A DNA stretch of 64,000 bases from Mesoterricola silvestris (GTDB taxonomy: Bacteria > Acidobacteriota > Holophagae > Holophagales > Holophagaceae), in contig NZ_AP027080.1 of assembly GCF_030295405.1 (NCBI RefSeq), positions 3,456,001-3,520,000 of the forward strand. The letters run 5' to 3'. The notes beneath the pieces were generated by a model. That model saw only the letters and a list, made by a program, of their open reading frames with translations, ran no database searches and was not told the DNA's origin. Both the position numbers and the translations under genes were made by a program. Every line of letters begins with the position of its first letter. Within the stretch, counting starts at the first letter, position 1. This document shows positions 1 to 64,000 of this stretch, one piece after another.

Positions 1-498
1 CCGACGCTGCCCACCCGAGCCCCTTCCACCGAAGCGCATCGTTTCGAGGCCTACCTCCGGAGCAAGAAGCTCAAACTGACGGGCGAGCGCATGGAGATCC
101 TCGCCACTATCTTCCGCAAGGATAGTCACTTCGATGCGGAGGAACTGCACGCCGAACTGAAGACACTCGGACGCGATATCAGCCGCGCGACGGTGTACCG
201 CACCCTGGACCTCCTGGTGCAATGCGGTCTCGTGCGCAAGAGCAGCCTGGGCTCCAGCCACGCCAACTACGAGGCCGCCCATGAGAATGAGCATCATGAT
301 CACCTGATCTGCCTGAGCTGCGGCAAGGTCTTCGAGTTCTACCGCCCCGATCTGGAGACCCTCCAGGACGCCATCTGCCAGGAGCGGAAGTTCAAGCCCC
401 TCCACCACAGCCTCCAGATCTTCGGCCTCTGCGTGGACTGCGTGGACAAGGCCGACGAGAATTCCATCCGCACCAAGGTGGCCCAGATCCATACCTAG
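1..498 (+). CDS. Fur-family metal-responsive transcriptional regulator (5' partial)
   Basis: The reading frame is open from base 1, and the residues before the first in-frame ATG (position 91) still fit the Fur N-terminal helix (FEAYLRSKKLKLTGERMEIL). The true start is therefore upstream of the window. A winged helix follows (DISRATVYRTLDLL is the recognition-helix region). Next come the His-rich regulatory metal site (HENEHHDH) and two CxxC pairs (CLSCG and CVDC) that form the structural zinc site. Family members repress iron, zinc or peroxide-response genes when metal is bound. Residues alone do not separate Fur, Zur and PerR here. The next gene lies 78 bp downstream and is functionally unrelated. 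Confidence 0.93.
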   Translation, partial: PTLPTRAPSTEAHRFEAYLRSKKLKLTGERMEILATIFRKDSHFDAEELHAELKTLGRDISRATVYRTLDLLVQCGLVRKSSLGSSHANYEAAHENEHHDHLICLSCGKVFEFYRPDLETLQDAICQERKFKPLHHSLQIFGLCVDCVDKADENSIRTKVAQIHT

Positions 499-576
499 AA
501 CGCCCGCTGACGGGATGCCCTGGACCTTCCGGGGGTCGGGAAGCCGCGTCCGGGCCGGCGCAGGCGTGGAGGAAGA

Positions 577-1812
577 ATGAACCTGCTCAAGCTTCTGAAG
601 ATCCGCACGCGGCTGCTGGTGATCATCCTGGGCTGCAGCCTGGCGCTGGTGTGCCTCGGCCTGTCGAGCCTCCACTACCTGCGGGCCATGGAGGCCACCC
701 ACGGGGATCCCGCCGCCAACCTCCAGGTGGCCTCCGAGTCCATGCGCGTGACCCTGGCCCTCCTTGCCTTCTTCATCGTGTGCGGCGCGGGCGTCGGCGT
801 CGTCATCAGCATGAGCATCAACTCCTCCCTTTCGCGGATCACCCGCCGCATGCACGACCTCGCCGAGGGCGAGGGCGACCTCACCCAGCGCATCACCATC
901 GAAGGCGCCGACGAACTCAGCCAGTTGGCGGGCTTCATCAACACGTTCATCCACAAGGCCCACGGCACCGTGGCCCGGGCCGTGGCCACGGCCAACGAGA
1001 CGGCGGCCTCCAGCAACGAGCTTTCGGCCATCTCCCGGGATCTGGCGGGCAACGTGACCAGCCAGTGCGAGCTGGCCGAGAACAGCAGCAACCTCATGAC
1101 GGACGTGGCCCGGAACCTCGACGTCACCGAGGAGATGTCCATCACCACCACCGAGACCCTGGAATCCACCGAAAAGGTGCTGGCGGCCTTCGTGGCCACC
1201 CTCACCGAGGTGGGCGGCGTGGTCATCGCCGAGGGCGACAAGCAGTCCCGCATGGCCACCCGCATGAGGGAACTGAGCGAGGACGCCCAGGGCATCAACG
1301 ACGTGCTGGGCATCATCGCGGAAATCGCGAACCAGACCAACCTCCTGGCCCTCAACGCCTCCATCGAGGCCGCCCATGCCCGGGAGGCCGGCAAGGGCTT
1401 CGCGGTGGTGGCCGAGGAGATCCGCAAGCTGGCCGCCAAGACCCAGGGCTCCCTCGTGGAGATCAACATCAACGTGAAGGAGGTCGTGGACGGCATCGAG
1501 GCCATGTGCGCCGAGACGGACCGCGCCTCCATGCAGATGGTGGGCGTTTCCGACCGCACCCGCCACCTCCTGGAGGACGCGGACACCACCGGCACCAAGC
1601 TCAAGGACTCCGTCACCACCTCGTCCGACCTGGTGCGCAAGACCACCTACATCGCCACCCGCACCAAGGATCTCATCGAGACCATGAACAGCCTGGTGGA
1701 CCTCTCCAACCGGAACAAGGACGCCGCCCGCGGCGTGGAGACCGTTTCCACGAACCTCGCCGCGAAATCCGAGGACCTGCGAAGCTCCCTGAACCATTTC
1801 CGGGTGAACTAG
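577..1812 (+). CDS. Methyl-accepting chemotaxis protein with a minimal periplasmic loop
   Basis: 411 residues. Two membrane helices (about 13-33 and 58-80) enclose only about 25 residues, far too few for an ordinary ligand-binding domain. A HAMP segment follows (about 80-135), then a long coiled-coil signalling domain. The conserved hairpin tip is at about 246-285 ([32 protein letters not shown]). Such receptors pass signals to CheA/CheW. With so small a loop this one may sense membrane state, or work with a separate binding partner. The ATG is preceded by GGAGGAAG. It is separated from adenosine deaminase by a repeat-filled gap. Confidence 0.93.
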
Positions 1813-1819
1813 GAAGCGC

Positions 1820-2237
1820 ACGTGTCCCGGACGTTCGCCCCGGTTCGTCGTCGCCGGCGGGGCCGGCGCCGACGGAATGACCCCGTCCGGTGTGCGAGGG
1901 CCGTGTTGCACCTTCTGGCCCCGGCCGGGCATGGAATCGCTACGAGTCTTCCAGCCCGTTAGTGGGGTCGCATCGACGCAAAGCTTGCCCTTGCGCCCAA
2001 TTCCCATTTCTTCAAGCCATCTTCACAAATCAACGTCGGCGCTGACCACCCAGCTCCCCGATCACTCGCAGCGTGCCCCCAAGGCATAGGCCCTCCCGGG
2101 GAGCCCCCTAACCGCCCCCCCCCACCGCCCATCGAAGCAGGAATGCGGCAGCACCCCTCCCCAGTCCCAAGGAGGTTGCCTTCCCGTCGGCGCAGCTTGC
2201 CTGCGCCGACGAACCGGGGCGAACGTCCGGGACACGT
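1820..2237. repeat. Family A inverted-repeat element (REPIN-like)
   Basis: Perfect 31-bp inverted arms lie at 1820-1850 and 2207-2237. Each is followed inwards by a GC-rich hairpin. The right one is a perfect 10-bp stem (2186-2195 with 2201-2210, loop CTTGC); the left one (about 1847-1873) is less perfect. The loop core GCAGCTTGCCTGC matches the hairpins of the element at 62.3 kb, so I group them. The spacer contains runs of C and no convincing gene. Small ORFs here lack homology signals and sit inside the repeats. The 559-bp gap between the chemoreceptor and adenosine deaminase is otherwise empty. Confidence 0.8.
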
Positions 2238-2371
2238 ACAACCCCATGGCCCTCACCACCCGATCCCGGATGAGGGATTTCTGGAACTCCTGGAAGAGCT
2301 GAGCCTTCGGGAACTCTTCGGGGCCCGCCATCAGGCATAGAAGAAAACTACCCCATCCGCTAAACTGAGGG

Positions 2372-3439
2372 ATGCGAAAACTCACTTTAGAAGACATCCA
2401 GCGCCTCCCCAAGACGGATCTGCACGTTCATTTGGACGGCAGTTTGCGTCTCTCCACCATCCTCGAGCTGGCCCAGGAGCAGGGCGTCACCCTGCCGGGC
2501 ACCACCATCGAGACCCTGCGCCCCTTCGTGGAAGTGGGCGAGGAGTGCACGTCCCTGGTGGACTACCTCAAGGCCTTCGACGTCACCCTGTCGGTGATGC
2601 AGACCTACGATTCCCTGGTGCGCACCGCCTACGAGCTGGCCGCCGACGCGGCGGCGGAGAACGTCCGGTACCTGGAAGTGCGCTACAGCCCCATCCTCCA
2701 CCAGCAGAAGGGCCTCACCCTGCACCACATCGTGCAGGCCGTGGTGGAGGGGCTCGCCCAGGCGGAAAAGGAATTCAATATCAAGACCGGCGTCATCCTC
2801 TGCGGCATCCGGCACATCAGCCCCGAGCTGTCCAACCGCCTGGCGGACCTCACCGTCGCCTTCAAGAACAAGGGCGTGGTGGGCTTCGACCTGGCCGGGG
2901 CGGAGGAGGACTTCCCCGCCAAGAAGCACCGGGAGGCCTTCAGCCGCGTGCTGGCCAACAACATCAACTGCACCCTCCACGCCGGCGAGGCGTACGGGCC
3001 CGAGAGCATCCACCAGGCCATCCACCTGTGCGGCGCCCACCGCATCGGCCACGGCGTGCGCCTCATCGAGAACGGCGACCTGCTCAACTACGTGAACGAC
3101 CACCGCATCCCCCTGGAGTGCTGCCCCTCCTCCAATGTCCAGACCCGGGCCGTGCGCACCATGGCCGAGCACCCCATCCGCCTCTTCTACGACCTGGGCC
3201 TGCGGGTGACCGTGAACACGGACAACCGCATGGTCACCCGCACCACCGTCAGCGAGGAGTACCTCCACCTGCACGAGACCCTCGGCTTCACCCTGGACGA
3301 GATCAAGGAGCTCATCATCATGGGCTTCAAGAGCGCCTTCCTCCCCTACGCCGTGAAGCGGGCCCTGCTGTCGGACGTGGTGAACGAGCTGAAATCCTTC
3401 CAGCCCCACAGCCTGGAGAGCAAGAAGGAACAGCTCTAG
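2372..3439 (+). CDS. add: Adenosine deaminase
   Basis: 355 residues, the usual length. Hydrolytic deamination of (deoxy)adenosine to inosine in purine salvage. Visible signatures are the metal-binding DLHVHLDGS at residues 16-24 (H18, H20), the catalytic HAGE at about 203-206, HRIGHGVRL after it, and the late metal aspartate in VNTDNR at about 281-286. The ATG follows TGAGGG. The family also includes aminodeoxyfutalosine deaminase of menaquinone synthesis, which shares these motifs. No mqn genes lie nearby, so adenosine is the better guess. The next gene starts 26 bp downstream. Confidence 0.88.
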   Translation: MRKLTLEDIQRLPKTDLHVHLDGSLRLSTILELAQEQGVTLPGTTIETLRPFVEVGEECTSLVDYLKAFDVTLSVMQTYDSLVRTAYELAADAAAENVRYLEVRYSPILHQQKGLTLHHIVQAVVEGLAQAEKEFNIKTGVILCGIRHISPELSNRLADLTVAFKNKGVVGFDLAGAEEDFPAKKHREAFSRVLANNINCTLHAGEAYGPESIHQAIHLCGAHRIGHGVRLIENGDLLNYVNDHRIPLECCPSSNVQTRAVRTMAEHPIRLFYDLGLRVTVNTDNRMVTRTTVSEEYLHLHETLGFTLDEIKELIIMGFKSAFLPYAVKRALLSDVVNELKSFQPHSLESKKEQL

Positions 3440-3465
3440 GTTATACTTGATCGCAGAGGTCGGAA

Positions 3466-4461
3466 TTGCTGAACCGCTTCAATGCCTTTCTCGAGAACCA
3501 GGACCGGATCCTGTTGACCACCCATGAGAATCCGGACGGGGACGGCATCGGCGCCATGGTGGGCCTGGCCCACTACCTGAAGGCCCGGGGCAAGGAGGTG
3601 CGCATCGTGGTGCACCCCCGGCTGCCGGACTTCCTGGCCTTCCTGGACCCGGGCGGCTGGGTGGAGGCCCTGGACCTGGATGGGCGGCACCGGGACCTGG
3701 CCGCCTGGCCCAGCACCTGGATCATCGTGGACGCCTCCGAGCCCCACCGCCTGGGCCCCCTGCTCCCCGCCTTCCAGGCCACCCCCGCCGTCACCGCCTG
3801 CCTGGATCACCACCTGAAGGACGCCCCCGCGGGGTTCCGGGAGGAATTCACGGATCCCACGGCCTCCGCCAGCGCCGAGCTGGTGTACGAACTGGCGGTG
3901 GCCCACATGCCCCTTCCCCTGCCCGCTCCCATGGCCGACGCCCTGTACGCCGGGGTGGTGGAGGACACGGGCAATTTCCGGTTCTCCAACGCCACCGCCA
4001 AGGTCCACCGCATGGCCGCCCAGCTCATCGAGCAGGGGGTAGCGCCCGCCCGCATTTATCAGAACCTCTACCACCAGGGGCGGCTGGAAAAGCTCCGCCT
4101 GACCGGACGGGCCTTCGACAAGCTGGTCCTCCAGGGCCAGGGCCGCTACGCCCGCATCAGCCTCACCCAGGCCGACCTGGACGCCTGCGGGGCGAACCAT
4201 GACGACATGGAGACCCTGGTGAACCGCCCCCTGGAACTGAAGGGGGTGGAGGTGTCCTGCCTGCTCTATGAGCTGGCGGACGGCCGCGTCAAGGCGAGCC
4301 TCCGTTCAAGAGAACAAGCCAATGTCAACCAGGTCTGCCGCCGCTTCGGCGGGGGCGGCCACCGCCTGGCCTCGGGCGCCAAGCTGGACGGCCCTCTGTC
4401 CAAGGCCCAGAATGAGATGGACGCCGCCGTGCTCGCCCAGTTGGAAGCCGACTTCGCCTGA
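3466..4461 (+). CDS. DHH/DHHA1 phosphoesterase, NrnA-like oligoribonuclease / pAp phosphatase
   Basis: 331 residues from a TTG start; TTG is the only start that keeps the N-terminal strand. The DHH domain shows HENPDGDGIGA at about 20-30 and the signature DHH at about 115-117. The C-terminal DHHA1 domain ends with GGGGHRLASGAKL at about 295, which binds substrate. NrnA proteins degrade 2-5-mer RNA and dephosphorylate 3'-phosphoadenosine 5'-phosphate in the cytoplasm. Length and motif order fit NrnA better than RecJ, which is longer. It lies between add and ribA on the same strand and may be co-transcribed with both. Confidence 0.88.
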   Translation: MLNRFNAFLENQDRILLTTHENPDGDGIGAMVGLAHYLKARGKEVRIVVHPRLPDFLAFLDPGGWVEALDLDGRHRDLAAWPSTWIIVDASEPHRLGPLLPAFQATPAVTACLDHHLKDAPAGFREEFTDPTASASAELVYELAVAHMPLPLPAPMADALYAGVVEDTGNFRFSNATAKVHRMAAQLIEQGVAPARIYQNLYHQGRLEKLRLTGRAFDKLVLQGQGRYARISLTQADLDACGANHDDMETLVNRPLELKGVEVSCLLYELADGRVKASLRSREQANVNQVCRRFGGGGHRLASGAKLDGPLSKAQNEMDAAVLAQLEADFA

Positions 4462-4545
4462 TCATCCCCGGATCGCTTGCCTATCCGCCCCGATCCCTTT
4501 TTCGCACCTATTCAACGGCTCCATTCACGAATCGCAGACAGCGGA

Positions 4546-5241
4546 ATGAAACGCATGGCCCCCAAAGACAGCAGCAGCGCCCCCCACCTTGAGCTTGGAC
4601 CCGAATCCCCCCTGGAAGTGGTGACGCGCTTCGAGACCGAGGCGGTTCCCTTCGTGGCCAAGGCCAACGTGCCCTCCATCTTCGGCAAGTACGTCGTGTA
4701 CGGGTTCCTGGAAAAGATGACCGGCAAGGAGCACCTGGCCATCGTGGCCGGGGACATCGACGCCCGCAAGCGAGTCAATGTCCGCATCCACAGCGAATGC
4801 TGGACCGGCGACGTGCTGGGCAGCCTCAAGTGCGATTGCCGGGCCCAGCTGGAATCCGCCCTGCGCTTCGTGGGCGAGCATGGCGGCATCGTGCTCTACC
4901 TGCGCCAGGAGGGCCGGGGCATCGGCCTCCTGAACAAGCTCAAGGCCTACGCGCTCCAGGAGCAGGGCTTCGACACCGTGGAGGCCAACCACGAGCTGGG
5001 CTTCGCGGACGATCTGCGGACCTACGAATCCGCGGTGGAGATGCTGAGGTTCTTCGGCATCCGCAAGGTGCGGCTGCTGACCAACAATCCCCGGAAGATC
5101 CATGCCCTGGAGGGGGCCGGGATCCACGTGCAGCGGGAGGCCCACCAGCTGGCCTCCAACCCCTACAACTTGAAGTACCTGAAGACCAAGGCCAACAAGT
5201 CGGGGCACATGCTGGACTTCAAGGAAGATCCGAAGCTGTAG
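4546..5241 (+). CDS. ribA: GTP cyclohydrolase II (riboflavin synthesis)
   Basis: 231 residues from the ATG at 4546. An upstream ATG at 4477 would add unconserved residues. The enzyme opens the imidazole ring of GTP, giving the first pyrimidine intermediate of riboflavin plus formate and pyrophosphate. The zinc ligands are in SECWTGDVLGSLKCDC, at about 82-98 (Cys, then CxC). RQEGRGIGL at about 119 binds GTP phosphates, and a conserved tail (LLTNNPRKI) follows. It is a stand-alone RibA with no fused RibB domain. It converges on the next gene with a 9-bp gap. Confidence 0.92.
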   Translation: MKRMAPKDSSSAPHLELGPESPLEVVTRFETEAVPFVAKANVPSIFGKYVVYGFLEKMTGKEHLAIVAGDIDARKRVNVRIHSECWTGDVLGSLKCDCRAQLESALRFVGEHGGIVLYLRQEGRGIGLLNKLKAYALQEQGFDTVEANHELGFADDLRTYESAVEMLRFFGIRKVRLLTNNPRKIHALEGAGIHVQREAHQLASNPYNLKYLKTKANKSGHMLDFKEDPKL

Positions 5242-5250
5242 GGCCGGGTC

Positions 5251-5820
5251 CTACTCGTCCCGGCGGGGGAGGATAAGGCTGCGCTGCACGCGCTCCAGGT
5301 TGCCGTGGAGGCGCACCAGCTTCCAGGCCAGGATCATGGCGTAGCCGAGCCAGACCCAGAGGAGGCGCGGGTCGCAGGGGGTGCGCTTCAGGGGCTCCAG
5401 GCCCAGGTCGATGCGCAGGCCGTACAGGAACCACACCACCACGCCGAAGGCGATGAGGAGATGGCCCCAGCGGATCCAGTAGGGGCGGAGGCACTCCTGG
5501 GTCTTCCACTTGAGCAGGAGCCAGCGTTCCATGACGGGGGTCCGGGCCTCGGCGAAGTTCAGGGCCACGAGCAGGTCCACCAGGGGGGCGTAGTTGTGGA
5601 CCTTCAGCTCGGCCAGTTCCTCGTCGCCGTTCACCTTGCGCAGGAAGGCGGAGCGGATCTTGCCCACGCACTCCTCCCAGGGGGCCTCCTCCCGCTGCAG
5701 GGCCAGGTGCAGGCGCACCAGGCCCACCCACAGGAGGGCCTGCCAGAGCAGGACGCCCCACAGCGAGAGGCCCTGCCAGCCGTGATTGCGGGCCAGTTCC
5801 AGAAAGCGGCTCAGATCCAT
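5251..5820 (-). CDS. Hypothetical three-helix membrane protein
   Basis: 189 residues. Hydrophobic segments lie near 14-40, 125-143 and 160-178, with a charged central part. I do not recognise a family. The start at 5820 is preferred because AGAGGGACTAGGG sits just before it and it begins 2 bp after the stop of the upstream gene. A start at 5850 would overlap that gene by 28 bp. It is the last gene of a minus-strand run with the SirB1-like gene, a coiled-coil membrane protein and a PP2C phosphatase. Confidence 0.75.
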   Translation of the reverse strand: MDLSRFLELARNHGWQGLSLWGVLLWQALLWVGLVRLHLALQREEAPWEECVGKIRSAFLRKVNGDEELAELKVHNYAPLVDLLVALNFAEARTPVMERWLLLKWKTQECLRPYWIRWGHLLIAFGVVVWFLYGLRIDLGLEPLKRTPCDPRLLWVWLGYAMILAWKLVRLHGNLERVQRSLILPRRDE

Positions 5821-5822
5821 CC

Positions 5823-6617
5823 CTAGTCCCTCTGCAGTTTCTCCAGCCACTGGACCAGCTCGGGGTCCCCCTCGGGGCTGAGCCGGATGGCCTCCTGGAG
5901 ATCGAGCATACCCTGGGCCGATTCGCCCCGCTTGAACCGCACGAAGGCCCGGTCCCGGTACGAGGTGCTTTCGCCGGGGTTCAGGAGCACCAGGTGGGTG
6001 GCGGTCCAGATGGCCTCGTCCCAGTTGCCGGTGCGCACGTAGCGCACGTGGAGGTTGCGCACCAGCCGGCCCAGGATCGCCCGGTTGGCCACGGGGGCCA
6101 GCATGGAGGGGTGGAAGACGGCCCGGCCCCCGGTGGACTGCTCCACCAGCCAGGCAGCGTCCTCCTCGCCCACGCCGCGCCCGCCGTTGAAGGCGTCGAA
6201 GTAGAGGGTGCCCATGTCCAGCTGGATGCCGGAGATGAAGTGCCCGGGGAGCCCCACGCCGATGGCCCGGAACCCCAGGCGCCGCGCCGCCTCGATCCAG
6301 AGGATGGAGAGGGTGATGGGCATGCCCCGCCGGCGCTCGATGACCCGGGGCAGGGCCGCGTTGGCCGGGTCGTCATAGGTCTCCCGGTCCCCCTGGAGGC
6401 CCACGTCCTGGAACAGGTAGGTGTTGAGGGCATCGATGCCCCCGTGGACCGTCCAGGGCAAGGGCATGCGCCCGGCCAAGGCATCGGCCCAGGCGTCCAC
6501 GGTGGCCACCACGGGCGCGGGGTCCTCCTCGCCCAGCATCGGTCCCACCGCCAGGACCGCCCCCTCCAGGAGCCGGTGGCACTCCGGATCCGACTGGAGG
6601 TACTCGTGCAGGGACAT
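5823..6617 (-). CDS. SirB1-family transglutaminase-like/TPR protein
   Basis: 264 residues. The N-terminal part resembles the SirB1/transglutaminase-like fold (LNTYLFQDVGLQGDRETYDD, then RRGMPITLSILWIEAARRLG and GVGLPGHFI). In this family the classic protease-type Cys is usually missing, and I see no Cys here. The C-terminal third (about 195-260) reads as TPR-type helices. Family function is poorly defined; SirB1 genes often sit beside methyltransferase or membrane genes. The start at 6617 lies 3 bp from the stop of the preceding gene, indicating translational coupling in the minus-strand operon. Confidence 0.82.
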   Translation of the reverse strand: MSLHEYLQSDPECHRLLEGAVLAVGPMLGEEDPAPVVATVDAWADALAGRMPLPWTVHGGIDALNTYLFQDVGLQGDRETYDDPANAALPRVIERRRGMPITLSILWIEAARRLGFRAIGVGLPGHFISGIQLDMGTLYFDAFNGGRGVGEEDAAWLVEQSTGGRAVFHPSMLAPVANRAILGRLVRNLHVRYVRTGNWDEAIWTATHLVLLNPGESTSYRDRAFVRFKRGESAQGMLDLQEAIRLSPEGDPELVQWLEKLQRD

Positions 6618-6619
6618 GG

Positions 6620-7135
6620 TTACCGGTTCCTGAGCCAGGCGCGCAGGATCAGCGCCAGGAGGGCCAGCACCACCCCGCCCCAGATGAAGGGCCGCCATTT
6701 GTTCTGCTCGGCCTCCAGGCGCTTCTTCTCCTCGGCCTTGCGGTAGTTCTCCGCGATGGAGAGCTTGGCCTGGGCGTCCCGGGCCTTCTCCACGGCCTCG
6801 CGTTCGCTCTTGCGCTGGTCCTCCATCTCCTTGCGCACGCCCTGGTCCCCGTCCTGTTCCTGGAGCCGCACCCGCTGGACGCCGCGCCGGGGGCGGACCC
6901 GGCGGGAGGAGGGGCTCAGGGTGCCGTCCGTGGCGCCCTGGTCGAAATTGCCCTGGAAGTTGTCCAGGCTCTCGGTGAGGTCCTGCATGTCCTGGCGCAG
7001 GCCCGTGAGGGTCCCGTACTGGCGCTCCAGCATGCTGCCCTGCATCCAGAGGAGGCCCACCTGCAGGAGCAGGAGGGCGGCGATGGAGCCCAGGAGCCAG
7101 GAGGGTTGGGGCTTGGGGGTGGGTTCGGTGCTCAT
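6620..7135 (-). CDS. Hypothetical double-anchored coiled-coil membrane protein
   Basis: 171 residues. One helix lies near the N-terminus (about 12-32) and another near the C-terminus (about 150-167). Between them is a charged, Lys/Glu/Gln-rich stretch (about 85-145) likely to form a coiled coil, preceded by a basic Arg-rich patch. No family recognised. Its start overlaps the stop of the PP2C phosphatase gene by four bases, so the two proteins are probably made together. A structural or adaptor role beside the phosphatase is speculation. Confidence 0.7.
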   Translation of the reverse strand: MSTEPTPKPQPSWLLGSIAALLLLQVGLLWMQGSMLERQYGTLTGLRQDMQDLTESLDNFQGNFDQGATDGTLSPSSRRVRPRRGVQRVRLQEQDGDQGVRKEMEDQRKSEREAVEKARDAQAKLSIAENYRKAEEKKRLEAEQNKWRPFIWGGVVLALLALILRAWLRNR

Positions 7136-9681
7136 GCGGGTTCCCTGGAAAGGATGAAGAGGGTCCGGTCGTCGCGGTTCTGGGATTCGAAGGCCGTGAC
7201 GTCGTGGAAGACCGCCTCGCAGGCGGCCCTCACCGACCCGGTGCCCCAGATGCGCTGGACCTGATCCTTGAAGCGGCGCAGGCCGTACAGCTCGCCGCGC
7301 TTGTTCATGGCCTCCGTGAGACCGTCGCTGTACATCACCAGCCACTGGCGGTGGCTGAGCTGGCCCTCGATGACGCTCCAGTTGCCCGGGGCGAAGGGGC
7401 GCAGGCCCAGGCCCCGGCCGGAGGATTCGATCTCCCGGGCTTCCGCGGGGGAGGAGCCTTCGATGAGCAGGGTGGGCGGATGCCCGGCCCGGGCCAGGCG
7501 GTAGCGGCCGTCGGCGTCCCATTCCAGGATGGAGAGGGTCAGGAAGTCCCGGGGTCCCATGAGGCTGCGCATGGTGCGGTCCAGGGCGGGCAGGATCGCC
7601 TCGAAGCTCATGCCCTCCTGCTGGGCGGCCATCTTCAGGAGGGCGGTGGCCTGGCTCATGTACAGGGCCGCGGCCAGGCCCTTGCCGCTCACGTCCCCCA
7701 CCGCCGCCATCCAGCAGCCCGAGGGGCGCTTGCCCACCCACAGCAGGTCGCCGCCGGTCTCCAGGGCGGGCGACAGGCGCAGGGCCGTCTGGAACCCGGG
7801 CATGCAGGGCGCCTCGGAGGTGATCAGGCTCTCCTGGATGAGGCGGGCGGTGTTGAGTTCCTGCTCGATGCGGCCCTGGTCCAGCATGCGCCGGTGCAGC
7901 ACCGCGGTCTCCAGCAGCGTTCCCGCGGCCAGGGCCACCTCCCGCAGCAGCTCCCGGTCCTCGCGGCCGTAGTTCAGTTCCGCGTACTTCCCGCCCAGCA
8001 GCAGCGCGGCATGGGGCTCGTCGTTCACCATGATGATGGAGAGGACCTGCACCTCCAGGGCGTCCACATGGGCCCGGAGCACGTCGCCCTGCTCCCGGAT
8101 CCAGTCGGCCTCGTCGCTTCCCAGCCCCAGCACCAGCTCCCGGTTTTCCCGGGCGTGGCGCACCAGGCCCAGGGGAAGTTCCAGGCGGCGGGGCCTGGCG
8201 AGCTCCTCGGCGAAGGGCTCGTCGGGGTCCGGGTCGGTCACGGCGGGCAGCAGCACCTGGCGCTTCTCCACGGGCAGCATGAGCAGGACGTGGGGCCGGT
8301 ACGCCTCCCGCACCGAATCCACCAGACCCGCCAGGAGGGCCTCCTCCGAGAACCGCTTCTTGGTCTCCCGCAGGTTGCCCAGGATCACCTCCCGGGTGGT
8401 GTTGAGGTCGCGCCGGAACCGGCGCCGCAGGGTGAGCAGGAGCCACCGCAGCAGCCACCCGATGGGCAGCGCGGAGATGCCCGCGAGCACGCCCACCCAG
8501 GCCGGGGGGATCACCTGGATGCCCTGGGCGAAGAGCCAGGCCAGGCCGCCCAGGTACAGCGCCAGGGTCAGGCCCAGCACCGTGAAGTAGGTCACCCACC
8601 GCAGGATGGCCCGGCGCACGTCGAAGAATCCGTGGCGGAAGATGGCGTAGGCGAAGGACAGCGGCAGCAGCGGCAGGGGGAAGAAGAACACCCAGCTTTC
8701 CCGGATGAAGACCAGGCTCTGCCCCGCGGACCGCTGCAGCAGGAGGTAGGCCATGAGATCGGCGATGATGGCCGTGGTGAAGATCAGGGCCGGGAGCAGG
8801 GCCCGGCGCTTGCGCGGGGGCATGCGGTACGAGCCCACCCAGAAGAGCACCAGCCCCGCCACGGCGACGGTGGGGGTGATCCAGCCCACCACCTTGCCCA
8901 CGGGGCTGCCGTCCAGGAACCGGAAGGCCTCCTGGAACAGCTCGGACTTGTCGAAGGTCCGGACCAGGACCCGCACCGCGTAGAGGGCCCCGCCGCCCAG
9001 GGAGAACCCGTAGAGCGCCGCCAGGAAGTGGCGGTTGGTGCGCAGGGGGAAGGGATGGGGGAACCGGAGGAAGAAGTGGAGCCACAGGGGGGGCGCGAGC
9101 CCGAGGGCGAGGCCCGCCACCAGGACCATGGGCGCCAGCAGGCCCGGGGCCACGCTGTCGTACCCGATGGTCACGGCGATGGTGACCAGGAGGGACACCA
9201 CGCCCATGTAGTAGAAGTGCCGGGCGATCTTCCGGGAGGGGGAGGAGATCACCACCAGGAGGCCCACGGCCCAGGCCGCCAGGCCCGAAACCAGCACGAT
9301 GAGCCCGGTGCGGTCGAAGCCCTTCACTAGCCTGACGGGCAGACGAAGGATCTTCCGTTCCCGCAGGACGGTGTAGATGAGGATCCGGCCTTCGGGCTGG
9401 TCATTGATGTAGCGCTGGGCGGTGGCCAGGTGCTTGGCGTCCACCTTGCGCCCATGGATGCTGAGCAGTTCATCGCCGTCCAGGAGGCCGGCCTCCTCGG
9501 CCACGCCGTTGGGGAGGATCTCCGCGATGACCACCCGCTTGCCCATGGCCCTCCAGGTGCACTGGTCATCGGAGGGGGCGTAGGCCCAGTTGCTCAGGTA
9601 GAAGCTGCCCAGGGCGATCACCAGGGCGAAGATGCTGGTGAGCGTCAATTTCCATCGGATGGCTCGGAGACTGTCGGACAA
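7132..9681 (-). CDS. PDZ-multi-TM-GAF-PP2C (SpoIIE/RsbU-type) serine phosphatase
   Basis: 849 residues from a TTG at 9681 (AAGG five bases upstream). Order: one N-terminal helix (about 10-30); a PDZ-like domain (VIAEILPNGVAEEAGLLDGDELL, split by the family loop, about 48-110); about eight membrane helices (about 120-400); a GAF-like segment (about 450-600); then a PP2C/SpoIIE catalytic domain with TGGDLL, GDVSGKG and the final RDDRTLF. SpoIIE-type phosphatases act on anti-sigma-factor antagonists in partner-switching. Neither an antagonist nor an anti-sigma kinase is encoded nearby. The start is only 14 bp from the divergent SDR gene, so promoters must overlap coding DNA. Confidence 0.85.
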   Translation of the reverse strand: MSDSLRAIRWKLTLTSIFALVIALGSFYLSNWAYAPSDDQCTWRAMGKRVVIAEILPNGVAEEAGLLDGDELLSIHGRKVDAKHLATAQRYINDQPEGRILIYTVLRERKILRLPVRLVKGFDRTGLIVLVSGLAAWAVGLLVVISSPSRKIARHFYYMGVVSLLVTIAVTIGYDSVAPGLLAPMVLVAGLALGLAPPLWLHFFLRFPHPFPLRTNRHFLAALYGFSLGGGALYAVRVLVRTFDKSELFQEAFRFLDGSPVGKVVGWITPTVAVAGLVLFWVGSYRMPPRKRRALLPALIFTTAIIADLMAYLLLQRSAGQSLVFIRESWVFFFPLPLLPLSFAYAIFRHGFFDVRRAILRWVTYFTVLGLTLALYLGGLAWLFAQGIQVIPPAWVGVLAGISALPIGWLLRWLLLTLRRRFRRDLNTTREVILGNLRETKKRFSEEALLAGLVDSVREAYRPHVLLMLPVEKRQVLLPAVTDPDPDEPFAEELARPRRLELPLGLVRHARENRELVLGLGSDEADWIREQGDVLRAHVDALEVQVLSIIMVNDEPHAALLLGGKYAELNYGREDRELLREVALAAGTLLETAVLHRRMLDQGRIEQELNTARLIQESLITSEAPCMPGFQTALRLSPALETGGDLLWVGKRPSGCWMAAVGDVSGKGLAAALYMSQATALLKMAAQQEGMSFEAILPALDRTMRSLMGPRDFLTLSILEWDADGRYRLARAGHPPTLLIEGSSPAEAREIESSGRGLGLRPFAPGNWSVIEGQLSHRQWLVMYSDGLTEAMNKRGELYGLRRFKDQVQRIWGTGSVRAACEAVFHDVTAFESQNRDDRTLFILSREPA

Positions 9682-9695
9682 GGTAACCTTAGGGC

Positions 9696-10427
9696 ATGAA
9701 GAAAACCGCGGGGGAGGACCGGACCTGGTGGCTGCTGGTGGGCGGCCGGAGAAGGCTGGGCCGGGCGCTGGCGCAGGCGCTGGCCCCCGGACACAACCTG
9801 ATCCTGACCTCCTCCCGGTCCTGGGAGCAGGAGGGGGCCTGGATCGCTGAACTTTCCAAACAGACTCAAGTAAGGTGCTTGCTTTGGGATGCCGCAAGTC
9901 CTGTTCTTGTCCCCACGATGATGGCAGATCTGGGGGCGCTGGGGGCGGAAGGCGTGAAGGTAAATTCCTGCGTGGTGGTGGGAGGCACCTTCCCCGAGCA
10001 CCCCCTGGGGACCTGGACCGCCGCGGACCTGGAGGAGACCTGGCGCCTGAACCTGAGCTTCCCCCTGCTGGCGGCCCAGGGGGTGGCGCCCCACATGGCC
10101 GACGGGGGCTGCATCCAGTTCCTCCTGGACACGGCCATCCACAAGCCGTTCCTCAAGCGCCTGCCCTACACCGCGGCCAAGGGCGGGGTGGCGGCCCTCG
10201 TGCCCGGCCTGGCCCGGGCCCTGGCCCCCCGGGTGCGGGTGGTGGGCCACGCCCTGGGCACGGTGCTGCCCGATTCCGCGGAGGACGCGGCGTTCCTGGC
10301 CTCCCGGAGCCTGTTGGGGGCCGTGGGGAGCCCGGAGGACCTGGCCCGGGCCCTGCGCTACGCCGCGGAGAGCCCCTACCTCACCGGGGAGATCCTCACC
10401 CTGGACGGGGGCACCCGCTGGGTATGA
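9696..10427 (+). CDS. SDR-family oxidoreductase, pteridine-reductase-like
   Basis: 243 residues. Rossmann short-chain dehydrogenase. The dinucleotide-binding turn is the variant VGGRRRLGRALA near the N-terminus, an Arg-rich form seen in FolM/pteridine reductases that favours NADPH. The catalytic YxxxK is YTAAKGG, and the tail EILTLDGGTRWV is typical. FolM-type enzymes reduce dihydromonapterin or dihydrobiopterin. Its stop overlaps the queE start in ATGATGA fashion. QueE makes a GTP-derived deazapurine, so a pterin-related substrate is plausible but unproven. Confidence 0.8.
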   Translation: MKKTAGEDRTWWLLVGGRRRLGRALAQALAPGHNLILTSSRSWEQEGAWIAELSKQTQVRCLLWDAASPVLVPTMMADLGALGAEGVKVNSCVVVGGTFPEHPLGTWTAADLEETWRLNLSFPLLAAQGVAPHMADGGCIQFLLDTAIHKPFLKRLPYTAAKGGVAALVPGLARALAPRVRVVGHALGTVLPDSAEDAAFLASRSLLGAVGSPEDLARALRYAAESPYLTGEILTLDGGTRWV

Positions 10428-11113
10428 TGGAAGCGGGAGTCTCCGTGCGCTTCAAGGTTAATGAAATTTTTAAATCCATCCAGGGGGAGGGCTCCCGGGC
10501 CGGCCGTCCCTGCCTCTTCATCCGGCTCACCGGGTGCCCCCTGCGGTGCGTGTACTGCGACACCACCTACGCCTATTTCGAAGGCGGCACCATGGACCTG
10601 GATGAGATCCTCGCCCAGGTGCGGGAGGCCCTCGGCCCCCCCCTGCCCGGCCCCAACGCCCCCTTCGTGGAGCTCACCGGCGGCGAGCCCCTGGCCCACC
10701 CCGGGGCCCCCGCCCTGCTGGAGGCCCTGCTGGACCTGGGCTACGAGGTGGCCCTGGAGACCGCCGGCAGCCACGATATCCGGGTGGTGGACGAGCGCGT
10801 GGTGAAGATCGTGGACCGCAAGACCCCCGGCAGCGGCGAAGGCCACCGCTGGCTGGACTCCAACCTGGACCACCTGGTGCCCGGCCAGGACGAGCTGAAG
10901 TTCGTGCTGTGCTCCCCCGAGGACTATGCCTGGGCCCGGGACTGGTGCCTCGGGAAGGGCGTCCTGGACCGCTTCGACGTGCTCTTCAGTCCCGTGTGGG
11001 GAAGCCTGGATCCGGCGTGGCTGGCGGAGCGGATCGTGGAGGACGGCCTTCCGGTGCGTTTCCAGATGCAATTGCACAAGCTCGTCTGGGGCGCGGAGAA
11101 GCGCGGGGTCTAG
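10424..11113 (+). CDS. queE: 7-carboxy-7-deazaguanine synthase (radical SAM, queuosine pathway)
   Basis: 229 residues. QueE converts 6-carboxy-tetrahydropterin to 7-carboxy-7-deazaguanine. The radical SAM cluster motif is CPLRCVYC (CxxxCxxC), preceded by FKSIQGEGSRAGRPCLFIRL, which is diagnostic of QueE. ELTGGEPL follows. The ATG at 10424 overlaps the stop of the SDR gene; a GTG at 10445 (VRFKVNEIF) is an alternative start. No queC, queD or queF is present in this window. Confidence 0.92.
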   Translation: MMEAGVSVRFKVNEIFKSIQGEGSRAGRPCLFIRLTGCPLRCVYCDTTYAYFEGGTMDLDEILAQVREALGPPLPGPNAPFVELTGGEPLAHPGAPALLEALLDLGYEVALETAGSHDIRVVDERVVKIVDRKTPGSGEGHRWLDSNLDHLVPGQDELKFVLCSPEDYAWARDWCLGKGVLDRFDVLFSPVWGSLDPAWLAERIVEDGLPVRFQMQLHKLVWGAEKRGV

Positions 11114-11190
11114 GGGCCCAGCAAGGCAAGGCGCTTCAACCGAACAGCGTCGTCCCGGGAAGCGCCGCGAGCAACCCTGCGGATTGGGCA

Positions 11191-11342
11191 CCATCTCCTT
11201 CATCCCTTGCATCGGCGTTCATCCCTGTTCCGCAGGGCCAGCCTAGGGATGGGTCGGAGTGCTGGTACCCATGCAACGACCCACGCCGGCGCTGGCCCTG
11301 CGGAACGGCGATGAACGCCGATGCAGGGGATCAAGGGGATGG
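11191..11342. repeat. Long inverted repeat between convergent genes (family A-like)
   Basis: Two 66-bp arms (11191-11256 and 11277-11342) are about 85-90% identical as inverted copies, with a 20-bp loop. Each arm ends in TGGGTCG at the loop, the same GGGTCG/CGACCC motif found in the 54 kb and 62 kb elements. It lies between the 3' ends of queE and a minus-strand gene, where it could end transcription from both sides. There is no T-tract, so intrinsic termination is uncertain. The flanking 11114-11190 contains nothing else I can identify. Confidence 0.8.
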
Positions 11343-11355
11343 CATTGAACCATCC

Positions 11356-11874
11356 CTAGTCCCGCGTCCCATGTCCGGTCTGGGTCGCGACCACCCAGAA
11401 GATCCCCGCCACGGCCACCGAAATCCAGAAGACGGTGTACGCCAGGGTGGTGCCCTGCCAGAGGGAGGCGAAACCCTGGCGCACCTGGCTGGCCAGGAGG
11501 TTGGCCTTGCCGCCCATCATCTCCAGCTGGCGGAGGTAGGCCTTGGAGTTCTCGTCCTCCAGGGCGAAGGGCGCGGCGGTGGTGACGGCGAAGCGGTGGA
11601 GGACCAGGGCGGAAAGGGCGCCCGCGGCCAGGATCGATCCCGTGACGAGCCGGATGCGGTCCATCCGGGGGCCGCGGGCGTCCCGGAGGAAGCCGGTGCG
11701 GGGCGGCGCCGGGGGCTCGTCCAGGGCGCCCTCGGGCACCTGGAAGCCCCGGGAGCGCCATTCGGCGGCGGCCGCCTCCAGGGCTCGGCGCTGGTACTTC
11801 CGGGGGTGCTGGAGGAGATCCCGGAGCTGGGCGTCGGAGAGGGAGGGGATCCGGGTCAGGAAGGAATCGGACAT
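11356..11874 (-). CDS. Hypothetical membrane protein
   Basis: 172 residues from the ATG at 11874; a second ATG at 11883 is possible. The N-terminal 70 residues are soluble and helical (LSDAQLRDLLQHPRKYQRRALEAA). Two membrane helices follow (about 75-95 and 142-162) with a loop of about 45 residues between them. No family recognised. It diverges from a small secreted protein gene, the starts being about 70 bp apart. Confidence 0.72.
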   Translation of the reverse strand: MSDSFLTRIPSLSDAQLRDLLQHPRKYQRRALEAAAAEWRSRGFQVPEGALDEPPAPPRTGFLRDARGPRMDRIRLVTGSILAAGALSALVLHRFAVTTAAPFALEDENSKAYLRQLEMMGGKANLLASQVRQGFASLWQGTTLAYTVFWISVAVAGIFWVVATQTGHGTRD

Positions 11875-11945
11875 GATTCCCATGGTATTTGGCCCGGCGG
11901 GTCCCGGGGAGTATATTCAGGCATTCCCGTTCAGGAGGTCCCGAA

Positions 11946-12392
11946 ATGCTCGCCCTCGCCCTGGCCGCGTCCCTGTTCCTCGCCCCCCCCGAAGAAACGC
12001 CCAACCCCATCGCGCCGGTGCCCGCCGCCGCCCTGCGGTCCACCTCGGCCATCAAGGGCAAGCTCACCACCTCCGAGGATTTCAAGATGGGCGGCAAGAC
12101 CATCACCCGCGGCCAGAACATCTACGGCGTCAAGCTCCGGCCCGGCCAGAGCCTCATGGCCGAGATCCGGGGCCAGCGTCCCAGCCTCTTCCTCATCACC
12201 CTCACGGACAAGGTGCAGAGGCCCATCGACCGCCAGGTCACGCGGGTCGGGGGCAAGGTCATCCTGTTCAACCGCAAGAAGGAGAACCTGGATTTCGTGG
12301 TGGTGGTCTCGGGCACGGACTCCATGACGGACGAGCCCTACGAGCTGGTCCTTTACGAACTGGACACGGAACGCGCGCTGGCCAAGGACTGA
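11946..12392 (+). CDS. Small secreted protein of unknown function
   Basis: 148 residues from the ATG at 11946, chosen because CAGGAGG lies eight bases upstream. The first 15 residues (MLALALAASLFLAPP) read as a short export signal. The mature part alternates hydrophobic and polar residues as in a small beta-rich domain (KPGQSLMAEIRGQ-like strands, then LVLYELDTE). No family recognised. It converges with the DUF2911 gene, leaving a 3-bp gap. Confidence 0.75.
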   Translation: MLALALAASLFLAPPEETPNPIAPVPAAALRSTSAIKGKLTTSEDFKMGGKTITRGQNIYGVKLRPGQSLMAEIRGQRPSLFLITLTDKVQRPIDRQVTRVGGKVILFNRKKENLDFVVVVSGTDSMTDEPYELVLYELDTERALAKD

Positions 12393-12395
12393 GCC

Positions 12396-13250
12396 CTACC
12401 TGGCGGCCCACTCCGCGCGGGTCTTGGCCAGGCCGTCCAGGTACTCCTGGGGGGCCTTGGCGGCGGCGGCCAGGTCCATGGCCTTCTGGAGGGTGGCCAG
12501 GGCCTCGGCCTTCTTCCCGTCCTTGGCCAGGTACCGGGCCTTGGTGTCCAGGTTGCTGTAGACCTCCTTGGCCTTCAGGGACCGGTCGATCCACTCCCGC
12601 CCCTTGTCCAGGTGGACGTTGTTGGTGAGGCAGTAGCGGGCGCCCTGCAGGAAGGGGATGTGCTCATCGGCCCTGGCGCCGGCCAGGGTCTTCTCCAGGT
12701 AGGCCCAGTAGAGGCCGGGGGTGTCCAGGGTCACGTCGAAGCCCACGGACACCTTTTCCCAGGCCAGTTCCACGCGCAGGGAATCCAGGGACGCCAGGTG
12801 GATGGAAAAGTTGAGGTACTCCTCGGGCACGGCCAGGGTCGCCGGGACCACCTCCAGGCGCAGGGCGTCCTCGGAGGCCTTGTGGTCGTAGGCGCCCCAC
12901 TGCTTGGCGTTCCGGTTGAAGATGAGGGTCCAGGCCTTGGGGCCGGGAATGGCGAAGAAGGCGTACGAGCCCGCCGCCAGGTCCTTGCCGGCGATCTTGA
13001 CCGGGTCGCTGAAGGTGATGACGGTGGCGTTGTTGGCGCCCGCGCGCCACACCTCGCCGAAGGGCACCAGGCCGCCCCAGATCTTGCGCCCCTTGACGCC
13101 GGGCCGGGAGTAGTCGATCTTCACGGTGCTGATTCCCAGCGTCTGGGTCACGCTGGCGCCGGGGCTGGGCTGGTAGGGTTTGACCATCGTCTGCTGGGCC
13201 GGAAGGCTCAGGGCGGCCGCGAAGGCGGCGGAAAGGATGACGGATCGCAT
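12396..13250 (-). CDS. Exported DUF2911 family protein
   Basis: 284 residues with a cleavable signal peptide (about 1-19, ending LSLPAQ). The DUF2911 core is clear: VKIDYSRPGVKGRKIWGGLV, then FGEVWRAGANNATVITF and AGSYAFFAIPG. The C-terminal part (about 190-280) forms TPR-like helices. The family is common in Bacteroidota and Acidobacteriota; its function is unknown, although a periplasmic beta-sandwich is predicted. The start overlaps the divergent pcm start codon. Confidence 0.88.
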   Translation of the reverse strand: MRSVILSAAFAAALSLPAQQTMVKPYQPSPGASVTQTLGISTVKIDYSRPGVKGRKIWGGLVPFGEVWRAGANNATVITFSDPVKIAGKDLAAGSYAFFAIPGPKAWTLIFNRNAKQWGAYDHKASEDALRLEVVPATLAVPEEYLNFSIHLASLDSLRVELAWEKVSVGFDVTLDTPGLYWAYLEKTLAGARADEHIPFLQGARYCLTNNVHLDKGREWIDRSLKAKEVYSNLDTKARYLAKDGKKAEALATLQKAMDLAAAAKAPQEYLDGLAKTRAEWAAR

Positions 13251-13911
13251 GGGGACTCCCGAGGAAAAGGCTCCGTCATCATACGCCAAGGACCCCGCCC
13301 TGGCGCGGCGGGACATGGTGAAAACCCAGATCGAGGCCCGGGGCGTGGACGACCCCCGGGTGCTGGGGGCCATGGCCACCCTGCCCCGCCACCGCTTCGT
13401 GGACGCCGCCCAGGAGGCCGCCGCCTACGAGGACCACCCCCTGCCCATCGGCCGGGGCCAGACCATCTCCCAGCCCTACATCGTGGCCTTCATGGCCGAG
13501 GCCCTGGCCCTCTCGGGCACCGAGAAGGTGCTGGAGGTGGGCTGCGGATGCGGCTACATGGCCGCGGTGCTGGCCGGCCTCTGCCGCCAGGTTTTCGGCA
13601 TCGACCTGGAGGCCGACCTGGTCCGGCGGGCCCAGGGCACCCTGGACGCCCTGGGCATCGCCAACGCCACGGTGCGCTGCGGGGACGGAAAGCTGGGATG
13701 GCGGTCGGAGGCCCCCTTCGACGCCATCCTCCTCAGCTGCGCCGCGGACGTGATCCCGCCTGATCTATGGGAACAACTGGCGGAGGGGGGGAGGATGCTG
13801 CTTCCCCTGGCCGTGCATCCCACCCACCAGGACCTGGTGCTGGTGTACAAGACCCCCGCCGGAGCCATAACCCGAAACCTTCTGCCGGTAGTGTTCGTCC
13901 CTTTGCGATGA
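13249..13911 (+). CDS. pcm: Protein-L-isoaspartate O-methyltransferase
   Basis: 220 residues. It repairs isoaspartyl residues using S-adenosylmethionine. Family marks are MVKTQIEARGVDDPRVLGAM, the active-site segment GRGQTISQPYIVA and the SAM motif EVGCGCGYMAAVLA. The last has GCGCGY where GxGSGY is usual, so the motif is slightly altered. The tail GRMLLPL and FVPLR are conserved. The chosen ATG (13249) overlaps the start codon of the opposite-strand DUF2911 gene; ATGs at 13237 and 13315 are alternatives. Confidence 0.9.
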   Translation: MGTPEEKAPSSYAKDPALARRDMVKTQIEARGVDDPRVLGAMATLPRHRFVDAAQEAAAYEDHPLPIGRGQTISQPYIVAFMAEALALSGTEKVLEVGCGCGYMAAVLAGLCRQVFGIDLEADLVRRAQGTLDALGIANATVRCGDGKLGWRSEAPFDAILLSCAADVIPPDLWEQLAEGGRMLLPLAVHPTHQDLVLVYKTPAGAITRNLLPVVFVPLR

Positions 13912-13942
13912 AGCGAGGCCAGGAAAAGCTCCAAAAAATGCT

Positions 13943-14112
13943 TGAAGCCCTGAACGGCCTGTCCCCGACGTGCCGGAAACCCGAGGGAAAAATCCAAACG
14001 CTGAGACGCAGAGGGCTCGCTGGGGCGTTGGGAAAAGAATTACTCTAGGTTCACCAGCCGGTTTTCCCTTCTTTTCCCAGCGCCCCAGCGAGTCCTCTGC
14101 GTCTCAGCGTTT
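13943..14112. repeat. Family B inverted repeat between convergent genes
   Basis: 44-bp inverted arms at 13996-14039 and 14069-14112 differ at two positions. They carry the motif AAACGCTGAGACGCAGAGG and enclose a 29-bp AT-richer loop. The left flank (13943-13995, containing CTGAACGGC) also matches the outer flank of the second family B copy at 33.9 kb, so the element is longer than the arms. It sits between pcm and the minus-strand dehydrogenase. The rest of 13912-14216 holds no gene. Confidence 0.85.
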
Positions 14113-14216
14113 ATATTTTTCCCTGGTCTACCACGGCATTGAGACCCGTCCTGACCGCCCCCACAAATCTTATGAGTCGCCGAGATATGCCGGCGCGGAG
14201 CGGGAGGAATGACACC

Positions 14217-15161
14217 CTAGTACCCCCTTTCCCTATCCACGCCCCCTTCGACGGCAAGTCCCTCCGCAAATCGGCGCAGGTTCGGCAGCAGGTCGGGGAC
14301 CATGGCCCGGGGGGTGGAGGGGCCGGAATGGTGGGGGGTGACGGTCACCTTGGGGTGGGACCACAGGGGGGATTCGGCAGCCAGGGGCTCGGGCGAGAAG
14401 ACGTCCAGCACGGCCCCGCCCAGGCGCCCGGCGTCCAGGGCCTCCAGGAGGTCGGGGACCACCACCTGCTCGCCCCGGCCGACGTTCACCAGGAGGAGGC
14501 CGGGGTTGCCGTGGGCCAGGAGGCGGGCGTCCACCAGGCCCCGGGTTTCGGGCGTCAGGGGAGCGCAGAGGACCAGCGCCCGGGCCTCGGGGAGCCATTT
14601 GGGCAGGTCGGCGGTGCCCAGGAGCGGGAATTCCGGGTCGGCCCGGGGGGTCCGCACGAAGCCCCGCACCTCCAGGCCCAGGTCCCGCAGGGCGCGGCCG
14701 ATCTGCCGGCCGATGCGGCCGAAGCCCACCACCAGGGCGGCGCGGCCGGTGAGGTCCTCGGGGATGAGGCGGGGGTTCCAGGTGCGCGCCTCCTGGGCGG
14801 TGCGGCATTCCTCCGGACGCTGGGCGCCGGCCAGGAGGTGGAAGGCCACGTACCGGGCCATCCAGAAGCCGAATTGGCCGTCGGCGCGGGTGATGGGCAC
14901 GCCCGGGGGGATGGAGGGGTCGGCCACCAGGTGATCCACGCCGGCGCCGCTGTTCTGGATCCAGGCCAGGCGGGGCATGCGCGCGGCCAGGCCCTCGGGG
15001 AGCTTCCATACGAAGAGGCCCTCGGCCTGGGCCAGCCAGGCGGGGTCGCCCTCCTCCCGGGGGTGCCAGCCCCGGATATCCAGGCGGGGCTCGGCCTCCC
15101 GCAGGGCGGGGACCCAGTCCATGTGCCGGTGGTGGATGACGGCCAGTTTTCGCATGTTCAT
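14217..15161 (-). CDS. D-2-hydroxyacid dehydrogenase (GhrA-like glyoxylate/hydroxypyruvate reductase)
   Basis: 314 residues. NAD(P)H-dependent reduction of a 2-keto acid. The dinucleotide fold shows VVGFGRIGRQIGRAL. The catalytic Arg region is LVLCAPLTPETRGLV and VNVGRGEQV, the acid is in AVLDVFSPEPL, and the catalytic His is in VTPHHSG. The order and short C-terminus fit GhrA-type enzymes; the exact substrate cannot be told. Its ATG overlaps the lipA stop (ATGA), so it is probably translated with lipA, although no lipoate link is known. Confidence 0.88.
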   Translation of the reverse strand: MNMRKLAVIHHRHMDWVPALREAEPRLDIRGWHPREEGDPAWLAQAEGLFVWKLPEGLAARMPRLAWIQNSGAGVDHLVADPSIPPGVPITRADGQFGFWMARYVAFHLLAGAQRPEECRTAQEARTWNPRLIPEDLTGRAALVVGFGRIGRQIGRALRDLGLEVRGFVRTPRADPEFPLLGTADLPKWLPEARALVLCAPLTPETRGLVDARLLAHGNPGLLLVNVGRGEQVVVPDLLEALDAGRLGGAVLDVFSPEPLAAESPLWSHPKVTVTPHHSGPSTPRAMVPDLLPNLRRFAEGLAVEGGVDRERGY

Positions 15162-16042
15162 CCCTGGTAGCTGTCCTGGGCGTGGTAGCTGCTGCGCACC
15201 AGGGGGCCGCTCTCCACCCGCTGGAAGCCCATTTCCAGGCCCTTGCGCCGGTACATCTCGAATTCCGCGGGTTCCACGTACCGTTCCAGGGGCAGGTGCA
15301 GGGCGGAGGGGGGCAGGTACTGGCCCAGGGTCGCGATGTCCACGGAGGCGGCCCGCCAGTGGCCCATGAGCTCCAGGACCTCTTCCGGCGTCTCGCCCAG
15401 GCCCACCATGATTCCGCTCTTCACCCGCAGGTCCGGGGCCGCGGCGTCCCTGTGCCGGGCCGCGCCGGCCAGCACCCGCAGGCTCTGCCCGTAGTCCGCG
15501 TCCGGGCGCACCCGCTTGTAGAGGCGCTCCACGGTCTCCACGTTGTGGTTCAGCACCTGGGGGGCGGCCTCCAGGACGGTGGCCAGGCAGGCCTCGCTTC
15601 CGCTGAAATCGGGGATCAGCACCTCCACGCCGCAGGCGGGCACCAGGGTGCGGATCCAGCGGATGGTGGCGGCGAAGTGGGCGGCCCCCCCGTCGGGCAG
15701 GTCGTCCCGGTTCACGCTGGTCACGACGGCAAAGGCCAACCCCAATGACGCCACGGCTTCCGCCACACGCTGGGGTTCGCCGGGGTCCACTTCCCCCGGG
15801 CGGCCCTTGCCCACGTTGCAGAAGCCGCAGTGCCGGGTGCACACGTCCCCCAGCAGCATGAAGGTGGCGGTGCGATGGATCCCCCAGCATTCATGGAGGT
15901 TGGGGCAGCGCGCCTCCTCGCAGACGGTCACCAGGCGGTTGGACCGCACCAGGGCCTCCACCTCGGCCACCACTTCCGGTGCTGGAACCTTGATTTTCAA
16001 CCAATCGGGACGGGGGCCGGGGAGAACGGGGGGACGCGCCAT
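15158..16042 (-). CDS. lipA: Lipoyl synthase
   Basis: 294 residues. It inserts two sulfurs into octanoyl groups on lipoyl domains. Both [4Fe-4S] motifs are present: the auxiliary cluster CEEARCPNLHEC and the radical SAM cluster CTRHCGFC. The C-terminal RSSYHAQ contains the Ser that ligates the auxiliary cluster. ATG 16042 gives MARPP. A TTG at 16051 adds three residues, and neither has a strong Shine-Dalgarno. It diverges from scpA, with 39 bp between starts. lipB is not in the window. Confidence 0.95.
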   Translation of the reverse strand: MARPPVLPGPRPDWLKIKVPAPEVVAEVEALVRSNRLVTVCEEARCPNLHECWGIHRTATFMLLGDVCTRHCGFCNVGKGRPGEVDPGEPQRVAEAVASLGLAFAVVTSVNRDDLPDGGAAHFAATIRWIRTLVPACGVEVLIPDFSGSEACLATVLEAAPQVLNHNVETVERLYKRVRPDADYGQSLRVLAGAARHRDAAAPDLRVKSGIMVGLGETPEEVLELMGHWRAASVDIATLGQYLPPSALHLPLERYVEPAEFEMYRRKGLEMGFQRVESGPLVRSSYHAQDSYQG

Positions 16043-16081
16043 AGAGGTCAATCTTAGCGCACTGGGCTACAATGGAGGGCC

Positions 16082-16846
16082 ATGACCGATTCCCCCCGAG
16101 AACCCGCGGCCTTCGAACCCCCGAAGGGCTTCGAGACGAAGTTCCGCGATCTGGAGCTGCACCTGGCCTCCTTCGACGGCCCCCTGGACCTGCTCCTGCA
16201 CCTGATCCGGGACCAGAAGCTGGACATCCTGGACCTGCCCATGGCCTCCGTGACCCGGCAGTACATGGACTACCTGCTGCTCATGGAGGAGCTGAACCTG
16301 GAGATCGCGGCGGAGTTCGTGGCCATGGCCGCCCAGCTCCTGCAGATCAAGAGCCGCATGATGCTCCCCCGGCCCCCGGCCGACGAAGGCCTGGAGGACC
16401 CCCGGGAGGACCTGGTGCAGCGCCTGCTGGACTACCAGCAGGTGAAGGAGGCCGCCAAGGAACTCTCCGGCCGCGAGGCGGAGTGGCAGAAGGTGGTCTT
16501 CGCGCCGGGGCTGGATATCCGGGACCACGCCCGGGTGGAGGAGGAGCCCATCAAGGCCAACCTCTTCGACCTGCTCGCGGCCTACCGGGACGCCCTGAAG
16601 CGGCTCCTGCCGCCCCCCCCGGTGCAGGTGCGCACCCCGCCCAAGACCCTGGAACAGCGCATCGCCGAGGTGACCGCCTTCCTCACGGACGGGCGCTGGG
16701 AGGCCTTCGGGGGGCTCCTGGCCACCGCCGTCACCCGGGAGGAGCTGGTGCTCACCTTCCTGGCCCTCCTGGAGATGGTCCGCACCGGCCGGATCCTCCT
16801 GGTGCAGTCGGAGGCCTTCGGCGAGATCCGCGTCCGCGCGGCCTAG
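16082..16846 (+). CDS. scpA: Segregation and condensation protein A (SMC kleisin)
   Basis: 254 residues. Kleisin subunit of the SMC-ScpAB condensin. The N-terminal signature FDGPLDLLLHLIRDQKLDI and YLLLMEELNLEIAAEFVAMA are diagnostic. The C-terminal winged helix (AVTREELVLTFLALLEM) docks on the SMC head. GGAGG precedes the ATG. It starts a chain of five genes running with short gaps or overlaps into the two-component pair; scpB is not adjacent. Confidence 0.93.
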   Translation: MTDSPREPAAFEPPKGFETKFRDLELHLASFDGPLDLLLHLIRDQKLDILDLPMASVTRQYMDYLLLMEELNLEIAAEFVAMAAQLLQIKSRMMLPRPPADEGLEDPREDLVQRLLDYQQVKEAAKELSGREAEWQKVVFAPGLDIRDHARVEEEPIKANLFDLLAAYRDALKRLLPPPPVQVRTPPKTLEQRIAEVTAFLTDGRWEAFGGLLATAVTREELVLTFLALLEMVRTGRILLVQSEAFGEIRVRAA

Positions 16847-16855
16847 GAGGAAACG

Positions 16856-17320
16856 GTGGACGCCGATCCCAATCCCTCGTTCGCAAAGGCCTTCCGCATC
16901 GCCTACCTGCTGGGCATGTCCATCTGCGTGGCCTGGCCCCTGCTCCTGCAGCTCATGCTGGGCACGGTGATCCGGCCCGGGGAGGCGCCCCCCGGCGGGG
17001 TCATCCAGCAGCTGGGCTACACCTTCACGGGGCTCACCTTCGCGGCGGCGTTCTTCGTGACCTGGCGGTGGACCAAGGTGCAGCGGGCCTTCGGGAGGCT
17101 GGAGGATGCCCGGAGGCCCGGCACCGTGATCCGTGAGACCATCCTCTACGCCGCCCTCTTCGAGCTCAGCTCCCTCTACGGGATCGTCTACTACGCCCTG
17201 GGGGGCCCCGGGGCCGAACGCTACGCGCGGGCCTTCATCGCCTTGACCACCATCATGTTCTTCGTATTCGTACCCCGATTCCAGGCCTGGCGGGATGCCG
17301 CCCAGGAGGAGCGCCCATGA
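16856..17320 (+). CDS. Hypothetical four-helix membrane protein
   Basis: 154 residues from a GTG at 16856 with TAGGAGG ideally placed. Hydrophobic segments lie near 12-38, 50-70, 92-112 and 120-137. No recognised domain. The gene begins 9 bp after scpA and overlaps the next gene by four bases, so it belongs to the scpA-to-response-regulator operon. Confidence 0.75.
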   Translation: MDADPNPSFAKAFRIAYLLGMSICVAWPLLLQLMLGTVIRPGEAPPGGVIQQLGYTFTGLTFAAAFFVTWRWTKVQRAFGRLEDARRPGTVIRETILYAALFELSSLYGIVYYALGGPGAERYARAFIALTTIMFFVFVPRFQAWRDAAQEERP

Positions 17321-17802
17321 ACGAGAATTCCCCCCACGACAAGACCGATCCCGGAATCGTGCCCGGGCTCAAGGACACCCAGCCCCTGCGCATCATGCCG
17401 GACGCCGGCACCACCCAGTCCCAGCCCATCGTGGCGCCCCTGCCGGAAGCGCGCACGGCCCAGACCCGGGCCTCCCGTCCCCTGCTCTGGGTCTTCGGGC
17501 TCCTGGCCGTGGCGATCCTGGGCGGCAGCGTGGCCTACTACTTCCTGTACCCCAGCGGCGAGGCCCCGTCCCCCCTGCACGCCAAGGCGGAGGTGCCCGC
17601 GGTCCTCCTGCCGTACCTGGACAAGGCCGCCCAGGGCGACTCCGGCGCCATGCGGATGCTGGGCACGATGTACTACAACGGCCTGAACGTCCCCGCGGAC
17701 CGCAAGGAAGGCGTCAAGTGGTACCGCAAGGCCGCGGCCGCGGGCAGCGTGGCGGCCCGCAAGGACCTGGAGCAACTGGGCCTGGCGGTGGACGAGAAGT
17801 GA
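17317..17802 (+). CDS. Membrane-anchored Sel1-repeat protein
   Basis: 161 residues. About 52 polar residues are followed by a single membrane helix (about 53-75), then an outside part with a Sel1-type repeat (MLGTMYYNGLNVPADRKEGV, then KWYRKAAAAG). Sel1 repeats are TPR-like and mediate protein contacts. Overlaps at both ends (ATGA and GTGA) tie its translation to the upstream membrane protein and the downstream kinase. That makes it a candidate accessory sensor for the soluble kinase, by inference from position only. Confidence 0.78.
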   Translation: MNENSPHDKTDPGIVPGLKDTQPLRIMPDAGTTQSQPIVAPLPEARTAQTRASRPLLWVFGLLAVAILGGSVAYYFLYPSGEAPSPLHAKAEVPAVLLPYLDKAAQGDSGAMRMLGTMYYNGLNVPADRKEGVKWYRKAAAAGSVAARKDLEQLGLAVDEK

Positions 17803-19295
17803 GCGCATCCGAGACGCCCCTCGCCAAGCTCCTCGCGGACCAGGCCTACGACGGGCTCTTCCCCAACCTCTACGACTGGATCTACGTCATGGGGGTCTCC
17901 GAAGGCGGAGAGCTCACCTTCGAGACGGTGAACCCGCCCCTGGGCGGGGGGTCGGGGTTCCTGCTGCCGGAGTTCACGGGGAAGACGCCCAGCCAGTGCC
18001 TGCCTCCGGACAGCGCCCAGCTCCTCATGAACCACTTCGGCAGGGTGCTGGCCGAGGAGCGGCCCCTCCTGTACGAGGAGGAGCACGTGGTGGAGGGCCG
18101 GGCCCGGAGCTTCCAGACCACCCTCACGCCGGTGCGGAACAAGTGGTCCCGCATCCACCGCATCGCCGCCGTGTCCCGGGACATCACCGCCCTCAAGGAG
18201 GCCGAGGCGGCCCTCCACGCCTCCGAGGAGCGGCTGAACCTGGCCCTGGAGGGGACGCAGCAGGGCCTCTGGGACTGGAACCTGGTCAAGGGCGAGGTGT
18301 ACCGCAGCCCCCGCTGGTTCTCCATGCTGGGCCTCACCCCCGCCGGAGTGCCCCCCACCCTGGAGGGCGGCCTCGCCCGCATCCACCCCGAGGACCGGCT
18401 CCAGGTGGAGGGGGCCATGAACGCCCATCTGGAGGGGCGCCAGGCCACCTTCCAGGTGGAGTACCGCATCCTGGGGGGGACCACCGACTGGATCTGGGTC
18501 TTCGACGCCGGCAAGGTGGTGGCCTGGGACGACCAGGGGCGCCCGGCCCGCATGACGGGCATGTGCACCGATATCACCGAGCGCCGCCGGGCCGAGGAAT
18601 CCCTGCGGGCCCTGGTGGGGGGCGTGGTGCACGAGATCCGCAACCCCGTCTACGGCATTTCCATCAACCTAGACGCCATGGAGGCCACCTTCGGGGAGGA
18701 GCCGCGGTACATGCCCTTCGTGGCCGCCCTGCGGGAGAGCGCCGAGCGCATCTCCAGCCTCATGAACGACCTCAAGGACTACGGGGAGCCCCGCACCCTC
18801 AACCCCGAGCCCTGCCTCCTCAAGGCCCTCCTGGAGGAGGCCGCGCGAAGCTGCGAGCCCCAGGCGGCGCGCCACGAGTGCACCCTGGGGATCCACCTGG
18901 AGAACCCCCACCTGGTGCTCCCCCTCAATGCCCGGCGCATGCACCAGGTATTTCGCAACCTCATGGAGAACGCCCTCCACCACTCGCCCCCCGGGGCGGA
19001 AGTGGCCGTGAGGTGCCGGCGGGACCGCAGGGAGGACCACGAGTGGTGGATCTTCACCGTGGAGGACCAGGGGCCGGGCTTCGCCCCCGAGACCCAGGCC
19101 CGGGCCTTCGAGCCCTTCTTCACCCGGCGCAAGGGCGGCACGGGCCTGGGCCTCTCCATCGTCAAGCGGGTGGTGGAGGAGCACGGCGGGTCCGTGGAAC
19201 TGGGCAACCGCTCCGGGGGCGGCGCCATCGTCACCGTCAAGCTCCCCGCCCCCCGCAAGGTGGCCACCCTCATGCAGGACCCCGACCATGACTGA
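17799..19295 (+). CDS. Soluble PAS-PAS sensor histidine kinase
   Basis: 498 residues from a GTG overlapping the previous stop. There is no membrane helix, so it is cytoplasmic. The first PAS-like region is at about 20-135; a second PAS/PAC (about 145-265) ends TGMCTDITERRRAEE. HisKA carries the phospho-acceptor in HEIRNP (His about 278). The ATPase shows NLMENALHHSP, DQGPGF and the GTGLGLSIVK box. It overlaps the NtrC-type regulator gene by eight bases and is its likely partner. The operators after that regulator suggest that the pair controls the phosphoanion genes downstream. Confidence 0.9.
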   Translation: MSASETPLAKLLADQAYDGLFPNLYDWIYVMGVSEGGELTFETVNPPLGGGSGFLLPEFTGKTPSQCLPPDSAQLLMNHFGRVLAEERPLLYEEEHVVEGRARSFQTTLTPVRNKWSRIHRIAAVSRDITALKEAEAALHASEERLNLALEGTQQGLWDWNLVKGEVYRSPRWFSMLGLTPAGVPPTLEGGLARIHPEDRLQVEGAMNAHLEGRQATFQVEYRILGGTTDWIWVFDAGKVVAWDDQGRPARMTGMCTDITERRRAEESLRALVGGVVHEIRNPVYGISINLDAMEATFGEEPRYMPFVAALRESAERISSLMNDLKDYGEPRTLNPEPCLLKALLEEAARSCEPQAARHECTLGIHLENPHLVLPLNARRMHQVFRNLMENALHHSPPGAEVAVRCRRDRREDHEWWIFTVEDQGPGFAPETQARAFEPFFTRRKGGTGLGLSIVKRVVEEHGGSVELGNRSGGGAIVTVKLPAPRKVATLMQDPDHD

Positions 19296-20637
19296 CCCCC
19301 GGATCCTCCTCATCGAGGACGACCCCTCCGTGCGCCACGGCATGGCCGCCTTCCTGCGGGCCAACGGCCTCGAGGTGCAGGAGGCCGAGACCTGCAAACA
19401 GGCCATGGAGCTCTACCGCAGCGGCAACCCGGACGTGGTGGTGGCCGACTACAGCCTCCCCGACGGCACCTCCCTGGACATCCTTTCCCAGGTCAAGCGC
19501 CTGAACGAATCCACCCCCTTCATCATCCTCACCGCCCACGGCTCCATCGACCTGGCCGTGAGGGCCATCAAGGAGGGGGCGGAGCAGTTCCTCACCAAGC
19601 CCGTGGAATCCAAGGCCCTGCTGGTCATCGTGCGCCGCCTCCTTCAGCAGCAGCGCCTGCGCCACCGCCAGGAGGCCGCCAACCGCGAGCGGGCCGGGAT
19701 CATGAACCCCTTCCAGGGGGAGAGCCCCGCCATCCGCAGGCTGGAGGAGCAGGCCCGGCGGATGCTGGAGTGGGACAGCCCCATCCTCATCCTGGGGGAG
19801 ACCGGCGCCGGCAAGGGCGTCCTGGCGCGGTGGATCCACTTCCACAGCCGCCGGGCCGAAGAGGCCTTCGTGAACCTCAACTGCGCCGGGCTCACCCGGG
19901 AGCTGCTGGAGAGCGAGCTCTTCGGGCACGAGCGGGGCGCCTTCACGGGGGCCGTGGCCGCCAAGCCGGGCCTGCTGGAAGTGGGGCACCGGGGCATCGT
20001 GTTCCTGGACGAGATCGGGGACATGGACCCCGCCATCCAGCCCAAGCTCCTCAAGGCCCTGGAGGAGAAGACCTTCCGGCGCCTGGGCGACGTGCGGGAC
20101 CGGGTGGTGGACATCCGCCTCATCGCCAGCACCAACCTCGCCCTGGAGGAGATGGTGCGGGCCAAGACCTTCCGGGACGACCTGTACTACCGCATCAGCA
20201 CCCTGACCCTGCGCATCCCCCCGCTGCGGGAGCGCCCCCAGGACGTGCCCGTGCTCGCGGCCACCATCCTGCAGTCCGTGGCCACGCGCATGGGCCGGGT
20301 GCCCGTGACCCTGAGCCCCCGGGCCGAGGCCGCCCTGGTGGACTACCCCTGGCCGGGCAATATCCGGGAGCTCTCCAATGTCCTGGAGCGGGCCATGATC
20401 CTCCAGCGCGGCGACCAGATCGAGGCCGCCGACCTGGGCATGGAGGACCGACTGGCCCCGCCCGGGGACGGCCCCGGGGAGCTGGCCACCCTCAAGGAGA
20501 TGGAGCGCGCCCACATCGAGCGGGTGCTGGCGCGCACCGCCGGCAACGTCGCCGAGGCGGCCCAGATCCTGGGGCTGGCCCGGCGCACCCTCTACGACCG
20601 CCTGAAGGTGCTCGGTCTCAATCTCAGCCGCATCTGA
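19288..20637 (+). CDS. NtrC-family sigma-54-dependent response regulator
   Basis: 449 residues. The receiver domain (about 4-118) has the acidic pair E10/D11, phospho-acceptor D54 and K104. The AAA+ domain has Walker A GETGAGKG (170-177) and the sigma-54 contact loop GAFTGA (217-222), followed by FLDEIGDMD. The C-terminal Fis-type helix-turn-helix is at about 415-447 (NVAEAAQILGLARRTLYDRL). It activates RNA polymerase carrying sigma-54. The last base of its stop codon begins the first of two palindromes that, with a -24/-12 element, form a sigma-54 promoter for the next operon. Confidence 0.95.
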   Translation: MTDPRILLIEDDPSVRHGMAAFLRANGLEVQEAETCKQAMELYRSGNPDVVVADYSLPDGTSLDILSQVKRLNESTPFIILTAHGSIDLAVRAIKEGAEQFLTKPVESKALLVIVRRLLQQQRLRHRQEAANRERAGIMNPFQGESPAIRRLEEQARRMLEWDSPILILGETGAGKGVLARWIHFHSRRAEEAFVNLNCAGLTRELLESELFGHERGAFTGAVAAKPGLLEVGHRGIVFLDEIGDMDPAIQPKLLKALEEKTFRRLGDVRDRVVDIRLIASTNLALEEMVRAKTFRDDLYYRISTLTLRIPPLRERPQDVPVLAATILQSVATRMGRVPVTLSPRAEAALVDYPWPGNIRELSNVLERAMILQRGDQIEAADLGMEDRLAPPGDGPGELATLKEMERAHIERVLARTAGNVAEAAQILGLARRTLYDRLKVLGLNLSRI

Positions 20638-20672
20638 GCGGGGCTTCGCACCGGGGTTTGCGGGATTCCGCA
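20637..20672 (+). promoter_or_regulatory. Pair of upstream activator palindromes, copy 1
   Basis: Site 1 (20637-20650) is AGCGGGGCTTCGCA and site 2 (20659-20672) is TGCGGGATTCCGCA, with centres 22 bp apart, about two helical turns. Site 2 has perfect 5-bp arms TGCGG/CCGCA. Its reverse complement matches the second site before the porin gene at 13 of 14 positions. Centre of site 2 to the -24 element is about 83 bp in both places. These are the expected position and form of enhancer sites for an NtrC-type activator, whose gene ends here. Confidence 0.75.
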
Positions 20673-20748
20673 CAGCGCCGCCCCGGAGGGGGGCGGGGGC
20701 GGTGGTATGATCCCTTCCAGAATCAATAGATAGACGAGCCGCTGGAAA

Positions 20749-20764
20749 TGGCGCGGGGATTGCT
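20749..20764 (+). promoter_or_regulatory. Sigma-54 (-24/-12) promoter 1
   Basis: TGGCGCGGGGATTGCT has the invariant GG and GC at the required spacing (GG, ten bases, GC) and TTGC at -12. Transcription would start near 20775, leaving about 40 nt before the ATG at 20814. Paired activator sites lie about 83 bp upstream. It would drive the secreted CYTH-like, secreted unknown and secreted pyrophosphatase genes up to the terminator at 23405. Confidence 0.78.
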
Positions 20765-20813
20765 CCCAAGGGGGCATCCCATCGCGTACCCACTCTTCCG
20801 AGGAGAGACCAAC

Positions 20814-21773
20814 ATGATCAGGAACATCGTGGCAGTTCTGCTGGTGGCGGGTTCCGTGGCCCCCGGCGCCTGGGGCGCCGCGCCCGCGCAGGCCAAGGCC
20901 CTCCACCTCCGCACCATCGAGAAGTACCCGGCTCCCAAGCTGGAGAAGGTCAACGGCCGGGAAATCAAGTTCCTCCTGGACCCCGCCAAGCTCAAGGGCT
21001 CCCCGGAGGAGGCCTTCGCGCTGGTGTGGGACCGGGTCAAGGCCTCCGCGGCCAGGAACGGCTTCACGATCACCGAGAAGGCCGAGAAGCCCCTGAAGAT
21101 CGAGAAGGCCTACAAGGAGTACTTCGACACGCCCGGCCAGGACCTCTGGAAGAAGGGCTACCTGGTGCGCATCACCCAGAAATTCAAGAAGGGCGTGGCT
21201 GAATTCCAGGTGGGCCTGACCATCAAGGCCGTCAACCCCGACGCCAACGTCGCCATGGCGACGCCCCTGAAGGTCGTGGGCGTGGAGAAGGTGAAGGTCG
21301 AGGCCGAGGAGAACGCCGGCCCCGCCGCCGGCGGCGGCCTGGACGGGTACGTGGAGAAGGGCGCCTCCTTCAACGTCACCCTCGACAGCCTGGGCAAGCT
21401 GACCCTGGGCGATTTCGCCAAGTACATGCCCGAACTGGCCACCCTCGGCATTCCCGCCGACACGAAGCTCGTGGGCAACCGGGCCTACTCGGTGCGCGTG
21501 AAGCCCGGCGCGGTGGAGCTGGCCGGCACCGACGACTGCGGGTTCTCCATGGAAGGGTGGTCCACGACCCCCGGCGGCGCGCCCTACCTCTACGACTTCT
21601 CCTACGGCTACGGCGACATCGACTTCTACGACAGCGCCGCGCTCCACGAGGCCAGCGAGAAGTTCTACTACAAGGTCGTCCTGGGGGACCTCGGCGACCT
21701 GGCCATGCCCCAGGCCGAGAAGTGGGGGGGATCCAAGGTCCGCAAGCTCATGAACAGGCCCATCAGCCGCTGA
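20814..21773 (+). CDS. Exported CYTH-like (triphosphate tunnel-like) protein
   Basis: 319 residues from the ATG at 20814 (GAGGAGAG upstream). Signal peptide at about 1-21 (GAWGA). The mature protein begins with a strand GREIKFLLD, reminiscent of the ExK start of CYTH domains. Next is KEYFDTPGQDLWKKGYLVRI, close to the (Y/F)DTP...L...LRIR pattern of the family. A late strand (LYDFSYGYGDIDFYD) would close the barrel. CYTH/TTM enzymes hydrolyse tripolyphosphate or handle triphosphate ligands in a tunnel. Periplasmic members are unusual. It could instead be a non-catalytic binding protein, since the full ExExK motif is not intact. Confidence 0.6.
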   Translation: MIRNIVAVLLVAGSVAPGAWGAAPAQAKALHLRTIEKYPAPKLEKVNGREIKFLLDPAKLKGSPEEAFALVWDRVKASAARNGFTITEKAEKPLKIEKAYKEYFDTPGQDLWKKGYLVRITQKFKKGVAEFQVGLTIKAVNPDANVAMATPLKVVGVEKVKVEAEENAGPAAGGGLDGYVEKGASFNVTLDSLGKLTLGDFAKYMPELATLGIPADTKLVGNRAYSVRVKPGAVELAGTDDCGFSMEGWSTTPGGAPYLYDFSYGYGDIDFYDSAALHEASEKFYYKVVLGDLGDLAMPQAEKWGGSKVRKLMNRPISR

Positions 21774-21808
21774 AGTCCATTCCCACCCTTTCCAGGAGAA
21801 CCATCACG

Positions 21809-22579
21809 ATGCTAAACCTCCGCCGCAGTTTCACGCTGGGCGCCCTCTCGGCGTGCCTCGCCTTCCCCGGCTTCGGCCAGGCCGGGCCCGAAAAGCTCGA
21901 CGCCCTCTACGGGTGCCTGTCCATGCCCGCCTACATCAAGCACTACGAAGCCGACAAGAACGGCAAGGTGCTCATCAACCCCTACCTGCAGGTGGCCACC
22001 AAGGACTACCCCGCCATCCTGGACGCCAAGAACGCCCCCTACAACTGGGTGATCGACGCCGAAGGCCGGGTGGGCATCATCCAGGAAGCCGCCCATCCCC
22101 TGGGCCGCACCTACCCCAAGGGCTTCTTCCGCCCCGAGGACCAGTCCAAGCGCAAGCCCGGCACCACCGAGAACTACGGCCACGTCTCCGCCCTCGCCGG
22201 CGGCCCCAGCCGCATCAGCGGCGAGATCAACTACGACAAGGCCACCAAGACCTTCACCATCAACAACAAGTCCGGCCGCTACTCCAAGCACAACCCCGAC
22301 CGCACCCCGGAGCAGATGGCCAACGCCGCCAAGCTGATCCAGGAAGTGGTGGATCCCGGCAAGACGGCCTGGGGCCCCACCTACTACCTCCTGGAGTACG
22401 CCCCCGAACCCATCCGCGAGGAGCTCCTGAAGAGCCCCAAGCTCGCCTATGACGACGCCGCCAAGAAGAGCCGCCCCCACATCATCCTCGCCGCCGCCCC
22501 GGCGACGGCCCCCGATGCGGAAAAGCCCAAGACCAAGGCCAAGAAGGCCAAGGCCGCCCACAACGACGATCCGTCATAA
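21809..22579 (+). CDS. Exported protein of unknown function
   Basis: 256 residues. A signal peptide (about 1-24, ending AFPGFGQA) precedes a globular domain with compact motifs: NWVIDAEGRVGIIQEAAHP, RISGEINYD and FTINNKSGRYS. The C-terminus is an Ala/Lys-rich tail (KTKAKKAKAAHNDD). I do not recognise the fold. The basic tail could bind polyanions. It lies 35 bp after the CYTH-like gene and 42 bp before the pyrophosphatase gene, each with its own ribosome site, so all three are probably one transcript. Confidence 0.75.
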   Translation: MLNLRRSFTLGALSACLAFPGFGQAGPEKLDALYGCLSMPAYIKHYEADKNGKVLINPYLQVATKDYPAILDAKNAPYNWVIDAEGRVGIIQEAAHPLGRTYPKGFFRPEDQSKRKPGTTENYGHVSALAGGPSRISGEINYDKATKTFTINNKSGRYSKHNPDRTPEQMANAAKLIQEVVDPGKTAWGPTYYLLEYAPEPIREELLKSPKLAYDDAAKKSRPHIILAAAPATAPDAEKPKTKAKKAKAAHNDDPS

Positions 22580-22621
22580 GACCCGCGCCCCACCGGCCCA
22601 TCGAATAGGAGCTTGGAACAC

Positions 22622-23398
22622 ATGAAGACGCTATTCTCCCCCCGCATCCTCCTCCCGGGAATCCTCCTCTGCCTTGCGGCGGCCACCACGCCCCTGCCGG
22701 CGCGGCAGCCCTCGGACGTCACGGCCCAGGCCCACGTCCTCAAGGGCAGGAAGAACTTCCTCACCGGCTACGACCCCGTCAACGTCGACGGCACCATCAA
22801 CTGCGTCGTCGAGATCCCCGCCGGCACCACCGCCAAGTACGAGACGGACATCAAGACCGGCCTCATCGCCATCGAGCAGAAGAACGGCGCCCCCCGCTAC
22901 GTGCAGTACCTGGGCTACCCCTGCAACTACGGCGCGGTGCCCCGCTCCGTCCTCCTCAAGACCAAGGGCGGCGACGGCGATCCCATCGACGTGCTGATCC
23001 TGGGCCATTCGGTGCCCACCGGCACCCTGGTCAAGGCCCGCACCCTGGGGATCCTGGTGCTTTCCGACTCCGGCGAAGTGGACAACAAGCTGGTGGTGGC
23101 CATGGAGGGCTCGCCCTTCTGGAACTGCAAGAGCATCGCCGACCTGGACGCCAAGTTCCCCGGCGTCACCTCCATCCTCCAGACCTGGTTCACCTCGTAC
23201 AAGGGCCGGGACAAGGAAGGCAAGCTCCTGCTGTCCTCCACGGGCTTCAAGGAGCGGGCCGAGGCGATCCGCTTCCTGGGCGACGCCGTCCTGGACTACG
23301 AGAACTCCGTGACCACCGACGCCGACCGGCGCCCCCTGGACAAGGACGGGAACCCCAGCCTGTACCGCTGGCCCGGCGCGAAGAACCTGGGCGAATGA
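22622..23398 (+). CDS. Exported family I inorganic pyrophosphatase
   Basis: 258 residues. Signal peptide at about 1-28 (PLPARQ), so probably periplasmic. Family I pyrophosphatase features: VVEIPAGTTAKYE near the start (Glu and Lys of the active site), YPCNYGAVP, and the metal-binding signature DGDPIDVL at about 118-125. The segment ending GHSVPTG follows. It hydrolyses pyrophosphate to two phosphates. Cytosolic versions drive biosynthesis, whereas an exported one implies an external or periplasmic pyrophosphate supply. It is the last gene before a strong terminator. Confidence 0.9.
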   Translation: MKTLFSPRILLPGILLCLAAATTPLPARQPSDVTAQAHVLKGRKNFLTGYDPVNVDGTINCVVEIPAGTTAKYETDIKTGLIAIEQKNGAPRYVQYLGYPCNYGAVPRSVLLKTKGGDGDPIDVLILGHSVPTGTLVKARTLGILVLSDSGEVDNKLVVAMEGSPFWNCKSIADLDAKFPGVTSILQTWFTSYKGRDKEGKLLLSSTGFKERAEAIRFLGDAVLDYENSVTTDADRRPLDKDGNPSLYRWPGAKNLGE

Positions 23399-23404
23399 CA
23401 CCGA

Positions 23405-23428
23405 GGGGGGCGCAACCGCCCCCCTTTT
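23405..23428 (+). terminator. Intrinsic terminator after the pyrophosphatase gene
   Basis: Perfect 8-bp stem GGGGGGCG/CGCCCCCC with loop CAAC and a following TTTT. It starts 7 bp after the pyrophosphatase stop and separates that transcript from adk. Confidence 0.85.
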
Positions 23429-23458
23429 CATCCTGCGAACATCAAGGAGGCACAAGAC

Positions 23459-24112
23459 ATGCGCATCGTACTCTTGGGTGCGCCCGGGGCCGGCAAGGGC
23501 ACCGTGGCCAAACAGCTCACGGCCTTCGACGGCTCCGTGCAGATTTCCACCGGCGACCTCCTCAGGGCCGCCGTGAAGGCCGGAACGCCCCTGGGCAGGC
23601 AGGCCCAGGCCTACATGGAGCGGGGCGATCTCGTCCCCGACCGGCTCATCATGGGCATGGTGGAGCAGCGCTTCCAGGAACACCCCGGCGAGGGCTTCAT
23701 CCTGGACGGCTTCCCCCGCACCATCCCCCAGGCCGTGTCCCTGGGCCTGCTCCTCAAGGGCCTGGACCTGCCCCTGCACCTGGTGGTGAACCTGGCGGTG
23801 CCCGAGGAGGTCATCCTGGACCGGCTCACCACGCGCCGCACCTGCTCGAACCCGGGCTGCAACGCCATCTACAACGTCAAGTCGAACCCGCCCGCCCCGG
23901 ACGGCACCTGCCGCGCCTGCGGGTGCAGCGTCATCCAGCGGGAGGACGAGACCCCCGCCGCCATCGCCCGGAGGCTGGAGGTCTACCGGCAGCAGACCAA
24001 TCCCCTGGTGGGCCACTACCAGCGCACCGGCCTCCTGCTCACCGTGGAGGAGCTGGACACGGCCGCCATCGTCAAGACCATCGCCGGAGCCCTGGCCACG
24101 CAGGTGGCCTGA
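23459..24112 (+). CDS. adk: Adenylate kinase
   Basis: 217 residues. It interconverts 2 ADP with ATP and AMP. The P-loop GAPGAGKGT is at about 7-15; ISTGDLLR, DGFPRT and RRLEVYRQQTNPL are family marks. The LID carries four cysteines, with the first pair spaced as CSNPGC (Cx4C) and the second as CRAC (Cx2C); zinc-binding LIDs usually have two Cx2C pairs. AAGGAGG precedes the ATG. Adk is usually near ribosomal-protein genes. Here it sits between a secreted pyrophosphatase and a phosphate-type porin and could recycle AMP/ADP produced in phosphoanion metabolism. Confidence 0.93.
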   Translation: MRIVLLGAPGAGKGTVAKQLTAFDGSVQISTGDLLRAAVKAGTPLGRQAQAYMERGDLVPDRLIMGMVEQRFQEHPGEGFILDGFPRTIPQAVSLGLLLKGLDLPLHLVVNLAVPEEVILDRLTTRRTCSNPGCNAIYNVKSNPPAPDGTCRACGCSVIQREDETPAAIARRLEVYRQQTNPLVGHYQRTGLLLTVEELDTAAIVKTIAGALATQVA

Positions 24113-24121
24113 GGCGGCCCG

Positions 24122-24158
24122 TGCGCGTTCCCGCAGGGGTCCTGCGCGGAATCCCGCA
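24122..24158 (+). promoter_or_regulatory. Pair of upstream activator palindromes, copy 2
   Basis: Site 1 (24122-24135) is TGCGCGTTCCCGCA and site 2 (24145-24158) is CGCGGAATCCCGCA, with centres 23 bp apart. Site 2 is the near-exact reverse complement of site 2 after the regulator gene. From its centre to the -24 element is about 83 bp, matching copy 1. Such conservation of sequence and spacing in two intergenic gaps is unlikely by chance, so I read them as targets of the adjacent NtrC-type regulator. Confidence 0.72.
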
Positions 24159-24233
24159 CAACCCTCCCGGCGGGGTCCGCTCCGGATTCGAATATCACCC
24201 CTGAAATGTTAGGTTTAGCTTATCCCGGCACTT

Positions 24234-24249
24234 TGGCACGGATCTTCCA
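24234..24249 (+). promoter_or_regulatory. Candidate sigma-54 promoter 2
   Basis: TGGCACGGATCTTCCA has a perfect -24 half (TGGCACG) but TTCC instead of TTGC at -12. On sequence alone it would be marginal. The matched activator sites and identical distances raise confidence. The start would fall near 24260, leaving about 77 nt before the porin ATG. The rest of 24159-24336 holds nothing else I can name. Confidence 0.55.
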
Positions 24250-24336
24250 ATTCACGTCCATTCCCTCCGGGAAGCCCTCGTCTTCAACACAGCCGGCGCA
24301 CCCGCGCCCACCCATGACCTACCGCTGGAGGTTCAC

Positions 24337-25662
24337 ATGAAGTTGTTCGTCACGCCCCTGGCCCTCGCGATCCTCGCGGGCCCCCTCGCCGCCCAGGCGC
24401 CCACCGACGCCGAGAAGCGCATCGCCGACCTCGAGAAGAAGGTGGACAAACTCACCAAGGCCCAGGCCAAGAAATCCGACGATTCCAAGGACAGCGGGTT
24501 CTACGTCAAGTTCGGCGGCCGCTTCCACCTGGATTCCGTCTTCTTCGACGGCAACCAGAACCGCCTGGCCAACGGGACCCAGTTGCGCCGCGGGCGCATC
24601 AGCTTCAAGGCCGGCTTCGGCAAGGACTGGGTGGCCGAAGGCGACTACGATTTCGCCGAAGGCGACGCCTCCATCAAGGACATGTGGATCGGCTACCAGG
24701 GCCTCAAGGACACCCTGATCCAGGTGGGCCAGTTCAAGGAGCCCTTCGGCTTCGACACCCTCTCCTCCTCCAACGCCATCTGGTTCACCGAGCGCTCCTA
24801 CAGCGACGTGTGGGCTCCCGACCGCCACGTGGGCATCGCCATCGCCAAGTGGGGCGACCGCTGGCAGGGCAAGGCCAGCTTCTTCGGCCAGGCCATCGAC
24901 GACACCAACACCGCCGACACCAACGGCTCCGACCAGGGCTGGGGCTACGCCGCGCGCTTCACCGTGGCCCCCATCCTCGTCTCCGAATCCAAGGCCATCC
25001 ACTTCGGCGTGGCCATGGCCAACCGCACCCCCATCGCCGACTACAGCACCACCACCCTGGTGCCCGTGGGCAACGAGGTCTATGCCGTGGACTTCTCCGG
25101 CCGGCCCGAGGCGGGCAAGATCAGCAAGGCCAAGTTCCTCAATGCCAAGGTCGCCAACGTCAAGAACTACACCCAGGTGGGCGGCGAGTTCGTGGGCGTG
25201 TGGAACGCCTTCTCCTGGCAGAGCGAGTACCAGCAGACCAAGGTCAAGCGCCGGGACGCCATCGGCACCACCCCGGCCGCCCTGGCCGCCTCCGTCGTGG
25301 ACCACACCTTCTCCACCTACTACGGCCAGGTGTCCTGGATCTTCGGCGGCCAGCGCACCTACTCCGCGCAGGACGGCCTCTTCGGCAAGGTCAACCCCTC
25401 CAACAAGCTGGGCGCCCTGGAAGTGGTGGCCCGCTACAGCAAGATGAACCAGGACGACCTCACGGCCATCGACCCCGTCAAGGGCGGCCAGGCCAAGAAC
25501 CTGTCCCTGGGCCTCACCTGGTACACCAACAAGAACCTGCGCTGGATGATCGACTACACCAAGGTCGACAACAACGAGAACGCCAAGCCCAAGGGCGTCT
25601 ACGGCGGCATCGTCAACGACGACTTCTCCATCACCACGCTCCGCCTGCAGGTCAACTTCTAG
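24337..25662 (+). CDS. OprO/OprP-family anion-selective porin
   Basis: 441 residues. Signal peptide at about 1-19 (PLAAQA), then a short coiled-coil (AEKRIADLEKKVDKLTKAQ) as in trimeric porins. A beta-barrel follows, ending in Phe (LRLQVNF), the outer-membrane sorting signal. GQFKEPFGFDTLSSSNA is characteristic of the phosphate-selective porin O/P family. In Pseudomonas, OprP favours phosphate and OprO favours pyrophosphate; which this resembles cannot be decided by eye. It lies behind the second candidate sigma-54 promoter and next to a triphosphatase gene. Confidence 0.88.
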   Translation: MKLFVTPLALAILAGPLAAQAPTDAEKRIADLEKKVDKLTKAQAKKSDDSKDSGFYVKFGGRFHLDSVFFDGNQNRLANGTQLRRGRISFKAGFGKDWVAEGDYDFAEGDASIKDMWIGYQGLKDTLIQVGQFKEPFGFDTLSSSNAIWFTERSYSDVWAPDRHVGIAIAKWGDRWQGKASFFGQAIDDTNTADTNGSDQGWGYAARFTVAPILVSESKAIHFGVAMANRTPIADYSTTTLVPVGNEVYAVDFSGRPEAGKISKAKFLNAKVANVKNYTQVGGEFVGVWNAFSWQSEYQQTKVKRRDAIGTTPAALAASVVDHTFSTYYGQVSWIFGGQRTYSAQDGLFGKVNPSNKLGALEVVARYSKMNQDDLTAIDPVKGGQAKNLSLGLTWYTNKNLRWMIDYTKVDNNENAKPKGVYGGIVNDDFSITTLRLQVNF

Positions 25663-25698
25663 AAGCCGGTCCCTTCCGGACGGGTCCGCACCCCGGGC

Positions 25699-25710
25699 CC
25701 TTCCGGAAGG
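25699..25710. promoter_or_regulatory. 12-bp perfect palindrome CCTTCCGGAAGG
   Basis: It lies in the 96-bp gap between the porin and the CYTH gene, next to a second short palindrome, CGGACGGGTCCG. There is no T-tract, so it is a weak terminator at best; it may be an operator or an RNA-processing hairpin. Confidence 0.35.
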
Positions 25711-25758
25711 ACTGTCCGCAGTGGAATACTTCAACCCGCCCATGAATCAGGAGGCCCC

Positions 25759-26232
25759 GTGGCCAAGGAAATCGAACGCAAGTACCAAGTGAAGCTGGAC
25801 GCCTGGGTCCCCCAGGGCGAAGGCATCCACTTCAAGCAGGGCTACCTCAATTCCCAGAAGGAGCGGGTCGTGCGCGTGCGCATCGAAGGCACCCGCGCCA
25901 AGCTCACCATCAAGGGGATCACCACCGGCGTGACGCGCTCCGAGTTCGAGTACGCCATTCCCGTGGAGGACGCCGCCGTCCTCCTGGACAACCTCTGCGA
26001 GCAGCCCCTCATCGACAAGCACCGCCACAAGGAGGTGCACTTCGGCAAGACCTGGGAGATCGACGTCTTCCACGGCCTCAACGAGGGCCTCGTGGTGGCC
26101 GAGATCGAGCTGGCCTCCGAGAACGAGGCCATCACCCTGCCCGCCTGGGCCGGCACGGAAGTCTCCAGCGATCCGCGCTATTTCAATTCCAACCTGCTCA
26201 AGAACCCCTACACTACCTGGAACAAGGCTTAA
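25759..26232 (+). CDS. CYTH-domain inorganic triphosphatase-like protein
   Basis: 157 residues from a GTG with CAGGAGG upstream. The N-terminal EIERKY is the ExExK hallmark. Alternating basic strands follow: VVRVRIEG, KLTIKG and TRSEFEYAIP. HKEVHFGKTWEIDVFHG and VVAEIELASENEA complete the eight-strand tunnel. Length and motifs match small bacterial CYTH proteins such as those of Nitrosomonas and Clostridium, shown to be tripolyphosphatases. There is no signal peptide, so it acts in the cytoplasm. It ends at a terminator, giving a porin-CYTH unit. Confidence 0.88.
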   Translation: MAKEIERKYQVKLDAWVPQGEGIHFKQGYLNSQKERVVRVRIEGTRAKLTIKGITTGVTRSEFEYAIPVEDAAVLLDNLCEQPLIDKHRHKEVHFGKTWEIDVFHGLNEGLVVAEIELASENEAITLPAWAGTEVSSDPRYFNSNLLKNPYTTWNKA

Positions 26233-26238
26233 TCAACC

Positions 26239-26271
26239 GCGGGCCGCCCCAAGGGGGGCGGTCCGCCTTTT
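26239..26271 (+). terminator. Intrinsic terminator after the CYTH gene
   Basis: 12-bp stem GCGGGCCGCCCC/GGGGCGGTCCGC with one G-T pair, loop of four bases, then CTTTT. It lies only 12 bp before the next ATG, so the carrier gene either relies on read-through or has a promoter inside it. Confidence 0.8.
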
Positions 26272-26282
26272 CGGGCATATCG

Positions 26283-27848
26283 ATGGCAGCTGAAGCACCC
26301 GCAGCACCTCCGTCCCACTCCCTCCAGGACCTCCTGGACATGGAGAAGATGGTCCTCTCCTCCAAGACCCGGGAGGCCCAGAGCCCCACGGAAAAATGGA
26401 TGCGCTACCTGGGCTTCCCGGGCGGCATCCTGCTCTTCCTCCTCGTCCTCTACCTTCCGGCCGGGGCTGGCCTCAGCGGCGCGGCCCAGACCGGCACGGC
26501 CTGCTTCGCCCTGGCCCTGGTGTGGTGGGTCACGGAACCCTTCCCCACCTACGTCACCTCCCTGATCCTCATGTTCCTGCTGCTGGTGACGCGCACCTCG
26601 CCCGCCAAGCCCATCATGGACGTGCTGGGCATGGAAGTGATCTGGCTCAACCTCCTGGCCTTCATCCTCAGCTCCATGCTGGTGAAGACCCGCCTGGCCA
26701 AGCGCATGGCGCTCTGGCTCATCATCAAGTTCGGCCGCAAGGCCTCCTGGGCCCTCCTGGCCTTCGTCATCCTGCAGCTGGCCCTGTCGCCCCTCATCCC
26801 GGCCACCGCGGCGCGCTGCGTCATGACCCTGCCCCTTATCATCGTGGTGGGCACCATCTACGGCTCCACGGAGCAGACCCCCAACAATTTCGGCAAGAAC
26901 CTCCTGCTCCTCAACCTCGCCGGCATCTCGGTGCTCACCTCGGTCACCATGACCGGCTCCTCGGCCAACCTGGTGGCGGTGGGCTTCATCCAGAGCATGA
27001 CCGGCCACCGGGTCTACTACATGGACTGGATGATCGCCGGGGCCCCCATCGCCATCCTCACCATGCTGATCATGTGGTTCCTGGGGCGGAAGTTCATCTT
27101 CCCCATCGCCCCCGAAGACCAGTTCCCCAAGGTCGAGGGCGGCCTGGAGCTGGTGGAGCGCCAGCACAAGGCCATGGGCGGCTTCTCCTTCCAGGAGAAG
27201 AAGGCCCTGGTGATCTTCGGCGTGGTGCTCTTCCTGTGGATGACCGACATCTTCCACATGCGGTGGTTCGGCGTGGAGATCAGCGCCCCCTTCGCGGCCC
27301 TGGTGGGCGCGGTGCTGGTGCTCTTCCCCCGCTACGGCGTGCTCCAGTGGAGTGAGGCCGACATCCCCTGGCACCTCCTCATCTTCTCCGCGGGCGCCTA
27401 CGCCGGCGGCCTGGCCCTGGAGGACACGGGGGCCGCGGAATGGGGCGTCAGGACGCTGTTCGGAGGCATGAACCTCCGGAGCATCCCCTTCGGCGCCGCC
27501 TTCACGATCATCATGGCCGTGATGATGTACAGCCACCTGCTCACCACCTCCAAGACGGTGCGCACCATCATCCTGATCCCCATCATCATCACCATGTCCA
27601 AGGCCCTGGGCTGGGACCCCGTCTCCATGGCCCTGCCCGCCGCGCTCTGCATCGACTGGGTGGTGGGCCTGCCCATCAGCGGCAAGCCCAACGTCATCCT
27701 CTTCTCCACCAACCAGTACACCGTGGGGGAGAACTTCAAGTTCGGCATGGCCACCTGCACCGTGGGCATGGTGCTCCTGGTCCTCTCGGCGGCAACCTGG
27801 TTCCACTGGATCGGGATCACGCCTTCCTTCTGGGCGATGCCTCAATGA
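26283..27848 (+). CDS. SLC13/DASS-family anion:sodium symporter
   Basis: 521 residues with about 12 hydrophobic segments after a cytoplasmic N-terminal tail of about 40 residues. Two internally related halves carry substrate-loop motifs: MTGSSANLVAVGF in the first (SNT-like) and GLPISGKPNVILFSTNQY in the second, where the usual Thr-Pro is replaced. DASS carriers move dicarboxylates, sulfate or, in the fungal Pho87-type branch, phosphate. Context (porin, pyrophosphatase, triphosphatase) favours a phosphoanion, but this is inference. Its stop overlaps the next start (ATGA). Confidence 0.85.
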   Translation: MAAEAPAAPPSHSLQDLLDMEKMVLSSKTREAQSPTEKWMRYLGFPGGILLFLLVLYLPAGAGLSGAAQTGTACFALALVWWVTEPFPTYVTSLILMFLLLVTRTSPAKPIMDVLGMEVIWLNLLAFILSSMLVKTRLAKRMALWLIIKFGRKASWALLAFVILQLALSPLIPATAARCVMTLPLIIVVGTIYGSTEQTPNNFGKNLLLLNLAGISVLTSVTMTGSSANLVAVGFIQSMTGHRVYYMDWMIAGAPIAILTMLIMWFLGRKFIFPIAPEDQFPKVEGGLELVERQHKAMGGFSFQEKKALVIFGVVLFLWMTDIFHMRWFGVEISAPFAALVGAVLVLFPRYGVLQWSEADIPWHLLIFSAGAYAGGLALEDTGAAEWGVRTLFGGMNLRSIPFGAAFTIIMAVMMYSHLLTTSKTVRTIILIPIIITMSKALGWDPVSMALPAALCIDWVVGLPISGKPNVILFSTNQYTVGENFKFGMATCTVGMVLLVLSAATWFHWIGITPSFWAMPQ

Positions 27849-28543
27849 GCCGACTCCTCCTCCCCCTCCTCCTGGGCACCGCCCTCTGCGCGGCGCCCGC
27901 CGAGATCCGCCAGTACGCCACCCGCGTGGACATCCAGGGCGACGGCTCCGGAAGGGCCACCGCCACCGTCACCCTCGCCGGCGACCCCTCCGACACGGTG
28001 GAGATCCCCGTGGGCTTCAAGGCCAGGGGCTTCGCCCTCACCGAGGGCCCCAAGGGGCTCAAGCTCGAACCCTACGGCTCGGCGATCCGGGTGGTCCTGC
28101 CCCCCGAACGGGGCGCGTGGACCTTCACCTTCACCTTCACGGCCCTGGACACCTTCATCCCCGAGGCCGTGCCCGAAGGCGAGAAGGCCCGGATCCCCGC
28201 CACGAGCCGGGTGGTGCGCCACGCCTTCGTGCAGACCTTCGAGGATCCCATCGCCGCCTACAGCGTCGAAGCCGTTCTCCCTCCCGGGTACCGGTTCCAG
28301 GCCATCAAGGAGGCCCTGCCCAAGGTGCGCAAGACCGAATCCGAGCCCCGGGTCCGCCTGGGCCGCACCGACGGCCGTCAGACCGCCATCCTGCGGGTCA
28401 CCCGCCTCAAGCAGGGCGATTCCGCGGCCATGACCCTGGAGGCCACGCCGTCCAGCCGCTCCATTCTGTGGCTGGTGACGGGCCTGGCCATCGCGGGCCT
28501 CTACCTTTTCCTCTTCCGCGACATGGTGCAGTCCCGGCACTGA
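27845..28543 (+). CDS. Exported, C-terminally anchored protein of unknown function
   Basis: 232 residues from the ATG overlapping the carrier stop. Signal peptide at about 1-16 (LLGTALCAAP); a beta-rich middle part (TFTFTFTALDTFIPEAVPEG, a run of strands); then a single helix near the C-terminus (about 206-224) with the short tail RDMVQSRH inside. No family recognised. Coupling to the SLC13 carrier suggests a carrier-associated periplasmic subunit. Confidence 0.75.
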   Translation: MSRLLLPLLLGTALCAAPAEIRQYATRVDIQGDGSGRATATVTLAGDPSDTVEIPVGFKARGFALTEGPKGLKLEPYGSAIRVVLPPERGAWTFTFTFTALDTFIPEAVPEGEKARIPATSRVVRHAFVQTFEDPIAAYSVEAVLPPGYRFQAIKEALPKVRKTESEPRVRLGRTDGRQTAILRVTRLKQGDSAAMTLEATPSSRSILWLVTGLAIAGLYLFLFRDMVQSRH

Positions 28544-28580
28544 CCGCCCCATCCCCCACCCCTTCCTGCCCGAGGTCCCA

Positions 28581-29861
28581 TTGATTCCACCCCAGATCAC
28601 GCCCTTCCTCCTCACCATCGCCATCAGCGCCCTGATCGGGATCGGCTTGAGGGAGTACTACGAAGGGGAGGGCAAGTTCGACACCTTCGGCACGGTCCGG
28701 ACGTTCATCTTCATCGGCATCCTCGGCTTCATCGCCTACCGGATCCCCGGCCTGGGCCCCTACGCCTTCCTCATGGGCATGGCCGTCCTGGGGGCCTTCC
28801 TGGTGGTCTACTACCGCAACAAGGTGACCCAGCAGCAGAGTCCCGGCCTGATCGGGGTGCTCATCGCCATGCTCACGTACCATATCGGGCCCATCGCCAT
28901 CCACGAGCCCCACTGGTACCTCTCGGCCCTGGGCGTCACGATCCTCCTGGTGCTGCACTCCAAGGGCCGCATCCGCAAGTTCACGGACCGCCTGGAGACG
29001 GGCGAGGTGGTGACGGTCTGCAAGTTCCTGGCCATCACCGCCGTCGTGCTGCCGCTGATCCCCGCGGAGGTCCCCATGACGGGCTGGGCCGCCAAGGTCT
29101 TCACCATCCTGCCCGTCACCCCCCGGCAGATCTGGATGGCCGTGGTGGTCACCACCGCCATCTCCTACACCGGCTACGTGCTCCAGACCTACCTCTTTCC
29201 GCGCAAGGGGATGCTGCTCACCGGCATCATCGGCGGCCTCTATTCCAGCACCATGACCACCCTCGTGCTGTCCAAGCGCACCCGCAACCTCCCCGGGGAA
29301 GCCCGGGAGACCGCGGCCGCCATCCTGCTCTCCACCCCCACCATGTATCTCCGGATCCTCTTCCTGGTGGCGGCCTTCATGCCGGGGGGCGCCCTGCACC
29401 TCGCGGGTCCCTTCCTGGCGCTGTCCGGCCTGGTGGCGGGCTACGCCTGGTGGGTCCGCGGCGGCCCCGCCCCGGAGGCCGCCGGGACCGGGGAGGTGGA
29501 GGTCAAGGACCGCAATCCCCTGGAGATCAACGCGGCCCTGCTCTTCGCCCTCATGTTCGTGGTCGTCACGGTGGTGACGAAGTTCGTCCTGCTCCACTTC
29601 AAGGACCTGGGGCTGCGCATGCTGTCCTTCCTGGTGGGCGCCTCGGACATCGTGCCGTTCATCGTCTCCATCCTCCAGGGCAACCTGGGCATCACCGAGC
29701 CCCAGATCCTCCAGGCGGTGGTGGTCGCCACCGCCAGCAACAACCTGATGAAGGCGGTGTACGCCTATCTCTTCGGCAACCGCCGCGCCGCCGTCCTGGT
29801 GGCCGCGGGCATGGCCGGCGCCGCCGCCCTTTCCTTCCTCTTCGTCGCCGTGGCCTTCTAG
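28581..29861 (+). CDS. MgtC/SapB-DUF4010 membrane protein, copy 1
   Basis: 426 residues from a TTG (CGAGG upstream). The N-terminal part is MgtC/SapB-like (ALIGIGLREYYEG, FGTVRTFIFIGILGF, then [16 protein letters not shown]). The C-terminal DUF4010 part has GGLYSSTMTTLVLSKRTR, NPLEINAALLFALMF and a final ASNNLMKAVYAYLFG. Around 12 helices. MgtC proteins affect phosphate uptake and ATP synthase in pathogens; DUF4010 proteins are uncharacterised and presumably transporters. It is paralogous to the gene at 30599, with the CYTH-like gene between. Confidence 0.85.
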   Translation: MIPPQITPFLLTIAISALIGIGLREYYEGEGKFDTFGTVRTFIFIGILGFIAYRIPGLGPYAFLMGMAVLGAFLVVYYRNKVTQQQSPGLIGVLIAMLTYHIGPIAIHEPHWYLSALGVTILLVLHSKGRIRKFTDRLETGEVVTVCKFLAITAVVLPLIPAEVPMTGWAAKVFTILPVTPRQIWMAVVVTTAISYTGYVLQTYLFPRKGMLLTGIIGGLYSSTMTTLVLSKRTRNLPGEARETAAAILLSTPTMYLRILFLVAAFMPGGALHLAGPFLALSGLVAGYAWWVRGGPAPEAAGTGEVEVKDRNPLEINAALLFALMFVVVTVVTKFVLLHFKDLGLRMLSFLVGASDIVPFIVSILQGNLGITEPQILQAVVVATASNNLMKAVYAYLFGNRRAAVLVAAGMAGAAALSFLFVAVAF

Positions 29862-29898
29862 GCCCCCCGTCACCCACCCCATTCCAAGGAGCCTTCCC

Positions 29899-30537
29899 AT
29901 GGCCGATCCCTTCGCAAAGAACACCGCCACCTCCGCCGAGGACGCCGCCAAGATCATCCCCCGCGCCGAATTCCGCGTCTTCGGCCAGGGCGTCATCGAC
30001 CTCGTCAAGGGCAACATCTGGAACGGCAAGACTGTCCTGTTCCAGGCCCGCAGGATGCCCGCCGAGACCTACTTCCTCTCCACCCGCACCAACGAGGCCA
30101 ACGTCAAGGTCCGCGACGGCCTCCTGGACATCAAGACCAAGGTGGGCGAGACCCCCGAAGGCTACGAGATCTTCCAGCCCCGCGGCAAGTTCCAGTTCCC
30201 CGTCAAGCGGGAGGACCTGGCCACGATCCTCTCCCACCTGAAGGTGGAGAGCGTGCTGGAGCAGGAGACCTACACCCTGGACGAGTTCGTGCTCTTCGCC
30301 CGCAAGCACCCCGCCCTGTGCCCCGTGAGCGTCGAGAAGATGCGCTACGGGTTCACCATCGAAGGCATCATCTGCGAGTACGCCCAGGTGTGGTTCAACG
30401 GCGCGCTGGTGGAATCCGCCTGCGCCGAGAGCGAGAACTACGAGGGCATGAAGAAGGTCGTCGAAGGCCTGGGCATCGCCGCCATGCCCAACACCAACTA
30501 CCTGAAGGCCGCCAAGCGCGTCGTCGGGATGGAATAG
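29899..30537 (+). CDS. CYTH-like cytoplasmic protein
   Basis: 212 residues; AAGGAG precedes the ATG. No signal peptide or helix for membrane insertion. The strands ANVKVRDGLLDIKTKVGE, then VEKMRYGFTIEG and CEYAQVWFNGALVESACAES, follow the late part of CYTH domains (basic strand, aromatic-Asp strand, acidic strand). The opening EFRVFGQG lacks ExExK, so it may be a binding rather than catalytic member. The assignment rests on pattern only. Flanked by two MgtC/DUF4010 paralogues, it may be their cytosolic regulator. Confidence 0.55.
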   Translation: MADPFAKNTATSAEDAAKIIPRAEFRVFGQGVIDLVKGNIWNGKTVLFQARRMPAETYFLSTRTNEANVKVRDGLLDIKTKVGETPEGYEIFQPRGKFQFPVKREDLATILSHLKVESVLEQETYTLDEFVLFARKHPALCPVSVEKMRYGFTIEGIICEYAQVWFNGALVESACAESENYEGMKKVVEGLGIAAMPNTNYLKAAKRVVGME

Positions 30538-30544
30538 GCTCCGC

Positions 30545-30571
30545 GGGGCGCGGAGGCCCTCTCCGCGCCCC
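30545..30571 (+). terminator. GC-rich hairpin after the CYTH-like gene
   Basis: Perfect 10-bp stem GGGGCGCGGA/TCCGCGCCCC with a 7-base loop, 7 bp past the stop codon. There is no T-tract, so it may only attenuate or stabilise the message before the second MgtC gene. Confidence 0.5.
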
Positions 30572-30598
30572 GGCAGGCCCAATCGCCAGGAGTCCGTC

Positions 30599-31918
30599 AT
30601 GATCCCCCCTCTCGTAGCCTCCTTCCTGCTCACCCTCGCCGCCAGCTTCCTCATCGGGATCGGGCTCAGGGACTACTACGAGGGCGAAGGCAAGTTCGAC
30701 ACCTTCGGCACCGTGCGCACCTTCGTGTTCTTCGGCATGCTGGGCTTCCTCCTCTACCAGATGCCCACCGTCGGGCCCTACGTGTTCACCATGGGCCTGG
30801 CGGCCATCGTCCCCTTCCTGCTGGTGTACTACAACAACAAGGTCCGCCAGAAGAAGAGCCCCGGCCTCATCGGCGTGCTCATCGCCCTGCTCACCTACAC
30901 CCTGGGGCCCATCACCCTGCTCCAGCCCCACTGGTACGTGGTGCTGATCGCCGTGTCCATCCTGTTCGTCCTCCACTCCAAGGGCCGGATCCGGAAGTTC
31001 ACGGACCGCCTCGAGACCGGGGAGGTGGTCACGGCGTGCAAGTTCCTGGCCATCGCCGGCGTGGTGCTGCCCCTGATCCCGGCCGTGATGCCGGCCACGG
31101 GCCACCTGGGCCGGCTCTTCGCGGTGCTGCCCCTCACGCCCCGGCAGGTGTGGATGGCCGTGGTGGTAACCACCACCATCTCCTACTTCGGGTATGTGCT
31201 CCAGACCTACCTCTACCCCCGCCGGGGCCTGCTCCTCACGGGGCTCCTGGGCGGCGTCTATTCCAGCACCGTGGCCGTGCTGGTCCTGGCCAAGCGCTCC
31301 CGGCAGCAGCCCGGGCGCGAACGCCAGGCGGCCACCGCCATCCTCCTGGCGGTGGCCATGATGTACCTGCGGGTGCTGGTCCTGGTGGCCATCTTCCGCA
31401 CCCGGGACGCCCTGAAGGTGGCCCCGGCCCTGCTGGTCCTGGCCATCCTGTCCGCCGCGTACGGCCTCTGGATCAACCGGGACATGGCCCCCGACCCCAC
31501 CCCCGCCGCCCTCCCGGAGGAGGGGGGGATCCCGGCCGCCCCGGAGCCCGGCGAGGAGGCCCTCCACCGGAACCCCCTGGAGATCAATTCCGCGCTGTTC
31601 TTCGCGTTCATGTTCGTGACGGTGTCCTTCGCCACCAAGTACGCCCTGATCTTCTTCAAGGAGATGGGCCTGCGGGCCATGTCCTTCATCGTGGGATGCT
31701 CGGACATCACGCCCTTCGTGGTCACCGTCCTCCAGGGCAACCTGGGCATCGGCAGCGGCCAGATCCTCCAGGCCATCATCATCGCCACCGCCAGCAACAA
31801 CGTCCTGAAGGTCTTCTACACCTACCTGTTCGGCACCCGCCGCACCGCGAACCTAGCGGCCACCGGCATGGCCGGGCTCATCGTCCTGTCATTGGCCTAC
31901 GCTCTGATCGGTCTGTGA
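30599..31918 (+). CDS. MgtC/SapB-DUF4010 membrane protein, copy 2
   Basis: 439 residues. Colinear with the protein encoded at 28581: [69 protein letters not shown] and [17 protein letters not shown] all align. The linker before NPLEIN is longer here and rich in Pro/Glu. It is a tandem paralogue rather than a recent duplication, since many positions differ. The following chemoreceptor starts 1 bp after its stop. Confidence 0.85.
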
Positions 31919-31919
31919 A

Positions 31920-33515
31920 ATGCCCAAGCTCTCCCTCCTGCCCTCCCTGAACCTCCGCGGCCAGTTCCTGTTCCTGCTGGCCACGCAGCTGGTGCTCCTG
32001 GCGCTTGTGGCGGTGCTGGGGGCCACGAGCCTGGAGCGGCTGCGCCGGGACCAGATCGTCCTGGGCTCCGGCCTCCCCAAGAGTTCCGTGGCCGCGAGGG
32101 TGCTCCACGATTCCGATGTCCTGCGGGTGATCCACGTCTCCCTCATCGGGGCGGCGCGGAACCCGGAGTACCTGGAGAAGCGGGTCAAGCGCCTGAAGGA
32201 GGTGGAGGCCGACCTCGCCAGGTCCCTGGCGGACATGGACGCCCTGCCCTGGACGGGCCAGGACCGGGAGGACGTGGACCGGATCACGTCGGGCATGAGG
32301 AAGTACATGGCCTCCTTCCCCCCCGTCCTGGACCGGGCCCGGAAGGCGGGCATGGACGAGCTTCCCGCCCTCATCGAAGCCAATACGGCCTACCGTCGGG
32401 ACGGCTACAACCTCCTCCTCAAGCTCCTTCCGCGCCTCCAGGCCGCGGGCGAGGAGATCGTCCGCCAGGATCTGGAAGGGAGCCGCACCGGCCAGTTCCT
32501 CATCCTGGCGGGGCTGGCCGCGGCCCTGGCCCTGGGGCTCACCTTCACCCGGATCCTGGGCAACGGCGTGCGCCGGCAGGCCTCGGGCCTCCTCGTGTCC
32601 ATGGAGGCCCTGAGGACCGGGAACCTGGCCACCCGGTGCGCCGAGCCCGGCGGGGGCGAACTGGGGGACACCGGCCGCGCCCTGAACGCCGTCATCGAGG
32701 ACCTCGGGCGGCACATCCGCACCATCTCGGAGGTGAGCCACCGGGTGGCCTCCTCCGCCACGGAACTGAGCGCCACCGTGGCCCAGGTGAAGGGCGCCAC
32801 GGACGAGATCGGGGTCTCGGCCCACCAGCAGCGGGCCATCATGGAGGAGGGCACGGGCCTGGTGCGGGACATGCGCACCCTCACGGGCACCGTCCAGGCC
32901 GGCACCGCCCGGCTCCAGACCCTCGCCTCGTCCTCCGAAACCGCCGCCGACACCGCCCGGGGCAGCGCCTCCGATTCGGACCGGGCCATGGAAGGCATCC
33001 TGGAGAGCTCGCGCAACGTGGGCCGCATCACCACGGTCATCGCCGACATCGCGCGCCAGACCAACCTCCTGAGCCTCAACGCTGCCATCGAGGCCGCCAA
33101 GGCCGGAGCCCAGGGCAAGGGCTTCGCCGTGGTCGCCGAGGAGGTGCGCAAGCTGGCCGAACGCAGCGCCGTGGCCGCCAAGGAGATCACCGCCCTGGTG
33201 GCCGAGAGCTCCCAGCGGGTGGACGAGGGCATTCAGGCCGTGGGTCAGGTGAACGACGGCCTCGGCCGCATCCAGGGCCACATCCAGGAGAACGGCGGCC
33301 AGGTGCGGGAGATCGCCGCCGCCATGGACCTCCAGGCCACCTCCTCCGGGCGCCTCCTGGACCACCTGGGCACCATCGGCTCCCTCACCGAGCGCAACGG
33401 ATCCGCCACGACCCAGCTGGTGGCGACGATGCACGAGACCGCCAAGACCGTGGAGGAACTCGCGGCCCTGGCCTCCGAACTCCAGGGGCTGACGGAGCGT
33501 TTCCAACTGGCCTGA
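31920..33515 (+). CDS. Methyl-accepting chemotaxis protein (four-helix-bundle sensor)
   Basis: 531 residues. First helix at about 13-35; an all-helical periplasmic domain of about 155 residues; second helix at about 190-212; HAMP; then the signalling bundle with hairpin [20 protein letters not shown] and [18 protein letters not shown]. The C-terminus lacks the NWETF-type pentapeptide. It starts one base after the stop of the second MgtC/DUF4010 gene, so it is almost certainly in that transcript and may steer the cell towards the same ligand. Confidence 0.92.
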
Positions 33516-33693
33516 AGGTGATCCACCGGGTCGTTCCCGCCGGAGCCTGTCCAGACAAATGACGACAAGGGTCTGTTCGGAAGCTGTGGACAAGGATGGC
33601 TTATACCCGATCCCCTCGGGGCAGGGTGCCTGGAAGGTGAGTGTCCTGGCAACGTACGAACCTGATGCGCCGGAGAATCCAGGCGAAAAGATG

Positions 33694-33975
33694 AAACGCT
33701 GGGGCGCAGAGATCTCGCTGGGGCGCTGGGGAATCAAGCCCGGGTGTGAACGCCCGGGCGGATCCCGCCATCCTTGAGGGGCCAGGCGCGGACGTTCAGA
33801 AGCAGGCCAACCTCGAGACCGGAGAAACGCACCTGCGTATTGACCTGGGCGAAGTGGGCATCCACCAGCTTCTCCTTCTTTTCCCAGCGCCCCAGCGAGT
33901 CCCCAGCGTCCCAGCGTTTGAGTTTTTCGATGGGCCTTCCGATCCGCCCAGGACAAGCCGTTCAGAGCTTCTACC
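33694..33975. repeat. Family B inverted repeat, second copy
   Basis: Arms lie at 33694-33733 and 33876-33919. The right arm differs from that at 14069-14112 at about four of 44 bases, and both are preceded by a CACCAGC...CTTCTTTTCCCAGCG segment. The outer flank (to about 33975, containing a reverse-complement CTGAACGGC) matches 13943-13995. Between the arms are 142 bp without a gene. The whole 33516-34317 gap contains only this element and a transposase remnant. Confidence 0.82.
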
Positions 33976-33984
33976 CCCAACGAC

Positions 33985-34211
33985 GCAGGCCATTGCAACC
34001 TGTGTGCATAACTGCGAGCCGTGCTATCAAAGCGGGTGTAGACGCTGATCCAAGGCCCGAACGCCTCCGGCGGATCCCGCCATGGCGCTCCCGTCCGATG
34101 CCTCCAGAGGATCCCTTCCACCCTCGGGCGGTTGGGAAGCCGCGAACGTCCCATCCCTCCCTGCTCAGGAGGAAGCAGGGGCGCCCGTTTTCTCCACATC
34201 TCATCGGCCAA
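33985..34211 (-). pseudogene. IS5-type transposase remnant
   Basis: Reading minus from 34211 gives about 60 residues resembling the N-terminal DUF4096 part of IS5-group transposases: LLPPEQGGMGRSRLPNRPRV, EGILWRHRTGAPWRDPPE and FGPWISVYTRF. Homology stops there. The frame continues into the family B repeat flank, and the catalytic DDE domain is absent. I see no terminal inverted repeats or target duplication, although the 13-bp CGGATCCCGCCAT occurs on both sides (near 33760 and 34068). It is an old truncated insertion. Confidence 0.7.
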
Positions 34212-34317
34212 GAAGCTTCTTGCCCTCGTTCCTCCGGGACGAAAATCCTGGTGTACGAGGCTTGAGCCTTGAGCACAACCTAACTATTCATTGAGCCTAT
34301 AAGATGCCGAGCAATCC

Positions 34318-36141
34318 CTAGGAGCCAGGGCTCTCCCCCGCCCGCCAAGCCAGCACCCGGTTGGCCGCGGCCCGGCCCGCCTTCTCCACCAGGGCCGCTT
34401 CCTCGGCTTCACGCACGGCCGTGACGCTGCCGAAGGCCTGCAGGAGTTTCTTCGCCGTGGCGGCGCCCACGCCGGGGATGGTGGTCAGTTCGGTCTGGAG
34501 GGTGCGCTTGGCCCGCAGGGTCCGGTGGTAGGTGATGGCGAAGCGGTGGGCCTCGTCGCGGATGCGCTGGAGGAGCTGGATGACGGGGCTGGTCCTCGGG
34601 ATGCGCAGGGGCTCGGAGGTGCCGGGGCGGTAGACCAGCTCCTCCTTCTTGGCCAGGGACGCGCGCTCCAGCTGGTCCAGGCCCAGGGCGGCCAGGGCGC
34701 TTTCGGCGGCGTGCAGCTGGCCCAGGCCGCCGTCGATGAGCACCAGGTCCGGGAGGTCCTTGCCCTCGTCCCGGAGGCGCTTGTAGCGCCGGCCCACCAC
34801 CTCGGCCATATTGGCGAAATCGTCGTTCTGCTCGTTGGTGACCTTGAAGCGGCGGTAGTTCTTGCGGTCCGGCACGCCGTCGGTGAACACCACGCAGGAG
34901 GCCACCACTTCCCGGCCCTGCCCGTGGCTGATGTCGAAGCACTCCATGCGCCGGGGCAGGTGGGCCAGGCCCAGGAAGGCCTGCAGGCCCTCCAGGACGG
35001 CCTGGTTGAGGCGCGCGGGCTCGAACTTGCGCTCCAGGGCCAGGCGCGCGTTCTCCTGGGCCATGGTGAGGAGGTCCACTTTGTCGCCCCGCTGGGGCAC
35101 GGCCAGGTGGGGCTTGGCGCCGCGCATGCTGCCCAGCCACTCCCGGAGCAGCTCGGCGTCCTCGGGCTCCACCTCCACCAGGATGCGCCCGGGAACGGGC
35201 TCCTCGGCGTAGATGCGCTTGAGCACCTCGGACAGCACGGCGCCGTCGAAGGCCTCCACGTCCTCCAGGACGTACTCCCGCCGCCCCACCATGCGCCCCT
35301 CGCGCATCTCCAGGCGGTGCACGCAGGCGCGGCCGTCCAGGACGGCGCTGCCGTAGTAGTCGGTGTCCTCCTGGTCCACGGTGGCGGCCTTCTGGCGGTT
35401 GAACCAGGCGTCCACCTGGTTCAGGGTGTCCCGGTACTGCGCGGCCTGCTCGAAGGCGCTGTGCTCCGAGGCCTTCCACATGGCCTCCTCCAGGCGCGCC
35501 TTCAGCTCGTCCCGCTTCCCTTCCAGGAAGAGCCGGGCCTCCTTGGCCTGCTCCCGGTAGGCCTCCTGGGTCACCGCGGCGATGCAGGGGGCGGTGCACC
35601 GGTGCAGCTGGTACTTCATGCAGGCCCGGCCCCGCTTGCCGTCGATATCGATGTCGCAGTCCCGGATCTGGAAGAAGCGGTAGGCCAGTTCCGCGGTGCG
35701 GTAGGCCGTGGACGCCGGGAAGAAGGGCCCGAAGTACAGCGACCCGTCCTTCTTGACCTTGCGGGTGACGAAGACCTGGGGGAAGGGGTCCTTCCAGGTG
35801 AGCTTCACGTAGGGATAGCTCTTGTCGTCCCGCAGCATGATGTTGTAGGGCGGCCGGTGCTCCCGGATGAGGTTGTTCTCCAGGACCAGGGCCTCCAGTT
35901 CCGTCTCGCAGACGATGAACTCCAGGTCCCAGATGCGGCTCACCAGGCGCCGGGTCTTGGCATCCAGGTGCTTGGACTGGAAATAGCTCTTCACGCGGTT
36001 GCGCAGGACCTTGGCCTTGCCCACGTAGAGGAGGTTGGCCTCCTTGTCCCGGTAGAGGTAGACCCCGGGCCGGGTGGGCAGGTCCGCCAGCTTGCGCTGG
36101 AGGAAGGGGCTGCGATCGGCGTTCGAGCGGGTGCTGGCCAT
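34318..36141 (-). CDS. uvrC: Excinuclease ABC subunit C
   Basis: 607 residues. It makes both incisions in nucleotide excision repair. GIY-YIG nuclease at about 15-95 (GVYLYRDKEANLLYVGKA); a Cys-rich segment (CDIDIDGKRGRACMKYQLHR then CTAPC); UVR motif region at about 205-240; the RNase H-like 5' nuclease (ECFDISHGQGREVVAS, LVLIDGGLGQL); and a C-terminal HhH (TIPGVGAATAKKLLQAFGS). Full length. It diverges from yraN, with 48 bp between starts. No clear Shine-Dalgarno precedes the ATG. Confidence 0.96.
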   Translation of the reverse strand: MASTRSNADRSPFLQRKLADLPTRPGVYLYRDKEANLLYVGKAKVLRNRVKSYFQSKHLDAKTRRLVSRIWDLEFIVCETELEALVLENNLIREHRPPYNIMLRDDKSYPYVKLTWKDPFPQVFVTRKVKKDGSLYFGPFFPASTAYRTAELAYRFFQIRDCDIDIDGKRGRACMKYQLHRCTAPCIAAVTQEAYREQAKEARLFLEGKRDELKARLEEAMWKASEHSAFEQAAQYRDTLNQVDAWFNRQKAATVDQEDTDYYGSAVLDGRACVHRLEMREGRMVGRREYVLEDVEAFDGAVLSEVLKRIYAEEPVPGRILVEVEPEDAELLREWLGSMRGAKPHLAVPQRGDKVDLLTMAQENARLALERKFEPARLNQAVLEGLQAFLGLAHLPRRMECFDISHGQGREVVASCVVFTDGVPDRKNYRRFKVTNEQNDDFANMAEVVGRRYKRLRDEGKDLPDLVLIDGGLGQLHAAESALAALGLDQLERASLAKKEELVYRPGTSEPLRIPRTSPVIQLLQRIRDEAHRFAITYHRTLRAKRTLQTELTTIPGVGAATAKKLLQAFGSVTAVREAEEAALVEKAGRAAANRVLAWRAGESPGS

Positions 36142-36189
36142 GGGGAATTCTACCGGGAACCTCGGCCCCGCGCGGGGCACCGATCCTCC

Positions 36190-36549
36190 ATGGACGCTTC
36201 CAGGGGCCGCGCGGCGCGGAGGTACGGACGCTGGTGCGAAAGGGGCACCCTCTGGCTCCTGTGGCTGCGGGGCTGGGACCCCGTGGCCCGGAACCTGAAG
36301 GCCGGCAGGTTCGAGATGGACCTGCTGGTGACCCGGGGCGACGAGTTGCGCCTGGTGGAAGTGAAGGCCCGCGCCCCCGGCGCCTGGGTGGGGGGCGACG
36401 CCGCGCTCACCTTTCCCCAGCGGCTCCGCCTCCAGAAGGCCCTGCGGAGCTTCCTGGAGCGGGTGCCCTGGCCCTTCCGGGTGACCTTCCAGCGGGTGAG
36501 CTGGTCGGGGTGGCGGTGGACCTTCCATCCCCCGGAACGATGGAGGTAG
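36190..36549 (+). CDS. yraN: YraN/UPF0102 family nuclease-fold protein
   Basis: 119 residues. The family motif is present: an RNLKAGRFEMDLL strand with the acidic residue, followed by LRLVEVKAR (the E-x-K core of restriction-endonuclease folds). YraN proteins look like Holliday-junction-type nucleases, with no firm function. The N-terminus (RGRAARRYGRWCERGTLWLL) is typical. It begins in the divergent gap with uvrC and is followed 60 bp later by tsaD. Confidence 0.85.
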   Translation: MDASRGRAARRYGRWCERGTLWLLWLRGWDPVARNLKAGRFEMDLLVTRGDELRLVEVKARAPGAWVGGDAALTFPQRLRLQKALRSFLERVPWPFRVTFQRVSWSGWRWTFHPPERWR

Positions 36550-36609
36550 GAAATGCCCAGGAACGGGGGCCCCTGGGGTGCCCGGACCCGATTCCGGTAG
36601 AATCGTCCC

Positions 36610-37632
36610 ATGCTGGTACTCGGACTCGAATCCTCCTGTGACGACTGCTCCGCGGCGGTGGTCCGCGAAACGCCCGGAGGCCCCGTCCTCCTGGCCATGA
36701 CCCGCAAGAGCCAGGACGAGCTCCACGGCCCCTACGGGGGCGTGGTGCCCGAGCTGGCGGCCAGGGAGCACCTCCTGCAGCTGCGGGGGGTCATCGCCGG
36801 GGCCCTGGACAAGGCGGGGCTGCCCCTTTCGGCCATGGACCGCATCGCGGTCACCCAGGGGCCGGGGCTGGTGGGGTCCCTGCTCACCACGTTCTCGGCC
36901 AGCAAGGCCATGGCCTGGCGCGAGGGCATCCCCTGGGTGGGGGTGCACCACCTCCTGGGCCACCTGAACGCGGCGCGCTTCGCGGTGCCGGACCTGCCCT
37001 TCCCCGCCCTGGCCCTCCTGGTGTCCGGGGGGCACACCCACCTCTACCTGGCCCGGGACTGGTCCCACCTGGAGCTGCTCCAGAAGACCCGGGACGACGC
37101 CGCGGGGGAGGCCTTCGACAAGACCGCGCGCATGCTGAACCTGGGCTACCCCGGCGGGCCCATCGTGGACACCTGCGCCAGGTCCGCGGAACGGGCCGCG
37201 GCCCCCTTCACGCCCCCCAAGTTCCGGGACGGCAAGGCCGGCTGGAGCTTCTCGGGGCTGAAGACCGCCGTGAGGAACCGCATCCACGGCGAGGCGGGCC
37301 TGGACGCCGCGGGCGTGGACGATCCCCGGGTGCGGGCCCTGTGCCGCACCCTGCAGGAGACCGTGGCCTCCTGGCTCCTGAAGCCCGTTCCGGCCCTCCG
37401 GGACGAGACCGGGGCCCGGGCCCTCATCGTCTCCGGCGGCGTGGCCTGCAATTCGGAGCTCCGCGCCCAGGCCGCGGCGCTGGCCGGAAAGCTGGGACTG
37501 GTCCTGGCCATCCCGGAGCCCCGGTTCTGCACGGACAACGGCGCCATGATCGCCGCGGCCGGCGCGATCCTGGCCCCCGCGGCCGATCCCTGGTCCCGAA
37601 ACGCCGACCCCAACCTGCCCCTGGGAGCCTAG
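36610..37632 (+). CDS. tsaD: tRNA N6-threonylcarbamoyladenosine transferase subunit
   Basis: 340 residues. Catalytic subunit of t6A37 formation with TsaB/TsaE. Motifs: LGLESSCDD at the start, VPELAAREHL, the metal site HHLLGHL (about 113-119), LVSGGHTHL, DDAAGEAFDK and the late GGVACNSELR and CTDNGAMIAAAG. Canonical length. tsaB and tsaE are not in the window. gatC follows 2 bp later, so the two are probably co-transcribed. Confidence 0.96.
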   Translation: MLVLGLESSCDDCSAAVVRETPGGPVLLAMTRKSQDELHGPYGGVVPELAAREHLLQLRGVIAGALDKAGLPLSAMDRIAVTQGPGLVGSLLTTFSASKAMAWREGIPWVGVHHLLGHLNAARFAVPDLPFPALALLVSGGHTHLYLARDWSHLELLQKTRDDAAGEAFDKTARMLNLGYPGGPIVDTCARSAERAAAPFTPPKFRDGKAGWSFSGLKTAVRNRIHGEAGLDAAGVDDPRVRALCRTLQETVASWLLKPVPALRDETGARALIVSGGVACNSELRAQAAALAGKLGLVLAIPEPRFCTDNGAMIAAAGAILAPAADPWSRNADPNLPLGA

Positions 37633-37634
37633 CC

Positions 37635-37913
37635 GTGGACGTGACCCGCGAGGACGTGCTCCGCTGCGCCGCCCTGACCCGCCTCAGCCTCCGGGAGGAG
37701 GAGATCGAGCCCCTGCGCCGGGACATGGCCCGGATGCTCAGCCACGCCCAGAGCCTGGACGCCCTGGACCTGGAGGGAGTCGAACCCGCCAGCCTGGACC
37801 GGCCCCTGCCCCGCCGGGAGGACACCCCCCGGGAGGGCTTCACGCAGGCCGAGGCCCTGGCCAACGCGCCCGAAGCGCACCGCGGCCAGTTCGCGGTTCC
37901 CCGGGTCCTGTGA
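37635..37913 (+). CDS. gatC: Asp-tRNA(Asn)/Glu-tRNA(Gln) amidotransferase subunit C
   Basis: 92 residues from a GTG. GatC clamps GatA to GatB in the transamidation of mischarged tRNAs. The family pattern is VTREDVLRCAALTRLSL, then a middle LDLEGVEPAS and the tail FAVPRVL. The subunit A and B genes are elsewhere. The gene ends directly against the end of the opposite-strand hybrid kinase gene, with no base between. Confidence 0.88.
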   Translation: MDVTREDVLRCAALTRLSLREEEIEPLRRDMARMLSHAQSLDALDLEGVEPASLDRPLPRREDTPREGFTQAEALANAPEAHRGQFAVPRVL

Positions 37914-40900
37914 TCACCACGCGTCCAGCAGCGCCTTGAACTCCGCCAGGCTGTAGGGCTTGCGCAGGCTCCGCACCCCGGGGCGGCCCTCCACGAGCCG
38001 GGCCACATCCTGGTCGGAATAGCCGCTGGCCATGACCACCCGCTGGGCGGGGCGCAGGGCCAGGATCCGGGGCAGGGTCTCGGCGCCGGTGAGCCCGGGC
38101 ATGTTCATGTCCAGGATCACCAGGTCCGGGTCCAGGCCCCCCTCCAGCATCGCCAGCGCCTCCGTCCCCCCCGGGGCGAGGCTCACCCGGTGGCCCAGCA
38201 CTTCCAGCATGGGCCCCACGGCCTCCCGGATGAGTTCGTCGTCGTCCACCAGGAGGATGGAGAGGGGCCGGGCCCCGGGGGCCGCGGGGACGGCCTGGAT
38301 CCCCTCGGAAGGCGCTTCCAGCACCCTGGATGCCGGGAAGTGGAGGGTGGCCGAGGTCCCCTCCCCGGGGGCGCTCCGCAGGTCCAGGGCGCCTCCGTGG
38401 GCCTTCATGGTGCCGAAGACCATGCTGAGCCCCAGGCCGGTGCCCTTGCCCATGGGCTTGGTGGTGAAGAAGGGCTCCATGGCCTTGCGCAGGACCTCGG
38501 GGGGCATGCCGGAGCCGGTATCCTCCACCGCCAGGCTCACCCCGCCCCCGGGCTCCCGGCGGGTGCGCAGGGTGAGGGTTCCGCCCCGCTCCATGGCGTC
38601 CACGGCGTTGACGCAGAGGTTCATGATGGCGTGGCTGAGGGCGCCGGCGTCGCCCATCACGGAGGGCAGGCCCTCCTCCAGGGCCATGACCGGCGCGACC
38701 CGCTTGAGGGTGGTGTGGGCCAGCAGCTGGGTGATGTCGGCCACCAGGGCGTTGAGATCCAGGGGGCGCTCCTCCTCCAGGCCCTTGCGGGCGAAGTAGA
38801 GGAGGCTCTTGGTGACGCCCCGGCCCCGGAGGCAGGCGGTGACGATGGTGTCCAGGGAACGGGAGAGGGCGGGCGCCAGGCCGGGGTCCTCCCGGTGGGC
38901 CGAGGCCAGGCTCAGGATGGCCCCCAGGACGTTGTTGAGATCGTGGGCGACGCCCCCCGCCAGGCTCCCCAGGCTCTCCATCTTCTGGCTTTGGGCAAGC
39001 TGGGCCTCCAGGCGCTTCTGCTCCTCCGCGGCCAGGCGCTGCTGGGTGATCTCGATGCCGAAGGAGATGGTCCCCCGGATCCGCCCCCCCCTGCGCACTT
39101 CGCTGTTCTGCCAGCTGATGTACTTCTCCGTGCCGTCCTTGGCGCGGATGGGATTCTCGAAGTGGCGGGGCACGCCGCCTTCCAGGAGGGTCCCGAAGAC
39201 CCCCCACACCTCGGGGTACCGTTCCCGGGGCACCAGGGTCTGGAACCAGTCCCGGCCCAGCAGCTCCTCCCGGGTGAATCCGGTGATTTCGGTGGCGGCC
39301 TCGTTGACCATCACGACGCGGCCGGTCTCGTCCAGGCACACGACGATGGCGTTGGCGGTCTGGATGAGGTTCTCCGCGAATTCCTCGGCGGTGCGCAGGT
39401 CCTCCTCGGCCCGGGCGCGGCGGGCCTGCTCGTCCAGCTTGTCCAGGGCGAAGGCCAGGTCCAGGGCCGTCTCCTTCAGCAGCTCCACCTCCCCTGGCCC
39501 GAAGAAACCCGGGACCGTGGCCACGACGCCCAGGATGTGGGTGACGACCCCGGCCTGGGCGATGGGGAAGGCCGCCGCGGATTCGGACGCGTCGTCCAGG
39601 ATGCAGGGCCGTCCCTCCCGGATGACGCCTTCCAGGGGATCCCTTCCCCCTTCCCGGGCGAACCGGCCCAGGGCGGCCTCCCTGCCGCTCGCGCCCGCCA
39701 GGGTCACGTCGCCCGTGGCGCCGTCCACCACGCCGATCCAGGCCGTGCCCATGCGGCCGAATTCCACCAGCACGGAGCACACGCGCTGGAAGAGCCCCTC
39801 GCGGTCCCGGGTCCACACCACCGCCTGGCCCACCTGGCCCAGGGCCGCGTACAGCTGGGTGAGGTGCCGGATCTCCTGGGCCTGGGCGTGGCGCTCGGAA
39901 ATGTCCCGGAGGAAGCTGAGCACGTAGGTGCCCCCGCCCTGGGTGACGACGCGGCTGCTGATCTCCACCGGGAATACCGTGCCGTCCTTGCGGCGGTGCC
40001 AGGTCTCCCAGACCCCCGAGCCTTGGGCCTTCAGCCACTCCCACTTGGCCTGGAAGTCCGCCGCGGCCTCCGGGGCCCGCAGATCGCCCCCGGTCCGGCC
40101 CAGCAGCTCCTCCAGCGTGTACCCGTAGCTGGCCTGGGCGCGCTCGTTGGCCTCCAGGATGCGCCCTTCGGGGTCCAGCAGCAGGATGATGTCGTTGGCT
40201 TCGCGCATGAGGACCTTGGAACGCTCCGCCAGGGCCTTGCGCTCCCGCTCCATGGCCAGCATCTCGCGGATGCGGATCCCACCCTGGCGCCGCACCAGGA
40301 AGCCCGTGGCCATGGCCAGGAGGAGGACGCTGCCCAGGGTGGCCATGGCGGTCCCCCAGAAACGGGGCCGCAGCTGCTCGACCAGATCGGCCTCCCCGAT
40401 GCGCACCGCCAGGGTCCAGGGCGCCCAGCGCAGGGGCCGCACCGCGCCGAAGGCCCGGGTGCGCAGGCTCTCCCCGCCGGTGACGAAATCCAGGCGGCTC
40501 CGGCGGGAGGCCGCCTCGAGGTAGGCGCCCAGGGCGTCGGAGGGGACGGAGCCCAGGAGCCCGCGGCCGGGTTCCACCAGGAAGGTCTCGCCCCGGGGCC
40601 CCAGGGTCGGCCAGTCCGGGAGGAAGGATCCGAAATAGTGGTCGGCCTCCATGGCCAGGTTCACCGCCCCCGCCGGGGTCCCGCCGGCGTCCATCACCGG
40701 GACCCAGAAGCCGAAGCGCCACGCGCCCCCGTCCGGGTCCCGGTGCAGGTCCTCCAGGACCACCCTGCCCTGGTCCAGGGCCTTCTGGAGGGATGCGGGC
40801 GCCGGCCGGAACGTGCCGTCCCCGATGATCTCCCGGCCCGAGGGGTCGCACAGGGCCACGCACTGGTACCCGCACAGCGCGCGCATGGAGGCCATCCAGG

Positions 40901-41774
40901 ACCGCACTGGCCCGTCCCCGGGCCCGGAGCCCTTCTGGAGCCGCAGGGCCAGGGCCTCCTGCAGGAGGCCGCCCCCGCGGACCACCTCGGCGTCGCCGAT
41001 GCGCTCCTCCATCCAGTGGTCGAGGGTCGAGGCCTTCAGGTCCGCCACCGCCGCCAACTGGGCCCTGGCCGCCCTCAGGTGGGCCCGGGCCTGGCCCCGC
41101 ATCCACAGGGCCCCGGCCATGGCGCCCAGGGACGCCAGCACCATGAAGCTCAGGAGGGGCATGCGCTTCAGCCAGGGGCCCGCGGTGGACGCCAGCTCCA
41201 CCCGGTCGAGGTGGAACAGGCTCAAGGGGAAGGTGTCGTTGCCCGCCAGGGCCAGCAGGGCGTGGCCCAGAAGGAAGAGGGTGAGGGAAGTGGGCAGGGG
41301 CGTGGCGGAAACGGTGGCTTCGTACAGGAGGGGCATCCCGGCCGCGTATCCGAAGAGCAGGAGGGACCCCGCCACCAGGGGCACCAGGGCGGCCAAGGCG
41401 GCCACCTGCCGCTGCTTCCAGGATGCGGACCGGTGGCCCGCCGCCACCCCCAGACCCAGACAGGCGGCGAGGTAACCCACCCGCGCGAGGAGCGCGCTGG
41501 AGGGCGTCCGAAGGAGGATCGCGACCAGGACCAGGCCGAGCGCCGCCATGAGGCTGCGCACCCAGAGCCGCCGCCGGCCGCCCCGGGCCAGGAACAGGCC
41601 TAGGCAGAGGACCGAGGTGATCCAGGCGGAACCGGGCGGCATGGGGCGCAGGCCCCGGCCGAAGCCCGCCAGGGCGGGGAGGCCCTCGTAATGGCCCGCG
41701 AGGGCCACCAGGGCGGTGAGGAGGCAGAGGGTGGCCCAGAACCCGACCTTGTACTTCGAAAGGACGCCGAACAC
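37914..41774 (-). CDS. Large hybrid sensor histidine kinase (membrane-Cache-PAS-GAF-PAS-HK-REC)
   Basis: 1286 residues from a GTG with GGAG five bases upstream. About six membrane helices (1-180); a further helix (about 205-225), then a Cache-like extracellular sensor (about 230-470) closed by a helix; PAS (about 515-640, PVEISSRVV...DISERH); GAF (about 650-795); PAS (about 805-930); HisKA with VAHDLNNVLG (His near 948); an ATPase with GTGLGLSMV; and a C-terminal receiver (ILLVDDDELI, DLVILDMNMPG, LRKPYS). The receiver can take phosphate from the His or act as a phosphate sink. The output partner is not nearby. It has an AT-rich upstream region shared with the next gene's tail. Confidence 0.92.
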   Translation of the reverse strand: MFGVLSKYKVGFWATLCLLTALVALAGHYEGLPALAGFGRGLRPMPPGSAWITSVLCLGLFLARGGRRRLWVRSLMAALGLVLVAILLRTPSSALLARVGYLAACLGLGVAAGHRSASWKQRQVAALAALVPLVAGSLLLFGYAAGMPLLYEATVSATPLPTSLTLFLLGHALLALAGNDTFPLSLFHLDRVELASTAGPWLKRMPLLSFMVLASLGAMAGALWMRGQARAHLRAARAQLAAVADLKASTLDHWMEERIGDAEVVRGGGLLQEALALRLQKGSGPGDGPVRSWMASMRALCGYQCVALCDPSGREIIGDGTFRPAPASLQKALDQGRVVLEDLHRDPDGGAWRFGFWVPVMDAGGTPAGAVNLAMEADHYFGSFLPDWPTLGPRGETFLVEPGRGLLGSVPSDALGAYLEAASRRSRLDFVTGGESLRTRAFGAVRPLRWAPWTLAVRIGEADLVEQLRPRFWGTAMATLGSVLLLAMATGFLVRRQGGIRIREMLAMERERKALAERSKVLMREANDIILLLDPEGRILEANERAQASYGYTLEELLGRTGGDLRAPEAAADFQAKWEWLKAQGSGVWETWHRRKDGTVFPVEISSRVVTQGGGTYVLSFLRDISERHAQAQEIRHLTQLYAALGQVGQAVVWTRDREGLFQRVCSVLVEFGRMGTAWIGVVDGATGDVTLAGASGREAALGRFAREGGRDPLEGVIREGRPCILDDASESAAAFPIAQAGVVTHILGVVATVPGFFGPGEVELLKETALDLAFALDKLDEQARRARAEEDLRTAEEFAENLIQTANAIVVCLDETGRVVMVNEAATEITGFTREELLGRDWFQTLVPRERYPEVWGVFGTLLEGGVPRHFENPIRAKDGTEKYISWQNSEVRRGGRIRGTISFGIEITQQRLAAEEQKRLEAQLAQSQKMESLGSLAGGVAHDLNNVLGAILSLASAHREDPGLAPALSRSLDTIVTACLRGRGVTKSLLYFARKGLEEERPLDLNALVADITQLLAHTTLKRVAPVMALEEGLPSVMGDAGALSHAIMNLCVNAVDAMERGGTLTLRTRREPGGGVSLAVEDTGSGMPPEVLRKAMEPFFTTKPMGKGTGLGLSMVFGTMKAHGGALDLRSAPGEGTSATLHFPASRVLEAPSEGIQAVPAAPGARPLSILLVDDDELIREAVGPMLEVLGHRVSLAPGGTEALAMLEGGLDPDLVILDMNMPGLTGAETLPRILALRPAQRVVMASGYSDQDVARLVEGRPGVRSLRKPYSLAEFKALLDAW

Positions 41775-41849
41775 CGCAACTCCATTAAAAACACATATTA
41801 CATTTTACAAGCACGGGTTCGGGCATGTTGAATTTTTGCATAAATACCA

Positions 41850-41875
41850 GACGGGCGCCCGTAAGGACGCCCGCC
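41850..41875 (-). terminator. Possible terminator hairpin after the Gly/Asp-rich protein gene
   Basis: Stem GACGGGCG/CGCCCGCC (one mismatch), 10-base loop, in an AT-rich gap. Read on the minus strand it follows the gene ending at 41898 and leads into TGGTATTTATG, a weak T-tract. Confidence 0.45.
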
Positions 41876-41897
41876 AGCCGTTTCTTTTTCCCAGGGA

Positions 41898-42575
41898 TCA
41901 GAAGTCGCCGCCGCCCGAATCGCCGCCGCCCGAATCGCCCCAGTCCCCGCCGGAATCCGAGGAGCCCCCGGAATCGCCCCAGTCGCCCCCCGAGGAGGAC
42001 CCGCCCGAATCGCCCCAGTCGCCGCCGCTGGAGGAGCCGCCATCGCCGCCCCAGCCGTCCCGGTCCCGGTCGTGGTGGCCGCCGCCCAGCATGCTGCCCA
42101 GCATCATGCCCGTGAGGAGGCCGCCCACGCCGCTGCCCCCGCCCTGGGGGGGGTAGTAGCCCGGCTGGCCCGGGGCCAGGCCCTGGGGCGCGTCCAGACC
42201 CAGGCGCTGGCGCGCGCCGGCGGGCAGCTCCTCGTCCTTGAGTTCCTGCACGCCGGCGGTGCCGCCGCAGTAGCCGCAGGTCCAGGTCACCTTGCGGAGC
42301 CCGTCGTACTGCTGCTTCATCTTGTCCCCGGCGGCGCCGCAGGTGGGGCACTTGGGGTAGGGGCAGGCGAAGGTGATCCCTTCCACGGGGCCCGAGCCCA
42401 TGGGGCGGTGGGCCGCGCCCAGCTGCTCCTCGCGGTCCCTGCGGCCTCGCATGACGAGCCACACGACGATGCCGACGATGAGGAGGAAGACGAAACAGCC
42501 CATGCCGCCGCCCCCCGAGGATTCGTCCCTCCGGCGAAGCAAGGCGGCCTGTTCCGTGAGCATTAGGGTCTGCAT
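41898..42575 (-). CDS. Membrane-anchored zinc-ribbon protein with Gly/Asp/Trp repeats
   Basis: 225 residues. A polar N-terminus, one membrane helix (about 25-43), a zinc-ribbon pattern (CPYPKCPTCG then CGYCG, about 70-105) and a C-terminal low-complexity tail. The tail contains three near-copies of SGGDWGDSGGSS, encoded by repeats of about 36 bp at 41900-42040, and ends in GGGDF. Not a recognised family, although Gly/Asp-rich tails occur in TPM-type membrane proteins. The tail is likely disordered and outside the membrane. It diverges from anmK, with 50 bp between starts. Confidence 0.75.
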   Translation of the reverse strand: MQTLMLTEQAALLRRRDESSGGGGMGCFVFLLIVGIVVWLVMRGRRDREEQLGAAHRPMGSGPVEGITFACPYPKCPTCGAAGDKMKQQYDGLRKVTWTCGYCGGTAGVQELKDEELPAGARQRLGLDAPQGLAPGQPGYYPPQGGGSGVGGLLTGMMLGSMLGGGHHDRDRDGWGGDGGSSSGGDWGDSGGSSSGGDWGDSGGSSDSGGDWGDSGGGDSGGGDF

Positions 42576-42625
42576 GGCGTACCTCTCGCCCTACAGCTTA
42601 ACTCCACTGGCATACTGTCCGGGAG

Positions 42626-43753
42626 ATGAACACCGCCTCCTCCCTGCCCCCGGGCCCATGGATGGTCCTCGGCCTCATGTCCGGCACCAGCGCGGACGGC
42701 GTGGACGCGGTCCTGGCGCGGGTGGACCCCACGGGCTTCCGGGAAGGCAGCCCCTTCCTGGAGCTCGCGGGCCACCTGCACGAGCCCTATCCCCCCGCCC
42801 TGCGGGAGACGGTCATGGCCGCCGCCAACGACAACCTCCGGCCCGGGGCCCTGTGCGTGCTCCAGCGGGACCTGGGCGAGCACCATGCCCGCGCGGCCTG
42901 CCAGCTCGTCGACTCCCTGGGCCTGAAGCCCCACCTGGCCTCCCTCCATGGCCAGACCGTCCAGCATCATCCGGCCCGGGGCGCCACCCTCCAGCTGGCG
43001 GACCCCTACGTCCTGGCCGAGAAGCTCCAGTGCCCGGTGGTGTGGGACCTGCGGCGCCGGGACATGGCCCTGGGCGGCCAGGGCGCGCCCCTCGTGCCCC
43101 TCACCGAACTCTGGCTCCACGGGCGGCGCGAGCCCTGGATCGCCCTCAACCTGGGCGGCATCGCCAACGCCACGGTGTGGGACGGTTCCCGGGTGCGGGC
43201 CTGGGACCTGGGCCCGGCCATGACCCTCCTGGACCTGGCCGCCACCCTCTGGCTGGGCAGGCCCTACGACCCCGGCGGGGCCACGGCCACGGGCTTCGTG
43301 GAGGAATCGCTCCTGGAGGCCTGGCTGGCCCACCCCCACTTCCGCATCCCCCCGCCCAAATCCACGGGGAGGGAGGTCTTCGGAGCGGCCTGGCTGGACG
43401 CGGAGCGCCGCGGCCTGGAGCACCTCCCCCTTCCCTCCCGCCTGGGCACCCTCGCGGCCTTCACCGCCGAGGCCTGCGCCCGGGAGCTGAGGGCCTGGGC
43501 CCCGCCCCTGCCCGCAGGCACCCCCATCCTGCTCTCCGGGGGCGGGGCCCTCCACGGGCGGGTCCGCAAGGAACTCGCCGGGCGCCTTCCGGGCTTCCGC
43601 ATCCAGGACGACCTGCAGTTCCCCTCCGGGGCCCGGGAAGCCGTGAGCTGGGCCCTCCTGGGCGCCGCCAGCGCCGCGGGCGTCCCCGGCAACCTCGCCG
43701 AGGTCACCGGGGCCTCGGCGGCCGCGGTCCTGGGCAGCTGGGTGCCCGGGTGA
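42626..43753 (+). CDS. anmK: Anhydro-N-acetylmuramic acid kinase
   Basis: 375 residues. It phosphorylates and opens 1,6-anhydro-MurNAc in peptidoglycan recycling. Motifs: VLGLMSGTSADGVDAVL at the start (ATP site), SLHGQTVQHHP, then WDLRRRDMALGGQGAPLVP with the catalytic Asp, and LNLGGIANAT. The last residues and the GTG start of the next gene overlap. The following transglutaminase gene shares no recycling role that I can point to. Confidence 0.93.
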   Translation: MNTASSLPPGPWMVLGLMSGTSADGVDAVLARVDPTGFREGSPFLELAGHLHEPYPPALRETVMAAANDNLRPGALCVLQRDLGEHHARAACQLVDSLGLKPHLASLHGQTVQHHPARGATLQLADPYVLAEKLQCPVVWDLRRRDMALGGQGAPLVPLTELWLHGRREPWIALNLGGIANATVWDGSRVRAWDLGPAMTLLDLAATLWLGRPYDPGGATATGFVEESLLEAWLAHPHFRIPPPKSTGREVFGAAWLDAERRGLEHLPLPSRLGTLAAFTAEACARELRAWAPPLPAGTPILLSGGGALHGRVRKELAGRLPGFRIQDDLQFPSGAREAVSWALLGAASAAGVPGNLAEVTGASAAAVLGSWVPG

Positions 43754-45729
43754 AAGCCGGGCGCTGGCTGGACCACCTCCCCCCGTGGATGGCCTGGGGG
43801 GCCGTGGCCAGCACCGGCGCATACAGCCCCGCGGAGATCGCCGCCATGGCCGTGCCGATCCTGGGCGGGGCCCTGGTGGAGTGGCGCGAAGGCTCCCTGC
43901 ACCGCTTCCGGCGGGTGCTGGAGATCGCGGCCCTGGCCGTGTTCCTCGTGAACGTGGCCGCGCGCACCGGCGTGCTGCCCACGGTGGTCAATACGCTGTT
44001 CGCGCTCTGCGGCGTGCGGCTCTGCCTGCCCCGGGCCGAGGCCCAGCGGCGCCAGCTCCTGCTCATGGGCTTCCTGGTGTTCCTCACCACCGCGGTGTCC
44101 ACCTCCGAGCTGGATTTCCTCCTCTGGGCCCTGGTGTGGGTCTCCGGCGGGGCGCTGTTCCTCATGCAGCTCAACTGGGAGAAGTCCGCCCTCCTCCGCC
44201 CCGGTCCCGCCCTCCCGCCGCCCTTCCGCAAGGCCCCGGCGTGGCTGGCGGCGGTGGTGGTGATGGCCGCGGGCTTCTTCGTGGTGCTGCCGCGCCTGCG
44301 CATGGGCGTGAGGGGCCTGCCCCTGGGCGTCCATGGCCTCGCGGGAGGCCGCGCGGGGCTCAGCGACGTGCTCGACCTCGCCGGGGGCGGCCCCATCCAG
44401 GGCGGGGGGGAGGTGGCCCTGCGCATCGTCCCCGGGCCCGGGCAGCCCGGCTTCGACCGGGCCTTCGGGCTCCTCCGGGCCATGGTGCTGGAGGAGCTGG
44501 ATGGCCAGCGCTGGGAGGTCTCGGACGCGACGCCCCGCAACGCCCTGGCCCAGTGGAACGAGCCCGGCCCCGGAGGCCCCGCCCTCACCGCGGAGGCCTT
44601 CCTCAGCCCCAGCCCCCTGCCCGTGATCCCCCTCCCCTACGGCCAGGCCACCCTCTCCCCCCCCGAAGGGGAGCGCCTCCGGGCCGGACCGGGCGCCTCG
44701 GTGCGGTGGTGGTTCCCCCTGCGGCGCATCCTTCCCCTGAAGCTGAGGGTCGAGCCCCAGGAGGGCGAGCCCGAGCGCCTCGCCGGGGAGTACCGGCGCC
44801 AGCTCCTCACCCGCGCCGGGCCCGCCACGGAGAGCGCCCTGCGGTGGAGTCTCGCCACCGCCCCCGGGGACCTTCCCCCGCGCGAACTGGCGGCGCGGCT
44901 CTCCACCGCCCTGCGCGCCTTCCGCTACACCCTGGACAACCCTTCCGGGGGTGCGGCCGATCCCATGCGGGATTTCCTGGAGCGCTCCCGGGCCGGGCAC
45001 TGCGAGTACTTCGCCTCGGCCCTGGCCATGATGCTCCGGCGCCGGGGCGTCCCCGCGCGGGTGGCGGTGGGCTACCGCCTGGGCCCCTGGATCCCCAGCG
45101 GCGGCTACTTCCTCGTGACCCGGAACGAGGCCCACAGCTGGGTGGAGTACTACGACCCGGACCTGCGGCGCTGGAGGACCGAGGACCCCACCCCGGCCGC
45201 GCCGCCCTCGGGCCTGGGCGCGGGGTCGTTCCTGTCTGCCCTGGGGCGCCTGGCGGATTCGGCGCGCTTCGCCTGGGACCGCAACGTGGTGCGGTTCTCG
45301 GACGAGGACCAGCTGGCCGGCATCGAATGGCTCCAGGCCAAGGTGGGCCGGGCGGCCCCCGACAGCCTGCGGGAGCCCCTGCGCGCCGGCCTCAAGGCCG
45401 CGGCCCTGCTGGCGGCCCTCGGGGCCCTGGCCTGGGGGGGGCGGGCCCTGCTGTCCCGTCCCGCCCGGGGGGGGACGGGAAGCCCGGGACGGCTGCCCCA
45501 GCTGAGGCCCCTCCTGCGGGTGGCGGGCCGGGAGCGTCCGCCGGGTCCGGGCGAAACGGCCCGGGTCTGGCTCACGGGCCTTCGGGATCTGCGCCCGGAT
45601 CGCTCCGCCCCCCTGGAGGCCCTGGCCCGGGAAGCGGACGCCGTGGCCTACGGGGGCGGGGAGGGCACCGCCCTGGCCCGCCTGGCCCGGGAGGAGGCCA
45701 AAGCCTGGAGGCGGAGCGGGCGGGTGTGA
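43750..45729 (+). CDS. TgpA-like membrane transglutaminase
   Basis: 659 residues from a GTG overlapping the anmK stop. About six N-terminal helices (to about 190) resemble the DUF3488 part. The transglutaminase core is periplasmic, with Cys near 418 (SRAGHCEYFASALAMMLRRR), His near 461 (NEAHSWVEYYD) and Asp near 479 (EDPTP), all in place. One more helix (about 545-565) precedes a cytoplasmic tail. Family members such as Pseudomonas TgpA are essential, but their substrates are not well known. MoxR and DUF58 genes, the usual partners, are absent. Confidence 0.88.
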   Translation: MKAGRWLDHLPPWMAWGAVASTGAYSPAEIAAMAVPILGGALVEWREGSLHRFRRVLEIAALAVFLVNVAARTGVLPTVVNTLFALCGVRLCLPRAEAQRRQLLLMGFLVFLTTAVSTSELDFLLWALVWVSGGALFLMQLNWEKSALLRPGPALPPPFRKAPAWLAAVVVMAAGFFVVLPRLRMGVRGLPLGVHGLAGGRAGLSDVLDLAGGGPIQGGGEVALRIVPGPGQPGFDRAFGLLRAMVLEELDGQRWEVSDATPRNALAQWNEPGPGGPALTAEAFLSPSPLPVIPLPYGQATLSPPEGERLRAGPGASVRWWFPLRRILPLKLRVEPQEGEPERLAGEYRRQLLTRAGPATESALRWSLATAPGDLPPRELAARLSTALRAFRYTLDNPSGGAADPMRDFLERSRAGHCEYFASALAMMLRRRGVPARVAVGYRLGPWIPSGGYFLVTRNEAHSWVEYYDPDLRRWRTEDPTPAAPPSGLGAGSFLSALGRLADSARFAWDRNVVRFSDEDQLAGIEWLQAKVGRAAPDSLREPLRAGLKAAALLAALGALAWGGRALLSRPARGGTGSPGRLPQLRPLLRVAGRERPPGPGETARVWLTGLRDLRPDRSAPLEALAREADAVAYGGGEGTALARLAREEAKAWRRSGRV

Positions 45730-45732
45730 TAA

Positions 45733-45756
45733 ATTTTTTCAATCGAGGGAAAAAAT
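45733..45756 (+). promoter_or_regulatory. AU-rich hairpin presenting the fhs ribosome site in its loop
   Basis: ATTTTTTC and GAAAAAAT form a perfect 8-bp stem around an 8-base loop whose last bases are GAGG, the only Shine-Dalgarno-like sequence, 3 nt before the ATG. In a 70%-GC genome such an A/T stem is notable. It could melt with temperature, or act as a loop-exposed ribosome stand-by site. Confidence 0.5.
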
Positions 45757-45758
45757 AA

Positions 45759-47441
45759 ATGCATCAGCCCATCCCCGCCGACATCGATATCGCCCGCCAC
45801 GCCTCCATGCTGCCCATCGGGGAGATCGCCGCCCGGCTCGGCATCCCGGATTCCGCCCTGGAACCCCACGGCCGCGTCAAGGCCAAGATCTCCCTGGACC
45901 TCTACCGGGGTCTGCGCGCCGGGCCCCAGGGCAAGCTCGTCCTCGTAACCGCCATCACCCCCACCCCCGCCGGGGAAGGGAAGACCACCACCACCATCGG
46001 CCTCACCGACGCCCTGGCCCGCCTGGGGAAGAAGGCGATGCTCTGCATCCGCGAGCCCTCCCTGGGCCCCTGTTTCGGCATCAAGGGGGGCGCCGCCGGG
46101 GGCGGCTACGCGCAGGTGGTGCCCATGGAGGATATCAACCTCCATTTCACCGGCGACTTCCACGCCATCGGCGTGGCCCACAACCTGCTCTCCGCGGTCA
46201 TCGACAACCACCTCGCCTCGGGCAACGCGCTGGACATCGACCCCGCGCGGGTGGTGTGGCGGCGCGTGGTGGACATGAACGACCGGGCCCTGCGCCAGAT
46301 CGTGGTGGGGCTGGGGGGCTCGGCCAACGGCGCCCCGCGGGAGACCGGCTACGACATCACCGTGGCCTCCGAGGTCATGGCCGTGTTCTGCCTCTCCGAA
46401 TCCATCCACGAGCTCAAGGAGCGCCTGGGCCGCATGATCGTGGCCTACACCCGGGACCGCCGCCCCGTGCTGGCCTCCCAGCTCAAGGTCCACGGCGCCA
46501 TGGCCGCCCTCCTCAAGGACGCCATCAAGCCCAACCTCGTCCAGACCCTGGAGAACAACCCCGCCCTGGTGCACGGGGGCCCCTTCGCCAACATCGCCCA
46601 CGGCTGCAACAGCCTCATCGCCACCCGCATGGCCCTGGGACTGGCCGACTACGTGGTCACCGAGGCGGGCTTCGGCGCGGACCTGGGGGCCGAGAAGTTC
46701 CTGGACATCATGTGCCGGCAGTCGGGGCTGGTGCCCGACGCCGTGGTGCTGGTGGCCACCGTGCGCGCCCTCAAGATGCACGGCGGCGTCGCCAAGGCCG
46801 ACCTGGGCCGCCCCGACGCCGAAGCCGTGCGCCGGGGCCTGCCCAACCTCCTCAAGCACCTGGAGAACATCCAGGCCTGGGGCCTGCCCGTGGTGGTGGC
46901 CGTCAACCACTTCACCGCCGACACCCCGGAGGAGACCGCGGCCATCGAAGAGGCCTGCGCGGCCCTGGGCGTGAAGGCCGTGCGCGCCGACCACTGGGCC
47001 CGGGGCGGCGAGGGCGCCCTGGACCTCGCCGGCGCCCTGCTGGAACTCACCGGCGGCCCCAGGCCGGCCCTGGCCTTCACCTACCCCGGCGAACTCCCCC
47101 TGTGGGAGAAGGTGCGCACCGTGGCCCGCAGGATCTACGGCGCCTCGGACATCAAGGGCGACGCCAAGGTCCTGAAGGCCTTCGCGGACCTGGAGGCCGC
47201 CGGCTTCGGCCACCTTCCGGTGTGCCTGGCCAAGACCCAGTACTCCTTCTCCACCGACCCCCAGCTCCGGGGCCGCCCCGAGGGCTTCACCCTGGCCGTG
47301 CGGGACGTGCGGGTGTCCGCGGGCGCCGGCTTCGTGGTGGTGCTCACCGGGGACATCATGACGATGCCCGGGCTCCCCAAGGTGCCCGCGGCCGAACTCA
47401 TCGATATCGATGAGGAGGGGAATATCACGGGCCTTTCGTGA
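45759..47441 (+). CDS. fhs: Formate-tetrahydrofolate ligase
   Basis: 560 residues. ATP-dependent formation of 10-formyl-THF, feeding C1 biosynthesis or acetogenic-type formate metabolism. Signatures: [16 protein letters not shown] (P-loop, about 67-82), [31 protein letters not shown] and [14 protein letters not shown]. Slightly different in length from clostridial enzymes but complete. The start is set by the hairpin-loop GAGG. The 3' end overlaps the convergent phosphatase gene by 17 bp. Confidence 0.96.
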
Positions 47442-47928
47442 GGGACGGCCTCTGTCCGCGCTCCTCCAGCCGTACCGGCCCTGGCCCCTCCGGCACGGTG
47501 AGGATCCAGATCCGGTCGTAGGCCCGGATCTCCGGGAAGAAGCCCCGGTATCCCAGCGCCCCCGCCAGGACGGCCAGGGTATCGGAATGCCCGCAGAGGA
47601 CCACGGTCCTTCCCCGGTAGTCCTCCAGCACCTCCCGGCCCACCGCGGCCTCCTCGCCCCGGGCCCGGATCTCGGGCACCAGGCCCAGGCGCCGGGCCAG
47701 GGGCGCCACGGTCTGCTGGGTGCGCCAGAGGTCCGTGGCGAAGATGGCGGCGGGCTTGAAGGGGGCGAGTTCCACCGCCAGGTCCTCGGCGCGGCGGAGG
47801 CCCCGGGAGGAGAGCTGGGCGTTGGAGGTGCGGGCCCCCTTTTCCGCGTGGTGGATCAGCACCGCGACGGTGTCCTGGGCCGCCAGGGCGAAGGCCGCCA
47901 GGAAGGCCAGGACCAGGCGCCGGGGCAT
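47425..47928 (-). CDS. Exported histidine-phosphatase-fold protein with altered RHG motif
   Basis: 167 residues. Signal peptide at about 1-17 (FALAAQ). The SixA-like domain follows, but the usual RHA/RHG start reads VLIHHAEKG: the conserved Arg before the phospho-acceptor His is His. [11 protein letters not shown], the conserved Arg in WRT, and LCGHSDTL (second His) are intact. Loss of that Arg normally weakens phosphate binding, so activity is uncertain. The gene ends inside the end of fhs and starts 1 bp from the pcrA/uvrD stop. Confidence 0.82.
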
Positions 47929-47929
47929 C

Positions 47930-50209
47930 CTAGGATTCCTTCTCCAGCATGCCGAACCGCGCGACGATGCGCTTCTCCCCTTCCGGGAAACGGATGGTGT
48001 ACGTGAGCATGTCGCCGCCGCCCGAGGCCGCGGTGATGACGCCCCGGCCGAAGCGGGGGCTGAGGACGCGCGTCCCCTTGGGCCAGCTCCCCGAGGGGGC
48101 CGGGCGCGGCTCCTCCGGTTCCGGGGCCTCGGGAGCGGCGTCGGCGGGGGGCTCCGGGGCCCGCACCTGGTTGAAGAAGCTGCGGATGCGCCCCAGCTCC
48201 GAGGCCACGCTCGTGGCGCCGCCCGTGGAGGGGCGCTGGGAGGGGAAGTTGCCCTGGCCCGAACGGTACAGCTCCGTGCCCCAGCGGATGGGGGACTCCA
48301 GGCCCTCCTCGGGCAGCTCCCGGAGGAAGCGGCTGGGCATGCCCAGCAGCTCCTGGCCCATGGCCCGGCGCCGGCGCGCGGCGGTGAGGTAGAGCTTGTT
48401 CTGGGCCCGGGTGATGGCCACGTAGAAGAGGCGGCGCTCCTCCTCCAGGCCGTCGTCGGCCTCCCGGGCGTTGCGGTTGGGGAAGACGTCCTCCTCCATG
48501 CCCACCATGAACACCACGGGGAACTCCAGCCCCTTGGCGCAGTGGATGGTCATGAGTGAGAGCAGCGAGGCCTCCTCCAGCTCGTCGGAATCCGAGGCCA
48601 GGCTCACCCGGTCCAGGAACTCCGCCAGCCGCAGCCCCAGGCTCTCGGCCTCGGCCGCGGCGGAGACGAATTCCTCCAGGTTGCGCAGGCGCGTCTCGGC
48701 CTCCAGGGTGGCCTCCTCCTCCAGCATCTGCACGTAGCCGGATTCCACCAGCACCCAGCGCACCAGGCCCGAAAGGCTGAGGGTCCGGGCCTCGTCCTCG
48801 GCGCGGCGGAAGAGCTCCACGTAGCGCACCAGCTCGCGCTGGGCCCGCCCCTTGAGCTCCCCGGAGCGCAGCAGGGCCACCGTGGCCTGGAGGGCGGTGC
48901 CGCCCTCGGGGATGGCGGCCTCGATGCGGGCCAGGGTCGTGGCCCCCACCCCCCGGGTGGGGGAATTCACCGACCGCCGGAAGCTGACCAGGTCGAAGGG
49001 ATTGCACACCAGCCGCAGGTAGGCCAGCAGATCCTTGACCTCCTGGCGCTCGTAGAACTTCACGCCGCCCACGAGCTTGTAGGGCATGTTCTGGGCCCGC
49101 AGGGCCTCTTCCAGCTGCCGGGACTGCCAGTTGGCGCGGTAGAGCACCGCCATGCGCGCGTTGGGGAAGCGCAGGCGCTCCTGGCGGATGTGGTCCACCA
49201 CGTACTCCGCCTCCAGGCGCCCCTCGTCCAGGAGCTTGAAGGTGATCCGCTCCCCCAGGCCCAGGTCCGTCCACAGCGTCTTGCCCAGGCGCTGGGTGTT
49301 GTTGGCGATGACGGTGCTGGCGGCGTCCAGGATCAGCTGGGTGGAGCGGTAGTTCTGCTCGAGCTTGATCTCCGTGGCGCCGGGGAAGTCCTTCTTGAAG
49401 TCCAGGATGTTTCGGATGTCGGCGCCGCGCCAGCCGTAGATGGACTGGTCCTCGTCGCCCACCACGCAGAGGTTCAGGTGATGCTTGGCCAGGTGCTGGA
49501 CCAGCAGGTACTGCACCCGGTTCGTGTCCTGGTACTCGTCCACCAGGATGTACTTGAACCGCTCCGCGTAGGCGGCCTGCACCTCCGGGTCCCGGAAGAG
49601 CCTCTCCGTGTGCAGGAGCAGATCGTCGAAATCGCAGGCCTTGTGGCTCCGGAGGCCGTTCTGGTAGCCCCGGTAGGCCTCCAGGACCTTGCGGGTCCAG
49701 GGGTCCAGCGCCTCCTCCATGGCCTCGTCCGGGAGCAGGCACCGGTTCTTGAAATCGGAGATCACCTCCAGGACCTTCCTGGGGTGGAACTGCTTTTCCG
49801 GGAGCTTCAGGTCCGCCAGCACCTGCTTGACGAGGCTCCGCTGGTCGGAGGGGTCGAAGATCACGAAATCCCGGCCCACCGGGGTGCGGTCCCCCTCCCG
49901 GCGCAGGATGCGGGTGCAGAAGCTGTGGAAGGTGCTCACCCAGAGCTGCTCGGCGGGGACGTGCACCATGCGCTGGACCCGTTCGGCCATTTCCCCCGCG
50001 GCCTTGTTCGTGAAGGTCATGGCCAGGATGGAGGCCGGACGCACTCCCACCTCCTCGATGAGCCAGGCGATGCGCCGCGTGATGACGGTGGTCTTGCCCG
50101 AACCGGCCCCCGCCAGGATCAGGAGCGGGCCATCCACGTGGGTGACCGCCTCCTTCTGGGGACTGTTGAGGTTGCGCAGCAGGGGATGGTCGGGGGGAAA
50201 CGCGGGCAT
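47930..50209 (-). CDS. UvrD/PcrA-type SF1 DNA helicase
   Basis: 759 residues. Motif I AGAGSGKTT (about 33-41); Ia TFTNKAAGEM; motif II VDEYQDTN; III VVGDEDQSIYGWRGA; IV EQNYRST; VI VAITRAQNKL. The C-terminal Tudor-like end (GTRVLSPRFGRGVI) binds RNA polymerase or the ribosome in PcrA. PcrA/UvrD acts in excision repair and replication-fork maintenance; which name is right cannot be decided. A run of Pro/Glu (about 690) links the last domain. Confidence 0.95.
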   Translation of the reverse strand: MPAFPPDHPLLRNLNSPQKEAVTHVDGPLLILAGAGSGKTTVITRRIAWLIEEVGVRPASILAMTFTNKAAGEMAERVQRMVHVPAEQLWVSTFHSFCTRILRREGDRTPVGRDFVIFDPSDQRSLVKQVLADLKLPEKQFHPRKVLEVISDFKNRCLLPDEAMEEALDPWTRKVLEAYRGYQNGLRSHKACDFDDLLLHTERLFRDPEVQAAYAERFKYILVDEYQDTNRVQYLLVQHLAKHHLNLCVVGDEDQSIYGWRGADIRNILDFKKDFPGATEIKLEQNYRSTQLILDAASTVIANNTQRLGKTLWTDLGLGERITFKLLDEGRLEAEYVVDHIRQERLRFPNARMAVLYRANWQSRQLEEALRAQNMPYKLVGGVKFYERQEVKDLLAYLRLVCNPFDLVSFRRSVNSPTRGVGATTLARIEAAIPEGGTALQATVALLRSGELKGRAQRELVRYVELFRRAEDEARTLSLSGLVRWVLVESGYVQMLEEEATLEAETRLRNLEEFVSAAAEAESLGLRLAEFLDRVSLASDSDELEEASLLSLMTIHCAKGLEFPVVFMVGMEEDVFPNRNAREADDGLEEERRLFYVAITRAQNKLYLTAARRRRAMGQELLGMPSRFLRELPEEGLESPIRWGTELYRSGQGNFPSQRPSTGGATSVASELGRIRSFFNQVRAPEPPADAAPEAPEPEEPRPAPSGSWPKGTRVLSPRFGRGVITAASGGGDMLTYTIRFPEGEKRIVARFGMLEKES

Positions 50210-50226
50210 CCCACGAGTCTAAGGGG

Positions 50227-51057
50227 CTACTTGCGGGGCGTCCACATGGGGTGCTCGAAGCTCAGGTAGAAGAACACCGACTTGTCCCCCTTGCTGGGCC
50301 CCACCCCGATGGGAAAGGCCAGTCCCGGCACGATCTGGAGGCCGTTCCTGAAATTGAGGGCGAAGCGGACCCCGGGGCTCACGAAGAAGGCGTCCGCCCT
50401 GGCCTTGAGCCCGGGTCCGGCCACCGTCTCCCCGCTGGAGAAGGCGAATTCCAGCATGGCGTTGGCGTTGGGGTGGGCGAGCCAGATGAAGCTCTGTCCC
50501 AGGGTCCAGGTGGTGAGGTCGGCCTTCTCCCCTGCGGCGTTCTTCGCGCCGGGGGTCCAGGTGGCCCCCAGGTTCCAGTGGGTGACCAGGGACTTCGTGA
50601 GCACCACGCTCACGGGCAGGAGCGCCTGGTAGCCCACGGCCCCGCTGCCCCGCCGCTGGCGCTCGTCGCCCGTGGGCAGGAGGAGGGTGAAGCGGGGCGC
50701 CACCGCCACCGCCGCGTCCCCGTCCCCCAGCAGCTGGTACCGGTAGTTGAGCGCCACGTCCCCCAGGGCGCTGCGCCCGTCGGGGGCGTCCTGCACCCGC
50801 TGGTAGGGCAGGGTGTAGCTCAGCTGATGCGCGATGCCCGGCACCGGCCACTCCTGGGTGAACGTGTAGAGCCAGTCCCGGGTCACCCGGTTCCGGCTGA
50901 AGGTGCTGATGTGCTGCACCACCCCGGGTTCCTGATTGTAGGCCTCCTCCACCAGGAAGGAGTTGTCCTGGATGGGCTTGTCGGGCTCCTCCGCCCGCGC
51001 GCAGAGGGCGGCCGCCAGGGAAAGCCCCAGGACCCGAGAAAAGGAATTCGCCATCAT
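50227..51057 (-). CDS. Exported outer-membrane-type beta-barrel protein of unknown function
   Basis: 276 residues from ATG 51057; ATG 51054 has better spacing from GGAGG. Signal peptide at about 1-22 (LCARAEE). The mature part alternates hydrophobic and polar residues as beta-strands (RFTLLLPTGDERQRRGSG, VSPGVRFALNFRNG, QIVPGLAFPIGVGP), similar to the meta-pathway/transporter-like outer-membrane group. The last residues WTPRK do not end in an aromatic, so barrel insertion is less certain. It lies 17 bp downstream of the uvrD start region, same strand. Confidence 0.72.
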   Translation of the reverse strand: MMANSFSRVLGLSLAAALCARAEEPDKPIQDNSFLVEEAYNQEPGVVQHISTFSRNRVTRDWLYTFTQEWPVPGIAHQLSYTLPYQRVQDAPDGRSALGDVALNYRYQLLGDGDAAVAVAPRFTLLLPTGDERQRRGSGAVGYQALLPVSVVLTKSLVTHWNLGATWTPGAKNAAGEKADLTTWTLGQSFIWLAHPNANAMLEFAFSSGETVAGPGLKARADAFFVSPGVRFALNFRNGLQIVPGLAFPIGVGPSKGDKSVFFYLSFEHPMWTPRK

Positions 51058-51116
51058 CAGCCTCCGGTTGCGCGGTGAACCAGTGTAGGCCGGAAGGCGC
51101 CGCGGGCGCGCGGCCA

Positions 51117-51202
51117 TGGTGCCCCCACCCGGGGTCGAACCGGGATTCCATTGCTGGAGGGCGATTTTAAGTCGCCAGCGTCTGCCATTCCGCCATGGGG
51201 GC
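51117..51202 (-). tRNA. tRNA-Leu (anticodon TAA)
   Basis: Read on the minus strand: acceptor GCCCCCA pairs with TGGGGGC, followed by A and an encoded CCA. The anticodon stem GGCGA/TCGCC holds loop CTTAAAA with anticodon TAA, reading UUA/UUG. A long variable arm typical of leucine tRNAs and the TTCGACC T-loop are present. Intact 86 nt including CCA. Confidence 0.95.
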
Positions 51203-51264
51203 CTGCCTGCACCCCAGTCTAGCGGGCCCCGGGGCTCCGGGGCCATAGCGGACGGACATACGAA

Positions 51265-51276
51265 CGGAAATTTCCG
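51265..51276. promoter_or_regulatory. 12-bp palindrome CGGAAATTTCCG
   Basis: Perfect palindrome about 95 bp before the DUF4382 lipoprotein ATG, in the only AT-richer spot of that gap. Plausible operator for an unidentified regulator; no -35/-10 pair is clear. Confidence 0.35.
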
Positions 51277-51370
51277 ACCCCGCCCCTTTACCCGGCCCTC
51301 AGCCTGAGGCATCCTTGGGCTCCGTCCACCCTGGAACATGGATGTTCCCACTTCCTCCAGTGGAGTTCCC

Positions 51371-53215
51371 ATGAATATCTCCCGTTCCTTCCGGTCCGCA
51401 TTACGTTTCCTGGGCCTGGCGGCCCTCGGCGCGCTCGTCGCCTGCGGCGGCTCCGGCGCCGGATCCAAACCCGCGGCCGTGACGGGCACCGGCAGCCTGA
51501 ACCTCGCGGTCACCGATGCCCCCTCCGACGCCTGGCAGCAGGTCTCCGTGGTGCTCAAGACCGCCAGCCTGCGCAACCAGGCCGACCAGTCCTGGACCCA
51601 GGTGTGGGCCGCGGATCCGGCCAACCCCGCCTCGGGCGTGGTGAACCTGGTGGATCTGGCCAGCGTGGCCGAACTGCTGGGCAAGGTCCCCGTGGCCGCG
51701 GGCACCTATGACCGGCTCCAGCTCACCATCGACACCACCCCCGCCTCCATGACCCTGGTGGACGACAGCGGCGCGACCATCCCCGCCGCCGACATCACCG
51801 TCATCGATCCCTCCGGCAAGGGCCAGATCAACGTCGTCATCGATCCCTCCCTGCAGGTGGCCGCGGGCGCCACCGCGAGCCTCCAGGCGGACTTCGACCT
51901 GGCCCACCCCCTCTCCATCGTCCAGGAGACCGTGGGCGGCGTGCAGAAGGTCGTCCTGAACCTCCAGGTGCGCCACAAGGCCCTGCCCACCCGGATCCAG
52001 GACCTGCAGTTCGCCCGGAAACTGGGCAAGGTGACCGCCGCCACCACCACCGGCTTCACCCTCACCGACGCCCGGGGCGCCACCTTCACCTACGGCGTGG
52101 ACGCCAACACCCTCTACATGGACGCCGACGCCAAGGCCACTGGCACCCTGGCCGGGCTCACCGTGAACGCCTACGCCCTGGTGGCCTCCAACCTCAATGC
52201 CGACGGAAGCCTCTACGCCCGGCGCGTGTGGTACGCCGCGGACGCGGCCACCTTGCCGGCGCGCACCCCCGAGGGCCTCGTGCGCCGGGTCAACGCCGCC
52301 GCCGGCACCTTCACGGTCTTCTCCAAGGCCATCGCCGCGTCCACCATGCGGGAGCGCTGGGGAGGCCAGACCGTGAAGGTGGACGCCAACACCGTCTGGA
52401 CCTTCCACACCACGGTCCCCATGGGCCAGGGCACCGGCCCCCTCGCCGACATCTGGCGCGGCGTCCGGGTCGATGTGCAGCTGGATGCCGCCGGCACCAC
52501 CGCCACCGCGGTCAATGTCAACAATGCGCATGACGAAGGCTACATCACCTCCGTATCCGCCACCGGCCTCACCTTCGGCTGGCCCGGGCGCACCCAGATG
52601 CCCATGGCCATGGGCGTCCGTTTCGGCCCCGACGATGAGAGCGGACGGAACTGGCCCTACTACCAGAATCCCGCCGACGCCGCCCACGCCTTCAGCTGGT
52701 GGTACTTCGGCCTGCCCTCCAGCGCCTCCACCGTGGTCAAGGACCTGCAGGACACCGCCGCCGCGGCCACCGGCGCCAACCTTCCGGTCATGGGGTACGC
52801 CAACCTCTACTGGGACACCGTTTCCGGCGGCTGGCAGGCCTACCAGCTGGTGCTGGCCCCCAACGCCCTGCCCGTGGCCACCGTCACCCGGGCCTACACG
52901 GACGGTCCCGCCGCGGGATCCGGCACGGTGGGCGTCACCTTCCGCACGCCCTTCGCGGCGGCCACCACCAACCCCCTGACCGTGACCCTCGACTACGCGG
53001 GGGATCTCCAGACCGTGGTGGAGGCCCTCACCTGGAACAGTTCCACGCGCCTCCTCACCTTCCAGGCGCCGGTGGACCACGCCCAGTGGGCCGCGCTCCT
53101 GGTGCCCCCCGCGGCCCCGGCCCTGGGCGCCACCCGCATCTGGGTCCGCCCCGTGAAGAACGGCGCCGCCTTCGACTGGCACGCCTACAACGTCGAGGTG
53201 TTCACCTCCAACTGA
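51371..53215 (+). CDS. DUF4382/DUF5666-type lipoprotein
   Basis: 614 residues from the ATG at 51371 (GGAG upstream). Lipoprotein signal with lipobox LVAC (Cys about 24), then a short Gly/Ser linker. N-terminal DUF4382 (TGTGSLNLAVTDAPSDAWQQ) at about 38-190; a DUF5666-like run of beta domains follows (KVTAATTTGFTLTD, LVRRVNAAAGTFTVF). Thr/Ala-rich, probably on the cell surface or in the periplasm. Functions of both domains are unknown. It overlaps the convergent LDH-like gene by 14 bp. Confidence 0.85.
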   Translation: MNISRSFRSALRFLGLAALGALVACGGSGAGSKPAAVTGTGSLNLAVTDAPSDAWQQVSVVLKTASLRNQADQSWTQVWAADPANPASGVVNLVDLASVAELLGKVPVAAGTYDRLQLTIDTTPASMTLVDDSGATIPAADITVIDPSGKGQINVVIDPSLQVAAGATASLQADFDLAHPLSIVQETVGGVQKVVLNLQVRHKALPTRIQDLQFARKLGKVTAATTTGFTLTDARGATFTYGVDANTLYMDADAKATGTLAGLTVNAYALVASNLNADGSLYARRVWYAADAATLPARTPEGLVRRVNAAAGTFTVFSKAIAASTMRERWGGQTVKVDANTVWTFHTTVPMGQGTGPLADIWRGVRVDVQLDAAGTTATAVNVNNAHDEGYITSVSATGLTFGWPGRTQMPMAMGVRFGPDDESGRNWPYYQNPADAAHAFSWWYFGLPSSASTVVKDLQDTAAAATGANLPVMGYANLYWDTVSGGWQAYQLVLAPNALPVATVTRAYTDGPAAGSGTVGVTFRTPFAAATTNPLTVTLDYAGDLQTVVEALTWNSSTRLLTFQAPVDHAQWAALLVPPAAPALGATRIWVRPVKNGAAFDWHAYNVEVFTSN

Positions 53216-54416
53216 GGCCCAGCCGCGCCATGCGGTCCTGAAGCAGCAGGTGGAGCTCCTCCACCTGCCGCTTCACCTCCGGCGCGAGCCGCCGCCGCGT
53301 GGGCCCCAGGCCCCAGCGGAGCCGGCAGGGGGAACCGAAGTAGACCCCGTCCACGAAGCTGCTGGCCAGCACCTCCCGCCCCGCCAGGAGGCGGGGCAGC
53401 GTGAGCACGATGGAGGAGAGGGCGGGCCCGATGTAGGGCAGGAAGCCCAGGTCCCGCACCCGGTAGTTGCCGGTGCGCGCCGCACGGGTCATGGCCTCGC
53501 ACAGGGCGGGGTCGGGCCCCGCGGGGTCGTCGTAGACCAGCACTTCCGTGGAGTGGGGCCCGTAGGGCACCCCCCGCCGCGCCACGCGCTCCCCCTGCCC
53601 AGCCGCCTCCGCCGCGGCCATGGCCCGGCCCCACATGACCCCCAGGGCCAGGCCCCCCACCCGTTCCGGGGCGAGGCCCGTGCCCAGCCATGCGCCTTCC
53701 GGGGCGTTGCTGTCGTGGAAGGCGGTCTGGGCCAGGACCTCCACCGGATCGGACACCATGAGGAAGAGCCCCGCGAACCCTTCGGCGTTGGCGGCCTCCA
53801 GGGCCCCCTTCAGGCATTCCCGGTTGGGCCCGAACTGGGTGAGGCGCACCTCGCCCTCCGTCCCCAGGGGCGGCACCGCGCTGGCCGCCGCGAAGAGGAA
53901 GGCGTCGCAGCGCCGCATCATCTCCCCCAGCCCCGCCGCCTCCACCTGGGGCAGGCGGGACCCCGCCCTCCACCGGGCCACGGACCCCAGCTCCTGCACC
54001 ATGCGCTCGAGATTGCCCCCGTCGCAGTCGTGGATCAGCAGGGTGCCGATGCCGCTGCCCGCGCAGGCCGCCAGCGCCGACGCCGCGAGCCCCCCCACCC
54101 GCCCCAGCCCCGAGATCCCCACCGTGAAGCTCCGGCCCCGGGCCGGCTCCGCCATCCTCCGGAGATACCTGGGAACCCCCGGCGCATCCCGGAGGTACGT
54201 CCAGTCCTTCCCACCCCCCTCCCAGAGCACCGCCACCCCCCCGCCCGGAGCCACCCGCCCCCGCGCGATCCAGGGCTCCGCGCGCGGATCCCCGTCCACC
54301 GGCGCCAGGACGATCTCCGCCCCCCCCGAGGACCGCTTGCGCACCCCCCACCCCAGGCGTTCCGCCATGACCGGATCCCCCGCCAGCGCCGCGCGCCCAT
54401 CCCCGAAGAGCCTCAT
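53202..54416 (-). CDS. Lactate/malate dehydrogenase-like NAD-binding protein
   Basis: 404 residues from the ATG at 54416, preceded by GGGAG with good spacing; an ATG at 54461 is weaker. The first about 95 residues match nothing I know. Then a Rossmann core: VGISGLGRVGGLAASALA (about 99-116), LIHDCDGGNLERMVQELGS and FLMVSDPVEVLAQT, aligning with the LDH/MDH NAD domain (DPVDV-like). GPHSTEVLVYDD may hold the catalytic His, although GxHG is usual. A third of the usual active-site Arg residues cannot be placed, so substrate is unknown. Confidence 0.65.
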   Translation of the reverse strand: MRLFGDGRAALAGDPVMAERLGWGVRKRSSGGAEIVLAPVDGDPRAEPWIARGRVAPGGGVAVLWEGGGKDWTYLRDAPGVPRYLRRMAEPARGRSFTVGISGLGRVGGLAASALAACAGSGIGTLLIHDCDGGNLERMVQELGSVARWRAGSRLPQVEAAGLGEMMRRCDAFLFAAASAVPPLGTEGEVRLTQFGPNRECLKGALEAANAEGFAGLFLMVSDPVEVLAQTAFHDSNAPEGAWLGTGLAPERVGGLALGVMWGRAMAAAEAAGQGERVARRGVPYGPHSTEVLVYDDPAGPDPALCEAMTRAARTGNYRVRDLGFLPYIGPALSSIVLTLPRLLAGREVLASSFVDGVYFGSPCRLRWGLGPTRRRLAPEVKRQVEELHLLLQDRMARLGLSWR

Positions 54417-54545
54417 ATCCCGCTCCCGCAGCCATGTTCCTGTAATTTTGCCGAAGAGCATAGCACAGGCGGTTGCGCCGACCCAGCCTGACAATCCGCC
54501 CCTTCCGAAGCGTCCCTGCCGGGGGTTCCCCGTTTCCTGGGGGAG

Positions 54546-54800
54546 GTTCCTGTGGAGCGTTCCGACCCACCGGTGTTCCAACACCCGCCGCGACCCAACG
54601 GTAGCGTGAGCAGCATGGCTGCTGCTCACGCTGGCCGTTGTCCATTGGGGATCGGGAGAGGGGAACCGGGAACCGGGAACCGGGAACCGCCCACCCCCCA
54701 CGACTCCACCACCCTTGCCCGGATACGGCAGAGCGCTCGCAGGCATACTGCCTGCGAGCGCTCACGGTGGGTCGGCGCACCTGACAGGAACCCCGGTGTC
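54546..54800. repeat. Family A repeat element with two hairpins and a GGGAACC array
   Basis: Hairpins at 54603-54632 (12-bp stem AGCGTGAGCAGC, 6-base loop) and 54732-54762 (14-bp perfect stem AGCGCTCGCAGGCA, loop TAC) are flanked outwards by CGACCCAC/GTGGGTCG and GTTCCTG/CAGGAAC segments shared with the 62 kb element. Between them is a tandem array, four copies of GGGAACC at 54661-54688. No gene in 54417-54872. The element separates two minus-strand genes rather than a convergent pair. Confidence 0.75.
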
Positions 54801-54872
54801 CCGGCCCCGCGATCCGGAACCCGGCCCACCCCCCATCGGCCACCGGCAGGAACCGCCGGGACCGGCCGATCC

Positions 54873-56246
54873 CTACACGATGCCCTGGTCGATCATGGAG
54901 TTGGCCACCTTGATGAACCCCCCGATGTTCGCCCCCAGCACGTAGTTTCCCGGATCGCCGTACTCGTTTGCGGTGTCTACGCAGGTTTTGTGGATGCGCT
55001 TCATGATGGTGTGGAGGCGCATGTCCACCTCCTCCGTGCCCCAGCTGGAGAAGCTGGCGTTCTGGGCCATCTCCAGGCCGGAGGTGGCCACGCCGCCGGC
55101 GTTGGCGGCCTTGCCGGGGCCGTAGAGGATCTTGTTCCGGAGGAAGACCTCCACGGCGTCAGGGGTGCTGGGCATGTTGGCGCCTTCGGAGACCACGAAG
55201 CAGCCGTGGTCCACGAGCATCTGGGCCTCTTCCTTGTTCACCTCGTTCTGGGTGGCGCTGGGGAAGGCCACGTCGCACTTCACGAACCAGGGGCGCATGC
55301 CCTCGAAGTACTCGCACTTGAACTTGTCGGCGTATTCCTGGATGCGGCCGCGGCGGTTGTTCTTGAGGTCCAGCACGTAGGCCAGCTTCTCGGCGTCGAT
55401 GCCGTTCTTGTCCACGATGGTGCCGTTGCTGTCGGAAAGGGTGATGACCTTGCCGCCGAAGTGGTTCACCTTCTGGACGGTGTACTGGGCCACGTTGCCC
55501 GAGCCCGAGACGGCGCAGGTCTTGCCCTTGAGGCTGTCGCCGCGGGTGTTGAGCATCTCCTCGGCGAAGTAGGTGGCGCCGTAACCCGTGGCTTCGGGCC
55601 GGATCAGGGAGCCGCCCCAGGCCAGGCCCTTGCCGGTGAGCACGCCCTCCCAGGAGTGGGTGAGCTTCTTGAACTCGCCGAAGAGGTAGCCGATCTCGCG
55701 CCCGCCCACGCCGATGTCGCCCGCGGGCACGTCGATGTTGGCGCCGATGTGGCGGTACAGCTCCTTCATGAACGCCTGGCAGAAGCGCATGACCTCCCAG
55801 TCCGACTTGCCCTTGGGATCGAAGTCCGACCCGCCCTTGGCGCCGCCCATGGGCACCGTCGTTAGGCTGTTCTTGAGGACCTGCTCGAAGCCCAGGAACT
55901 TCAGGATGCCCAGGTTCACCGACGGATGCAGACGCAGCCCTCCCTTGTAGGGCCCGATGGCGTTGTTGAACTCCACCCGGTAGGCCTTGTTCACGTGGAT
56001 CTCGCCCTTGTCGTCCTGCCAGGTGACCCGGAACTGGATGATGCGGTCGGGCTCGGTGATGCGCTCCAGGATCCGGTGGCTGAGGTACTCGGGGTGGCGC
56101 TCCAGGCAGGGCACGAGGGTTTCCACGACCTCCTTCACCGCCTGGTGGAATTCGTTCTCGCCCGGATTCTTGGCGATGAGCCGGTCGAAGAACATCTGGA
56201 CGTACTGGCTGACACTGGAGACGGGGAGGGCGAGGGTGAAGGCCAT
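54873..56246 (-). CDS. gdhA: Glutamate dehydrogenase (NADP-type)
   Basis: 457 residues. Reversible amination of 2-oxoglutarate to glutamate. PYKGGLRLHPSVN, VPMGGAKGG (catalytic Lys), DVPAGDIGVGGREIG and SGSGNVAQY (NADP turn, Ser-rich) mark the hexameric GdhA type. Full length. AGGAGT precedes the ATG. A good sigma-70 promoter overlapped by an inverted repeat lies about 160 nt upstream, so its expression is probably controlled. Confidence 0.96.
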   Translation of the reverse strand: MAFTLALPVSSVSQYVQMFFDRLIAKNPGENEFHQAVKEVVETLVPCLERHPEYLSHRILERITEPDRIIQFRVTWQDDKGEIHVNKAYRVEFNNAIGPYKGGLRLHPSVNLGILKFLGFEQVLKNSLTTVPMGGAKGGSDFDPKGKSDWEVMRFCQAFMKELYRHIGANIDVPAGDIGVGGREIGYLFGEFKKLTHSWEGVLTGKGLAWGGSLIRPEATGYGATYFAEEMLNTRGDSLKGKTCAVSGSGNVAQYTVQKVNHFGGKVITLSDSNGTIVDKNGIDAEKLAYVLDLKNNRRGRIQEYADKFKCEYFEGMRPWFVKCDVAFPSATQNEVNKEEAQMLVDHGCFVVSEGANMPSTPDAVEVFLRNKILYGPGKAANAGGVATSGLEMAQNASFSSWGTEEVDMRLHTIMKRIHKTCVDTANEYGDPGNYVLGANIGGFIKVANSMIDQGIV

Positions 56247-56410
56247 AAATCACTCCTGAGGTAGGCCCCGGGGGGCTGGGTTGGGTTGCGGGAGGAAGGC
56301 AGGGCCGGCCGAACCCCGGCCGGAAAGCGGGCAGACCAGAAGCAGGAGGCTCGATCCAGCCGTGGCCGGCCTCCGGGAACACTTTGCTACCCTCAGCGTT
56401 CTCGGCCCCA

Positions 56411-56438
56411 ATTATCAGAAGGTACCTTTTGGGGTCAA
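56411..56438 (-). promoter_or_regulatory. Sigma-70 promoter of gdhA
   Basis: On the minus strand: -35 TTGACC (56433-56438), 16 bp, -10 GATAAT (56411-56416). Start near 56404, leaving about 158 nt of leader before the gdhA ATG. Confidence 0.7.
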
Positions 56439-56457
56439 CAACAATTTCAACCCAAAA
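56427..56457. promoter_or_regulatory. Inverted repeat over the gdhA -35 (possible operator)
   Basis: TTTTGGG and CCCAAAA, 17 bp apart, in an AT-rich patch; one arm lies on the -35 hexamer. A nitrogen or carbon regulator could compete with RNA polymerase here. The rest of 56247-56675 shows no gene; 56500-56675 should contain the end of the 56676 transcript but I see no convincing terminator. Confidence 0.5.
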
Positions 56458-56675
56458 TAAAACCTGTGATATCCATCACGAAGAAGCCTGAATGCATTAA
56501 ATGATTCATTCCTTTCCCATCGGATCGCCTGTTGGCTCGTTTTTTAGCCGTTCAAGCCGATCGCTCTTTCCTTTGACACTTCGAAAACCCGCCCTTCCCG
56601 CCCCCGACTCCCCCGCAAACCGCCCCCCCCCGGGCTGCCGGGATGCGGTTTTACGAACAGGAAACGCGTGGGCGG

Positions 56676-59600
56676 TCAGCGCTTTCCCCACCCTGCTCGG
56701 TGGTCCTTGTGGGCATCCGGCAGAAGCCGGGCCAGGGCTTCCAGGTCCTGGGCGATGAATTCGCTGGGGGCGCAGTCCCGGGGCGGCACGAAGCCCCGGG
56801 GGAAGGGCGGGCACCGGGGATGGCGCACCACGGCGGCCAGGTCCGCCAGGCTCAGGATGCGGCCTTCGTGGGCCCGGAAGGCGTCCTCCAGCACCTGGAA
56901 GAGGAGGGCGGACTGCTCCAGGGCCAGGCGGGAGAAGTCCAGGGCCTCCTCGGATCCCAGGCCCAGGGGATGGGGGTCGTGGTAGGGGAGGCAGTCGTTC
57001 AGGCTGGGCGTGAGGGACAGCCCCATGGAGCGGCGGTCCCGGATGGTCCAGCCCCCCACGAAGGGGATCACGGCGCTCTCCCGCACCACCCCGCGCCAGT
57101 GGGGCACCACCAGCCCGGTGCGGTGGGGCAGGCCGGCCATGTGCAGGGCGGCGTTCACGGAGGCGCTGGTGGCGCCCACGAAGATCTCCCGCAGGCGGAT
57201 CTTCACCTTCCGGCAGGCCTCCTGGATCCGCACCACCTGGTCCGCGCCGTCCAGGAAGGGGACCAGCAGGATCGCGTTGCGGCCCAGTTCGCGGGCGGTG
57301 GTCAGCTGGCGCTCGAGGCTGGGGCTGCCGAAGGAGGGATCCACCCCCGCCTCGTAGCCCTGGGCCGTGAGGCAGCGCTCCAGGTCCAGGGAGAGGGTCG
57401 GGATATCGCCGATGGTGTCCCGGGAGAACTGGCGGCCCAGGCCCAGGGCCACCCAGCCCGGGCCCTCCCCGTCCAGGCGCTCCTGGGTCCAGGCCGAAAG
57501 CTGGCGCTTGATCTCCTTTTCGTGGATGTGCAGGAGCCCGCTGCCCGGCACGCGGTCCGCGAAGAACCCCGCCAGGGCCCGGCGCAGCTGGAGGATGACC
57601 GCCTCCACCGGTGCCTCCCCCAGGTAGGGGTGCTGGAGGAGCTGTTCGAGGTCGTGGATCATCACCAGGGGGCGCGTGAGCTCGATGCCGGCCCAGCGCA
57701 GCCCGCTGGGGCCCGCGGCCCGGTCCCCCAGCCAGCCCGCGCCGTGGTGGCGCAGGAGCTTCCAGAGGCGCTCCCCGCCCTCCTCCGGCACGCCGAAAAG
57801 GGCGAACAACAGCCCCTCGCCGAACCACTGGCCGATGATGCGCGACAGGAGCTGGTCCAGGTCCACCAGGGAGGGATCCCGCGGGCCGCAGCCCACGGCT
57901 TCCACCAGGGCCCCCGATCCCATCAGCCTGCCCCCGGCCAGGCCCGCCAGGGATTCGTCCCCCAGGGCCACGGGCAGGGCCGCCGCGGTGCCCGCGACCC
58001 AGGTGATGGCGGCCAGGTCCTCCCCGGTCTCCCGGGACTGGAGGACCGCGGTGCGGGGCGCGTGCCCCGTCCAGCGCGTGGCCGCGCGCGCCGCCTCCAG
58101 CTGGGCCAGGGGCACCAGGCCCGGGGGGAGCCCCCTGCCCTCCCGGGAGAAGCGCAGCTTCCACTGGGACTCGAAGATCTCCTCCTTGCGGGCGGGATAG
58201 TTCACGTAGAGCCGGCGCTCCAGCAGGGTCCGGGCCACGAGGGGATCGCAGTAGGGATCCAGCTCCCCGCGGCGGTCGAAGGCCTCCCGCAGGGAGGTGC
58301 TGGACACCGCCCTCATGCGGGCCCCCACCTGGAAGACCTGCACCTCGGCCGTGAACTGCTCCAGCATGCCCTCCCAGCGCCGGGAATGGGCCTCCTCGCG
58401 GGTGATGACCAGGTGGGGCACCGCCCAGATGGGTGATGCGGGGTCGCGGTAGGCCGAGGCCCCCTCCAGGACGTCGGTGCCGACGATGAGGTGCAGCGGA
58501 CGCCGGCCCAGGTTGCGCTGGAGGCCCCGCAGGCTCTCCGGGTTGGCGATGTTCACGGGGGGATCGAAGGGGAAGATGTAGGCCCCGGGGATGGTGGACA
58601 GGGCCATCCAGGCCAGGTCGTCCCGCACGTAGCGGGGCTGGGCGTGCTTGCGCCAGGAGAAGTCGTCCACCTGGACGAACACCTCTTCGCAATGGGCCAG
58701 GGCCTTGTGCACCATCTCGCCGTGGGCGGAGGTGAAGGGATCGAAGGTCCCGGGCAGGAACCCCACCCGGGGGGCCCGGGGGAAGTCCACGGGGCAGGCG
58801 CCCAGGGCTTTGTCCAGGCTCGACAGGGCCTCGGCCGCCAGGAAGAAGCGGGCCCGCTCCCCGGGAAGGTGCCGCACCAGGGTCAGGGCCTTCTTGGTGA
58901 TGTGGGCGAGGATGGGCGCCAGACGGGAATCGGGCGACCCGCGCAGCCAGTCCAGGAGCAGGGCCAGGTGGGCGTACCCCTCGTGGGCCACGGAAACCCG
59001 GCTGTCGGCCAGGGCCCCCAGGACAAGCCCGGCGAGGCGCAGGATGCGGGCCATGGATTCCCTGGGCAGGGCCAGGATGAGCCAGGTGGAGGCCTGGATC
59101 AGGAGCTGCTGGAGGGCCTCCGCCCCCCGGCGCGCGTCCAGGGCCATGTCGTCCAGGAGCTCGTCCAGTTCCTGGGCCGGAAGGCTCGCCAGCAGGGGCC
59201 CCAGGAACCGGGGCAGGTACCGCGTCACCCCCTCCCCGTCCAGTTGCAGGGAGCGGAGCAGTTCGATGGCGAGGTCGTTGCGCTGGGTGTCCGTGAGGAG
59301 CGGGATCAGTCCCACCAGGCAGCGCCCCGCGTGGAAGCGGGTGCCCTCCACGCGGCTCACCTTCAGGAGGTTGGCCAGGTGGAAGCCCACCTCCCCCGCC
59401 AGGCGCGAATCGAAGTTCGAGCCCTCCACCAGGGAGACCAGGAAATCGCAGGCGACCTTCTTCTCCACCCACCCGGTCTGGCCCTTGAGGTTGCGAAGCA
59501 TCACTTCCCGGATGGGGCTGCGGCCCTTGGCGCGCAGCTCCCGGCACTGCTCGGCCAGGGCCGTGCGCCCCGAAAGCGCGGCGCAGCGCTCCAGCAGGAA

Positions 59601-61469
59601 GAGCTCGGCGACGGTGGCCGTGGGCCGGGCGTAGATGCCCAGGGTGTCCACGCAGCGGCCCACCTCCACCAGGAGTCCGGGCTCCTCCTGGCCGAAGCCC
59701 GCCAGCACGTGGAGCACCCGCCAGGCCATGAGCCTCACGTTGGCCACCTCGTGGAAGCCCCAGGTGCGGATGAGCTTGGGGAGCCGGAGCCTACCCGCCG
59801 CATCCATTTCCCGGGCCAGCAGCTCGAAGGACTCGCAGGTGTAGAGCGCCGACAGGGGGCGGCGGTCCCCGGCCCGGGCCAGGAGCTTCTCCACCACCAG
59901 CGGCAGGGCCTCCCCGGCCAGCTTCGCGCCGGCCCTGCTGAAGAAGCGGCGCAGGAAGATGGGGACGCCGTAGAGGATCTGCTCCTCCGGGGACATGTCC
60001 TCGGCGGCCTCCTTCGGGGCCAGGTCCAGGAGATCCAGGACCGCGGCCACGTGGGGCATCACCCAGGGGCGCTCCTCCAGCGCGGCCCCCACCGGCAGGT
60101 CCTTGCGCCACTCCACCTCCCCCAGGGCGAGAAGATCGGCCATGCGGCATGCGGCCTGGTACCGGATGTCGTCGTCGGGGTGGCTGAGCAGCTCCCGGAA
60201 GAAGTCCAGGGCCAGCGCCTTCTGCTCCTCGGAAAAGGCCGGGGCGTAGTCCCCCACGATCCCCACGTAGGTGCGCAGGTCCCGCCACCCGTTGAAGCTG
60301 CGGGCCTCCTCCAGGAGCCTGCGCAGGGCCGGCAGGTCCCGCAGGCGTTCCATGACGCCGATGTTGTGGGCCGTGGCCATGATCCGCGCCGTGGACGCCA
60401 CCTGGTTCCCCGCGGCCAGGGCCGCGGTGTCCGGACGCAGGTTCCCGGCCATGAGGGCGACGATGTCCAGGTTCGGCGGAAGCCAGGGCCGGCGGCGCCT
60501 GGACACCTCGAAGCCCGGGGGGTCCAGCTCCACCCCCAGGGCCAGGGCGTAGTCCTCCATGTCCCGGAGCTTGCGGTACACCGCCTCGTACCGGAGGCGC
60601 TTGTCCTGGTCCACGTCCTCGAGCTTGCCCAGGATGGTCTCGAAGGCCTCCTTGAGGGAGATGACCTCCATGCGCCATTTCCCGTCGGGGCCCTGGATGT
60701 CCTTCACCCGGAAATCGCAGTAGATGAGCACCTGGGTTTCGATGGGCAGGCGGATGAGTTCCAGGTCCCAGCAGGAATGGTTGGTGGCGATGTGGCCCAG
60801 GCCACCCAGGTCGCGGGAGGCGTAGTACTGGTGGGTGTAGTAGTAGTGGAGCCGGGGGATGCGCTTGGCCTCGTCGCCCACGCACCCGAACTTCCCCACG
60901 TCGTGTCCGATGGCCCCGCCGTGCAGGAGGGGCAGGTCCACGGGAATGGATTTCGCCAGCTGCCTCCCGACCCAGAGGGCCAGGCCCGTGACGCCCAGCA
61001 CGTGGTCCTGGATGGAGAAGCCCCGCCAGTACTGGGCCATGGCCATGGCCACCAGGAACCCCTCCTCCTCCAGGCGCCCCAGGAGCCGCCGGTACTGGTC
61101 CCCGGAGGGCCACGGGGCCTGTTCCGCCTCCGTGAGGGGCTGGAAGGGGAGCCGCGCGGAAAGGCTGCCCGGTGCCGGAAGGTGGAGCCGCGCCGCGTCG
61201 GCCAGGGGGAAGAAGGCCTCCGCCACCCCCAGCACCCGGCCCTCCCCCGTGCCGAAGCGCTGGGGATACAGCCGCCGGCGGGCCTCGGCCTGCATGGCCT
61301 CGCGCCATGCGTCCAGGGACCCGGGGACCTCCTCCCCGGCGATCTCCAGGGCCAGCCCCAGGGCCGCGTCCAGCGGCGCCCAGTCCCGGGCGAGGGACGC
61401 GGGAGCCACGGTCCACCCGTGGCGCAAGAGGACAGCATCGAACACCCGACCCCCCCAGCTTCTGATCAA
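56676..61469 (-). CDS. Giant HD phosphohydrolase - helical repeat - NadD/PPAT-like nucleotidyltransferase fusion
   Basis: 1597 residues from a TTG; a GTG at 61445 is an alternative. N-terminal HD domain at about 150-260, with FSIQDHVLG, GGAIGHDVGKFG (HD at 189-190) and HIATNHSCWDLE. The middle (about 330-890) is all-helical, HEAT-like. A nucleotidyltransferase domain at about 905-1080 shows GTFDPFTSAH (the T/H-x-G-H site, here TSAH), HLIVGTDVL and VSSTSLREA. The last about 500 residues (LFALFGVPEEGGERL, PTLSLDLERCL, PFLDGADQVVRIQEACRK) match nothing I know. NadD and the HD protein YqeK are neighbours or fused in some bacteria, but not with such repeats and tail. No signal peptide. Confidence 0.75.
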   Translation of the reverse strand: MIRSWGGRVFDAVLLRHGWTVAPASLARDWAPLDAALGLALEIAGEEVPGSLDAWREAMQAEARRRLYPQRFGTGEGRVLGVAEAFFPLADAARLHLPAPGSLSARLPFQPLTEAEQAPWPSGDQYRRLLGRLEEEGFLVAMAMAQYWRGFSIQDHVLGVTGLALWVGRQLAKSIPVDLPLLHGGAIGHDVGKFGCVGDEAKRIPRLHYYYTHQYYASRDLGGLGHIATNHSCWDLELIRLPIETQVLIYCDFRVKDIQGPDGKWRMEVISLKEAFETILGKLEDVDQDKRLRYEAVYRKLRDMEDYALALGVELDPPGFEVSRRRRPWLPPNLDIVALMAGNLRPDTAALAAGNQVASTARIMATAHNIGVMERLRDLPALRRLLEEARSFNGWRDLRTYVGIVGDYAPAFSEEQKALALDFFRELLSHPDDDIRYQAACRMADLLALGEVEWRKDLPVGAALEERPWVMPHVAAVLDLLDLAPKEAAEDMSPEEQILYGVPIFLRRFFSRAGAKLAGEALPLVVEKLLARAGDRRPLSALYTCESFELLAREMDAAGRLRLPKLIRTWGFHEVANVRLMAWRVLHVLAGFGQEEPGLLVEVGRCVDTLGIYARPTATVAELFLLERCAALSGRTALAEQCRELRAKGRSPIREVMLRNLKGQTGWVEKKVACDFLVSLVEGSNFDSRLAGEVGFHLANLLKVSRVEGTRFHAGRCLVGLIPLLTDTQRNDLAIELLRSLQLDGEGVTRYLPRFLGPLLASLPAQELDELLDDMALDARRGAEALQQLLIQASTWLILALPRESMARILRLAGLVLGALADSRVSVAHEGYAHLALLLDWLRGSPDSRLAPILAHITKKALTLVRHLPGERARFFLAAEALSSLDKALGACPVDFPRAPRVGFLPGTFDPFTSAHGEMVHKALAHCEEVFVQVDDFSWRKHAQPRYVRDDLAWMALSTIPGAYIFPFDPPVNIANPESLRGLQRNLGRRPLHLIVGTDVLEGASAYRDPASPIWAVPHLVITREEAHSRRWEGMLEQFTAEVQVFQVGARMRAVSSTSLREAFDRRGELDPYCDPLVARTLLERRLYVNYPARKEEIFESQWKLRFSREGRGLPPGLVPLAQLEAARAATRWTGHAPRTAVLQSRETGEDLAAITWVAGTAAALPVALGDESLAGLAGGRLMGSGALVEAVGCGPRDPSLVDLDQLLSRIIGQWFGEGLLFALFGVPEEGGERLWKLLRHHGAGWLGDRAAGPSGLRWAGIELTRPLVMIHDLEQLLQHPYLGEAPVEAVILQLRRALAGFFADRVPGSGLLHIHEKEIKRQLSAWTQERLDGEGPGWVALGLGRQFSRDTIGDIPTLSLDLERCLTAQGYEAGVDPSFGSPSLERQLTTARELGRNAILLVPFLDGADQVVRIQEACRKVKIRLREIFVGATSASVNAALHMAGLPHRTGLVVPHWRGVVRESAVIPFVGGWTIRDRRSMGLSLTPSLNDCLPYHDPHPLGLGSEEALDFSRLALEQSALLFQVLEDAFRAHEGRILSLADLAAVVRHPRCPPFPRGFVPPRDCAPSEFIAQDLEALARLLPDAHKDHRAGWGKR

Positions 61470-61627
61470 TGCGTAATTCGACCCGCCAGGGCCCTCCTTG
61501 TCAAGCTTTCCCGGGCAAAGTCCGGGCCCCGGCCCCGGATTGACCGCGGGCCCGCCGCGTCAAGATCCCCTGAAAATCCCCGGCCGGGGGCGTATGATGG
61601 TCTTCCCTCCCCACCTCTGGAGTTCTG

Positions 61628-62137
61628 ATGGACGCCTTGGAAGCCCTCAACACCCGCCGCAGCATCCGCGCCTTCACGCCCAGGCCCGTGAGCCTGGACA
61701 TCGTGCGGGAGCTGATCCGCGCGGCCATGCATGCCCCCAGCGCCGGCAACGAGCAGCCCTGGCACTTCCTGATCATCACGGACCGGGAGATCCTCGACAA
61801 GATTCCCGACTTCCACCCCTACGCCGGCATGATCAGCGAATCCCCCGTCTCCGTCCTGGTCTGCGGCGACCCCCGCCAGGAGAAGCACCCCGGCATGTGG
61901 GTCCAGGACTGCGCCGCCGCCACCCAGAACCTCCTCCTGGCCGCCCACGCCAAGGGCCTGGGCGCCGTGTGGGTGGGCGTCCACCCCCGCGAGGACCGGA
62001 TAGAACCCCTGCGCAAGCTCATCGACCTGCCCGAGGTGGTGGTCCCCTTCGCCCTCATCCCCATCGGCCACCCCGCCGAATCCCCCGAATCCGAGGACCG
62101 CTACCGCCCCGAACTCATCCACCTGAACAAGTGGTAG
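61628..62137 (+). CDS. Nitroreductase-family flavoprotein
   Basis: 169 residues. FMN enzyme of the short NfsA/FRP-like group. LNTRRSIRAFTPRPVS near the start binds the FMN phosphate. HAPSAGNEQPWHFLI and the conserved GLGAVWVGVHP follow. Substrates may be nitroaromatics, quinones or flavins. Its own promoter must lie in the 158 bp after the giant fusion gene, which is divergent. It is followed by the repeat element whose first hairpin probably terminates it. Confidence 0.9.
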   Translation: MDALEALNTRRSIRAFTPRPVSLDIVRELIRAAMHAPSAGNEQPWHFLIITDREILDKIPDFHPYAGMISESPVSVLVCGDPRQEKHPGMWVQDCAAATQNLLLAAHAKGLGAVWVGVHPREDRIEPLRKLIDLPEVVVPFALIPIGHPAESPESEDRYRPELIHLNKW

Positions 62138-62154
62138 TACCTCCTCGAACCTCG

Positions 62155-62182
62155 AAAGGGCCGGCTTCGATGTCGGCCCTTT
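62155..62182 (+). terminator. Terminator hairpin of the nitroreductase gene
   Basis: Stem AAAGGGCCG/CGGCCCTTT, loop of 10 bases, followed by CGCGTTTGG. It lies 18 bp after the stop and is the left end of the composite repeat. Confidence 0.65.
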
Positions 62183-62568
62183 CGCGTTTGGGGCTTCCGG
62201 CCCTTCCGGGCTGTCCCTGCCGGGGGCTGCGCGGTTTGGGGTCCGGGTTCCTGGGGAAGGGGCCGACCCACAGGGGTTCCAACGATGGGCGCCTACCCAC
62301 CCTTAGCGCTCGCAGGCAAGCTGCGAGCGCGTAGCGCGCACGAGTTCCGGGATTGTGAACGTCGAAGTGGGGCTGGCCTCAGGACTTGGGAGCCCCACTC
62401 TCCCGAACCGCACTTCCAGATGGATCCAGGACACGCGCTCGCAGCTTGCCTGCGAGCGCGCAGGGTGGGTAGGCGCCCATTGTTGGAACTCCTGTGGGTC
62501 GGCCCCTTGCCCAGGAACCAGGACCCCAAACCGCGCAGCCCCCGGCAGGGGCTGAAGGCCAAAACGCG

Positions 62569-62596
62569 AAAGGGCCGGCATCGAAGCCGGCCCTTT
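62569..62596 (-). terminator. Terminator hairpin of the DHODH-like gene
   Basis: Perfect 11-bp stem AAAGGGCCGGC/GCCGGCCCTTT with loop ATCGAA. Read on the minus strand it follows the stop at 62613 and runs into CGCGTTTTGG. It is the mirror of the left-hand hairpin. Confidence 0.7.
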
Positions 62597-62612
62597 CCTC
62601 GGGTGGGTCCGC

Positions 62613-63605
62613 CTAGGCCTTCCAGCCCGCCAGGACGCGCATGTAGTTGGCGCGCTCGAAGGCCTGGGGGTTGGGGCACTTCATGAGGCTGAGGGAGCCC
62701 CGCATCTGCTCCAGGGATTCGTACTCGTGCTCTTCCATCCAGGCGGCGAGGCCGTCGCGGACTTCGGTTATCCGCTCGGGGCCGTGCTTGAGGGTGGCGG
62801 AGACCATCTGGATGCCCGTGGCGCCGGCCATGGTGGCCTTCACGGCGTCCTCGGCGGTGTGGACGCCGCCGGTGACGGCCATGGGCATGGAGATGTGGCT
62901 GTAGAGCAGGGCCAGCCACCGCAGGCGCATGCGCAGGGTGGCGCTGGAGGAGAGCTGCAGGGCGGGGACGACCTCCAGGTTCTCGATGTCCAGGTCGGGC
63001 TGGTAGAAGCGGTTGAAGAGCACCAGGGCGTCGGCGCCGGTGCCTTCCAGCACCTTGGCGAAGTGGGCCAGGCTGGAGAAGAAGGGGGAGAGCTTCACGG
63101 CCACGGGGATCTTCACGCTGCCCTTGACGGTGCGGACGATCTCGAGGGTGCGCTTTTCCACCATGTCGGCGGTCTCGAAGGGGTTGGTGGCCAGGTAGTA
63201 GATGTTGAGCTCCAGCGCGTCGGCGCCGGTCTGCTCCATCTTCCGGGCGTAGTCCAGCCACCCGGAGTTGGTGATGCCGTTGAGGGAGCCGATGACGGGG
63301 ACCTTCACGGCCTCCTTCACGCGCCGGAGCTGGTTCAGGTAGCTCTCGGGGCCCAGGGTCATCTCGTCGACGCTGGGGAAGTACGAGGTGGCTTCCGCGA
63401 AGGAGTTCGCGTGGCCGTCCAGGTCGTAGAGGGTGCCCGTCTCCTCCCGGGTGATCTGCTCCTCGAACAGCGAGGGCAGCGTGATCGCGGCGGCGCCCGC
63501 GTCCTCCAGCCTGCGCACGGCGTCCAGGTCCGCCCCCAGGGGGGAGGCGCCGGCCATGATGGGGTGATCCAGCTTCAAACCAAGGTAGGTGGTCTTCATG
63601 TTCAT
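62613..63605 (-). CDS. Dihydroorotate-dehydrogenase-like flavoprotein
   Basis: 330 residues from ATG 63605 (GCGAGG six bases upstream; a second ATG at 63599). TIM-barrel related to PyrD: LGLKLDHPIMAGASPLG, LEDAGAAAITLPSLFEEQ, VPVIGSLNGITNSGW and AVTGGVHTAEDA (FMN phosphate). The catalytic Ser/Cys region and length differ from true PyrD. Proteins of this type are usually encoded beside pyruvate:ferredoxin oxidoreductase, as here. A role in dihydropyrimidine or related redox with ferredoxin is possible but unproven. Confidence 0.85.
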   Translation of the reverse strand: MNMKTTYLGLKLDHPIMAGASPLGADLDAVRRLEDAGAAAITLPSLFEEQITREETGTLYDLDGHANSFAEATSYFPSVDEMTLGPESYLNQLRRVKEAVKVPVIGSLNGITNSGWLDYARKMEQTGADALELNIYYLATNPFETADMVEKRTLEIVRTVKGSVKIPVAVKLSPFFSSLAHFAKVLEGTGADALVLFNRFYQPDLDIENLEVVPALQLSSSATLRMRLRWLALLYSHISMPMAVTGGVHTAEDAVKATMAGATGIQMVSATLKHGPERITEVRDGLAAWMEEHEYESLEQMRGSLSLMKCPNPQAFERANYMRVLAGWKA

Positions 63606-63640
63606 GCCGAACCTCGCGGGAAAGAGTGCCTTAGATTAAA

Positions 63641-63700
63641 GCACCGGCCGTACGGGGCCGTCACCGGAAATCCGGGTGACGGCCGCGGTACGGCCGGTGC
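63641..63700 (-). terminator. Very long hairpin between nifJ and the DHODH-like gene
   Basis: Arms GCACCGGCCGTAC/GTACGGCCGGTGC and an inner GGCCGTCACC/GGTGACGGCC fold to about 25 bp of stem with a loop of about six bases. It lies 9 bp after the nifJ stop (63710) and is followed on the minus strand by TTTAAT. Strong terminator, or a REP-like unit. Confidence 0.75.
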
Positions 63701-63709
63701 GTCAGCGTC

Positions 63710-64000
63710 CTACTCGACCACCGTCTTGACCGGCATGGTCAGGTTGGCGAGGTTTTCGTAGGTGGCGTAGCGGTTCGTGACTTCGCGCTGGGCCATGGCG
63801 AGCAGGTGCTTGAAGTGCTCGGGGTTCTGCTGCTGGACCATGCGGAAGCGGGTCTCGTTGAGGATGTAGGTGGCCAGATCCACCTTGGGGGCGGGGCTGT
63901 CCATCTGCAGCGGGCCCTGGCCCTCGGCCACGCGCCGGGGGTCGAAGCGGAACAGCGGCCAGTGGCCGGAGTCCACGGCCAGCTTCTGCTGCTCGCAGCC
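63710..64000 (-). CDS. nifJ: Pyruvate:ferredoxin (flavodoxin) oxidoreductase, C-terminal end (partial)
   Basis: About 96 residues; the frame runs open past the window edge. SGHWPLFRFDPRRVAEGQGP and the following LQMDSPAPKVDLATYIL match the extreme C-terminal domain of single-chain PFOR, followed by the last helices (REVTNRYATYENLANL). The whole enzyme (about 1,170-1,200 residues) would convert pyruvate to acetyl-CoA, CO2 and reduced ferredoxin. Only the tail is seen, so cofactor motifs cannot be checked. Confidence 0.88.
   Translation of the reverse strand, partial: GCEQQKLAVDSGHWPLFRFDPRRVAEGQGPLQMDSPAPKVDLATYILNETRFRMVQQQNPEHFKHLLAMAQREVTNRYATYENLANLTMPVKTVVE

Follow-up and report, generated by a model that had tools for sequence, protein, structure and literature searches.

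A proposed sigma-54 two-component regulon with paired activator sites, probably serving hydrolysis of condensed phosphate outside the cytoplasm

Two promoter regions of the same build lie close together in the 64-kb stretch of DNA analysed here (the window), which comes from a bacterium related to Holophagaceae, and the locus raises the question of which activator serves both and what the genes behind them do. In gap A, behind the gene for an NtrC-type response regulator, palindromes A1 (AGCGGGGCTTCGCA, 20637..20650), whose first base is the last base of the regulator stop codon, and A2 (TGCGGGATTCCGCA, 20659..20672), the strongest of the window by weight matrix, are predicted activator sites without assigned strand and are followed on the plus strand by a -24/-12 element (element A, TGGCGCG-N4-TTGCT, 20749..20764) that is the best sigma-54 match of the window. 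In gap B, ahead of a porin gene, the likewise strandless predicted sites B1 (TGCGCGTTCCCGCA, 24122..24135) and B2 (CGCGGAATCCCGCA, 24145..24158) precede plus-strand element B (TGGCACG-N4-TTCCA, 24234..24249), identified by direct reading and block comparison. A previous sequence-only reading had described both arrangements, and direct reading reproduces it: the centers of A1 and A2 are 22 bp apart and those of B1 and B2 23 bp, the elements placed by that reading about 83 bp further on begin 83.5 bp (A2 center to 20749) and 82.5 bp (B2 center to 24234) away, and A2 indeed agrees with the reverse complement of B2 at 13 of 14 positions. The consensus palindrome is TGCGG-N4-CCGCA, and transcripts are predicted to start at about 20775 (promoter A) and 24260 (promoter B). 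Element A carries the expected GG (-24) and GC (-12) in their usual spacing; element B agrees only partly, as its -12 region reads TTCC instead of TTGC, which is the state of the porin promoter in the source genus. Taken alone, element B ranks fourth on the plus strand in the sigma-54 scan of the window (12.7 bits), and three minus-strand sites also outscore it. The genome contains one copy of rpoN (G000:C1:2596715).

With a palindrome weight matrix whose training set was 21 blocks, all from other genera and picked by a twofold occurrence of GCG-N6-CGC, the four top palindromes of the window are exactly A1, A2, B1 and B2 (21.1, 17.7, 14.1 and 11.1 bits in descending order; next match, 10.7). 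A composite matrix of pair and promoter that included the window's own blocks gave 53.4 and 50.4 for the two blocks, followed by 26.3 for site A read backwards, and no match above 24 in 20 dinucleotide resamples of the window; with the window blocks held out, the two scored 51.6 and 41.5. The strict pair-plus-promoter pattern occurs in 2 copies in the 4.99-Mb genome, both in the present cluster, so that the arrangement is not common genome-wide, as the sequence-only reading required. Across 25 related genomes it gave 9 matches, each of them in one of the two gaps of a cluster that has a regulator orthologue, and a reversed control pattern gave none in the same 25. Of the 6 genomes with a regulator orthologue 5 have the pattern, and none of the 19 others does; in the sixth orthologue genome (G002) the contig ends 66 bases beyond the regulator gene. 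What is specific is the combination of pair and promoter; a single palindrome is not rare: with up to 2 mismatches it matches 143 times per strand genome-wide, compared with 55 for a control, and a regulon defined by a single-palindrome genome scan was dropped as too unspecific. Two candidate sites were also rejected, G000:C1:3111397 as a partial match (E 0.011) that falls within an ORF and has one palindrome, and G002:C413 as a pair with no acceptable promoter, the best candidate scoring only 3.3 bits and lying at an unusual distance. A site is also present at L078:5824, with an ORF behind it.

The palindromes, whose retention in syntenic relatives had been made a test of the proposal, are kept there: each of the 17 orthologous loci that could be read has one pair or more with a sigma-54 element, and pair and promoter precede the porin in 12 of 12 loci that include the porin start, the G001 copy with a degenerate half-site. 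The spacing between palindromes is 20-23 bp in all 28 pairs (search range 19-25), and the distance from the second palindrome to -24 is 79-83 bp in 26 of the 28 (search range 66-106), with about 82 bp as the usual value across orthologous loci. The linker has diverged across genera while pair and promoter were jointly kept at this near-fixed distance, and in G005 and G001, where about 0.2 and 1.2 kb separate the regulator from promoter A, the site block remains with o1, the first gene behind that promoter. As the 28 blocks were picked by GCG-N6-CGC twice and a sigma-54 score of at least 10 of 12, invariance of these letters arises partly by construction; distance and orthologous position were not part of the selection. 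The degenerate sites (L076 A, L048 B) were picked up by matrix search alone, some records overlap (L069, L070 and L073 are G005, G002 and G019, and the L072 sites are the G008 sites), and species counts carry phylogenetic dependence.

The regulator gene (19288..20637, plus strand) encodes what is, by Pfam domains and motifs, an intact NtrC-type protein with receiver (PF00072), sigma-54 AAA+ (PF00158) and Fis-type HTH (PF02954) domains, all above cut-off, the Walker A sequence GETGAGKG and a GAFTGA loop. No named equivalog (AtoC, NtrC, NtrX, ZraR, GlrR and others) passes among the best 25 of 121 NCBIfam models, the best score being 359.2 against a cut-off of 714 (AtoC). Its start is overlapped by the gene for a sensor histidine kinase (17799..19295, start codon approximate, plus strand; Pfam PAS_4, PAS_3, HisKA and HATPase_c), which also adjoins the regulator in orthologous loci and whose PAS domains point to no particular ligand. 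That this regulator activates both promoters, as had been proposed, is supported, since the sites co-occur with it, adjoin its gene, and its recognition helix is distinct: in the HTH comparison all 18 distinct orthologue rows that extend to the HTH have (A/V)(R/K)RTLYDR, here ARRTLYDR, and none of the 15 other rows does. The sites might instead be bound by a different enhancer-binding protein, with the adjacent regulator a bystander, as at least 42 matches to the regulator protein occur in the genome and such activators can act on distant genes. This is very unlikely in view of the distinct helix and of the confinement of the strict pattern to orthologue genomes, beside the target genes; moreover, none of 9 examined loci of regulator paralogues has it, nor does any of 6 loci of relatives with 45-56% identity to the regulator, on five of which the composite matrix was also run. 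Regarding autoregulation, no pair plus promoter precedes the kinase gene, and the composite scan of the window returned A, B and A backwards only.

Promoter A is followed on the plus strand by four genes (signal-like and lipoprotein-like N-termini here and below were judged by eye). The first, o1 (20814..21773), encodes a protein with a signal-like N-terminus whose AlphaFold model (pLDDT 88) appears to adopt the CYTH or triphosphate tunnel fold, as in AtTTM3, ygiF and SaTTM. A fold search gave 33 PDB matches with E ≤ 0.001, of which 30 are titled class IV/adenylyl cyclase, thiamine triphosphatase, ygiF, AtTTM3 or TTM and the remaining three chains (3v85, 2een) are presumably CYTH as well; the matches are distant, with TM-scores of 0.27-0.42 by query and 0.28-0.61 by target. 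Unlike these enzymes, o1 is larger, carries the signal-like N-terminus and is missed by Pfam CYTH, which is reached by 1 of 12 members (E=0.23); no Pfam family scores above cut-off. The hallmark ExExK of CYTH/TTM enzymes (available text of PMC8233210) is replaced in o1 by G-R-E-x-K (GxExK). Because the first Glu is absent and the fold matches are distant, catalysis is uncertain, and we class the modelled o1 as having a TTM-like fold rather than as an active TTM. The next gene, o2 (21809..22579), recognized as an ORF and from relatives, encodes a protein that also has a signal-like N-terminus and shares a single reading frame with o1 in L079 and L080; its structure model is poor (pLDDT 61), it gave no Pfam family of note and no significant PDB match, and assignment to XopV/AopV (NF041375) was rejected as sub-threshold (35 bits versus 220). 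A family I inorganic pyrophosphatase with a signal-like N-terminus (22622..23398; PF00719, 100.4 bits versus a cut-off of 23.5), which aligns with solved pyrophosphatases (residues 59-212 with 8qpt), and an adenylate kinase (23459..24112; PF00406 and TIGR01351, above cut-off), the last gene ahead of gap B, complete the group. The signal-like N-termini suggest that their bearers are exported.

Behind promoter B, also on the plus strand, lies the gene for a porin of the phosphate-selective porin O/P family (24337..25662; PF07396, E=1.1e-49, 170.2 bits versus a cut-off of 20.9), which gave no significant match to solved structures by sequence. Porins of at least 67% identity, and likewise o1, are found only in the 5 of 25 genomes with the complete cluster. 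After a gap of 96 bp follows a protein of CYTH (triphosphatase) type in which EIERK is intact and a signal-like N-terminus is absent (25759..26232; PF01928), possibly co-transcribed with the porin, and then a DASS-family sodium:anion symporter (26283..27848; PF00939), whose synteny after the porin is kept in relatives and which is a possible further operon member.

In relatives the element is also found at other genes. In G001 and G004 it stands at an unlinked locus ahead of a DHH-DHHA2 protein with a signal-like N-terminus that scores above the NCBIfam cut-off for Mn-dependent pyrophosphatase, a family II enzyme unrelated to the family I enzyme of the cluster. In G004, G005 and G019 it precedes a Metallophos-domain protein with a lipoprotein-like N-terminus; the G001 orthologue of this protein (L203) has no such element, so that regulon membership varies. 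Clusters of relatives additionally hold histidine phosphatase, metallophosphoesterase, DHH-DHHA2 and phospholipase-C-like (below cut-off) genes.

Sequence comparison shows that the sites are present, conserved and confined to genomes with the regulator, and which families the enzymes belong to; from this we infer, with a probability of nearly 80%, a sigma-54 two-component regulon for the extracytoplasmic hydrolysis of pyrophosphate and other condensed phosphate. The signal is probably a dedicated switch for condensed-phosphate harvest, since pyrophosphate- and phosphate-ester-splitting enzymes of relatives stand behind the same signal; this function is new, as the sequence-only reading named none. 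The sensor kinase would phosphorylate the adjacent regulator, whose dimers would bind the two palindromes about two helical turns apart, and the AAA+ ring would contact sigma-54 RNA polymerase across the near-fixed linker of about 82 bp and open both promoters. Promoter A would drive a putative operon of o1, o2, pyrophosphatase and adenylate kinase, and promoter B one that holds the porin gene and may extend to those of the CYTH protein and the transporter. The porin may admit condensed phosphate, which the triphosphate-tunnel protein and the pyrophosphatase, if exported and active on such substrates, would cut to orthophosphate, and low phosphate or condensed phosphate may be the inducing signal. 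Neither adenylate kinase nor the DASS transporter is particular to condensed phosphate. A bolder version, in which the switch senses condensed phosphate and not orthophosphate, an outer-membrane channel is combined with periplasmic hydrolysis, and family I and II pyrophosphatases are interchangeable within one Holophagaceae lineage, seems doubtful.

The same mechanism could instead govern a general phosphate-starvation regulon that answers low orthophosphate and stands in, under sigma-54, for part of the Pho regulon, with pyrophosphate as one substrate of many. We regard this as a serious contender at somewhat less than even odds: in relatives, genes for a metallophosphoesterase, a histidine phosphatase and a phospholipase-C-like protein join the set, and phosphate limitation strongly induces OprO and OprP of P. 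aeruginosa (available text of PMC9769906), whereas the presence of a triphosphate-tunnel-like protein beside pyrophosphatases of two unrelated families speaks for condensed phosphate in particular. The best PhoB (TIGR02154) score in the source genome, 207.8 bits, lies below the cut-off of 296.2, which does not establish absence of PhoB because only 2 of 14 control genomes pass. A regulon for uptake of dicarboxylates or other anions by porin and symporter, with the phosphatases as companions, would fit the kept synteny of the symporter, and DctB/DctD-type systems use sigma-54; it is highly improbable given that the members found at unlinked loci encode a pyrophosphatase and a phosphoesterase and that no pair plus promoter lies directly ahead of the symporter in the window. 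It is scarcely credible that an ordinary repressor or a sigma-70 activator uses the palindromes as operators and that the -24/-12 matches are coincidental. Single palindromes and single -24/-12 matches do occur elsewhere and promoter B deviates at -12, but pair and promoter are jointly kept across genera at a near-fixed distance; block selection accounts for part of this agreement, though not for the distance or the orthologous positions. A sigma-70 scan of 17000-30600 found 0 promoters, which says nothing either way because shuffles average only 0.7.

The architecture of a pair ahead of a sigma-54 promoter is classical. Like the present system, NtrC at glnA-type enhancers uses paired dyads upstream of a sigma-54 promoter and an AAA+ activator with GAFTGA; the NtrC dyad is of the TGCAC type and differs from the present palindrome, as does the regulon. 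The Pho regulon of P. aeruginosa is controlled by PhoB, an OmpR-type regulator. The condensed-phosphate regulon proposed here likely shares the purpose of PhoR-PhoB systems, phosphate acquisition, and differs in regulator class; in the Pho review PMC4415409, a term search for sigma54, NtrC, pyrophosph- and Acidobacter- found none of them. The porin belongs to Porin_O_P like OprO and OprP, called pyrophosphate-specific and phosphate-specific, respectively, and both more abundant at low phosphate in the available text of PMC9769906; in distinction from these, it is preceded by a sigma-54 activator element. AioR, which controls aioBA in arsenic islands, in the available text of PMC3834237, is likewise an NtrC-type response regulator with two tandem palindromes upstream of -24/-12 and phosphate genes nearby, and its sites are present in all 12 aioBA operons with aioXSR and absent from others, so that both kinds of site occur where the regulator genes occur. 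The likeness is one of arrangement, and AioR targets arsenite oxidase; no arsenic genes were recognized among the proteins scanned at the present loci. No description of the present regulon was found among the best-ranked literature matches of a search that covered few subscription journals.

In our judgement, enhancer-binding-protein regulons outside the well-studied phyla mostly lack assignment, and the present one can be assigned from sequence in site, regulator, targets and probable function. It suggests that extracytoplasmic pyrophosphate or short polyphosphate is a regulated nutrient here, with exported pyrophosphatases as tools, and this can now be tested with a specific motif, the mapped positions of two promoters and a short list of genes. 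The near-fixed distance of 82 bp makes the system a compact model of enhancer geometry. Rarer distances of 60, 70, 71 and 94 bp beside 82 resemble turn-sized steps; helical phasing was discarded, as 89 bp (L177) does not fit. An IHF site in the linker was also rejected, the best matches to what we take to be the IHF consensus (WATCAANNNNTTR) reaching 4 to 8 of 9 letters at varying places in 28 linkers, with no AT-content control. Many linkers are more AT-rich in their promoter-proximal half.

Direct reading of the sequence confirmed the coordinates that the sequence-only reading had assigned to two palindrome pairs and their -24/-12 elements around the gene of an NtrC-type regulator (19288..20637, + strand). 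In gap A, after the regulator stop codon, the palindromes occupy 20637-20650 and 20659-20672 and the -24/-12 element starts at 20749; in gap B, before the porin gene, they occupy 24122-24135 and 24145-24158, and the element, with TTCC at -12, starts at 24234. The -12 positions put the predicted transcript starts near 20775 and 24260, which is 39 bases before the start codon of o1, the first gene behind promoter A, and 77 bases before that of the porin gene, respectively. When all window positions were scored with a weight matrix derived from 21 blocks (pair, linker and promoter together) of other genera, the four palindromes took ranks 1-4. We searched 25 genomes for the strict pattern of pair plus sigma-54 element, with either TTGC or TTCC at -12, and used the reversed pattern as a control. 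Six TTGC-form and 3 TTCC-form matches were obtained, every one in gap A or B and all 9 in clusters with an orthologue of the regulator, and the reversed control gave 0 matches in these genomes. As had been expected, the combination is not common in the genome of the window (G000; 4.99 Mb), which holds just the two. Within G000, the window spans C1:3456001-3520000.

Named records with the regulator's orthologue were, among the closest ones, mostly labelled Holophagaceae, including Geothrix sp. BP11. Eighty named loci were kept, 16 of them with at least 75% identity to the regulator; three of these 16 (L070, L082 and L084) do not extend beyond the gene. Thirteen named loci together with those of G000 and the related genomes G001, G004, G005, G008 and G019, minus two duplicates (L069 and L073), made up 17 distinct readable loci. 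The proposal that the palindromes are conserved in syntenic relatives held in all of them, as at least one pair plus a sigma-54 element was present in 17/17, and in front of the porin in 12/12 loci that include the porin start, with a degenerate half-site in one (G001). In L074, L075 and L078 other genes directly follow the regulator with no pair, and pairs precede the gene containing o2 (the second gene behind promoter A) instead; L075 and L078 have pairs before the porin too, and L078 also ahead of an ORF with a start that looks lipoprotein-like by eye. The distance between regulator and site block is about 190 bp in G005 and about 1.2 kb in G001, and the block stays with o1. Among 28 pairs, the palindrome centres are 20-23 bp apart (19-25 permitted in the search) and the second centre lies 79-83 bp from -24 in 26 (66-106 permitted). 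An alignment of 24 blocks shows no variation in the palindrome cores, in TGGC at -24 or, at -12, in the second T and the C; for the cores and TGGC this is partly a consequence of block selection. The linker is mostly variable. Shortly 5' of -24, an inverted element TTAACC-N4/5-GGT is conserved against the variable linker in the blocks of L050, L071, L072, L075 and L081, from genera other than the window's, and is absent in the window's genus; it could bind a second factor or serve polymerase as an upstream element. In G001 (L048, about 3870-3950), a further pair-like stretch with one degenerate site follows closely on the regulator stop codon and ends about 10 bp 5' of TGGCACG-N4-TTCC, and an enhancer so near to -24 would be unusual; the ORF behind it appears by eye metallophosphoesterase-like, with a signal-like N-terminus.

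The regulator possesses bEBP domains, GAFTGA and a Walker A motif, and none of its NCBIfam matches is above cut-off among the best 25 of 121. The strict pattern occurs in 5/5 genomes with an orthologue and an intact flank and in 0/19 genomes without an orthologue; G002 has an orthologue and no strict pattern, its contig ending 66 bases past the gene. The recognition helix ARRTLYDR is kept in 18/18 distinct orthologue rows that reach the HTH, the exceptions being one A-to-V and one R-to-K change, and 6/7 relatives at 51-53% identity have PRSTLYQK. At nine paralogue loci examined, the strict pattern was found at none, and rpoN is present once in the genome. Given this co-occurrence, the conserved helix, the clean paralogue loci and the single rpoN, the activator of both promoters is most likely, by a wide margin, the regulator encoded next to them, whose binding to the palindromes we infer.

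Control by an NtrC-type regulator through paired palindromes and a -24/-12 element is a known architecture, and in the literature searched AioR is the nearest published parallel (PMC3834237). Judged by titles and abstract starts, no published account of such a regulon and no description of its content was found in the literature searched. A term search of a cross-phylum sigma-54 survey (PMC12316311) gave no Acidobacter- or pyrophosphat-, and one of a Pho review (PMC4415409) no sigma54, NtrC or pyrophosph-; a response-regulator survey of Desulfovibrio attributes phosphate starvation in that genus to PhoB (PMC3333781).

Behind promoter A lie o1, o2, an inorganic pyrophosphatase and an adenylate kinase, with 35-60 bp between genes. 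No Pfam family scores above cut-off for o1. Its structural model (pLDDT 88) matches 33 chains at E<=0.001, 30 of them recognisable from their titles as CYTH/triphosphate-tunnel proteins and the other three CYTH proteins as well; the similarity is remote, with TM-scores of 0.27-0.42 by query and 0.28-0.61 by target. The first Glu of ExExK, the hallmark motif of these proteins according to PMC8233210, is missing in o1, so that o1, with its triphosphate-tunnel-like model, is a putative enzyme at most. Only the 5/25 genomes having the cluster contain o1. In two relatives o1 and o2 form one continuous reading frame (L079:4117-5862 and L080:11557-13311), which suggests that their products work together. 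For o2 (21809-22579), which is well conserved in clusters, the NCBIfam score for the XopV/AopV family stayed below threshold (35 bits vs 220); in L075, L078 and probably L074, o2 forms the C-terminus of a longer protein. The pyrophosphatase (PF00719) has a catalytic domain that aligns to solved pyrophosphatases and, by eye, a signal-like N-terminal stretch; copies at least 68% identical are in the same 5 cluster genomes, and copies at 28-37% in 12/25, including these 5. The porin belongs to PF07396, the family that includes OprO and OprP of P. aeruginosa. OprO is specific for pyrophosphate and OprP for phosphate, according to PMC9769906. Porins of at least 67% identity occur in the same 5/25 genomes as o1, and weaker matches in five others (three at 34-39% over most of the length, two short). 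A CYTH protein gene comes next after the porin. Neither the adenylate kinase nor the DASS transporter has diagnostic value.

We scanned 41 genomes with a sequence model of the 24 blocks. Weak matches (E<=1) occurred in 28/41, the best in the 34 orthologue-free genomes having E 0.0175, and matches below 1e-9 were confined to cluster gaps A and B plus a single other site, G019:C74:18165, which lies before a gene whose product combines aBig_2 and Metallophos domains with a lipoprotein-like start. Lower-ranked sites that keep pair and promoter, G004:C1:4225785 (E 5.8e-8) and G001:C1:3513233 (E 8.3e-5), are unlinked to the cluster and precede orthologous DHH-DHHA2 proteins (75% identical) with signal-like N-termini, both scoring above the 283-bit cut-off of the NCBIfam manganese-dependent inorganic pyrophosphatase model (382.4 and 371.4 bits). 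These sites place a second, unrelated family of predicted pyrophosphatases under the same element. The system may respond to phosphate shortage generally or to condensed phosphate. In G000, the best match to a family II pyrophosphatase is 31%, with no close one, and the metallophosphoesterase protein was not found. G004:C1:226137 and G005:C134:23462 precede the metallophosphoesterase family seen in G019 (Metallophos 22.9, 28.9 and 24.2 bits for G004, G005 and G019, vs cut-off 21.5); the G001 orthologue has no such element in front. Next after the G004 gene comes that of a PAS histidine kinase which also has a receiver domain, and a similar-looking ORF is present in G005 (L179:7957-9894, L180:2683-4353). 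G019:C74:20106, with a weaker promoter match, precedes a porin fragment at a contig end, and G002:C413 has a pair and no good promoter. Clusters of relatives contain extra genes for histidine phosphatase (L072, L078), metallophosphoesterase (L075) and DHH-DHHA2 protein (L074), and that of L072 also a phospholipase-C-like gene, below its cut-off. Downstream of the cluster, G004 and G005 encode two DUF4010 proteins in succession, and the second shares about 60% identity with that of the window (L045:148-1449 and 2198-3475; L046:12803-14080 and 14825-16138).

Follow-up and report, generated by a model that had tools for sequence, protein, structure and literature searches.

A giant NadD-type and HD-domain protein with a near-obligate LDH/MDH-like partner: a possible NAD-type nucleotide system in Acidobacteriota and Clostridia

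Introduction

GlnD combines a nucleotidyltransferase and an HD hydrolase in one chain and belongs to a nitrogen-metabolism context. NadD-type transferases, members of the HIGH superfamily, are known to act on small-molecule phosphates. In the mycoplasma NadD–YqeK fusion JCVISYN3A_0380, the HD part breaks down incorrect NaAD analogues made by a loose NadD (PMC9426524). The HD residue set H...HD...H...H...D is given as diagnostic of a dinuclear site (PMC8177086).

We analyzed a window of Mesoterricola silvestris DNA, by which we mean the whole stretch of 64,000 nucleotides, and focused on a giant protein of approximately 1,600 amino acids encoded on its minus strand. Its closest precedent is the mycoplasma fusion: both place a NadD-type adenylyltransferase and an HD domain with dinuclear-type ligands in one chain (PMC9426524). 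The giant differs in its size, in having a HEAT solenoid and a phosphoribosyltransferase (PRTase)-like C terminus, in the position of the HD domain, which is N-terminal and by profile is not YqeK, and in that its genomes retain a separate nadD and carry a near-obligate LDH-like partner. We regard it as a variant of the nucleotidyltransferase–HD fusions, set apart from the NadD–YqeK family. Like GlnD, it has a nucleotidyltransferase and an HD domain in a single chain and a nitrogen-metabolism context, but its nucleotidyltransferase fold is different and ACT domains were not found in it. The literature that we searched, which left most subscription papers outside, contained no description of the family; the individual domains are known, but neither the five-part architecture nor the partner nor the distribution seems to have been described there.

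Results

The Giant Gene Is a Single Intact Frame

The minus-strand frame at 56676–61469 is intact and counts 1,597 codons from its first TTG. As same-genus relatives begin at a GTG corresponding to that at 61445 (MFDAVL...), we take the latter as the likely start and number residues from it; the HD pair that the first-pass annotation had placed at residues 189–190, in TTG numbering, is indeed present as H181/D182. The gene and its parts, in protein order, are as follows:

56676–61445, minus strand: giant protein gene with GTG start, ~1,589 aa (1,597 aa from the TTG at 61469)
60456–61112, minus strand: HD domain region, residues ~112–330, with ligands H148, H181, D182, H200, H223, and D244
58776–60392, minus strand: HEAT/ARM-type solenoid, residues ~352–890, from the AF2 model and fold search
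58197–58775, minus strand: predicted NadD/NMNAT-type nucleotidyltransferase, residues ~891–1083, with PGTFDPFTSAH at 898–908, K933, GxD at 989–991, and SSTxxR at 1048–1053
57621–58193, minus strand: GNAT-like alpha/beta segment, residues ~1085–1275, from the order of secondary structures in the AF2 model only
56679–57638, minus strand: PRTase-like C-terminal domain, residues ~1270–1589, with a PRPP motif degenerate in the window lineage

The 1,597-residue frame had been read as one fused gene, and this holds: homologues of ~1,590–1,670 aa are found in a single frame in many independent assemblies, complete genomes among them. We reject assembly fusion on these grounds and consider the chance of an assembly or sequencing artefact joining separate genes to be negligible. 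Upstream, judging by eye from the translations, lie a nitroreductase-like gene (plus strand, 61628–62137), a dihydroorotate-dehydrogenase-like gene (minus strand, 62613–63605), and, within 61628–64000, the apparent C terminus of a pyruvate:ferredoxin oxidoreductase.

The Family Spans a Deep Split between Acidobacteriota and Clostridia

Same-genus genomes carry the giant at 92, 89, and 74% identity, and one complete genome of the genus (G001) is without it. Three other Acidobacteriota have it at 51–54% identity, two in full length and one running to a contig end, and Acetoanaerobium noterae has a homologue that aligns along most of its length at 27% identity. Scanning genome contigs, we obtained 579 candidates, 507 of which are relatives; the 80 that were kept come from Acidobacteriota, Clostridia, two near-identical Atribacterota metagenome-assembled genomes (MAGs), one Planctomycetota MAG, and one "Calditrichales" genome. 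The full-length form is found in other genomes of the genus, in other Acidobacteriota, in many Clostridia, and in the two Atribacterota MAGs. The approximately 80 loci fetched are mostly single frames of 1,570–1,670 aa, some cut by contig ends. The occurrence is patchy, with the giant present in 4 of 396 sampled Acidobacteriota genomes and in 8 of 398 of the clostridial phylum, where by our own reading of the matches these are the giant and not a short NadD/CoaD match. Cultured carriers include Clostridium carboxidivorans P7, Caloramator, and Tissierella.

The tree has two deep clades, one of Acidobacteriota with the Planctomycetota MAG and the other of Clostridia with the rest. The sequence labeled Calditrichales MX18-03 (L035) falls inside Clostridia, a possible mislabel or transfer. 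The single match in PLSDB was to an A. noterae record (NZ_CP154629.1) of 2.63 Mb, labeled plasmid pTPELB2, and we reject plasmid spread; the record includes genes expected of a chromosome, NAD kinase among them, and is likely a mislabeled chromosome. A role in anti-phage defence was likewise rejected, with PADLOC giving no match.

Domain Models and Conserved Residues

AlphaFold models were confident for both the N half (pLDDT 91.9, pTM 0.90) and the C half (pLDDT 89.9, pTM 0.90); one row, from the plasmid record, was left out of the input. Together with profiles, they give the order N-terminal helical region, HD domain, HEAT solenoid, NadD/NMNAT domain, segment of GNAT-like topology, and PRTase-like C terminus. 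For the window protein, the sole Pfam match was a weak one to cytidylyltransferase (E 7e-4), and NCBIfam gave weak NadD and CoaD matches. In fold searches with the full-length protein, the NadD and HEAT parts took up the match lists. The model and fold search confirm the HEAT-like middle proposed earlier, which also has a profile match to the designed repeat protein 4rzp (E 6.5e-6). Residue invariance was counted by alignment column over the 80 sequences.

The nucleotidyltransferase domain is predicted, from both model and motifs, to be of NadD/NMNAT type. The best fold match was 4rpi (Z 19.6, rmsd 2.3 over 183 residues), and NadD/NMNAT structures scored Z of ~17–19.6 versus ~14 for CoaD; the best profile match was the Plasmodium NaMNAT (E 2.4e-8). 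The signatures GTFDPFTSAH and VSSTSLREA are present as first reported and belong to the motifs GxFxPxx(H/T)xxH and (I/V)SSTxxR; G899, D902, F904, H908, K933, G989, D991, S1048, S1049, and R1053 are invariant in 80 of 80 sequences. The domain thus has in common with NadD/NMNAT enzymes the fold and the GxFDPxxxxH, GxD, and SSTxxR motifs. It differs in being embedded in a giant protein without a housekeeping role, in scoring below the curated NadD equivalog cut-off of 112 bits in TIGR00482 (23 bits for the window protein and 45 for that of Acetoanaerobium), and in having T or S at position 905, the first His of bacterial NadD. The last difference is no argument against NMNAT chemistry, since the Plasmodium enzyme, with the motif GSFDPITYAH, has T at the equivalent position.

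In the HD domain, H181, D182, H200, H223, and D244 are invariant in 80 of 80 sequences, and H148 is kept in 79, the remaining sequence having a gap there; judged by these residues, the domain carries the six-residue dinuclear signature. Pfam HD matched 26 of 33 family members (best E 1.5e-5), and the HD region gave only weak matches in a PDB profile search (1xx7, E 0.046; HD-GYP 4mcw, E 0.083). The domain had been linked to YqeK, the Ap4A hydrolase, and does share with it the metal-ligand pattern. YqeK identity is nevertheless not supported: the YqeK model TIGR00488 was not among the NCBIfam matches of the giant, a profile–profile comparison (hhalign) gave a probability of 5%, and the giant has invariant motifs of its own, LHYYYT and HSxWD, that set it apart from YqeK.

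The C-terminal 500 residues, described at first as having no known match, are partly accounted for. Residues ~1085–1275 resemble GNAT in topology alone: we found no Pfam or PDB profile match and no sequence trace of an acetyl-CoA site, and the assignment is unproven. In Clostridia, the last 320 residues look like a type I phosphoribosyltransferase. PF00156 matched 11 of the 33 members, with a best E of 1e-4, and stayed below the gathering score in the member shown; a profile match to HGPRT was weak (E 0.035). In clostridial members, the acidic pair of the PRPP loop is D in 67 of 67 and then D/N in 67 of 67, with a Gly. The motif is absent (A/V-P) in 13 of 13 sequences of the acidobacterial type, the window protein included, and PRTase chemistry is therefore not essential family-wide.

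A chain with an HD hydrolase domain, helical repeats, and a NadD-like nucleotidyltransferase is thus what models and profiles support, and neither active site has lost its signature residues.

An LDH/MDH-like Partner Is Coinherited with the Giant

Two further genes of the window accompany the giant:

54873–56246, minus strand: glutamate dehydrogenase (gdh), 457 aa, located between giant and partner in the window genus
53202–54416, minus strand: LDH/MDH-like partner LdhL, ~404 aa, with GxGxxG and an acidic NAD-binding residue kept

Neighboring genes in high-GC loci were called by tblastn and GC3-aware choice of open reading frames. The partner gene lies directly downstream (+1) of the giant in nearly all loci with room for it, and a 4-base overlap between the two genes is frequent. 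Where a locus offered more than 500 bases, the partner was seen in all cases but two Peptococcaceae MAGs (L077 and L078); it is shifted by ~5 kb in L040, and Holophagaceae have glutamate dehydrogenase in between. Three same-genus loci end before the partner, and it was found in those genomes. Full-score partner matches occurred in 4 of 4 giant-bearing genomes versus 0 of 56 others in a sample that included same-genus genomes, and in 4 of 4 versus 0 of 392 in the Acidobacteriota sample. The giant and the LDH/MDH-like protein are nearly obligate companions and are inherited as a pair. In Clostridia, an FMN-reductase-like protein (PF03358, E 1e-15) forms a third gene, at +2 in 48 loci.

The partner keeps the Rossmann motif GxGxVG and then an acidic residue, which indicate NAD binding, and shares with lactate/malate dehydrogenases the His in GPHG and the Arg. 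It is distinguished from them by an extra N-terminal region and by VSDPVD for the usual VSNPVD, and it scores 22–29 bits against the curated L-LDH cut-off of 303. Aligned with LDH, it is without the Asp of the Asp–His relay at its usual place, making its own chemistry uncertain.

Glutamate and NAD(P) Genes Recur in the Neighborhood

In an unbiased clustering of neighbors, a serine dehydratase, an Nfn/GltD-like protein, and glutamate dehydrogenase ranked high after the operon partners, the serine dehydratase being largely limited to one lineage. In a screen of ~1.03 Mb of flanking sequence, 12 loci had gdh no more than 8 kb from the giant, versus none for five control genes and one for each of two others. 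The arrangements vary: Holophagaceae, another acidobacterium, and L035 have gdh downstream on the same strand, six Clostridia have it upstream in divergent orientation, and in L072 it lies elsewhere. A glutamate-synthase-like gene (gltB) adjoins the giant in three loci (L016, L027, and L030), the first two of which are copies of one sequence. The NAD(P) genes nnrD and nadK are near five and four loci, respectively; both Atribacterota loci have a PncA-like nicotinamidase after ldhL, and one (L055) a bifunctional NAD(P)HX repair enzyme upstream of the giant. The genome G001, without giant and partner, is also without a window-type gdh and has only paralogues of 33%. These associations were chosen post hoc among partly related loci and are supporting evidence only. 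Between gdh and ldhL, at 54603–54632 and 54731–54763, the window has two perfect palindromic hairpins with arms of 13 and 15 nt, one of which has near copies at 62304–62317 and 62448–62461, suggesting REP-like intergenic repeats.

A nucleotidyltransferase and an HD domain near gdh (12 loci) and gltB (3 loci) could be read as a GlnD/GlnE-like system in which the former domain adds and the latter removes a nucleotidyl group on a protein, controlling glutamate enzymes or LdhL. We hold this to be very improbable: gdh is absent near most loci, we saw no sign of protein substrates, and transferases of the NadD type are known to act on small-molecule phosphates. The recurrence of gdh may also be taken, with the large HEAT solenoid, the degeneration of the PRTase in one clade, and the GNAT segment lacking a trace of its acetyl-CoA site, to indicate a regulator, with domains that sense NAD or a nucleotide and a solenoid that binds and controls the partner or glutamate dehydrogenase. 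This is unlikely in our view, as invariance of the HD and nucleotidyltransferase catalytic residues across a very deep split argues for retained chemistry.

Giant-Bearing Genomes Have a Separate nadD

In the genome of the window, a separate nadD is flanked by obgE and an rsfS-like gene, and a coaD is present as well. The look for a second nadD thus succeeded, and its place in the obgE–nadD–rsfS cluster means that the giant is not the cell's NadD; we reject it as the housekeeping NadD or CoaD. A separate nadD-type match was found in 10 of 10 other giant-bearing genomes, nine of them above the curated cut-off, leaving the need for a second nadD-type enzyme unexplained. yqeK is present in eight giant-bearing clostridial genomes, and none was shown in the window's own genome.

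The giant might still be an extra NaMN/NMN adenylyltransferase with proofreading, functionally like the mycoplasma fusion with a scaffold added. It has the same enzyme pair in one chain with signature residues intact, and the mycoplasma protein both makes and destroys aberrant NaAD analogues (PMC9426524). We consider this rather unlikely, given the separate nadD in its own and ten other genomes, the yqeK kept in Clostridia, and an HD domain that is not YqeK; it also leaves the near-obligate partner unaccounted for.

Discussion

The near-constant presence of an NAD-binding LDH-like partner, together with the domain set, leads us to conclude that the giant probably handles an NAD-like molecule, and that it probably makes, checks, or repairs one. 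The first-pass annotation had imagined synthesis and breakdown of a dinucleotide or NAD precursor combined on a scaffold. With both domains in one chain and their active-site residues intact, such a combination is plausible; the HD domain is, however, not recognizably YqeK and the giant is not the cell's NadD. The trio of domains in that picture stands, and what it lacked is the PRTase-like C terminus, the near-obligate partner, and the gdh context.

Our preferred reading, which we hold tentatively and at somewhat less than an even chance, puts the giant at the center of a dedicated NAD-type synthesis-and-hydrolysis system, for proofreading or repair, that serves the LDH-like partner. In this scheme, where we infer all of the catalysis, what the substrate is, and which way the cycle runs, two genes would form an NAD-type nucleotide system apart from housekeeping NAD synthesis. 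The NadD-like domain would adenylylate a substrate resembling a pyridine mononucleotide, and the dinuclear-type HD domain would hydrolyze wrong, damaged, or surplus (di)nucleotides, both being held by the HEAT scaffold. The PRTase-like C terminus may supply the phosphoribosyl substrate in Clostridia and only bind in Acidobacteriota, where the motif is lost. The product, or the cofactor once checked, would pass to the NAD-binding LDH-like partner, with the system operating in anaerobes near glutamate and NAD(P) redox enzymes.

A bolder version appears quite improbable to us: a complete pathway contained within one protein, in which the PRTase and nucleotidyltransferase build, and the HD domain edits or destroys, a noncanonical pyridine-type dinucleotide for the LDH-like partner and the flavoprotein, in anaerobes metabolizing glutamate and amino acids.

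The family keeps seemingly intact NadD-type and HD sites on one scaffold across the deep split between Clostridia and Acidobacteriota, and its occurrence in cultured strains makes it directly testable. If the dedicated NAD-type system is real, the giant would represent a new branch of the synthesis, proofreading, or repair of NAD or an NAD analogue, and an orphan LDH-like protein would gain a function.
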